From Diprion similis (taxonomy: Eukaryota > Arthropoda > Insecta > Hymenoptera > Diprionidae), in NCBI RefSeq assembly GCF_021155765.1, contig NC_060114.1, positions 12,553,001 through 12,617,000 of the forward strand: a stretch of DNA of 64,000 nt. The letters are read 5' to 3'. This document shows positions 1 to 64,000 of the stretch, one piece after another. The notes beneath the pieces were generated by a model. The model saw only the letters and a list, made by a program, of their open reading frames with translations. It was not told the origin of the DNA and ran no database searches. The translations under genes were made by a program, and so were the position numbers. Within the stretch, counting starts at the first letter, position 1. Every line of letters begins with the position of its first letter.

Positions 1-1239
1 CCCCTTTGGATTTTTTGCGAAAATTTTGACGATTCTGGAAAGTGCTGCAATAAAATTTGATAGGCACTATTCCGACGTAATTTTGCGAGAGAAATCGATT
101 GAGCGCAGTCCCAATACGCTGCGAGCGATAGCTGAAAAGTTACGGCCGAAAAACTCACGATTTTCATCAGCGTTTCTCTGCTGCTAGTCCTACGCTCTTT
201 TTGATGTGTTTTCTGAGTTCCTGGGGGTCGAATTACTCTAGAAACGGTCATACAAATCGATTTGGGGACGAGAAATTTTTCGCTCCCAAAATGACCAAAA
301 ACTAAGGCTAACCCCTTTGGATTTTTGGCGAAAATTTTGACGATTCTGGAAAGTGCTGCAATGAATTTTTATAGGCACTATTCCGACGTAATTTTGCGAG
401 AGGAATCGATTGAGCGCAGTCCCAATACGCTGCGAGCGATAGCTGAAAAGTTACGGCCGAAAAACTCATGATTTTTATCGGCATTTCTCTGCTGCTGGTC
501 CTACGCTCTTTTCGATGTGTTTTTTGAGTTCCTGGGGGTCGAATCACTCTAGGAATGGTCATACTAATCGATCTGAAGACGAAAAATTTTCCGCTCCAAA
601 AATGACCAAAAAAGGAAGGCTAACCCCTATGGATTTTTTGCGAAAATTTTGACGATTCTGGAAAGTGCTGCAATAAAATTTGATAGGCACTATTCCGACG
701 TAATTTTGCGAGAGAAATCGATTGAGCGCAGTCCCAATACGCTGCGAGCGATAGCTGAAAAGTTACGGCCGAAAAACTCATGATTTTCATCGGCGTTTCT
801 CTGCTGCTGGTCCTACGCTCTTTTTGATGTGTTTTCTGAGTTCCTGGGGGTCGAATTACTCTAGAAGTGGTCATACTAATCGATTTGAAGACGAAAAATT
901 TTCCGCTCTAAATTGACCAAAAAAGGAAGGCTAACCCCTTTGGATTTTTGGCGAAAATTTTGACGATTCTGGAAAGTGCTGCAATAAAATTTGATAGGCA
1001 CTATTCCGACGTAATTTTGCGGGAGAAATCGATTGAGCGCAGTCCCAATACGCTGCGAGCGATAGCTGAAAAGTTACGGCCGAAAAACTCATGATTTTCA
1101 TCGGCGTTTCTCTGCTGCTGGTCCTACGCTTTTTTCAATGTGTTTTTTGAGTTCCTGGGGGTCGAATTACTCTAGAAACGGTCATACAAATCGATTTGTA
1201 GACGAAAAATTTTCCGCTCCAAAAATGACCAAAAACTAA
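1..1239. repeat. Right end of a 9-monomer higher-order block
   Basis: Four monomers whose variants match the last four monomers of the 9-monomer block at 1240-4043: for example the CATCAGCGTTT variant near 167 recurs near 2967, and GCTTTTTTCAATGTG near 1129 recurs near 3932. The third monomer (near 618) is slightly different. The block therefore continues left of the window. Confidence 0.75.
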
Positions 1240-4043
1240 GGCTAACCCCTTTGGATTTTTGGCGAAAATTTTGACAATTCTGGAAAGTGCCAAAATAAAT
1301 TTTTACAGGCACTATTCCAACGTAATTTTGCGAGAGAAATCGATTGAGCGCAGTCCCAATACGCTGCGAGCGATAGCTGAAAAGTTACGTTCGAAAAACT
1401 CATGATTTTCATCGGCGTTTCTCTGCTGCTGGTCCTACGCTCTTTTTGATGTGTTTTCTGAGTTCCTGGGGGTCGAATTACTCTAGAAGTGGTCATACTA
1501 ATCGATTTGAAGACGAAAAATTTTCCGCTCTAAATTGACCAAAAAAGGAAGGCTAACCCCTTTGGATTTTTGGCGAAAATTTTGACGATTCTGGAAAGTG
1601 CTGCAATAAAATTTGATAGGCACTACTCCGACGTAATTTTGCGGGAGAAATCGATTGAGCGCAGTCCCAATACGCTGCGAGCGATAGCTGAAAAGTTACG
1701 GCCGAAAAACTCATGATTTTTATTGGCATTTCTCTGCTGCTGGTCCTACGCTCTTTTCGATGTGTTTTTTGAGTTCCTGGGGGTCGAATCACTCTAGGAA
1801 TGGTCATACTAATCGATTTGAAGACGAAAAATTTTCCGCTCCAAAAATGACCAAAAAAGGAAGGCTAACCCCTTTGGATTTTTTGCAAAAATTTTGACGA
1901 TTCTGGAAAGTGCTGCAATAAAATTTGATAGGCACTATTCCGACGTAATTTTGCGAGAGAAATCGATTGAGCGCAGTCCCAATACGCTGCGAGCGATAGC
2001 TGAAAAGTTACGGCCGAAAAACTCATGATTTTCATCGGCGTTTCTCTGCTGCTGGTCCTACGCTTCTTTCGATGTGTTTTTTGAGTTCCTGGGGGTCGAA
2101 TTACTCTAGAAATGGTCATACTAATCGATTTGAAGACGAAAAATTTTCCGCTTCAAAAATGACCAAAAAATGAAGGCTAACCCCTATGGATTTTTTGCGA
2201 AAATTTTGACGATTCTGGAAAGTGCTGCAATAAAATTTGATAGGCACTATTCCGACGTAATTTTGCGAGAGAAATCGATTGAGCGCAGTCCCAATACGCT
2301 GCGAGCGATAGCTGAAAAGTTACGGCCGAAAAACTCACGATTTTCATCGGCGTTTCTCTGCTGCTAGTCCTACGCTCTTTTTGATGTGTTTTCTGAGTTC
2401 TTGGGGGTCGAATTACTCTAGAAACGGTCATACAAATCGATTTAGGGACGAGAAATTTTTCGCTCCCAAAATGACCAAAAACTAAGGCTAACCCCTTTGG
2501 ATTTTTGGCGAAAATTTTGACGATTCTGGAAAGTGCTGCAATGAATTTTTATAGGCACTATTCCGACGTAATTTTGCGAGAGGAATCGATTGAGCGCAGT
2601 CCCAATACGCTGCGAGCGATAGCTGAAAAGTTACGGCCGAAAAACTCATGATTTTTATCGGCATTTCTCTGCTGCTGGTCCTACGCTCTTTTCGATGTGT
2701 TTTTTGAGTTCCTGGGGGTCGAATCACTCTAGGAATGGTCATACTAATCGATTTGAAGACGAAAAATTTTCCGCTCCAAAAATGACCAAAAAAGGAAGGC
2801 TAACCCCTTTGGATTTTTTGCGAAAATTTTGACGATTCTGGAAAGTGCTGCAATAAAATTTGATAGGCACTATTCCGACGTAATTTTGCGAGAGAAATCG
2901 ATTGAGCGCAGTCCCAATACGCTGCGAGCGATAGCTGAAAAGTTACGGCCGAAAAACTCACGATTTTCATCAGCGTTTCTCTGCTGCTAGTCCTACGCTC
3001 TTTTTGATGTGTTTTCTGAGTTCCTGGGGGTCGAATTACTCTAGAAACGGTCATACAAATCGATTTGGGGACGAGAAATTTTTCGCTCCCAAAATGACCA
3101 AAAACTAAGGCTAACCCCTTTGGATTTTTGGCGAAAATTTTGACGATTCTGGAAAGTGCTGCAATGAATTTTTATAGGCACTATTCCGACGTAATTTTGC
3201 GAGAGGAATCGATTGAGCGCAGTCCCAATACGCTGCGAGCGATAGCTGAAAAGTTACGGCCGAAAAACTCATGATTTTTATCGGCATTTCTCTGCTGCTG
3301 GTCCTACGCTCTTTTCGATGTGTTTTTTGAGTTCCTGGGGGTCGAATCACTCTAGGAATGGTCATACTAATCGATTTGAAGACGAAAAATTTTCCGCTCC
3401 AAAAATGACCAAAAAAGGAAGGCTAACCCCTATGGATTTTTTGCGAAAATTTTGACGATTCTGGAAAGTGCTGCAATAAAATTTGATAGGCACTATTCCG
3501 ACGTAATTTTGCGAGAGAAATCGATTGAGCGCAGTCCCAATACGCTGCGAGCGATAGCTGAAAAGTTACGGCCGAAAAACTCATGATTTTCATCGGCGTT
3601 TCTCTGCTGCTGGTCCTACGCTTTTTTCGATGTGTTTTTTGAGTTCCTGGGGGTCGAATTACTCTAGAAATGGTCATACTAATCGATTTGAAGACGAAAA
3701 ATTTTCCGCTTCAAAAATGACCAAAAAATGAAGGCTAACCCCTTTGGATTTTTGGCGAAAATTTTGACGATTCTGGAAAGTGCTGCAATAAAATTTGATA
3801 GGCACTATTCCGACGTAATTTTGCGGGAGAAATCGATTGAGCGCAGTCCCAATACGCTGCGAGCGATAGCTGAAAAGTTACGGCCGAAAAACTCATGATT
3901 TTCATCGGCGTTTCTCTGCTGCTGGTCCTACGCTTTTTTCAATGTGTTTTTTGAGTTCCTGGGGGTCGAATTACTCTAGAAACGGTCATACAAATCGATT
4001 TGTAGACGAAAAATTTTCCGCTCCAAAAATGACCAAAAACTAA
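1240..4043. repeat. Higher-order block A1 (9 monomers, 2804 bp)
   Basis: Nine consecutive monomers starting with the distinctive copy that carries GTGCCAAAATAAATTTTTAC and ACGTTCGAAAAA. The same monomer order recurs at 7471-10274. A diagnostic variant is TTTAGGGACGAGAA near 2451, shared with block A2 near 8672 but not with the B blocks. Confidence 0.85.
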
Positions 4044-7000
4044 GGCTAACCCCTTTGGATTTTTGGCGAAAATTTTGACAATTCTGGAAAGTGCCAAAAT
4101 AAATTTTTACAGGCACTATTCCGACGTAATTTTGCGAGAGAAATCGATTGAGCGCAGTCCCAATACGCTGCGAGCGATAGCTGAAAAGTTACGTTCGAAA
4201 AACTCATGATTTTCATCGGCGTTTCTCTGCTGCTGGTCCTACGCTCTTTTTGATGTGTTTTCTGAGTTCCTGGGGGTCGAATTACTCTAGAAGTGGTCAT
4301 ACTAATCGATTTGAAGACGAAAAATTTTCCGCTCTAAATTGACCAAAAAAGGAAGGCTAACCCCTTTGGATTTTTGGCGAAAATTTTGACGATTCTGGAA
4401 AGTGCTGCAATAAAATTTGATAGGCACTACTCCGACGTAATTTTGCGGGAGAAATCGATTGAGCGCAGTCCCAATACGCTGCGAGCGATAGCTGAAAAGT
4501 TACGGCCGAAAAACTCATGATTTTTATTGGCATTTCTCTGCTGCTGGTCCTACGCTCTTTTCGATGTGTATTTTGAGTTCCTGGGGGTCGAATCACTCTA
4601 GGAATGGTCATACTAATCGATTTGAAGACGAAAAATTTTCCGCTCCAAAAATGACCAAAAAAGGAAGGCTAACCCCTTTGGATTTTTTGCAAAAATTTTG
4701 ACGATTCTGGAAAGTGCTGCAATAAAATTTGATAGGCACTATTCCGACGTAATTTTGCGAGAGAAATCGATTGAGCGCAGTCCCAATACGCTGCGAGCGA
4801 TAGCTGAAAAGTTACGGCCGAAAAACTCATGATTTTCATCGGCGTTTCTCTGCTGCTGGTCCTACGCTTCTTTCGATGTGTTTTTTGAGTTCCTGGGGGT
4901 CGAATTACTCTAGAAATGGTCATACTAATCGATTTGAAGACGAAAAATTTTCCGCTTCAAAAATGACCAAAAAATGAAGGCTAACCCCTATGGATTTTTT
5001 GCGAAAATTTTGACGATTCTGGAAAGTGCTGCAATAAAATTTGATAGGCACTATTCCGACGTAATTTTGCGAGAGAAATCGATTGAGCGCAGTCCCAATA
5101 CGCTGCGAGCGATAGCTGAAAAGTTACGGCCGAAAAACTCACGATTTTCATCGGCGTTTCTCTGCTGCTAGTCCTACGCTCTTTTTGATGTGTTTTCTGA
5201 GTTCTTGGGGGTCGAATTACTCTAGAAACGGTCATACAAATCGATTTAGGGGCGAGAAATTTTTCGCTCCCAAAATGACCAAAAACTAAGGCTAACCCCT
5301 TTGGATTTTTGGCGAAAATTTTGACGATTCTGGAAAGTGCTGCAATGAATTTTTATAGGCACTATTCCGACGTAATTTTGCGAGAGGAATCGATTGAGCG
5401 CAGTCCCAATACGCTGCGAGCGATAGCTGAAAAGTTACGGCCGAAAAACTCATGATTTTTATCGGCATTTCTCTGCTGCTGGTCCTACGCTCTTTTCGAT
5501 GTGTTTTTTGAGTTCCTGGGGGTCGAATCACTCTAGGAATGGTCATACTAATCGATTTGAAGACGAAAAATTTTCCGCTCCAAAAATGACCAAAAAAGGA
5601 AGGCTAACCCCTTTGGATTTTTTGCGAAAATTTTGACGATTCTGGAAAGTGCTGCAATAAAATTTGATAGGCACTATTCCGACGTAATTTTGCGAGAGAA
5701 ATCGATTGAGCGCAGTCCCAATACGCTGCGAGCGATAGCTGAAAAGTTACGGCCGAAAAACTCACGATTTTCATCAGCGTTTCTCTGCTGCTAGTCCTAC
5801 GCTCTTTTTGATGTGTTTTCTGAGTTCCTGGGGGTCGAATTACTCTAGAAACGGTCATACAAATCGATTTGGGGACGAGAAATTTTTCGCTCCCAAAATG
5901 ACCAAAAACTAAGGCTAACCCCTTTGGATTTTTGGCGAAAATTTTGACGATTCTGGAAAGTGCTGCAATGAATTTTTATAGGCACTATTCCGACGTAATT
6001 TTGCGAGAGGAATCGATTGAGCGCAGTCCCAATACGCTGCGAGCGATAGCTGAAAAGTTACGGCCGAAAAACTCATGATTTTTATCGGCATTTCTCTGCT
6101 GCTGGTCCTACGCTCTTTTCGATGTGTTTTTTGAGTTCCTGGGGGTCGAATCACTCTAGGAATGGTCATACTAATCGATTTGAAGACGAAAAATTTTCCG
6201 CTCCAAAAATGACCAAAAAAGGAAGGCTAACCCCTATGGATTTTTTGCGAAAATTTTGACGATTCTGGAAAGTGCTGCAATAAAATTTGATAGGCACTAT
6301 TCCGACGTAATTTTGCGAGAGAAATCGATTGAGCGCAGTCCCAATACGCTGCGAGCGATAGCTGAAAAGTTACGGCCGAAAAACTCACGATTTTCATCGG
6401 CGTTTCTCTGCTGCTAGTCCTACGCTCTTTTTGATGTGTTTTCTGAGTTCCTGGGGGTCGAATTACTCTAGAAACGGTCATACAAATCGATTTGGGGACG
6501 AGAAATTTTTCGCTCCAAAAATGACCAAAAAAGGAAGGCTAACCCCTTTGGATTTTTTGCGAAAATCTTGACGATTCTGGAAAGTGCTGCAATAAAATTT
6601 GATAGGCACTATTCCGACGTAATTTTGCGAGAGAAATCGATTGAGCGCAGTCCCAATACGCTGCGAGCGATAGCTGAAAAGTTACGGCCGAAAAACTCAC
6701 GATTTTCATCGGCGTTTCTCTGCTGCTAGTCCTACGCTCTTTTTGATGTGTTTTCTGAGTTCCTGGGGGTCGAATTACTCTAGAAACGGTCATACAAATC
6801 GATTTGGGGACGAGAAATTTTTCGCTCCCAAAATGACCAAAAACTAAGGCTAACCCCTTTGGATTTTTGGCGAAAATTTTGACGATTCTGGAAAGTGCTG
6901 CAATGAATTTTTATAGGCACTATTCCGACGTAATTTTGCCAGAGGAATCGATTGAGCGCAGTCCTAATACGCTGCGAGCGATAGCTGAAAAGTTACGGCC

Positions 7001-7470
7001 GAAAAACTCATGATTTTCATCGGCGTTTCTCTGCTGCTGGTCCTACGCTCTTTTTGATGTGTTTTCTGAGTTACTGGGGGTCGAACTACTCTAGAAATGG
7101 TCATACTAATCGATTTGAAGACGAAAAATTTTCCGCTCCAAAAATGACCAAAAAAGGAAGGCTAACCCCTTTGGATTTTTGGCGAAAATTTTGACGATGC
7201 TGGAAAGTGCTGCAATAAAATTTGATAGGCACTATTCCGACGTAATTTTGCGAGAGAAATCGATTGAGCGCAGTCCCAATACGCTGCGAGCGATAGCTGA
7301 AAAGTTACGGCCGAAAAACTCATGATTTTCATCGGCGTTTCTCTGCTGCTGGTCCTACGCTTTTTTCAATGTGTTTTTTGAGTTCCTGGGGGTCGAATTA
7401 CTCTAGAAACGGTCATACAAATCGATTTGTAGACGAAAAATTTCCCTCTCCAAAAATGACCAAAAACTAA
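4044..7470. repeat. Higher-order block B1 (11 monomers, 3427 bp)
   Basis: It starts with the same distinctive monomer as block A and shares its first seven monomer types in order, then diverges and carries two extra monomers (near 6537 and 6848). A diagnostic variant is TTTAGGGGCGAGAA near 5246, shared with block B2 near 11477. The variants AAAATCTTGACG near 6562 and TTTTGCCAGAGG near 6936 occur only in B-type units. Confidence 0.85.
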
Positions 7471-10274
7471 GGCTAACCCCTTTGGATTTTTGGCGAAAAT
7501 TTTGACAATTCTGGAAAGTGCCAAAATAAATTTTTACAGGCACTATTCCGACGTAATTTTGCGAGAGAAATCGATTGAGCGCAGTCCCAATACGCTGCGA
7601 GCGATAGCTGAAAAGTTACGTTCGAAAAACTCATGATTTTCATCGGCGTTTCTCTGCTGCTGGTCCTACGCTCTTTTTGATGTGTTTTCTGAGTTCCTGG
7701 GGGTCGAATTACTCTAGAAGTGGTCATACTAATCGATTTGAAGACGAAAAATTTTCCGCTCTAAATTGACCAAAAAAGGAAGGCTAACCCCTTTGGATTT
7801 TTGGCGAAAATTTTGACGATTCTGGAAAGTGCTGCAATAAAATTTGATAGGCACTACTCCGACGTAATTTTGCGGGAGAAATCGATTGAGCGCAGTCCCA
7901 ATACGCTGCGAGCGATAGCTGAAAAGTTACGGCCGAAAAACTCATGATTTTTATTGGCATTTCTCTGCTGCTGGTCCTACGCTCTTTTCGATGTGTTTTT
8001 TGAGTTCCTGGGGGTCGAATCACTCTAGGAATGGTCATACTAATCGATTTGAAGACGAAAAATTTTCCGCTCCAAAAATGACCAAAAAAGGAAGGCTAAC
8101 CCCTTTGGATTTTTTGCAAAAATTTTGACGATTCTGGAAAGTGCTGCAATAAAATTTGATAGGCACTATTCCGACGTAATTTTGCGAGAGAAATCGATTG
8201 AGCGCAGTCCCAATACGCTGCGAGCGATAGCTGAAAAGTTACGGCCGAAAAACTCATGATTTTCATCGGCGTTTCTCTGCTGCTGGTCCTACGCTTCTTT
8301 CGATGTGTTTTTTGAGTTCCTGGGGGTCGAATTACTCTAGAAATGGTCATACTAATCGATTTGAAGACGAAAAATTTTCCGCTTCAAAAATGACCAAAAA
8401 ATGAAGGCTAACCCCTATGGATTTTTTGCGAAAATTTTGACGATTCTGGAAAGTGCTGCAATAAAATTTGATAGGCACTATTCCGACGTAATTTTGCGAG
8501 AGAAATCGATTGAGCGCAGTCCCAATACGCTGCGAGCGATAGCTGAAAAGTTACGGCCGAAAAACTCACGATTTTCATCGGCGTTTCTCTGCTGCTAGTC
8601 CTACGCTCTTTTTGATGTGTTTTCTGAGTTCTTGGGGGTCGAATTACTCTAGAAACGGTCATACAAATCGATTTAGGGACGAGAAATTTTTCGCTCCCAA
8701 AATGACCAAAAACTAAGGCTAACCCCTTTGGATTTTTGGCGAAAATTTTGACGATTCTGGAAAGTGCTGCAATGAATTTTTATAGGCACTATTCCGACGT
8801 AATTTTGCGAGAGGAATCGATTGAGCGCAGTCCCAATACGCTGCGAGCGATAGCTGAAAAGTTACGGCCGAAAAACTCATGATTTTTATCGGCATTTCTC
8901 TGCTGCTGGTCCTACGCTCTTTTCGATGTGTTTTTTGAGTTCCTGGGGGTCGAATCACTCTAGGAATGGTCATACTAATCGATTTGAAGACGAAAAATTT
9001 TCCGCTCCAAAAATGACCAAAAAAGGAAGGCTAACCCCTTTGGATTTTTTGCGAAAATTTTGACGATTCTGGAAAGTGCTGCAATAAAATTTGATAGGCA
9101 CTATTCCGACGTAATTTTGCGAGAGAAATCGATTGAGCGCAGTCCCAATACGCTGCGAGCGATAGCTGAAAAGTTACGGCCGAAAAACTCACGATTTTCA
9201 TCAGCGTTTCTCTGCTGCTAGTCCTACGCTCTTTTTGATGTGTTTTCTGAGTTCCTGGGGGTCGAATTACTCTAGAAACGGTCATACAAATCGATTTGGG
9301 GACGAGAAATTTTTCGCTCCCAAAATGACCAAAAACTAAGGCTAACCCCTTTGGATTTTTGGCGAAAATTTTGACGATTCTGGAAAGTGCTGCAATGAAT
9401 TTTTATAGGCACTATTCCGACGTAATTTTGCGAGAGGAATCGATTGAGCGCAGTCCCAATACGCTGCGAGCGATAGCTGAAAAGTTACGGCCGAAAAACT
9501 CATGATTTTTATCGGCATTTCTCTGCTGCTGGTCCTACGCTCTTTTCGATGTGTTTTTTGAGTTCCTGGGGGTCGAATCACTCTAGGAATGGTCATACTA
9601 ATCGATTTGAAGACGAAAAATTTTCCGCTCCAAAAATGACCAAAAAAGGAAGGCTAACCCCTATGGATTTTTTGCGAAAATTTTGACGATTCTGGAAAGT
9701 GCTGCAATAAAATTTGATAGGCACTATTCCGACGTAATTTTGCGAGAGAAATCGATTGAGCGCAGTCCCAATACGCTGCGAGCGATAGCTGAAAAGTTAC
9801 GGCCGAAAAACTCATGATTTTCATCGGCGTTTCTCTGCTGCTGGTCCTACGCTTTTTTCGATGTGTTTTTTGAGTTCCTGGGGGTCGAATTACTCTAGAA
9901 ATGGTCATACTAATCGATTTGAAGACGAAAAATTTTCCGCTTCAAAAATGACCAAAAAATGAAGGCTAACCCCTTTGGATTTTTGGCGAAAATTTTGACG
10001 ATTCTGGAAAGTGCTGCAATAAAATTTGATAGGCACTATTCCGACGTAATTTTGCGGGAGAAATCGATTGAGCGCAGTCCCAATACGCTGCGAGCGATAG
10101 CTGAAAAGTTACGGCCGAAAAACTCATGATTTTCATCGGCGTTTCTCTGCTGCTGGTCCTACGCTTTTTTCAATGTGTTTTTTGAGTTCCTGGGGGTCGA
10201 ATTACTCTAGAAACGGTCATACAAATCGATTTGTAGACGAAAAATTTTCCGCTCCAAAAATGACCAAAAACTAA
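7471..10274. repeat. Higher-order block A2 (9 monomers, 2804 bp)
   Basis: A near-identical copy of block A1, displaced by exactly 6231 bp from its A1 position, with the same order of monomer variants and the same diagnostic TTTAGGGACGAGAA near 8672. The near identity suggests recent amplification of a two-block unit. Confidence 0.85.
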
Positions 10275-13200
10275 GGCTAACCCCTTTGGATTTTTGGCGA
10301 AAATTTTGACAATTCTGGAAAGTGCCAAAATAAATTTTTACAGGCACTATTCCGACGTAATTTTGCGAGAGAAATCGATTGAGCGCAGTCCCAATACGCT
10401 GCGAGCGATAGCTGAAAAGTTACGTTCGAAAAACTCATGATTTTCATCGGCGTTTCTCTGCTGCTGGTCCTACGCTCTTTTTGATGTGTTTTCTGAGTTC
10501 CTGGGGGTCGAATTACTCTAGAAGTGGTCATACTAATCGATTTGAAGACGAAAAATTTTCCGCTCTAAATTGACCAAAAAAGGAAGGCTAACCCCTTTGG
10601 ATTTTTGGCGAAAATTTTGACGATTCTGGAAAGTGCTGCAATAAAATTTGATAGGCACTACTCCGACGTAATTTTGCGGGAGAAATCGATTGAGCGCAGT
10701 CCCAATACGCTGCGAGCGATAGCTGAAAAGTTACGGCCGAAAAACTCATGATTTTTATTGGCATTTCTCTGCTGCTGGTCCTACGCTCTTTTCGATGTGT
10801 TTTTTGAGTTCCTGGGGGTCGAATCACTCTAGGAATGGTCATACTAATCGATTTGAAGACGAAAAATTTTCCGCTCCAAAAATGACCAAAAAAGGAAGGC
10901 TAACCCCTTTGGATTTTTTGCAAAAATTTTGACGATTCTGGAAAGTGCTGCAATAAAATTTGATAGGCACTATTCCGACGTAATTTTGCGAGAGAAATCG
11001 ATTGAGCGCAGTCCCAATACGCTGCGAGCGATAGCTGAAAAGTTACGGCCGAAAAACTCATGATTTTCATCGGCGTTTCTCTGCTGCTGGTCCTACGCTT
11101 CTTTCGATGTGTTTTTTGAGTTCCTGGGGGTCGAATTACTCTAGAAATGGTCATACTAATCGATTTGAAGACGAAAAATTTTCCGCTTCAAAAATGACCA
11201 AAAAATGAAGGCTAACCCCTATGGATTTTTTGCGAAAATTTTGACGATTCTGGAAAGTGCTGCAATAAAATTTGATAGGCACTATTCCGACGTAATTTTG
11301 CGAGAGAAATCGATTGAGCGCAGTCCCAATACGCTGCGAGCGATAGCTGAAAAGTTACGGCCGAAAAACTCACGATTTTCATCGGCGTTTCTCTGCTGCT
11401 AGTCCTACGCTCTTTTTGATGTGTTTTCTGAGTTCTTGGGGGTCGAATTACTCTAGAAACGGTCATACAAATCGATTTAGGGGCGAGAAATTTTTCGCTC
11501 CCAAAATGACCAAAAACTAAGGCTAACCCCTTTGGATTTTTGGCGAAAATTTTGACGATTCTGGAAAGTGCTGCAATGAATTTTTATAGGCACTATTCCG
11601 ACGTAATTTTGCGAGAGGAATCGATTGAGCGCAGTCCCAATACGCTGCGAGCGATAGCTGAAAAGTTACGGCCGAAAAACTCATGATTTTTATCGGCATT
11701 TCTCTGCTGCTGGTCCTACGCTCTTTTCGATGTGTTTTTTGAGTTCCTGGGGGTCGAATCACTCTAGGAATGGTCATACTAATCGATTTGAAGACGAAAA
11801 ATTTTCCGCTCCAAAAATGACCAAAAAAGGAAGGCTAACCCCTTTGGATTTTTTGCGAAAATTTTGACGATTCTGGAAAGTGCTGCAATAAAATTTGATA
11901 GGCACTATTCCGACGTAATTTTGCGAGAGAAATCGATTGAGCGCAGTCCCAATACGCTGCGAGCGATAGCTGAAAAGTTACGGCCGAAAAACTCACGATT
12001 TTCATCAGCGTTTCTCTGCTGCTAGTCCTACGCTCTTTTTGATGTGTTTTCTGAGTTCCTGGGGGTCGAATTACTCTAGAAACGGTCATACAAATCGATT
12101 TGGGGACGAGAAATTTTTCGCTCCCAAAATGACCAAAAACTAAGGCTAACCCCTTTGGATTTTTGGCGAAAATTTTGACGATTCTGGAAAGTGCTGCAAT
12201 GAATTTTTATAGGCACTATTCCGACGTAATTTTGCGAGAGGAATCGATTGAGCGCAGTCCCAATACGCTGCGAGCGATAGCTGAAAAGTTACGGCCGAAA
12301 AACTCATGATTTTTATCGGCATTTCTCTGCTGCTGGTCCTACGCTCTTTTCGATGTGTTTTTTGAGTTCCTGGGGGTCGAATCACTCTAGGAATGGTCAT
12401 ACTAATCGATTTGAAGACGAAAAATTTTCCGCTCCAAAAATGACCAAAAAAGGAAGGCTAACCCCTATGGATTTTTTGCGAAAATTTTGACGATTCTGGA
12501 AAGTGCTGCAATAAAATTTGATAGGCACTATTCCGACGTAATTTTGCGAGAGAAATCGATTGAGCGCAGTCCCAATACGCTGCGAGCGATAGCTGAAAAG
12601 TTACGGCCGAAAAACTCACGATTTTCATCGGCGTTTCTCTGCTGCTAGTCCTACGCTCTTTTTGATGTGTTTTCTGAGTTCCTGGGGGTCGAATTACTCT
12701 AGAAACGGTCATACAAATCGATTTGGGGACGAGAAATTTTTCGCTCCAAAAATGACCAAAAAAGGAAGGCTAACCCCTTTGGATTTTTTGCGAAAATCTT
12801 GACGATTCTGGAAAGTGCTGCAATAAAATTTGATAGGCACTATTCCGACGTAATTTTGCGAGAGAAATCGATTGAGCGCAGTCCCAATACGCTGCGAGCG
12901 ATAGCTGAAAAGTTACGGCCGAAAAACTCACGATTTTCATCGGCGTTTCTCTGCTGCTAGTCCTACGCTCTTTTTGATGTGTTTTCTGAGTTCCTGGGGG
13001 TCGAATTACTCTAGAAACGGTCATACAAATCGATTTGGGGACGAGAAATTTTTCGCTCCCAAAATGACCAAAAACTAAGGCTAACCCCTTTGGATTTTTG
13101 GCGAAAATTTTGACGATTCTGGAAAGTGCTGCAATGAATTTTTATAGGCACTATTCCGACGTAATTTTGCCAGAGGAATCGATTGAGCGCAGTCCTAATA

Positions 13201-13701
13201 CGCTGCGAGCGATAGCTGAAAAGTTACGGCCGAAAAACTCATGATTTTCATCGGCGTTTCTCTGCTGCTGGTCCTACGCTCTTTTTGATGTGTTTTCTGA
13301 GTTACTGGGGGTCGAACTACTCTAGAAATGGTCATACTAATCGATTTGAAGACGAAAAATTTTCCGCTCCAAAAATGACCAAAAAAGGAAGGCTAACCCC
13401 TTTGGATTTTTGGCGAAAATTTTGACGATGCTGGAAAGTGCTGCAATAAAATTTGATAGGCACTATTCCGACGTAATTTTGCGAGAGAAATCGATTGAGC
13501 GCAGTCCCAATACGCTGCGAGCGATAGCTGAAAAGTTACGGCCGAAAAACTCATGATTTTCATCGGCGTTTCTCTGCTGCTGGTCCTACGCTTTTTTCAA
13601 TGTGTTTTTTGAGTTCCTGGGGGTCGAATTACTCTAGAAACGGTCATACAAATCGATTTGTAGACGAAAAATTTCCCTCTCCAAAAATGACCAAAAACTA
13701 A
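10275..13701. repeat. Higher-order block B2 (11 monomers, 3427 bp)
   Basis: A near-identical copy of block B1, 6231 bp downstream. It includes the B-specific variants TTTAGGGGCGAGAA (near 11477), AAAATCTTGACG (near 12793) and AATTTCCCTCTCC (near 13670). Confidence 0.85.
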
Positions 13702-14947
13702 GGCTAACCCCTTTGGATTTTTGGCGAAAATTTTGACAATTCTGGAAAGTGCCAAAATAAATTTTTACAGGCACTATTCCGACGTAATTTTGCGAGAGAA
13801 ATCGATTGAGCGCAGTCCCAATACGCTGCGAGCGATAGCTGAAAAGTTACGTTCGAAAAACTCATGATTTTCATCGGCGTTTCTCTGCTGCTGGTCCTAC
13901 GCTCTTTTTGATGTGTTTTTTGAGTTCCTGGGGGTCGAATTACTCTAGAAGTGGTCATACTAATCGATTTGAAGACGAAAAATTTTCCGCTCTAAATTGA
14001 CCAAAAAAGGAAGGCTAACCCCTTTGGATTTTTTGCGAAAATCTTGACGATTCTGGAAAGTGCTGCAATAAAATTTGATAGGCACTATTCCGACGTAATT
14101 TTGCGAGAGAAATCGATTGAGCGCAGTCCCAATACGCTGCGAGCGATAGCTGAAAAGTTACGGCCGAAAAACTCACGATTTTCATCGGCGTTTCTCTGCT
14201 GCTAGTCCTACGCTCTTTTTGATGTGTTTTCTGAGTTCCTGGGGGTCGAATTACTCTAGAAACGGTCATACAAATCGATTTGGGGACGAGAAATTTTTCG
14301 CTCCCAAAATGACCAAAAACTAAGGCTAACCCCTTTGGATTTTTGGCGAAAATTTTGACGATTCTGGAAAGTGCTGCAATGAATTTTTATAGGCACTATT
14401 CCGACGTAATTTTGCCAGAGGAATCGATTGAGCGCAGTCCTAATACGCTGCGAGCGATAGCTGAAAAGTTACGGCCGAAAAACTCATGATTTTCATCGGC
14501 GTTTCTCTGCTGCTGGTCCTACGCTCTTTTTGATGTGTTTTCTGAGTTACTGGGGGTCGAACTACTCTAGAAATGGTCATACTAATCGATTTGAAGACGA
14601 AAAATTTTCCGCTCCAAAAATGACCAAAAAAGGAAGGCTAACCCCTTTGGATTTTTGGCGAAAATTTTGACGATGCTGGAAAGTGCTGCAATAAAATTTG
14701 ATAGGCACTATTCCGACGTAATTTTGTGAGAGAAATCGATTGAGCGCAGTCCCAATACGCTGCGAGCGATAGCTGAAAAGTTACGGCCGAAAAACTCACG
14801 ATTTTCATCGGCGTTTCTCTGCTGCTAGTCCTACGCTCTTTTTGATGTGTTTTTTGAGTTCCTGGGGGTCGAATTACTCTAGAAACGGTCATACAGATCG
14901 ATTGGGCGACGAGAAATTTTCGGCTCCGAAATTGACGAAAAAAGTAA
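13702..14947. repeat. Truncated last higher-order block (4 monomers)
   Basis: It opens with the distinctive first monomer of a block, then jumps directly to monomers matching positions 9, 10 and 11 of block B (AAAATCTTGACG near 14038, TTTTGCCAGAGG near 14411, GATGCTGGAAAG near 14672). An internal deletion of about seven monomers in a former B block explains this simply. Confidence 0.7.
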
Positions 14948-15349
14948 GGCTAACCCCTTTGGATTTCTGGCGAAAATTTCGACGTCTTTGAAAAGTGCTG
15001 CAATTAATTCGTTGAGGCACTATTCCGACGTAATTTTGCGAGAGGAATCGATTGAGCGCAGTCCCAATACGCTGCGAGCGATAGCTGAAAAGTTACGGCC
15101 GAAAAACTCATGATTCTCATCGGCGTATCTCTGCTGCTGGTCCTACGCTCTTTTTGATGTGTTTTCTGAGTTCCTGGGGGTCGAATTACTTCAGAAATGG
15201 TCATACTAATCGATTTGAAGACGAAAAATTTTCGGCTCCCAAAATGACCAAAAAAGTAAGGCTAACCTCCTCGAATTTGTGGTGAAAATTTCGTCGATTT
15301 CGAAAAGTGCTGGAAGTGATTTGTTAGAGCTCTGACAATCGCAAACACG
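14948..15349. repeat. Diverged edge monomer plus truncated monomer
   Basis: The first 312 bp are one monomer with many changes in its left third, while the middle third (about 15024-15113) still equals the array consensus. A second monomer begins near 15258 and breaks off after about 90 bp. This is the usual decay of a tandem array at its edge. Confidence 0.85.
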
Positions 15350-15540
15350 TCAGGCCAACCCTTTTAGATTTTTTAGTCGAAGTTCAACCGATTCCGAAAA
15401 ATGCATACATCGCCTTTTTCATACCGTCTATCTACACGATTTCCGGAGATGAATCCATCATGCACAGTCTCGACGTGCTGTGAGCAACGAATCAAATCTT
15501 ACGGCTAAAATACATCAAATGCGCACTGGGTTATCAAATA
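15350..15540. repeat. Relic satellite monomer (degraded)
   Basis: The stretch aligns in order with the monomer from its GGCTAACCCC start (here GGCCAACCCTTTTAG), through CCGATTCCGAAAAATG, to a degraded middle (CACAGTCTCGACGTGCTGTGAG) and TTACGGCTAAAA. Many substitutions and small gaps show it is much older than the array copies. Confidence 0.7.
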
Positions 15541-16084
15541 GGTGGGAGAGAATACAACCCAAACTCATAACTACAAAGTTACAATCTGATTCAGTCACAG
15601 TTTATTGAACAAGCCTTAACTACTTCTACTACAATTGTTTAGGTGTCAGTGTACACTACTTTACCAAATTACCGTGTAGTATAATTACCTCATTTTATAC
15701 TAGTATATTATACTAAAACCGAATTATTATATCAATAACTAATAAAATACCATATCATCTGACATAATTAGTTTAATATTTCCAGTAGTATTTGATTCAT
15801 AGCCTAAATAAATGCAATACAATGAATGAACATTACATAAAAAGTCTGCAACTACTATACGAATAAGGAAAAGAAACTGCGATATGCATTGCATACAGCA
15901 GAAGATGAACAATGTGTTGGATGAATTAGTTATAATTATTGTAATTTGGAAGCACAGTTTAAGTTCCGGCCTGCGTACAGGTGCAAGGCACCGCCACAAG
16001 ATACGGGATGTATAATATTGTATTGATCATATTTTACGTAACCTGGAACAAAATAAATATTACGAATATAACTTTCTCCGTAAT
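15541..16084. other. AT-rich stretch between two satellite relics
   Basis: No gene, RNA or recognisable mobile element is seen here. It separates two relic monomers, so it may be inserted DNA or old flank. Short open frames on both strands have no recognisable product. Confidence 0.5.
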
Positions 16085-16400
16085 TCCTCAGGAACTGGTG
16101 CTATGCTCTTTTCGATGTCTTTTTTGCATTCCTGAGGGCCCAATGAGTGGAAAACGAGTCCCGTAAAACGATTGCGTGACGAAAAGTTTCCCAGCTCTGC
16201 AAAAATCGCACAAAAGCAACGCAAAACCCTTTTGGAGTTTTCATCGTCCCCAGTTCACCGATTTTGAAAAATACTCGCACTTAAGGCAATTCTTCGATAC
16301 ACTATATCGACGTAATTCCGCGAGAGGAATCGATTGCACGCAGTCCGAATACGCCAACAGCCAACCTCATCTTGATTCTTCATTTTCTCCATTTTTTACG
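16085..16400. repeat. Outermost relic satellite monomer
   Basis: The order of blocks matches a monomer in a shifted register: GGTGCTATGCTCTTTTCGATG, TTCCTGAGGGCCC, GACGAAAAGTTTCCCAGCTC, AAAACCCTTTTGGAG, ATCGACGTAATTCCGCGAGAGG, AATCGATTGCACGCAGTCC. The segment equivalent to the conserved core is the best preserved part. It lies about 650 bp upstream of the DHX15 start codon. Confidence 0.8.
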
Positions 16401-17050
16401 TTCCTAATTGACAGTCCTAGATCTTTAAATTCTTCGAATCAAAATGCGATGTAAGATCCATCGACCTAACCACGTGGGTTTCGACGCGCGGCATACAGTC
16501 GTTGCATTGAAAACCTGTTTTCATGAGCGACTTTTCCCGCTGACGGTGTGGCGTTGCCACGGCAAGTTGCCGCTTGTTCCGTCGATTCGGCCCTAGAATA
16601 GATGGATTCGGCGTCCGTGAAAATCTAGCATTACGCGGGCCGATGACGTCACAGCTCTAGTTCAAGTAAATGTAATGTGTCGACGCGGCGACAAGTAAGC
16701 ACCGTCATTTCTTATTCACTTTTCAACATACCTTTCAGCATTACATTATTAATAGTTAGTGTGTAAATTGCACACAAACACATATATATATATATATATA
16801 TATATTCGTAATTACCAATAGGGACAATTTGAATTAATTGGTTGGTCCACAGCCAGCTAGATCTAGGAGTATCATCTTATCCGCGGAGTTGCCGCAAATA
16901 CTGTGCAAGAGATTTTTAATGATCGATAAGGCACTGAGTTTGGATGTCCGCTGGTTTTGCCATTTTGTGACGCTGCTCTGCGTGTACATACATAAATAAT
17001 TTGTAAACAGTACATTCGTTTTGCTTAGACGGTTAAATAAAGATTGCACG
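16401..17050 (+). promoter_or_regulatory. Upstream region of DHX15
   Basis: It holds the presumed promoter and 5' leader of DHX15. A GC-richer patch (about 16460-16700) contains a perfect palindromic CRE/ATF-type site TGACGTCA at 16644-16651. An (AT)n run lies at 16782-16805. No clear TATA box is seen. The transcription start is not visible; the promoter role is inferred from position. Confidence 0.45.
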
Positions 17051-21314
<4,264 letters not shown>

Positions 21315-21414
21315 CGTCGTTCACTTTTAGCCACGTTACTAATCACAAACAATGGCTGTGACCAGCCCAGTCCTTCGAGCATGTAAACTCGGTTTTTTTC
21401 ATTTAAAAAACCGA

Positions 21415-21420
21415 AATAAA
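21415..21420 (+). terminator. Poly(A) signal candidate of DHX15
   Basis: An AATAAA lies 100 bp after the DHX15 stop codon. Further AATAAA-like sites occur downstream, so a longer 3' end is possible. Confidence 0.45.
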
Positions 21421-24400
21421 GGTAAAGCATTTTTTTAAACGATCTTATGCCAAGTTCGTTTCCTGTTCCAACATAAACCTTATCTTCATAATTGGCAATG
21501 ATATTCATGCAGAAGGACTGATAAATTCGATGTTTATCCTATTGCTCAGGATAAATCGACAGGATACTTATATCCATCAACCGCTGGATGTTACATTCAA
21601 CCCAAAAAGTACTTGTGGGTTTAATTTATACAATTTCTAAAAAGTGTAGCTATGTAATGGTTTAAAAAAAAATACAATTACAAACAGAAAAGAAATTGTT
21701 GATAGGGTCATTCATAATGTATTTAGCCAAAGTTGATATACCTTACCGACACACCACTGCACTATAAATAATAACGTAATATCTGTCAGTTCGGATATTT
21801 AACGAAGCAAATGTTTTTGTTTGTTACTTTTCTTGTCACTCTCATCCCCTTCAAAACGCAAAATCAAGTTGTTGGCTGTACCTAAAAAGTGGGTACACTT
21901 CACATCGACCAATTTTGTGATCGATTTTTCATAGAAAACCACACCACCCTTTATGTATACTGTATTATACCTACTCAAATTGAAATGACGAATAAATTTT
22001 ATTCAATTACTATCTAGCTTCTACTTGAAAAATTACTACACATTGGTGACTGTTGGTCAGAACACATTTCTAACAACAATGGCTGTGGTCTGTATTGAAT
22101 TACCGTTGTTTCGCTCTGTATTATTGACAGGGGCACAGGAAAATTTCGAAAGAAAAGAAATTTAATAAGAACACAAGAAACGGAAATATTGTGTCGAGTT
22201 ATTCGTTCAATGTTGATTAACGATTGTTGCTGTAATAGAAATTTGATTTATTAAAGTTGAGTTAAAATTTTGAGAGAAGAAAAAACCAACACCATAAGTG
22301 CAGACTGTTTTTTCGTTGAAACGTGATACCACATTAAGAGAAAAAGCTTTAGCTGACACAGTTTAGTGCGTATGTGTATAATTGATCATAATGAGTTACT
22401 TTGCCATTCAATTACCTATGTACACCAACGTGTATTACCGTAGTACCACGAGTTTACACCCCGTTCGAATTTGCGTAAGTAATTCTTAGTAACGATTATT
22501 AGAGTTTATCAAGTATTTTCAATACACACGTACACCCTTATATAGATAGGGTACATACGCATTGTTAATTCTCTTTTACATTAAAAAAAAAATAAACTAC
22601 TAACCACCATGAGTTAATAGAACACATTATTAAGGTAATGTATCTAATTATGTTTTACGTGTTTCACGTCAGAAGATGGGTTGCTGTTTTCAAATTTTGT
22701 ACATATAATAGCGTTTCATTATGCTGTATCACTTCATTCCAATAAAACGAAGTATACCTGTAACATTTATGCATTTTTTATCACTGCTATTACGATTTCA
22801 TGGTTTTTACTTCTGCACGTTTTAATCATGTTGAATTACGTCTTGCTCGAAGGATGATGAGGTTTTGAAACTCGTCAAAGAATATTAGTTAACAATTTAT
22901 TTATTTAATTATTATTATTATATATATGTATATATATATATATAGAGTATCAAAATTTGAAGAATAAATCAATGAACGAATACGAAAGATCGGTTTTGTA
23001 TGTACAGCGAATACAGAATATTGCTCGGAATTATTCACATTATTGAGTTAAGGTATAAACAACAGATACACATATGTTGTGTATCCTACACTACTACGAT
23101 ATTCTACCGCTCGAAAATAAAAAATATATATTCTAACAAAACAGTTTCACTTTTGTTAAAGGAAAAATATTTTACTTTCCAATAACGCTTTATAATGCAC
23201 CAGTCGTTAGTTGCTTGTATTCAGTGTTTTTTTCTCAATTTAGTGAAGAAAACTTCTGAGAAAAGAGCGAAACCCCGAGTCATTTAATTCTGTTATTATA
23301 CAAGATTTTATTTCTCTGCTTTGAGCAAGAAAATGTGATCAATACTTCTGATCCATTGATAGCTGGAAGGAAACCAATGGCACATGTATTTATACACTAG
23401 AAGTTTATGGGTTATTATACTGTATAGGTACATTTTTATACAAATTACAACATTTAAACGATATCAAAACATCAAAAACCTTATTGAATGTCAATTCTTT
23501 TGTACCAGCTGTTATGATGTAGTACGTGACACAATTTTTCTTTTCTTTGCAATAGAAAATTCAAATGCATAACAAATGATTTTTGACATTTGGTGTCAGT
23601 CCTGGAGTCGAGTGACTCGAAACTGATCAATTGTTATTTGATTAACATCCTATCCAACCTTTAATACTTAACCATTAGTAATATGATTACAACAAAAAAA
23701 AATTTTGCAAAAATAATTCGCTTCTCCCTACTATAACAGTTTGCACATCTTTTGAGGGAACTTTTTTAATGGTTCACGCTACACCGTATATTTATATTAT
23801 ATATTTAAAAAGAGCCTACACATTTCTAACTTACAAAAATATATAGCTTGTTGTAAAGAGTAAATTCCAATTAAAAAACAGAACAAAAATCGGTTCTTTT
23901 CAAAAAATTTACGCCAACTACTAAAAAAATAAAAGAGAAAATACACAGCTTTTATCTCGCACACATGAACTAGATAACCACATTGACAAAAATTTTCACA
24001 ATAAATTTAACAATCTTTCAAACCACGTTATTTTATTTCTTCATTCTATCGCACCTTCTTTCAATCACTACAAACTTCTTTGGTATACTATTTGCAATGA
24101 TAGTTAAGGATGCTATAGATAGAAATTTGATTTTGATAATGAGGTATCAAGCATCCTCTGGACCAGTGGACAGAATAGAGATAAATGTATAACTCTATAC
24201 TCGTCAATGTCAAAAAAAAGTGGATTTTTGAAAGTTAAGATTTCATAAAATTTAATTTCTTAAATTTTTGTGCACAATCGTGAGAAGAGGTAAATGAACT
24301 TTATGATCAATTTCATGCGGAAAGTCTTAAACATGCGATATGAGTGAATAATACAGATATTAAATGACTATGGTAGTAATTTGTTATGTATTTACAAATT

Positions 24401-25970
24401 TGATAATATCACTATTACAATATAAACTACAAGATAAGTAAAAAAGTGTGATGGATTATATGACTGAACTTCGTAATCGATCAAAGGTCGATAGTGATGA
24501 TATTGATGACGACTATGATGGCCACAACAATAATAATAATATAAAAGTAGTAAAATACATTTGTAAATTATTTTTGGTTTTACGGGTAACGAATCATAAT
24601 GGCAAAAGTATCAAGTAACCAAAAATTCTAACTAGCAACGTTCAAATCAGACTTCAGCAGATATATTCACAACCAGCTGCCATTGTAATTCGTTGATAAA
24701 TTAATAAATAATTTTTAATTTTAACTTAGTTTTTTCCAATTCAATCTAGTTTGAAAATTTAGGCAATTTTTCAGCGCCCACTTAAACTACCCTTTAAGCC
24801 CATTACATCTTCAATTTTAATAAAAATAACGAACAATTGGAACAGCAATAGAAAACGAGAATTCTTCTTTGATCAACATTGATGCAACCTTTTCCGGATT
24901 TCCGTTTACCCCGTAATTGAAGAATAATTTTTATTGCCCAATTATATACAGATTATTATTATTATTTTTTTGTTTTTCATTGTGTCACAGGTTTTAGGAT
25001 TTTAACATAATTTTCTCTTTTTCTTTTGTATAGATGTCAATTTTACAGTAGTATGACAAAAGAAAAAAGAATAAATACCACTATTCAGAATTTTTCCTAC
25101 ACAACACACACACGCGCATAGTATATAAATTTTCACACAACCTATAGTACGTATATGTAATAAAACATTAATTTATTAATGTTCTATTATACATAAATTA
25201 CACTAACCATTCAACAGCAAATCTCCTTTTTTGCCTCGCAAATACTCCCAATACAATTATGCCAAGAAACAAAATTGATTAAAACTTGACATTTCATAGA
25301 AAATTTGTTCAAGACAACTGACTCCTTTTAGTGGTAGCTATTAATATGTGATGAAAAAGTTTCTTCCCGACTTTTTTTTTTTTCATCAAAATCAATGTTT
25401 CACAAGACTGTTTTGTGCTTGTTAGCGAGTTAGTTTCCAACGTATTAACTATGTATTAATTATTGACAACGAAGGAATAACTACACTCAATTCGCGTTTG
25501 GTTTCTAAAGAAACATAAATCGAGACAGTATTCACAAATAGTTATTTTAGTTAACAAAATTTTGTTAGATAGTGGTGTTGAAAAATTGTCAGCGCCTTGT
25601 TTTGAGGGATAAATATATGTACAATGTAATACATGTTTCCCTATACATTCAATTATATCGACAAAATTTCACATCTGAAGAAATAAGATATGAAAGTCAG
25701 AGTTTGCTGGTCGTACATCAGATAACATTGATGGAACAAGGAAATGTGAGTGCACGAAGTCGAATGACTTGAATAAGAGGGGATTCTTATTTTTTTTTTT
25801 TTTCCACAGATGCGTGAAAATAGACAGATTTTGCACAAAGGAAATTTTCTGCATTTTTGAAAACGTTTCCAATTTCCAAACAATATTATATCCTAAGATC
25901 TGATGGTTAAATCTCGCTCATTTTGTGCTAGATCTGAAGTTTTGTTTCGTCTTTTTTCTGCCTTAAATAT
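21421..25970. other. AT-rich intergenic spacer, no gene seen
   Basis: This lies between the convergent 3' ends of DHX15 and Gpat4. It is strongly AT-rich with many stops in all frames. A (TA)n run is at 22921-22944. Parts may be 3' untranslated sequence of either gene; a minus-strand AATAAA (TTTATT on +) is at 25172-25177. Small open frames show no domain, signal peptide or splice context. Confidence 0.6.
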
Positions 25971-28900
25971 TTAATCAAATTTTATTCGTTTACTAAATTC
26001 TTCTTGCTGCTTTTCCCTCCATGCTTTCTTTGGCTTTATTCTTTTCAGCTGACCATCCCTAAGATCATGAAAAAATGAGGCGCTATACATTTGTTATATC
26101 ACAAGCAAAACATATAATATTCATTTCAAAAGCAGCATCACAATATTTATATGTGAGGTTTTTATCACGCATGAATATTAATATGCAAAGAAGATATTAT
26201 TGAATTTACCATTGGAGATCGACAAGTCCGCCCTGCCTGGCGATTACAGCTTTAACTCTGTTAGCAAAGTCAATAGCACTCTCTCCATCCTGTCTGTACA
26301 TGGGTGGCAAGTACCAAACATCACAGACTATCGCCCAGCTACTCATCATCATGTATAAATACTGGATCATTGAATATTTGCTACTGTTCCAAAAAGCATC
26401 ACCAAACTTTGGATCGTACTGTAAGAAAAATAAAATACCTAGATGACTTCTTTGACTATTCGACACCTGTCGGATTGCATGTTCGTGAGTTTCTAGACTG
26501 TAACAATGACATCATTGCATTTGATTGAGAATTTATAAATATGTTAAGATAATTGAATTTTTAATTAAACAAAAAATCATGTGAGAGCAGACAAAAATGC
26601 GTTTTACCTTTATGGCAACAGGGTATATTACACCTCCTACTTCAAAGCTACCTTTTTTGAACTGCATTACAGAAGTGTTATTAATACAGGTTCCTTCAGG
26701 AAATATCAATATCGGTGGATTCGAAGGATCTGAGACATGCTTCTTTAACCTGTTGGAAATTTTTAACGTTTTATTTTTTTCTTACCCTTTCAGTAATTTA
26801 TGATAAACATGTACAAGCATATAGCAATACCTTTTTGTAACAGCTTCTCTGTCTTTAACTTCTGATCTTTCAAACCAAATATGAGGGGAAGCTCGAGCAA
26901 GAGCACGTTGAAGAATCCCTAAAAACCCGCCATGTCGTTGACCTATCTGTAAGAATGGTTGTAAAGGAAATTAGGAACCTTATTTCGTCTGACAATGAAG
27001 TTCTTATGTTTCTATCAAGCAGCCAAGCATTAATCGAATGCATTAATTAAAACTTTTTACATAAACCTTAGGATCAATTCTTCTTTCAGTAATCTCAATG
27101 GTAAAAACGAGATTACAATTAAATTCATGTTTTGAATTACACGATTTTTCGAGAGAATTGATTATATTCCATGAGTGTTTACAACCAAACGAAATATTTC
27201 TTCATTTAAACAGAAATTATACACTACAAAAAAAACCATGCATGCAGCAAATTTTATACACAAAAAATGAATAAACGCAACTATCAAAAACAAGTAACAC
27301 TAAATACATCTGCATCACTACCAGGATGTCTAGAAATAACGAATAATATTTTCCAGTGAAAAAGGAAAATAAACAACAAACCATAAAGCTATCGAGAAGA
27401 AAACAATAAAGCACAATAAAGGTTCATTAAAATTAAAAGAATAAAACGAAGCCAAAGCTTGGGAGAAGGATGGGAAAGAGAAATAAGAGAGTGAAGAATT
27501 AGCCACATTTGAACTACCCTTTGTAGATCGATGAGAGGGTATAACTTTAGAGAAGTTCAGACTGATTCCAATTCGAGCTTATAGAAATGGTTAGTGTGAA
27601 AATGTTATGTATAACAAATTAAAGATATAAGAATGGTTAATAGCTGGTAAATAGTAAAATATCGAAATAAAATTCTGTCCATTCAATCTTTGAGCAAGTA
27701 GGAGACGTACCAAAGAATAAGAGTTATCGCGCATGAGAACAAGCACGTCAATAGGTGATGTGTGATTGGCGACACAAATACCCCTCAGTGGTCGGTTCTC
27801 AGTGTTGTGGTAGTGGATAACTGAGGAAAGCGCACTGGATAGTACGCTGAAGCACATTATTGATACTCTGTGGTTCAGCCATCTTTTGAATCTACCTTCT
27901 GGCACATATCCCACAACCGCTGTACACGCCGTCAGCCACATCACCTGCAAATACAACTTTCACAACTTAGCAAAGCAGTGCACAAGATATTGCCAATATT
28001 TGGGAAGACATTTTGCAGAAAAATTACGGATCATCTTCTCGTTTCCTTTCTCTTTATTTAAGTAGCTGTTATACAGTTACTCAGTAAAAAGTAGTCGATA
28101 GTTGGTCAACTTGCATTATCAATTAGTTTTGCTAATTCAACTAGTTTATGCTGAAGTGGATAATTTTTCTTCTAAATATTAGGATAACCATGAGATTGAT
28201 CATCATCTAATAGAAATTTGCTTGAAACTTGTACAAGAAAAAAAAAACGCCCCATTTTTTTTTGGATGATAATAACCTGATGTTCCAGTGTATATCCATA
28301 TAAGTAGTTGTCCACAACGTAATTGGTTTTGGCATTTTGGTACAGGAGGATAAAAAGTTTATCTTGACAATTAGGGAATACTTTAAGAAGTGAGGGAAAT
28401 GATCAACTTGGATTTCCAGAATTATACATAGAAAAATTTCTCCACATTGAACATTTACATCATTTTTACTACCCCTGGCAATCAAGGCTCATGGGAGTAG
28501 TAATTGTAATAACAAGAATCACAGTATATATACAACAGACACATAAATAAACGAGACAAAAATTTTTCATAACTCTCGCTGACCGGCAAGTGACAATTAA
28601 GTACAAAGCACATGTCATCTGCATTATATTTATCCCATACATAAACGCACGTACACATGGATGGAGGTGTAACTGGACATAGAACATTACCTATACCCCG
28701 TGACGACTAATGTAGCTCGCAATAACAAAGTTCTTTAATTTTTTAAATTGATTTACCAACGAAAATGTTGTCTGAGCAGACAATATTCCAACATCTATCG
28801 TTGACGTATGATTTGCAACGCATACTCCTCCTCCTTTCGGCATATACTCTGGATTGTGTACGGTTATAACGCCGGATACAGAACGTACAAAAATTCTGAA

Positions 28901-31900
28901 CGCTATCAAGGAAGCGTGTTCACTTAGCCAACGTTTTATCACTCCGTCCGGCATAAAGCCAACAATAAATGTCGTCGCTACCAGCCACACTGCCTAAAGA
29001 GCTTAATCAGTATTAGTAGTGCCCAGATTGTATAACTCCAATTTCTATTCTCTTCGGCGTAAAAAATCAATGAGTTTAGCCATCATCAAAATTACGACTA
29101 TTATTCTTCAAATGTGTAAACTCACCCCAATGAAACAGATGAGTATCCTTAAAGGGAGAAGGAAGCAGTATCGCATCAGGAAGCCAAACATCCATATGAC
29201 TGTCAACTTCCAAGAGATGAATTCGTAGTGTCTATTGGTTCTCGTTAAGAGATTCCAATTCTGTAAGTGTAAAATGACTTCATAGAAACGAGTTTCTCGA
29301 TAGCTAAGGGATAGAAAAAAAAAAAACCGAAATGCAAGGCGAAAAATGGTGAGAAATCTCCATGGACCAGAAACAATTAAAATCCATCATAACACTCAAT
29401 ACCTACTTTCGATAGTCATAGGTACTTGTGTGTACTAAGACTATCAGGGTATTGTTGATTAACCTCAATTATGATGCGATAATAAACATTATCGGTAATT
29501 CCCACCTTAAGTTCTTCGGCCTCGAACCTGGACGTTACTTCATCTTCAATAATCGCTTCGACGCCAGCCCTGATGTAATCCAGACAGGTCGATGTGTCGA
29601 ATTCTCGTTTCAACATCTCGAATGAGTCTTCTCTAGGTAAGCTACTCTGAAATAATAAAAATATCTTATACTATATACACAATTTTATCTGATTATTAGG
29701 TTTTTAAGCATGTGCGCATCGATTGATAATGAGATTTTGATATTTTGTATTCCTAATTCAATGTCATATCGTATTTTGAAATAATTAATCTGTACAAGCA
29801 ATCACCGAAGCTAGACAAGTCAAATCAATTTAAAAAAATTTTATTTCAATCTTCTAAAATTTTTCAACTTTTAAGGACATTACAAAATGTCTTACTTTTC
29901 TTTCGTTTGTTTTACAGACAGTGTATAAGCTGCTGTAGGAACAAAGTCTTGTATTCAAAACAAATATTTAGATTGTTACAATGACGACGTACGTATGTAT
30001 GTTCACAACAAAATCCCAGGGGAAAATTACTGTCTTAAATTTAATTATCGCCTCCAATATCAATGGATAACATTTTACCTCTTTGTTACCGTTCACTTCC
30101 AGTGTATTTCCATAAGAATGACTGTGATTATCATGATTGATGTGATTTTTGTTATTCATTTCTGGTTCTGGAACCATAATTAGGTCTTTCGACCTGGCGA
30201 TCACCGAATTTCCAAGTACTCCATTCTGTTTCTTCTCCGTCGCATTGTACTTTTTGTAATTTCTGGGAAAATTAGCAGATGTATCGTTTCCAGTATCTTC
30301 TGAGGCTCCGCTTTCATCCTCGCTTTCATCGGGTTCCCAATTTCTGTTGTTTTTCCTTACTTTTTCAATATTTTGTCTTCCAAACTGCAAGTCAGAAGAG
30401 GTAAAATTATTGTAAACTTATCACATAGTCATAGATTCAAGTAATCTACATTTCAAACAAAAATTTCAAAGTCGTCAGGCCATAGAATAAATTAATATGT
30501 GTGACCATGAATTCGGTACAGCTATGAAGAATTTGTAAAAAAATGTGACTTTGGGTGAATAAATAGAACCTAGAAATATATTTTGGGAGAAACACTGGCG
30601 TTGAGTTCATACCCATGAAAAAAACTAAAAATAGACTCCAGACGTCAACACTGACGATGAGTGCAAACTAACTTATGGCATAGCTGTTTATAGACTCCAT
30701 ACAACAGTTTCTAACTTCTGATAAATACAAAGATAATTCCAATCAATCTCGGATGAAGTAAGAATATTGCAGAAATATATCCACAAGAAGCATCTGAACT
30801 TTGAGCATTTTTTTTATGTGAATGGTATGAGTGATCAGTTTCAATTACGTCACAGATCAAGAAAATAATAAAGTAGCACATGCAAACTTAAAATGCAATT
30901 ATTCTTTAGCTTTGGTATTGTCTTATTTATCAATTGTTCCAACTTGTTGTTGCTGCAAGATACGAGCACTCTGATATATCCAGATTACGAATTACGGTCG
31001 ACAGAAAGATACATGTCCCTTCATATATTAATGAAACTCACACTTATACTTTCACTAACAAACAATGTAAATATCAAAGTTCACTGTTTCTTAAATCTGT
31101 CAAATTGAACGAATATTTTAGAAAACGCAACAATTATATTTATATATTTATTTATTTTTCTTTGCACATATTTTATTGTCAGGGTGAAAAGTAATTCAAA
31201 TTTTAGAACAACTCGTGCAATTTGTCCCGAATAGAAAAAATATACCTTCGTCTTTGATAAAGAAGGAAAGACTGACAAGAATCAAGTTCCGTATGTATGT
31301 CAATGTAGTCTGAGCTAAGAATACCTTTTGATGAGCATTTGCTGACTTTTACTCTAGCTTGTTGCATAAGCTGTTGTTAATATTTTGTCGACACCTCAGC
31401 TAAGGTCTTCAAAACTGATTTGGACAAGCACAGAAAAAGGAAAGACAAAGAAAATGAGAAAAGAATATGCAATATCCAATGAGAATCCATGGTATGCATG
31501 CATTGATTGTGCAATGCACATTGGCACTCGATTGTCCCGTCGCTGCTCAAGATTATTGCGCAATTTCATTGGTTCCTAAAGTAATTATGGAATTACTATT
31601 CCATTTGCATCATCAGCTAAAAGTGCCATACGCCTAACATGTGTTTACGATCGCAGAGTATTGTTCAGGCAGTAACAAAACGGGATAATATCAACGCCTG
31701 TCGATATATTGACTTTGATGAATAAATGTTTCTATTTTTTCAAACAAATTTCACAACTTTGAAACAGTCTTGTAAACATTTATTATTTCTAATTACTTGC
31801 ATGTGATTCGAACACTCATTTGTTTACCTATTTATTTCAATAATATACGGAATAACCCCATGACAACATGGAATAATAATACAGGTAGCACAAACACAAA

Positions 31901-34900
31901 AGTATAGAATCAATGATGGAGAAAAAGCCCAAACAACAATCAGTAATAAGGAAATGCATAATCAAGACTACATCAGCTATAAATGCGCAGCCTTTACTGG
32001 CAAGCGGACTCAAAAACAGATAATACAGCCGATTAATTAGAGCCAATCAAAAATTTTATTAAAAGTTTTTACATATTGCGACAGAGTTTCACGAAACAGA
32101 TTTCAGAGTACTCGTTTAACGTTTAAATAATTTCCATGAAATTTGATCAAATCTGTAAATGTGTTCGAATTACGCAAAAGGAGTCATGAACAAAGTCAGA
32201 AGTAATCAGAGTCATTAAAAAATTACTCCGTATTTTTCAAGTATTTGTCCAAAAATAGTCAGATATATCTTTTCAGTATTGAAATGACTGCAATTGCATA
32301 AAGAAACACAAAAAACTGGTATCGCAATTTAGGCAAGCACACATTGTGATATCTTAACAGCAACAAATAAAGACATTGCACACATACTTGCTATTTAACA
32401 CAATAGTGGAACAAAGTACACAGTCTCAAGTGAACACAGTAAATTGTTACAAGAGTGTCATCTATCGACAGCTGAACTGGGGTAGAGTGTACATTTGAAT
32501 ATTTTAATATACGACACAGGAAAGCATGAATAATCGCAGTCATTCAAGGCGATTGCAAGTCAAAAGTCATTCTCTTTTCAATTCACCACAGAAAAATTTA
32601 TCCTGATCGATAAGATTAGCAAGCGTTGAGTTACAATTATTTGTCGAATAAATACCCTCGCTAAGAATACACCATTAATTTAATTAGATAAGGCGATGAT
32701 GATATATCGCCGATAGTAATGGTTTGTCGTTGTTCAAAGCTCAAAAGAGATAATTAAAAACAACCAGGTGCAAGGGGTACTCGTTTATTACAAGCATAAT
32801 GCATAATGCCCTTTGAACAGTAGATAAGAATGTTATCTTATGAAGAAAAAAAGATTACCGCCAGAGTTTAATAGCAGTGCCACCTGATAATTGTTCTGTT
32901 AAAAACCACAACCAAGTTTAAAGTCTCTCGTAATACTTTATGAAAAACAAACATGAAGTTTTATAATGAATTAAGAACGAGCTAAGAGGTTGGTCAACTT
33001 TTTTTACTAGAAATTTTTTATTTTTTAGTCATTCTAAGCATCTAGACTAAAAGTCAAGTTGTAGAAGTAGATAATAAAGGCGAGGTAATAAAAAAAAAAA
33101 TGAAGTGATTGATGAGGAAAGGCTTCATAGTCATCAATTACTGATGATATTAAAATGTCAATAATATACATAAGCAGGCAATAATGCATAACTCACAGTC
33201 AACGGCAATTTTGAAATAGAAGGCAAACTTGTTTATCTCTAAAGAGAAGTTACTGGTGAAACGAAATCAATAAACGGAAATGAAATGGAAAACTTTGGTA
33301 ATACAGTAGTGAAAGTTTGTAAACGCAATTGCACAATATTATGACGTATAAAATATACAAATGATGTAGAATTGTCCCTTATCACTCTGGCCACATGGTC
33401 AACAGCTGACGGAGAATTTCAAGCAACAAGTGTACAATGACTTTAGCAAAATCAAGTATGCATGCCAAGAAATATCGGATATCTGACTGATCTTTTTACA
33501 AGTAATTGTTCATCTTGTGCCTTATATTTTGCAAATATACACACTTAGATGCAGACCAATTAGACGTATGAACTCAAGAAGGTTAAAAGAAGGGAAAAAA
33601 TACTGATAGAAACTTTAATTAAGATTCTATCTAAGCGACTGACGAAAAAACTATGTTTAAAGAACCTTAGAAGAATCTTTATTAGACTATGCAAATGGGT
33701 CAAGTTTTATCAATCGCGATTCTGAAACTAAGTGAGAAAAAAAAACTGATAACAAATTTTTTAATTCCGCATTTACGATCGTAGACGAAATAATTGATAT
33801 GACAACTATATCAATTTTACTGTCATTTATTTGCAGCACCTTATTCTCAAAACTCAAGTGTACAGTGCTATTAAATATTATAATTCATTCAGTACATAAT
33901 AGGTAAGGATTTACAGATAAACAATAACTCACTAGAGCTATATATATATAGGTGCCTTAATAAGCGAAATTTGAATAATAATTAATTAGCAAGTTACTAA
34001 CGGAATTAGTGAACAATCGAGAATTCTTATTTAGTAGCAGAATGTTGCGTAAGATAAAAAATTAACCGGTAAAACAACATTCTAGAAGAATTAAAAAAAA
34101 AGTTTTTTCCTAACGGTACTGACACTACACAAACGATACTTTATACGATATTCAACAAGATATACTAACAGCTTGGCAGTAGATACAAGGACACAATAAA
34201 TGGGAGGACAGCGTGATTTCTATTACGAATTATTGCTGGATATTTTTTTCCGACCTTTGCACAGACTTGTTACATACATAAAACACGTATGGACCTTAGC
34301 TCACCGCGCGTGTCGTGACTACATGGTGTTTATAAATTAACTTCGATTTATTACAGAATTAAACTTTCTTTCAAGCGAATTAAAAAAAAAAAACGTGGGT
34401 TAAACTTTGCGACAATAGCAGACGTGGAACGATTAACTTTTGTTCGTTGCTATTATCGCAAAAAACGAGTACATTGTCGCATTAGAAGCGTGAAAAAAAT
34501 TTATCATCACGAAACGAGATCCCGACACAGATAATCTGTTCTCTTCTAATTGGAAATTAATTTATACCTATCATGTTTTCAAACCCAAGCTCATTTACGA
34601 ATGCATTATCGACAACTAATACGCACGGATTTAGGCCGAATTCCTGAAGAATTACTCATTTTCACCTGATAAAAATAATATACGTACCTACGTACTTGTA
34701 GTACGTACGCCGAAGTTATAAAACGTCACGAAAGTGTGCGGCGAGGATTGCGTAAACATTAGATCGCGAGATAAAAACACGAGACATGAGACAACATGGA
34801 AACAGTTGTAGTTGGAAGTAGGTAAAGCTCAAAAGGCTCAAAAGGCTCAAAATATGGTGTGACACTGAAACTGCCAATGGAATGTATAGAAATCAAAGAA

Positions 34901-35915
34901 ATCATATCATGGCGATGACGGATGTCATCACTGCCCGTGGCGGTAATTTATTCGATTGAATTAGTCAAACGGAATTAAAGTCCGGAAGGTGAATATACCT
35001 AACCGCATTCAGATAGGCATAAAATGTGAAATTTGTCGGGCAATCGAAGCATGGCGGTAAAAAAATTAATTTCGTAAAAAAATCTATGTCTTGGATAAAT
35101 TCAAGATCGAAAAACGGCTGAAAAATCGAACGACATGAAGGACAAACAAAGATCATGTTGAAGTTAGTAACGTTTCATGATGAGGAAAAACCGTTATTTC
35201 GCGATTTTAGAATTATCTGAAATTCAGTAAACCGTAATAAAAGATAACGCGCTGATATTTCGAAATTTTAGTTTCCTCAAAATCATTGTGAAATTAAGGC
35301 AATAGTGATCTTATCCCCAATGTTTCGTTACTATAACGTTATCAACTTCAACCTTGCAATGAAAGTATAAATTACAGGAGACAAACTTCGCTGTAAGCGA
35401 AAAAAGGGCAAGACGTAAACAAATCGTAAGCCAACCATGGGTTGAAATCGAATTGGTGAAAAAATTTAAGGACTATCGTATGCACCATAGACAGTACGGT
35501 TACGATTTGACAAAGGTTACGTACAAATGCGGAATCGATTGCTCAGGTGTAGGACACTCGTTTGACAATAATTGATGATCATCTATGACAGTGAGTATTA
35601 TTGCCGGAAGGAAATGACGGCTGGATTATTCGTTTGGTCAATTGGACTTTTAACAAGACTGATTCAGCTTTATATCGAAGAGTATTATAGCCCTATGCAT
35701 TGGGAATTGTAGGCTGTCTCACGTTTATGAATACATAAAAATAGACCCGCTTTACTATTTACCTCGAAAATTGCTAGCAACAATTTAACGTAGAGCCTCC
35801 TGACACCTAGTGACTTTCCAATCGATGCCAAAAATAGGACTGCCAGTAGAAACATCAAAAACGGCGTCAACAGCAGCGAGAAACCCACCGACACCACCGA
35901 CCACAATAACGCCAT
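25971..35915 (-). CDS. Gpat4: Glycerol-3-phosphate acyltransferase 4 (GPAT3/4 type)
   Basis: An ER membrane acyltransferase making lysophosphatidate from glycerol-3-phosphate and acyl-CoA, the first step of glycerolipid synthesis. Exons in transcript order: 35915-35763, 30384-30079, 29646-29506, 29260-29126, then 28993-28757 or 27944-27711, then 26946-26831, 26749-26608, 26418-26210, 26058-25971. They join in frame to 508 or 507 residues. Features: an N-terminal hydrophobic segment from about residue 4 to 33; an acidic, Asn-rich linker from exon 2 that makes the protein longer than the roughly 456-residue human GPAT4; hydrophobic segments in exons 4-5; motif I NHTS(P/T)ID; FERSEVKDR; motif III FPEGTCINN; then VAIKYDPKFGDAFWNSSKY. 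The first intron is 5.4 kb. Two homologous fifth exons are present. The gene is divergent from the ATP synthase e gene. Confidence 0.93.
27711..27944 (-). other. Gpat4 alternative exon 5B (motif NHTSPID)
   Basis: A 234-bp, phase-0 exon encoding 78 residues from VMWLTACTAVVGY to NSYSL, with the canonical NHTSPID motif. The acceptor is TATTTGCAG|GTG and the donor TTG|GTACGT. It looks closer than 5A to vertebrate GPAT4 (VVGY, GRFK, GICVANHTSPID). It lies 812 bp downstream of 5A in transcript order. Both exons have the same phase at both ends, so either can be joined to exons 4 and 6. Confidence 0.88.
28757..28993 (-). other. Gpat4 alternative exon 5A (motif NHTSTID)
   Basis: A 237-bp, phase-0 exon encoding 79 residues from AVWLVATTF to TTFSL, with motif I written NHTSTID. 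It follows exon 4 after a 132-bp intron. The in-frame acceptor is CTCTTTAG|GCAGTG; using the second AG four bases later would give an early stop. It covers the same part of the family as exon 5B and is about 45% identical to it (35 of 78 positions by eye). The Thr in place of the usual Pro in motif I is distinctive. Confidence 0.88.
30385..35762 (-). other. Large first intron of Gpat4
   Basis: A 5.4-kb AT-rich intron with a GTAAAT donor and TTGCAG acceptor. No nested gene is supported. A small direct repeat, GCTCAAAAG in about 2.6 tandem copies of 10 bp, is at 34827-34852. Short open frames here have no recognisable products. Confidence 0.7.
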
Positions 35916-36779
35916 TTTGATTACTGAGGTACTGAATTTCTAAAGGCAACTGACCACGGAGAACACGAAGTAGACTAGACGATATCTCGCTGATTAGCGA
36001 GTCGAGGGACTTTAGAAGGGGGCAGGGATATAGAGATATCTAACGGAGGAAAATTGAACTTTTTCAACTTTTGACCGACCATGCACCTCGAAAATTCAAT
36101 CGGTTATACGGAACATTTTCAAACTGTATCAGATTCTGCTATATTTGTGCCACTGATCTCTAATTTGTGCACGTAGTTTACATTATCTGCTCTTCATTAA
36201 ACACCGTTTAGGAGTAACCTTGAAAATCTGTAATCAAGATAATTACAGTCGGTCAAGAAGGTGCAAGGCATTACCGTCAGGGCTGATTATTGGAATCTCG
36301 GTCGTACTAACTCATAGAACTTATACTACTACTAACTATACTCTTTGGTACTAAGAATAGAAAAATCGAACAGTTCGTCAAATATATTAACCTACTTAAA
36401 CTTTACTTTAAAACTTTGGAACCCCAGGGAGGGTATCTAAATGACGTCGATAAGATTAGAGATGAGTCAGACAGAACTTTCGGTTACTCCCAACGGCAAT
36501 GCACAGCACAAGATTCAAATTTACCGCTCCTGGAAACGTACACACTGCTATAGCATACAAGGCAGGTTACAACACGTTACAGTGGAATCGGCAGCAGTAA
36601 TTGGTACTACTGTCAAGAAGCCGCGACGGCCGAGGTGTGCGAAATACTAAGACGGGTGCCAGCTTGGAACTGGGACTCCACCGATCTGTGTATATAGAGA
36701 TCAGTGGTAGGCTCTCAATGTCGACCAATGAATAGTCTTTTCTCGCTGGAAGTGCGGTAGTTACATTTCGATCAGCAAA
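35916..36779. promoter_or_regulatory. Divergent promoter region, Gpat4 / ATP synthase e
   Basis: The 864 bp between two divergent start codons must hold both promoters. Two copies of a 13-bp sequence lie in opposite orientation: CCACTGATCTCTA at 36150-36162 and its reverse complement at 36695-36707. The second copy also forms the right arm of a local imperfect hairpin (36678-36707, 10-bp arms, one mismatch) about 70 bp upstream of the ATP synthase e start. No convincing TATA box is seen. Confidence 0.5.
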
Positions 36780-37451
36780 ATGTCGACCGCAGAGCTGAAT
36801 CCGAGGCCCGTCCGCGTTTCTCCCCTAATCAAGGTATTCCGGTATTAGTATTAGGGCCATAATATTTCGTGCTTAAAATTCTGTGCAGTGGTTTCATTCC
36901 GCTAATTATTTGTCATGGATAACTGACATGAATCATGTGTTTAGCAGACGATACTTTTGTACTCACAGTAGTTGCATTGCACCTAGCGTTACATAATTAT
37001 TCGTATAACGTTCGAATAAACAGTTGAAGAATTGACAACTTGTTTTCATTATCTCCACGAAACAGACAAAAACGCAACGGAGAGAAATAAACACACACCT
37101 GTGTTGTAACTGTAGTAAGTAATTCTGTATAATTTTTTTGTGTCATATAGTTCGGGCGATGGACCTTCCTTATTGCTGGTATCTCCTGGGGTATCTACCA
37201 CCAGAGAAAATTCACAAGAATTGAAGAAAATTTGCGAGAGATCGAGGCCAGGGAGAAGCCAATCCGTGATGCAAAAATAGCAGCGGAAAAGAAGCGCCTA
37301 GCTGACAGTAATTATCTAAGTTTTAATGTACCATAAAGAGTAACGGAAGCAGTAGAATGTTTTCTACTGCCATGTACTCATATCACCTGATTAAATTTAA
37401 TGTACGTAATTTTCAGTGGAGATGGCGTCGCTAGAAGAACAGATGAAATGA
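36780..37451 (+). CDS. ATPsynE: Mitochondrial ATP synthase subunit e
   Basis: A small membrane subunit of F1Fo ATP synthase in the inner mitochondrial membrane, needed in this family for dimer formation. Three exons, 36780-36833, 37151-37307 and 37417-37451, join in frame to 81 residues, the length usual for insects. The N-terminal PVRVSPLIKFGRW block is the subunit e hallmark. It is followed by a hydrophobic segment with a GxxxG-like spacing (FLIAGISWGIY, residues about 23-33), then a long charged helix rich in Glu, Lys and Arg. The start ATG is the first in frame before the signature block. All introns are GT-AG, with an ATATAG and a TTTCAG acceptor. Confidence 0.93.
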
Positions 37452-37627
37452 TCACCCGAACAGCCACATCTCATCCGCTCCTAGTGTACATTGGTCATAA
37501 TTTAACTGTAACATAACCGATAATCGGATTAATGTCTCTGTGCTTCTCATTGTATGCAATACGTACACCACTGAAAAGAAGCTTTTAATGGAAGTTATTC
37601 ACCAATTACTGTTACATATGTTTAGTT

Positions 37628-37633
37628 AATAAA
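37628..37633 (+). terminator. Poly(A) signal candidate of ATP synthase e
   Basis: An AATAAA lies 177 bp after the stop codon of the subunit e gene, in an AT-rich context. Confidence 0.5.
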
Positions 37634-40600
37634 TCAAACTGAAGGAAATCAATTCGTCATTTACTTACATCTGTAGATATTAATGTACACTTGCACTTTC
37701 GATGTCTGTCCGGCTTACTTCTCATGCCCTTGCCTATTATTAGTTCCAGTATTCAATATTCACTTAAAACTAGCTTGGAATACATAGTCAAACCCCATTT
37801 AAAAACTGAAAGATATACAGATTTGCAACAAATTCATTTATTTCAAATTTCGAGGACCGGACAACAATACATTTGATTGTATATTGTTTTAGTTCACAAG
37901 TGAGTTCATTTCAATTACGGACTTGATTGAAACATAGAATTTTTGTTAAATCGGATAGCCGAAACTCTTATTTCAAAAAACAAAACTAAAATTTGTAACA
38001 ATCCAATTTATTGAATATAAGTTTATAGGATTCAGCTGAGTCTGTCTTATCTTTCGTCGATAAAAAGGAAGGACTGTAAAGTAAAGCTGCTTAGTACGCT
38101 GCATCACCTTCAGATATCACCGCTAATCTATGAGGGATTTTTGTGAGAAGAAATTGCAGCTCAAGCGTGCAGAACCGGCTTCTACTCAACCAAGTTCTCA
38201 ACCTCTTTGCTAAAGAATGTCGAATATCCAGGAGTAGCCGTTTCCAAGTTCTTTCGTCGATACAGTCGGCCCACTCAGCGAAAATCGTAAATTTGTAAAA
38301 GAATTTTAATATAATCAAAAATAGGACTCTGAATCAAAAATTTTAAAGCAAATGTTAAACGTCAATTAACTCGTGTCCATAACGGCCTTGGCCCATGGAC
38401 CTCAAGAATTAACGTAAGCCAGCGTACAGTTCTTCCAGCGCTTTGTATACGTTACAAACTTACAATGTCGTCACGACGCGATAAGACCTCTCGGTTGGTT
38501 TTCAAACATGTAAAGAAAAAACCATAATATTTTCGATACGTACGTACAAAAATAAAATCAGCTCCACTCTGTACCTGGCAAATGTAATATTAGCGCTACT
38601 TTCAAACACCGATCTCGGTCCAAGATTTGCCTGTATGCACCGCTATGTGGCCCACAGAATTTCTCCAACACAGACACACCGGATATACATACACACGTGC
38701 AGAATGTGCATGTGTAATATGCACAGAGGGTAAGGGCGATCGAACCGCTGTGTGAAAGCGAATACATGCAAATATAATATCGACATTATTAAGTAGGACC
38801 AGGAGCCTGACCACCGGTACTGGGGATAATTAAGACTTCAACTGCAATAATGATAGAGTACACTAGTTAAGTACTTGCAAAAATGCAGCTATACATATAT
38901 GTATCAATCAAAATTCAAAATTAAGTGTTAAAACAATGCGCAAGTTTCATGTCATGTACATATTGTATGTATGCTTTATTGCTTCATCCGACTACTGGAA
39001 AACCCTCAATAATTCCTTGGATACATGGTTAAAGAACAACAAATACTGCTAAACCTATATACACGTATTTTCTCCCTGCAGTTTAGCTATCTCTTCCAAA
39101 AATTTCAATGATATTAGTATATTAGCTAGCCATCCTGTAATAAAACCTACGGTGAAATGTAGCCTTCATATGTAGTGCAGAACATTGAGGTATAAGAGAT
39201 GGGCGTAGGCGCGATCAGTACACATACGCACGTATACTTAGTGTGAATACGTACAATACGAGGCGGGAGAAAAGTCGAGTGCACTCTCATCGTTGGATAT
39301 ACACCAACCAAGTATACGTGGATGTTGTCACGGTTTCTCCGGATCGCCTTTTATGGTGAACGAGGTATCGCGCCTTCGTTCGAAGAAAATAAATCTCCAA
39401 TTCACACGTATACGTATATACGCAGGTATACATTACATGATCCACTTATTGCGATCGGGAGACAGAAAAACAGTCACGAGTATGCCTAACACGACTATAT
39501 GAACAATGAATTTCTTGTTAATTTTGACTCGGAAGCGCCGACTGTGTATATTATAACTTATTATTTTCTGAGAATGTGAATTCGAAGCAGATGTAGCAAC
39601 CGATCCACTAGAATTTGGTGCATCCAAATCGTTTATTATCTAGGCTCTAATGTCTAGACATTTAGTGACGTATTCTTGTATATCCAGAGTCATCGAAGGA
39701 CTCCCTAATTAGTCCCATTATACTGCAATAGTTACGTCACTGGCACAGTTCGTGCCACAACAGGCATGAGTGAACAGGCAGGTACATACCTCGTATCGCC
39801 AGACCAAACTCACTTTGGCGAGGACGCCTTCTGGTAGTGAGCTCATCGCCATTTACGGTTCATGGGACGTGTGACGTCACTCGTCACTCAATATGTGCAT
39901 ATTATACAATTCGTAAATACACGCGCCTGCGGCGCGTTCATGCCTGGCGATCGACACCTGCTTCTGTTGGTTTCGACTATCGTAATTCGGCCACAAGCCT
40001 CATTATAGCTTATCTAATCTGTGTATATGCTTATACCTATGTTTGTTCAAACATTACGCACATCAATACTACAATATGGGTCCCAGGCGCCCGCATTTTC
40101 ATGTGAAAGCATCATATTCGCATGAATTGCGGCTAATAATACGTTCTTCGTCTTTGTTTCAACACCATAATTTTATACTTACATTTCACCTGTTTTTCTA
40201 TCTACTAGCTGTTCTTTTTGTTTCACTATTTTTTCTTACCTTTTATGTTTACCGATCGGATATGTATAGATCAATTATTGTTTAAGGCGTTGGGTATAAT
40301 GAATGAATGAATGCATGCTGAATGGTTCAGCAGCAGGAACCATCAACCGGACGTAAAAGGCTCCGACCTCTAAAGTATCACCCACGTTTGGTACGCCTAC
40401 AGACTTATCTACCCACAGTTGAGAGTAATTAAAGTATTTTATACCGAAATATATTACCACAAAGTTCGATTTTTAGGATTATAACATTCGCAATATGTTC
40501 AACACAAAAACATTGAATTTTGTATAGATACGACAGAATATATCAACGATATCAACATCGTTGTTCAATTAATTTACGACAGATACAATACACGTAATTA

Positions 40601-41768
40601 TATTGACGTATCATATATACCGTTAGTATTATACTCGATATACTTGAGCGCGTTTTATGATCAATTTGAACAATATTAATTTCAGTAAAACTTTCTTGCC
40701 AATTCTTTTTTATTTATTCGTACCCAGAAAGAGAGAATATAATGGTAAAAACGAGAAACTATACCTACAACGAGGCGTGGTATAATATGCACGTTGGCAG
40801 TAACGGACAGAGGGCAATGCACTCGACAAGACTTAGAATACCATGGATATTTGAATTTCGAACACGTTGTAGCGTCGATAGACGACTGCAAGAGATCGTT
40901 AATTGACAATTCTTTAGTCGCGTAGGTATACACGTGGCATGTGATTAATGATGAAAATTTAGGAACATACGATCTAGACTACATTGAGATAGGTATGGGA
41001 ATTCCGCAGCATTCAGGTTTGTAGTCCCCAAGACGACGGGGGCACCGACGAGACAAAGAAACGACGAGAACCATCCCCCAAAGCTAACCTATAAATACAA
41101 GAGCCCACATGTCGAGTCTGGTTGAAATAAACCACCGCTGCACGACAGAATGCGTATGCTAAGGTTCTACAATCTTATGCTGGAAGTATTATAATATAAC
41201 AGATCCGCTATGCGTTCAAAATACGAATGCATATAGATTGCAGGACGAGAAATGATAGATCAGAACCATTTGAATCGTTTTTCGTCAGGGTTATAAAGCA
41301 ATAAATAACAATCTCAGCGTTTAGCATTAATTTATTACACTAGGTACACGTGTAACTATAGTTTGAAGGCACGGCTATTACTCAGGCTGTAGTATACATA
41401 TTAAAGCAAATGATCGATAGACGCAATGAGGTATGCACGCATTTTAGCGCCAGATCGCGAGATCTTTGATATACATCGATAGGTAGTTCGGCTTTAAGCT
41501 TCTATGAAACTTGAATTTACTGTCTGGACATCAACTTTAAGTAGCCGGTATATACCTTGACCAAAATCTAATTTCTATTTAACGTCTCGACGAACGATTA
41601 GCCCGATATTTGTGGAAAAGGTGCTAACTTGTTGCGTAGCATCGACGGAGATTGTGGAGTTGGTCGTTTGTCCGTACGAGGAGTAAAATTCAGGGAGTCG
41701 AAATATAGTCCGTAAGCATCGCAGCGTGAATTCTAAAGGCGATGACTCGGCTCCGCGTGTCGGGAGGA
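37634..41768. other. Intergenic spacer before the tubulin cluster
   Basis: No gene is firmly supported. A perfect TGACGTCA palindrome lies at 39872-39879, with no adjacent gene start recognised. One minus-strand open frame at 38091-38318 is listed separately. The rest is AT-rich sequence with scattered CpG-richer patches. Confidence 0.55.
38091..38318 (-). other. Unassigned open frame, possible terminal exon
   Basis: A 75-codon minus-strand frame. The first third is AT-rich and intron-like, but the last 60 or so codons (from WADCIDERTWKRLLLDIRH onward) have balanced composition and a helical, basic, Leu-rich pattern. A possible but weak acceptor (TTTTCGCTGAG) precedes this part, and a minus-strand AATAAA lies roughly 80 bp after the stop. 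No family is recognised and no upstream exon was found. It may be a chance frame or old transposon debris. Confidence 0.15.
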
Positions 41769-41802
41769 CCAATGGGCGCGGAGGCTGACGGGTCTATAAA
41801 AA
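41769..41802 (+). promoter_or_regulatory. Core promoter of alpha-tubulin gene 1
   Basis: A CCAAT box at 41769-41773 is followed by TATAAAAA at 41795-41802. The expected start of transcription is about 25-30 bp after the TATA box, that is about 41825, leaving a leader of about 120 bp to the start codon. Confidence 0.7.
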
Positions 41803-41848
41803 CCCGTGATCACCGGTCGGCGTGGCCATAACCGCTACATCGTTTAGA

Positions 41849-41868
41849 GGAGCTCCATCGCCAGCTTC
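41849..41868 (+). promoter_or_regulatory. Leader hairpin, alpha-tubulin gene 1
   Basis: GGAGCT-CCATCGCC-AGCTTC folds as a 6-bp stem with one G-U pair and an 8-base loop. It lies 54 bp after the TATA box start. The same element occurs in the other three tubulin leaders. Confidence 0.55.
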
Positions 41869-41946
41869 CTTGAAAACGAACAAAGCCTTACGAGTTAATT
41901 TTCGTTGCATATCAGTGACCCGTGTTGAACACATCAAGACTTCAAA

Positions 41947-44388
<2,442 letters not shown>

Positions 44389-44527
44389 ACAAGATTCCAA
44401 CCTATTTCAGCTCACATGCATATTCTGTTGTAAAATCATTATTTTTTACATTCATTCGAAATTATAAGTCTGAATATCAGTCCCCGATGTCCAATTGTGT
44501 TGTCATTAAATTCTGAATACTGTTTTC

Positions 44528-44533
44528 AATAAA
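44528..44533 (+). terminator. Poly(A) signal of alpha-tubulin gene 1
   Basis: An AATAAA lies 140 bp after the stop codon, followed by a T-rich stretch. Confidence 0.65.
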
Positions 44534-45691
44534 ACAGCACTTTTATTTTCCTACATTATTCATGTGTTATTTCGTCATCCTCATCCCTTCACGCCGTACC
44601 CTTAAGTTGCTTTTCCTTCAAGAGCGTAAAGTAATATTCATGATTCAAATCGATCTGGAAGTAAGTTCTTCCCACTGCAATGGCTGTTGAATCAATAGCT
44701 CCGAAATGCAGCACTGTCTGCAATTCATTCGATTGCCCAAATCCAGGTTTGAAAATTAGACGGGCTCATAGTCATCTCCAGTATCGGTACGGTATGTATT
44801 GAAAAGTTTTACGTTTGGGCGTTTCTCGAAAAAGAAAAACCACAAATTCAATTTCGCAACAAAATTTAAATACTTGTTTTCCAGAATATTGCGCAGCTTG
44901 CAACACCGTTTGCCCTTTTATGGAGGTAAAATTACGAGCATGTAATGTCTCTGCAGGACTACGCCATCACACTACGGTGTTCATATCCTATGATTTCTGA
45001 AGTTACAATCCTTAAATCGTTGGTAACAGCTGTTAATAGTGATTGTGCATCGCTTCACTCCTCCCTCGTTTTACGTGATATTAATAACGAGCTGTCACGA
45101 GTTACGTTTGATGACTTCATTGAAAACCGCAGCGCTTCAATCTCTCATCGTGAAACTGATGTATCTGTAGTTCTTATCCGTATTCACGAAGATATGAGCG
45201 TACAGCAGATAATATAAGCACAGATTAAATGGGCGTAGGGCTTTCAATTTTAATTGATTCTGCCCAGTATGTGAAGAATGAATATACCCCATGTACTTGT
45301 GTAGGCGCGTTCAATTACTTTATTGCAACTAGCGTGGGTTTGACATGATATCCAGATCCAAACAGCAACGGCCGAGCGAATGAGATAGGGATCATTTGAA
45401 TAGCTAATTTTAAAGCTGACGTGTCGATTATTCTATCCTTATATAGATATGAGGCGATTTGTCCCACAATCGACGTGTTGATTCGACTCGTCGGTAAATG
45501 CGTGCAACGTACTGTAGTCAGCATAGATACCCTAGAATTATGTACTTTCTGAAAAATCCCGACGTAGATGATCTTCAAATTCACAATCGCGTGTCGAATA
45601 TTATTTGAAATAATGGCCCGCGGTTAGGGCGGGGTGATTTCTAGTTATGTTACTCGACGTTCGAAACAACGTGCCATGTGATCTCGTTGAG
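44534..45691. other. Spacer between tubulin genes 1 and 2
   Basis: No gene is recognised. Two frames of about 90 codons (44945-45217 on +, 45315-45584 on -) show no domain, splice context or family resemblance. Confidence 0.6.
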
Positions 45692-45737
45692 CCAATCAGA
45701 GCTCGCTTCGCAACGGTAGGACCAAGGCGATAAAAGG
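45692..45737 (+). promoter_or_regulatory. Core promoter of alpha-tubulin gene 2
   Basis: A CCAAT box (GAGCCAATCAG) at 45692-45696 and a TATA-like CGATAAAAGG at 45728-45737 have about the same spacing as in gene 1. Confidence 0.6.
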
Positions 45738-45785
45738 ATCGCGCTTTCTCGGATGCCGCCACATCTCCGGGATCGTTGTTCAGAC

Positions 45786-45803
45786 CAGCTTCATCGCCAG
45801 CTG
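45786..45803 (+). promoter_or_regulatory. Leader hairpin, alpha-tubulin gene 2
   Basis: CAGCT-TCATCGCC-AGCTG folds as a perfect 5-bp stem with an 8-base loop. The outer pair is C-G here but G-U or A-U in the paralogs, a compensatory difference. Confidence 0.55.
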
Positions 45804-45906
45804 CTCTAAACTATTCTAAAATCTACAGTGCCATCAGCAGTCGTTAGCAAGTTCTCACGACTTTTTCTCTTGATACTTCGATAAACTACATTATCAACTT
45901 TCCAAG

Positions 45907-49014
<3,108 letters not shown>

Positions 49015-49055
49015 ATATGATCATTTCAGATAGGCTGGAAAATATACCCTACTGC

Positions 49056-49061
49056 AATAAA
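49056..49061 (+). terminator. Poly(A) signal of alpha-tubulin gene 2
   Basis: An AATAAA lies about 40 bp after the stop codon; another lies near 49082. Confidence 0.6.
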
Positions 49062-51719
49062 TTATAAATTCCTATTTTGAAAATAAAATGTTACAAGATT
49101 TTTCCTTTGAACTGTAATTATTTTCTTGTTGAATTTGATCCTTTCGCGTCACGATCGAGCGACTCAAATCCCCAAAACTACGCATGTAGTACCGAACGAG
49201 ATTATCCACTTGTCCATGTGGGTTATTCTGTAAATCGTCTAAATTAACCTGCACTGTAATAATTATACAAATATCAGGTTCCTCATTTCCTCTTTAATAC
49301 TTTCAATCATAAATTCATGTTCGTCCTGAATCCAACGTATCCTGAAGCTATAAGTTGAAGCCGTTGTCTGATACAAAACCTGTTGCACAGTAATTGAGCT
49401 TAAATTATTCGCCCTGCACCATGTTACATGTTTCCCCGACATCGCGAAGGGTCAGTTGATATTTACTACCGCATCGATTCCTCTCCCCTGCATTACACAA
49501 TCAGTTGAAACATTTGTTTTTATTTCCTGTTTGTTCTACCATTTTCCCCCGAACATTATATACAGCTTTTTTACTATTCAGAATATTAATTCTTCGTAAC
49601 AGACATCACGAATCTGGAACACAGTATTTCAGGGCCGTGCGTTCGATTGACAAAATATGTGTTTAATCGATATCTGCTTTAGTAAATCTTTCAGCCTCGC
49701 ACTAAAAATAATTCTTAAGCGTATAAAATTTATTCAAATCAAATCCATCGATTGTTCAAAAAGTTATACGTGAAGATACTGAGCTATCGTGTCCGGTGCT
49801 CGATGTACAATATATTTACGTAACATATGTATCAATGCAGGGTGGAGAGAGAAAACAGTTTAACTGGCGATAATGATCTATTATTAAAATTTGTGAGGTA
49901 ATTTTCAAATTGCCTAAATACGCGTAGGTTTTAAATACATGCCTGCTGTAGACGAACGTAGGTTTTCGTGGCGAGATTGCTGCGGGAAGTTGCCGCCTTC
50001 ATGTCGTTAATCAAACTAATTACGTTGAGCTTTGTCAGCTACGTTTACAATTACTCAAAACTGAATGATGCAGAAACTTGTCTTGTCGGATGCGATCTTT
50101 GAACGAGTGCATTTGATATCGTAGGTGAGTAGAATTGATAGATTACGGTTTGTACCCTGCACGCGCAACGAGTATCGTAGGTCGAATAAAACCCTAAGTA
50201 TTGATATATTCGTACTTGTATTTGCAATATGTAGTCTCTTCTCGAATTTGGAGGAGAAAAATTGGAAGGGATTCGAAGTGTATTTGCTAAAAATGGATTT
50301 AGGGTAGGGAAGTTAACGAACTCCGTTTACAAAATGAAAAATTTTGCCACAGTTAGCAGATTTAAAACGGTTATTTCAATCAATTGAATAAATATTTTTC
50401 TGATTTATCTCAGTTTCTGAGTCATCACATTTTTTGCCTGCAAATCTTCAACGTGTCGCATGTAGGGTTATCTGAAAATTAGTCGTTGGATGAGTGTGTA
50501 ATCATTACATAGAAGTTGCATGATAATTCGCAAGCCTGAGGCGAAGGTCAAACCTAATTTATTTTCAATTAGCGAATCAGCAGTTCGATTCCCGATATTG
50601 GAACGCACTACCACACATAACATAAACTAATTGTGAAAGAATTAATATTGATCCAACATCAAATTTTTTATGAAACAGCCGCTGTGTATATAGCTATGTG
50701 TAGTATTTCGCGGAGAAGCACATCGATTATGGGGACCTCCACGTGTAGTTTTCTGCGTTCAACTTGCCGATATGGATACCCTCGCACAAACGAATATCGA
50801 CTTTATACACCGCGGATATCCGTACTGCGGATATTCAGACATGACGCTGCCTACCCCAACACCTTCGTACGGAGCTCGATATTATAATGCAGTCAGCGAC
50901 ATGCCTCTGGTTACGGTAAAATCTTATCATACAATCGCGTGAAGAATAAAATGAGATTTAAATGATATTGGGATCTCGGTTAAATTTTTTTACCATGATT
51001 ATTTTTGTTGATGCTGTGAATGAGTAATGATGAACCATGCATGGTTTGTGGCTGAGATTTCTGAACCACAAGGTACATCATGTCTCGAAATTGAATCAAG
51101 AATCGAGGGAAAATTGTCGTCAAGCTCACATGCCTATTCTTGGTGTTCGTCGTCTGGGTCGCATCATCACTTATCTGTAACAAAAACGTTAAGTAACATT
51201 TGCGGCCACTCCAAGATACGCGTGATCGCACCCATACCCAGTGCCGTAGCATGAAATTTTTACAATAATTTTAAGTGCTTGGCATTTTTCAGCGTATGGT
51301 CGAGGTATGGAAATGAGATCAGAGAAGGAAAACCACAATCGAATTCTCAACATTGTAGATTGGTTAAAAAGTTCTGTAATAATCTTTTGACTCGTATATC
51401 TTAAACGTTGATTGAAGAATATTGACGGGGTTCGAAAATGCAAAGGATCCTAATTCATCTGATAATATGGATTTTCTAATCCAAAGAATTATTTCCTCTT
51501 GGCTTTCTTCTTGGCATCGACTAGGATAATTACTTTCTTTTTTGAAAATGCTACCAAAGAATCTGGGGGTGCCCAAGGCGGAGTACGTCATTGCCAAGAA
51601 GCCATCCTAGCGAGACACCCCGTATGAGAATGAGCGGATTATTGATCGGGCAGGATGCATGAGTCAGAGCGCCCGCGCCCATCGTCGCATGGTTCGTCCG
51701 GATGGTAGGGTGACCGGAG
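49062..51719. other. Spacer between tubulin genes 2 and 3
   Basis: This is 2.7 kb without a recognised gene. Near 51490-51600 both strands hold short frames of coding-like composition (for example a 20-codon + frame from ATGCTACCAAAGAATCTG), but neither has splice context or a family match. The sequence turns GC-rich from about 51600 towards the gene 3 promoter. Confidence 0.55.
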
Positions 51720-51727
51720 TATATATT
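51720..51727 (+). promoter_or_regulatory. TATA box of alpha-tubulin gene 3
   Basis: TATATATT lies downstream of a GC-rich patch. No CCAAT box is seen at the position used by the other three genes. Confidence 0.6.
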
Positions 51728-51788
51728 GCGGCTGGGTGTGCCGGCGGGGTGCTTCTTTCACGAGTGCTCGAAACCTGCAGAGTTTAGG

Positions 51789-51808
51789 GAAGCTCCATCG
51801 CCAGCTTC
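51789..51808 (+). promoter_or_regulatory. Leader hairpin, alpha-tubulin gene 3
   Basis: GAAGCT-CCATCGCC-AGCTTC is a perfect 6-bp stem with an 8-base loop. The loop is identical to that of gene 1. Confidence 0.6.
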
Positions 51809-51871
51809 GTCTGAACCTCTTATTTCACCTCACTGTAATACACGTACCGCGACTTACCGCGAATAATCAAA

Positions 51872-54051
<2,180 letters not shown>

Positions 54052-54205
54052 ACCTCCAGCTAAATCTTGACAATTTTCCAAGAGTTGAGCGCTGCAACTG
54101 TATCACAGGCTTTATACTGCACGATAACAATCTCGTTCGTAATGTCTTACGACGAAACTCAAGCTATCGTTTCTAACTCGTGTAACGCTGAAAACTATTG
54201 ATGGA

Positions 54206-54211
54206 AATAAA
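54206..54211 (+). terminator. Poly(A) signal of alpha-tubulin gene 3
   Basis: An AATAAA lies about 155 bp after the stop codon. Confidence 0.6.
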
Positions 54212-56197
54212 AACAATTCTAACCCAATTCAAACACTATCAATAATTTCTTTCTGCCCCATTCATTATACCTTTTAACTGTATTTTCATTGATGCCATCC
54301 AGCTACAGATGAAGAGTTTTCATTGGGACCTTCTATTATACTTTAATTCTTAGGTATTATAGCTACGCAAATGTATAACATAAAATAATATTTGTGTAGT
54401 CATATATCTACGATAAATGAACTGAGCGAAATCACATAAATTCTCCGCGTTTTGATCACAAGTTATTCAAGGAACGCAAATAACACAATCTTGTAATTAT
54501 TAAATTCCATGCAAATACAAAAGAGCTGCTCACAGTTGTTACTTTAGCTCTATAGAGACTCGTGGAAGTGAGGCCACAGAATTTTTAATTACATACTCGT
54601 ATCTTCCGGTCGTGCTTACACCACTGTGAATCTTACACGTGAAATGCAATATGTGTAAACTATATGGTCACCGACAGCTTAGTACGCGTGATCGTTCACT
54701 CCAAACACGGTAAGTCGACCGTATCCGTAGCGCAGAGCTATAAATCGGCATGACGCATTTTATGTTTATTTGGAAGATGGACGTTCCTCACTTCGAGCTA
54801 TCCATGCATTCGCAATGACGATAGAAATTCATCCCCATAATTCAAACATAATTTAAAACGCCAGGAGTGAACAAAATTCAGTTGGATTGATATTGATCAA
54901 ATATTCGAATGCTTCAAAACTGATGAAACGTAACACAAGCCATTTACCGTACGTAAAATTGGGAATGGTCACGCCAGTGTCTCTTCAAGGTTGTGTATGA
55001 ACTTAGGCGACCATTGTTAATTCGTTAATTAGTTCAACCTAGCAATAGAATCGCGCACTCGGGTTAGCAACGTTCGCACAGGGATGTAAGTCGTGTATTA
55101 TACGATCAGGCAAGACACGCAACACTGCTCGGAAACGCTCGATATTGAAATTAATCGTTACAAAGCACTCTCGTCTCTTACAATATACTTCCACCATAAT
55201 AATGACGCTGCGGCAATTTTTATTGTAGAAAACACGAAACAGCAGAGATATTTTTGTGAATTTAACTGGGCTCATTTGTTATTCAACAATACCAAATCGT
55301 TCGAATACCTTTTCAACGAGAAAACATATCGGTTTAACAGTTTTAAATTTAGTCCACCCCGATAAAAGATGCTTGAATTACATATTACTGCTGATTTATT
55401 AATCAGAAAACTTTGAGAAAAATTATATGTGGGGAATAAAATAAAGTGTATAATACTGTATATAGCATTATTCAAGCACCCAAAGATAACGTGTGTCTCT
55501 AAGATGTAGTTGTTTAATTTCATTTCACAGGTTAAAGTAGGCTAAACCGTTACGAGATAGCAGTTTCCTGGTAAATTAATATCGTCGGTTTCCTGTTAGA
55601 ATGGAACGTTTTAGTATGCAGGTACTCAACACACGTAAATGCCTATGCCTACGGGTGTATATGCACGTGCCATGCGTGGTGTACCATAATACAGTGTAAC
55701 AATGTGTATGCACTACATTACACATGAATATGCGGCCAGAAGAATAATTGTTTTGAAATCGTACGAAAATCTAAACTAAAATGGGCATTATAAAAGTGTA
55801 CATAAAATGTGCAGCATAATTGAGCCGAGCATCGTGTACCTCGGTCGACGCCCTTTCAGCGGTCGATGTGAAACCCGGAGATTCGTACACGATACTTACA
55901 CAAACACCAAAACGAGCGGTGAATTGCCCCGTATGTGTATAATATACGTTAAAACCTGGGTAGCGTTTGATCCTCGGTTTGATCGACGGTGTCGAACAAC
56001 GAGAAGAACCGATTGAATGTAAGATAGTGAACCATCTTACCCTCAACGCAATCCTGGCGATATGTACGCTAAGTACGTAATTTTCGTCAGGCAGAAACGT
56101 CCAATTTTTTTCAAAAATCGAATCGTCGATGACGGTTGAGAGGACTACTTTTTTCCTGGTGTAGGGGTCGCGCGCTGCCGCAGCTGCGTTCTGCGGA
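54212..56197. other. Spacer between tubulin genes 3 and 4
   Basis: No gene is recognised in this 2-kb, mostly AT-rich stretch. Frames of 69-91 codons on both strands have no family resemblance. Confidence 0.6.
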
Positions 56198-56241
56198 CCA
56201 ATCGGAACGTGACGTCGGCGTGGAGGGGGTCAAGTATAAAG
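56198..56241 (+). promoter_or_regulatory. Core promoter of alpha-tubulin gene 4
   Basis: A CCAAT box (GGACCAATCGG) at 56198-56202, a CRE-like half site GTGACGTCGG just after it, and TATAAAG at 56235-56241. Confidence 0.7.
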
Positions 56242-56334
56242 GTGAGTGGCAGCTGCAATGCGTCGAAGTTTGTTCTTTCGAACCATTACGTTCACAGTCG
56301 TCGACGGTCGTTGGACTTGCGATAGCCGTTTGTA

Positions 56335-56354
56335 GAAGCTCCATTACCTGCTTC
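56335..56354 (+). promoter_or_regulatory. Leader hairpin, alpha-tubulin gene 4
   Basis: GAAGCT-CCATTACC-TGCTTC keeps a 5-bp stem, with a T-T mismatch closing the loop. The loop is changed at two bases, making this the most diverged copy. It lies 100 bp after the TATA box, farther than in the paralogs. Confidence 0.5.
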
Positions 56355-56432
56355 CGCTAACTCTATTGAATCTCCTAGTCCTTCAGCTGTCTCTTTTCGC
56401 TCTTCCGACAAGCACCAATCACTTAATTAACA

Positions 56433-58824
<2,392 letters not shown>

Positions 58825-58936
58825 TCTTGTTCCTAGAAGACACAACGATATATTTCACTTGCTAATTTTCACATTCCCAGTTTTCTTTTCCATTTTATTT
58901 TTATTCTGATTCTCACATCTCATGGTATTTTCTGAA

Positions 58937-58942
58937 AATAAA
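58937..58942 (+). terminator. Poly(A) signal of alpha-tubulin gene 4
   Basis: An AATAAA lies 113 bp after the stop codon, followed by a T-rich stretch. Confidence 0.65.
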
Positions 58943-60781
58943 CAGTTTTTGCATCCAATATCTTGACTATTACATGAATCTTGTTACAGCCTTTCCCATA
59001 AAGTCCCGCTCAAATGATCCCGGATAGATACACCACTTCATTGAACATATTGAAATACTCAATTCATAAAATTGATTTGTATATCGAATTAACATAATAT
59101 GTTCAGGCTTTGAATTTTTGCGTCTCATTTCCTTAAGGATCTGCGTCTTAAAAATCACGTCTTTGTAATACGACATCGCGAAGTTTGTTACGAAGGAACC
59201 AGATTATGATAACTATCAGTCCCTCGTGAATATTCATAAGCAAATTTCACAGGCGTAATTAATGTTTAGGCAGTCATCTGAAGCACTGGAAGTGATTTCA
59301 TGATATGGGGTTGCAGATCGGACATTCTATTTAAAATTTTTCGTAATAAGTTGGTAGTTTTAGAGATGCTGCTATCGCTTAAAAGTGTTTCAACAAAATT
59401 AAGATTTGTGAGAGTTAAAATTTGTCAATTCGGCACGAAATGACTCATATATTTGCGAATTCTAAAGACCTCTCTGAAAAAGTAATTACTTACAAATGAT
59501 TTAGTCTAGGACCCATGGAACGTTGTGAATAAATGGAAATTACAGTTTTTTAAGCTGTACAGTACTTTAATTAAATTGGGGGGCGCGATATGAAATTTTA
59601 AATTTATTATCGTTAGATAATTACTTACTTGTTTGAATTTCACACAGGCGTTGACGTATTGCTAGAAGATAGCTATTTATTTGGTATGGCGGTAACGTTT
59701 ATTGGTGCATAAAATAGTATCATAAATTTACAAGAAGCTGGAAAATAATACAGATCTCAGGACATATTATGTACGGTTACTGAGTTCTGAACAGAGGCCA
59801 GTATAGTCTTGAAACTATACATATAAGTACACGCCCATATAAAACAAAGTAGTATAAATGACCGTTTAACTTATAGTGAATAATGATTTAAAATTAAGGG
59901 GTATGTAATGTAAAAATATACTTTCCATGCGATTGTTATAAGACCCGTTATTAAAAACCCGTTGAAAAAAAAAAAAAAATGAAAAAAAAATTGTAGCTCT
60001 GCTAAAACCAACTTTTTAGTGATAAGAAAAATAACGTCGAATCGAAATGAAAAATTAACGGCTCACCACTTTCCTTAGCATAATGTTAAAATTACGATGA
60101 TATCACCGCACAGAATCACGACGACAGGTTTTCAAAGTGCACACGTTCAATTCCATATACATTTATGGGTCCTATAGCATACAACCTTAGTTCCTAGCTG
60201 TCAGTACTCTGAGCTGCTGGAAAAAAAACAATCATTGAATGATCCGAAAAATTGTTCCCACTGCAGACGCAGCGACCACTTACCTTGCCACTTTTACCCT
60301 ATCACACCCTCTTGTTGTAGGAATCAAGAGGGTTCAGCCAACTTCTAGTGATATGAAAATTACGCTCGTTAAATTTTTCTTTCCCCAGGCATTCCAGCTT
60401 CGACAGTTCCACGATTTTAGATCAATGAAAATTACAAAATTTTGTAGGCATTGTCACTACGAGATTCAGCAATGACGCCGAATCTGTGCTTAATTATGAA
60501 AAAAAATATGTGTGTGTGAAACCTTTAGCCTTAAATTATTCTCGTGTATCCAAAGTCGCATATTATCTTTCGGTTCATTTTATAGGCATGCCCCGCACTC
60601 ACCAGCTTGTGAAGTTTTTCCTTGTTCATCCTGAGGTTTCGTTTTCCAATTATTATCAAGAGGTCCAATTTCTCAACATTTCTCACATGCATAGTTTGAT
60701 TTTATGATAGAGTATTGCTTGGTGGAATGAGTAGAAGAATAAAATTTCCAAGTGAGAAAGTTTAGAGACACAGCAATCAGT
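58943..60781. other. Spacer between convergent genes
   Basis: AT-rich, with no gene recognised. It presumably contains the 3' untranslated end of the YTHDC2-like gene on the minus strand. I looked on the minus strand for a YTH domain (a WST/WAT-type aromatic cage segment) and did not see one. Plus-strand frames at 60239-60475 and 60486-60707 have no recognised product. Confidence 0.55.
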
Positions 60782-63700
60782 CTATGGAGCAAAGGAAACT
60801 GGAATGGAAAGTTTCTCCATCTCCTGAAGTCTTTGTCGCCAAAATTCTAGAAATTTCTCTGAAATACATAATGAGTAATTAGTCTTCTAAATTGAATTTC
60901 TAAACAAAACTCAATAGCTGCGAATTCGAAGCTATAAATCGAAGTTACCGAACGCATCTTGCAGCGTAGAATGTAGGTTTCAGTGATCTTATTCTTTCTT
61001 GAAAATTTTTTCAAAAGAAATTGAGATTTGGCAAAAGATTTTATTCTCTTCGCAAAACGTACTGACAAGTTTTCAAATCATTAGTTGACCAAGAAAACCA
61101 TTAATCACATTTAAAAAAAGAAACTACATTACCTCTTCGTAATCATCCGCCCGCCTAGCGCTGGCTGGATAATAGTCAACTATCAAGGGACGTGGTCTTT
61201 GCCCAATTCCAGATGGTTGATGAAGACCACAGGCTTGTTCTTCATTAGTAACTACAGCAACTAGAGTTCTGACTACTTGTTCATCGAGCTGCGACATAGG
61301 CTTACTTGGAGTTTTCATTCGTCTGAGGAACAGAGCGTTCCACTTCTGTCGCAGGTGTAAAATAAGTTGAGCTGCTTCTGGGTCCAATTTAAAAACTACC
61401 CAGTCATCCAATTTCAAAATTGTTGTTCCCTCTTGTGCCTCATCTGCCTCGGAGTCCGACTCACTTTCTGGAACAGCTAATATGTAGAAAATTATTGATC
61501 AGCTCTCAATGTCTGAGAAGCAAACGAAGAAAAAATTCTAAAAATTTTACGCCTTACTTTCGGCTTCGTAAATTACGTCCATTGGTAACCGTGCTGGTCC
61601 ACTAAATAATGCAACTGTGATAGGATTCACAAGGGTAACTGTTTTGACGTGACAGAAACGTCCGGAGCGGCTCATTTCTTCGTATAGTAACCAATCGCAT
61701 GGTAAAGCATTAACATTAGCAGAATGGGTCTGTGCGGATGTAGTACGAGGTGATTTTGGGTTATCTCGAAGTGTGGAGGAAGGATGAAAGACTACTTTGA
61801 CTTCTTTTCTGTGAAATTAACATATTAAGCGAATTACTTAAAACTCAAGTCTTCGTGTTGGTGATGATTGCAACAGCAGGAGAAATAGAACTCTAACAAT
61901 TATTATTAAAGTGAGGATAAATTAGTTATTTCAATTTCATTGTGCAGTATTATGATAAATAAAACATTGAAAGGAGTTGATTTTAGATGGCTGCTAAGTA
62001 AAATAATTAGGTACTGATTTGACACTGACTTTTGTCTTTAATTAAAATTTAAGAAAAGGGAGACTTACTGCGTTCGAAGCTGAGAATGTTCTCTATCTAC
62101 CCTGATCAGATTAGGGTATAGTCCAGCTGTAAGTGCTGCTTTCACCACGGCCCAATTCTCAGAGTTCGAGTTGAGGTCGCGGATATCACCAGAGCCTCTT
62201 GCTCTCACAAATCCAGAGGCTCTGAGTTGTCCAAGAAGCTGAGTGCGCATTCCAACGACCATTTCCATTGTCGCAGCAGAGATAAAATTCTTTTCACAAA
62301 AGAGCCGCTCCCTCCCACTTGCTCTGGCTGTTTGCCAACTTTGAAAAGCTCGCAGAACAGCCATGTGGTCTGAGTATGTACCGGCTGAAAAATCCTTACG
62401 CGACAGAGTGGCTGCGCGCTTTTGCGATGGTTGCGAAGGCAGGAGAAACGGATCCCTGAGAGAATGATCAAAGTAAAGAGAATTTTCTTATTTCATTCTG
62501 AGTGTGCAGTACTATGATAAATAGAACTTTGAAAACATTGAAAATGATTGATATTAGAGGGCGAGTTACTAAAATAATTAGATGCTGTTCTGACACTCAC
62601 TTGTAAGCAAGACTGCAAACAATGGTGAGAATTGGATCAAGGCATTTTAGCACAACTGCGTATAAAAGCATTTTGCCAAGTCGAGGTTCGACAGGTAGAT
62701 CTAAGAGGTGGCTTCCAAGCTCTGTCAGATCTTCCCACGGATCTAGAGCATCTATGGTCTTCAGGAGCTGAACAGCATTGCGGGTCACAGCGTTAGATGG
62801 CGGTTCCAATGCTCTGTCTAAGAATTCAGCTATTGGAGTATTCCCAGGAGCCAAGTGTTTGGTGTAGAGACACAATTCCTGTAGCGGTAACCTGAGTATT
62901 TCTGGGGTTTGGTAAGGCTGCATGGAATTGAATCTGACCGAAGAGAATAGACGGAAGCAAATCCCATTCTGACATCTGCCAGCCCGTCCTTTACGTTGCT
63001 TGGCACATGCCTGCGATATCCAGTTAGATCTGAGCGTGCAAACTCCAGACATCGCATCAAAAGACTTCTCCTTCACTTTTCCGGAGTCAATGACATACAC
63101 AACATCATCGATTGTTATGCTAGTCTCTGCTATGTTGGTAGACAGTATTATCTTCCGGGTTCCCTGAGGACTAGGTCTGAAAACTCGCTTCTGGTCGCAA
63201 GTCTGCATGTTGGAGTGCAGGACAAACAAATTGTAGCGGAATCTTTCAGTCATCCTCTTCTCCTCGGCGTTTATTCTATCTCTCATAGTCACTATATCGT
63301 CGTACCCAGGCAAAAAAACAAGAATCGATCCGTACGGCATGTTCATGTGTATGTGAAGAATCAGAGAAAACATCAAATCGTAATCGACATTCTCGTCATT
63401 GAATGTGTGATGGTAAACGTCGAGGAGCATTTTGTCTTCTTCCGAAATAGGGATGTTCTTATCGTGAGAAATATCTTCGTACGCCGTTGCACAGTCGTAC
63501 GTCTTCATATAGGCCTCTATAAGCTCCGCACATTCGACCTGGTTCATTTTTCTTGCCCAGTCCAAAGCCGTCCATTCATTTACCGAGCGTATATTGAGAT
63601 TTGCTCCAAGATTTAAAAGACGCTCTGTCGTGTCAATGCACCCTCTTCCTGCAGCGACCATCAACGGCGTTACGGACGTCTTTGAGTGCTGGTAATCGAC

Positions 63701-64000
63701 AGAAACATTTTCCGACTGTATGAAATACAGTAACTGTGTGAAGTTGTCTTCACCACCACACAGCCATGCTTCTGATATCGAGCGATCCATTTTATCTACC
63801 AGCCTTGGTTCAAGCTCAACTTTTTCTGGTATGGGTTGGTTTTGCTGGCCCAGAATTGGTGCCGGTATTAAATTTCTTTCAGATACGTAATTGATGGTCG
63901 AGTTTACAGGCTTATATTGGGTCCAAGACTCTAAAACTTTCTTCTGGTCCTTTTTGTTGACCATTTTTTCCTTCTTAGCTGACATATCCTTAGTCATGTA
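60782..64000 (-). CDS. YTHDC2: YTHDC2/Bgcn-like ankyrin DExH helicase (partial)
   Basis: The 3' part of a DExH RNA helicase; in this family it acts in the meiotic and germline switch (YTHDC2 in mammals, Bgcn in flies). Exons in transcript order: beyond 64000 to 62601, 62455-62069, 61808-61558, 61476-61133, 60856-60782. They stay in frame for 818 residues. Order: linker; two ankyrin-like repeats (about residues 105-165 of the fragment: TPLMVAAGRG, TALDWARK) inserted between helicase lobes, a hallmark of this family; helicase lobe 2 with [22 protein letters not shown] and QRKGRAGRC; the HA2 region (EILRLPLQELCLYT); and the OB-like region (NSENWAVVKAALTAGLYPNL). The N-terminal R3H and DEAH lobe lie outside the window. 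The last exon encodes FWRQRLQEMEKLSIPVSFAP and a stop, with no YTH domain. Its acceptor is CAGAG|AAA; an AG two bases earlier would break the frame. Confidence 0.93.

Follow-up and report, generated by a model that had tools for sequence, protein, structure and literature searches.

A tandemly duplicated, probably mutually exclusive coding exon in a GPAT3/4-type acyltransferase gene of Diprion similis

One gene of Diprion similis has two adjacent internal exons that encode the same segment of an enzyme, motif I included, and the question is whether a transcript carries one of them, both, or neither. The gene lies in assembly GCF_021155765.1, contig NC_060114.1, positions 12,553,001-12,617,000; all coordinates below are those of this 64,000-nt stretch (the window). 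It is read from the minus strand and has eight constant coding exons, e1 to e8, and two alternative-looking ones, A and B.

The constant exons, all on the minus strand, were delimited by their reading frame and splice borders and, in most cases, by similarity to human GPAT4. Exon e1 (35763..35915; start ATG at 35915) encodes an N-terminal membrane segment and is placed by this similarity, by the donor GAG/gtaaat and by its open frame. Exon e2 (30079..30384) is defined by splice borders and an unbroken frame, and e3 (29506..29646) by similarity and splice borders. Exon e4 (29126..29260), which encodes the first half of a membrane hairpin (about 29230-29126), is supported by similarity, splice borders and its single genomic copy. 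Similarity and splice borders also define e5 (26831..26946), with the GQRHGGFLGILQR region, e6 (26608..26749), with the motifs FPEGTC and PVAIK, and e7 (26210..26418), which is again a single genomic copy. The last coding exon, e8 (25971..26058), rests on similarity, on the frame and on the stop codon read there (TAA, 25973-25971). Exon e4 is 60% identical to the human protein, and the constant part 3' of the swapped exon 66%. A PF01553 domain, a motif I of the form HX4D, an FPEG motif and constant regions resembling human GPAT4 are all present, and the predicted protein is assigned on these features to the GPAT3/4-type acyltransferases, with which it shares motif order, hairpin and PF01553 domain. 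GPAT4 of the fly is CG3209. Human GPAT4 has a single version of the swapped segment, whereas the Diprion gene has it twice.

Exon A (28757..28993, minus strand; 237 bp, 79 codons) encodes the second half of the hairpin at about 28993-28928 and the motif NHTSTID at 28813-28793. Exon B (27711..27944, minus strand; 234 bp, 78 codons) encodes the same half at about 27944-27879 and NHTSPID at 27767-27747. Both were placed by splice borders and PF01553; both are open, are in phase 0 at either end, and have an AG acceptor and a GT donor. The lengths and phases given for the pair in an earlier note on this DNA are exact to the base, and the full gene model has the same junctions as that note (29126, 28993, 28757, 27944, 27711 and 26946). 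The note mentions neither the hairpin half in these exons nor the intact frame on splicing in both or none of them. The same note had put the shared segment, motif I included, at about 45% identity, and our protein alignment gives 45%. This alignment scores 182; in 2000 shuffles the mean was -29.6 (sd 10.8) and the highest score 9. Similarity between A and B at the DNA level is restricted to the exons (132-400 bases of flank were compared), and just 19 of 6433 intronic windows of 79 codons between e1 and e5 are stop-free. A and B are copies of a single internal coding exon that was duplicated in tandem.

Joined through e4-A-e5 the predicted enzyme has 508 residues, and through e4-B-e5 it has 507. 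Each isoform contains one complete PF01553 domain (97.8 bits with A, 93.5 with B), and each exon alone still scores above the cut-off of 23 (29.2 bits for A, 25.3 for B). All motifs located in constant exons are shared by the two isoforms; about 55% of the residues differ in a segment of 79 residues made up of the second half of the hairpin, the stretch that follows it, and motif I. The earlier note had predicted two isoforms with different catalytic-site surroundings; the two motif I sequences were read correctly, but the exchange of T for P predicts no new activity by itself, since it falls within the variation at that position in two further acyltransferase exons from this genome (NHQSSLD and NHRTRVD). 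Searched against solved structures, exon B had no match at E 1; the sole match of isoform B, at E 0.5, was to an unrelated chain and was rejected.

Likely, in our judgement, the duplicated exon copies are spliced in a mutually exclusive manner, yielding an enzyme of either 508 or 507 residues. Each transcript would then carry exactly one of A and B. Both predicted isoforms are putative active acyltransferases, and the exchange may adjust their preference for acyl-CoAs or membranes in certain tissues or at certain stages. According to PMC3228551, exclusive exons are adjacent internal exons of a single gene, near-equal in length, of the same phase and coding for homologous segments. A and B are adjacent internal exons of similar length and the same phase, with compatible splice sites and homologous protein products, and in their adjacency, near-equal length, common phase, homology and location in one gene they resemble the exclusive exons of Dscam, Mhc and 14-3-3zeta in insects.

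The DNA alone, however, forces no either-or, so that of the exclusive exon duplication proposed in the earlier note the duplication stands, as an old pair constrained at the protein level, and the exclusivity is a prediction. The reading frame was rejected as an enforcing device because transcripts with both exons (586 residues) and with neither (429 residues) stay in frame, and an over-short intron was rejected because the intron between A and B is 812 bp long. In Dscam and 14-3-3zeta the cis mechanism is a competing pairing of docking and selector RNA elements, and pairing or short-intron elements are found among known exclusive clusters, although these do not define the class. Such a mechanism is unsupported here, because in 60-base windows of three intron pairs the best duplexes were no stronger than those of shuffled sequences (25 of 30, 26 of 30 and 3 of 12 shuffles gave a duplex as low or lower). 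Unlike Dscam and 14-3-3zeta, A and B are thus a pair with no docking or selector pairing detected in these introns.

In favour of exclusive use, the splice sites of A and B are weak. Their AG-exclusion zones (8 and 12 nt) are the two shortest among nine acceptors, the next being 17 nt. Among the nine donors, that of B has the weakest U1 duplex (-4.9), that of A (-5.3) is tied with e7, and that of e4 (-10.4) is the strongest 5' splice site in the gene; ranked by U1 pairing among 140 GT sites of the region, the donors of A and B are 10th and 12th, and the better-pairing GTs count against exclusive use. With the frame and a short intron rejected and no intron pairing beyond that of shuffles, our default guess is that exclusivity would be brought about in trans, by repression acting on a single weak exon at any one time.

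It is unlikely that A and B are instead joined in at least part of the transcripts, as a cassette, to give an enzyme of 586 residues in which the hairpin half and motif I occur twice. The junction would be in frame across an intron of ordinary size, and the joined protein has two PF01553 stretches (119.3 bits). Exon 4 of CG3209, whichever part of the protein it encodes, is tabulated among developmentally variable exons in PMC4603746, and variable inclusion of this exon (CG3209:4) is equally compatible with a cassette and with an exclusive pair. Against such joining, a conserved fold would probably not survive an extra copy of 78 residues between the hairpin and the catalytic core, and the splice sites of both exons are weak. 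In the fly, moreover, adjacent look-alike exons without exclusive use are rare: 6 of 1705 X-chromosomal genes have such exons not annotated as mutually exclusive (PMC3228551).

The hairpin bears on a more elaborate proposal. LiveDrop, a lipid-droplet probe, is the GPAT4 hairpin, residues 160-216 (PMC5035145), taken from the fly protein (PMC12459407), and its accumulation on droplets relies on hairpin tryptophans and basic residues (PMC13278972). Like LiveDrop, e4 together with A or B encodes an aligned hairpin, and both copies keep two tryptophans and a Lys-Arg pair; unlike LiveDrop, the last 22 of the 57 hairpin residues, as mapped by aligning them with human GPAT4, exist here in two versions. 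A tryptophan of e4 aligns with W164 of the human protein and, by extension, with W172 of the fly. The hairpin residues W217 and W223 lie in e4, and W3, K20, R21 and W22 of the swapped exon are invariant between A and B; the resemblance to LiveDrop is one of residue presence only. As both copies keep the hairpin tryptophans and basic residues, a switch of localisation by the exchange is possible but not indicated by the sequences.

We consider it quite improbable that the swapped exon is a switch of both membrane address and catalysis with exclusivity enforced by re-splicing. One isoform would then reside on lipid droplets and the other in the ER, or the two would differ in acyl-CoA preference. 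Because exon B begins with GTGATG, so that its acceptor (ttgcag/GTGATG) is overlain by a donor-like sequence, joining A to B would rebuild a 5' splice site, TTG/GTGATG, that pairs better with U1 (-6.2) than the donor of B does; in a second step this site would remove B, leaving A-e5. Joining e4 to B would rebuild an even stronger site (-7.4), and inclusion of B under re-splicing would for this reason need protection or early B-e5 splicing.

It is very improbable that only one of the copies is in use and that the other is a relic, dead or on its way there. B does have the weakest donor and the donor-like sequence over its acceptor, and A has the altered motif I residue, T for P. Yet neither exon has a stop in its 78-79 codons, both have AG/GT borders and keep the H and D of motif I, and each alone passes the PF01553 cut-off. 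Silent sites between A and B are saturated, with a pS of 0.81 as against 0.74 after codon shuffling; pN, at 0.38, lies below its shuffled value of 0.74, and differences over 78 codons are distributed 36/21/57 by codon position. The pair is therefore old and constrained at the protein level, and at such an age stops or frameshifts would be expected in a relic. Identity to human GPAT4 is 43% for A and 49% for B; over 79 columns A alone agrees with the human residue at 11 and B alone at 16, so that each copy retains human residues that the other has lost, as expected with both in use. Scans of viral and genome contig collections with the A/B exon alignment and with e7 gave no relatives, the Diprion genome being the only insect genome covered.

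A protein search of the 269-Mb genome (cut-off E 1, best candidates scored) with B as query returned nothing besides B and A, and the reciprocal search with A gave the same two alone, the partner having E 2.6e-16 in either direction; e4 and e7 had one match each in the genome-wide search, and PF01553 had 17 matches, which were not classified one by one. An origin of A and B in separate genes, or as an assembly artefact, has no observation in its favour and is next to negligible, given a single contiguous gene model on one strand, constant exons e4 and e7 with one match each, copies that match just each other, and an A-B identity of 45%, which rules out uncollapsed haplotypes.

Tandem exon duplication as such is of a known kind. 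A duplicated exon in GPAT4 is unreported in the literature searched, a scope that excludes the fly mutually exclusive exome gene list, FlyBase and RefSeq, and literature searches combining glycerol-3-phosphate acyltransferase with mutually exclusive exons gave nothing related, as judged from the listings; it is quite possible that the isoforms are already annotated somewhere. Unlike the exchanges in Dscam, Mhc and 14-3-3zeta, that between A and B concerns the catalytic motif I and the hairpin of a lipid-synthesis enzyme. If insects make both versions of the second hairpin half with motif I, nature would already have exchanged, as in an experiment, the very region where membrane address and catalysis are coupled in this enzyme.

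The minus strand of the window carries one complete GPAT3/4-type acyltransferase gene, with GT-AG borders on its introns. Its constant coding exons are e1 (35915-35763), e2 (30384-30079), e3 (29646-29506), e4 (29260-29126), e5 (26946-26831), e6 (26749-26608), e7 (26418-26210) and e8 (26058-25971, stop codon 25973-25971), all on the minus strand. Two look-alike coding exons lie between e4 and e5: A (28993-28757, 237 bp) and B (27944-27711, 234 bp), each starting and ending in phase 0. Aligned over 79 columns, with one gap, the proteins they encode share 45% identity; the duplicated exon described in the earlier note is borne out in coordinates, phases and identity. The variants of the HX4D acyltransferase motif (motif I) are also as claimed: A has NHTSTID and B has NHTSPID. 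The plus strand holds DEAH-box helicase-like open frames of the Prp43/DHX15 type (17544-19900) and four tandem alpha-tubulin-like genes (open frames about 42589-44388, 47135-49014, 52302-54051 and 57366-58824) with similar proteins, each apparently intron-split after a short first exon; both identifications were made by eye. A satellite array of 49.2 tandem copies with a 312 bp period (93% matches) occupies 1-15312 and touches the left window end.

The likeness of A and B exceeds chance. Their alignment score is 182, whereas 2000 shuffles of B average -29.6 and reach at most 9, and stop-free windows of 79 codons are rare in the e1-e5 introns (19 of 6433). Used as protein queries against the whole genome, with only the best candidates scored and a cut-off of E 1, A and B each match the pair alone (partner E 2.6e-16), and e4 and e7 have one genomic match each. 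At the DNA level the likeness stops at the exon borders: a single 241-base alignment covers the exon (E 1e-4), and the rest have E 0.88 or worse. Differences at codon positions 1, 2 and 3 number 36, 21 and 57 over 78 codons. The synonymous and nonsynonymous proportions are 0.81 and 0.38, where shuffled codons give 0.74 for both. Silent change has thus reached saturation while the amino-acid sequence was conserved, in a pairwise test that is blind to the constancy of constraint on each branch. Judged from these sequences, the duplication is old. Two adjoining sets of matches to the acyltransferase profile PF01553, about 17 kb apart at G000:C6:13932164-13950607 (loci L008, L009, L012 and L018-L020), may be tandem copies of a different acyltransferase gene. 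Across the 269 Mb genome, the odorant-receptor family PF02949, which is specific to insects, has 103 matches, in keeping with an insect source.

The single outgroup was a human GPAT4 sequence. Identity to it is 43% for A and 49% for B, compared with 60% for e4 and 66% for the constant part after the swapped segment. Over 79 columns, all three sequences agree in 23 and all differ in 17; A and B alone agree in 12, A and human in 11, and B and human in 16. Relative to this sequence, B has lost RI.VR in mid-segment, kept in A, and A has lost VGY, GRF, RP and NHTSPID, kept in B. Because each copy retains residues missing from the other, the pattern is consistent with a duplication later than the divergence from vertebrates, both copies being under constraint, as a lead only.

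All four possible products are in frame: 508 aa with A, 507 with B, 586 with both and 429 with neither. The last has no motif I. With only one of the two exons, the product has one full PF01553 domain (97.8 bits with A, 93.5 with B, profile positions 2-132), and the A+B product has two stretches of it; repeating a core segment would be likely to upset folding. On the fly X chromosome, PMC3228551 gives 65 internal exons predicted to be exclusive, 26 of them annotated beforehand, and 6 of 1705 genes with adjacent exons alike in length, phase and sequence yet unannotated as mutually exclusive. This base rate and the probable disruption argue for exclusive use of A and B as the best reading. The mutual exclusion proposed in the earlier note thus stands as an interpretation; the either-or splicing step is one we infer, with the A+B and neither forms also in frame.

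The splice sites have the look that regulated exons usually have, although numbers are small. Ranked by how well they pair with the 5' end of U1, the nine donors run from B, the weakest (-4.9), through A (-5.3, tied with e7) to the strongest, that of e4 (-10.4), which must choose between A and B. Among the nine acceptors, the distance to the upstream AG is shortest for A and B (8 and 12 nt; next 17). However, better-pairing GT sites are present in the region, the A and B donors ranking 10 and 12 of 140. Re-splicing is the boldest reading of how exclusion could arise. The B acceptor (ttgcag/GTGATG, 27950-27939, minus strand) overlaps a strong donor-like sequence, cag/GTGATG, which is the top U1 match of 37 AGGT sites in 25980-36000 (about 10 kb) and second, after the e4 donor, of 140 GT sites around A and B. 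If A were spliced to B, the junction would recreate a 5' splice site, TTG/GTGATG, and B could then be taken out again, since this site (-6.2) pairs better than B's own donor. Microexons of Drosophila Ubx are likewise removed via a rebuilt 5' splice site. The e4-B join, however, would rebuild a still stronger site (-7.4), so re-splicing alone would not yield both isoforms, and the energies alone are unspecific because joins without GT score alike (e4-A -7.7, e4-e5 -6.1). A docking-type structure is unsupported, since duplex energies among the three introns that flank the two exons were no better than those of shuffles (as low or lower in 25/30, 26/30 and 3/12). Steric exclusion is ruled out by the 812 bp A-B intron, which is too long.

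With exclusive use as the preferred reading, the exchange would reach into the GPAT4 membrane hairpin. Fly W172 presumably aligns with W164 of the human sequence. If so, the hairpin here would be residues 211-267, 35 from e4 and the last 22 from A or B. The LiveDrop probe is residues 160-216 of GPAT4 (PMC5035145), the fly protein (PMC12459407); W172 of fly GPAT4 is described as a central tryptophan (PMC13278972). Droplet targeting depends on tryptophans and basic residues: a tryptophan mutant still reaches droplets with weaker confinement, and a mutant lacking both nearly loses targeting (same source). W3, K20, R21 and W22 of the swapped exon are invariant between A and B, so the difference does not lie in the known address residues. 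The T/P change in motif I is within the normal range, because two other acyltransferase exons of the genome have NHQSSLD and NHRTRVD in its place. Residues 28-46 include two arginines in A and none in B. It is plausible that A and B may differ in acyl-CoA or membrane preference.

No description of exclusive exons in GPAT4 was found in the literature searched, most candidate papers having been screened by listing. Neither PMC3228551 nor PMC3923563 mentions the fly GPAT4 gene, CG3209, in its main text; exon CG3209:4 of that gene appears in a computational study (PMC4603746), in a table of developmentally variable exons, where it stands among the regulators. Relative to the literature searched, exclusive exons in GPAT4 would be new; genome annotations may well list these isoforms already. 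The pair is a further case of the known type of tandem exon duplication, with the added interest that the swapped part holds half of a widely used lipid-droplet targeting hairpin.
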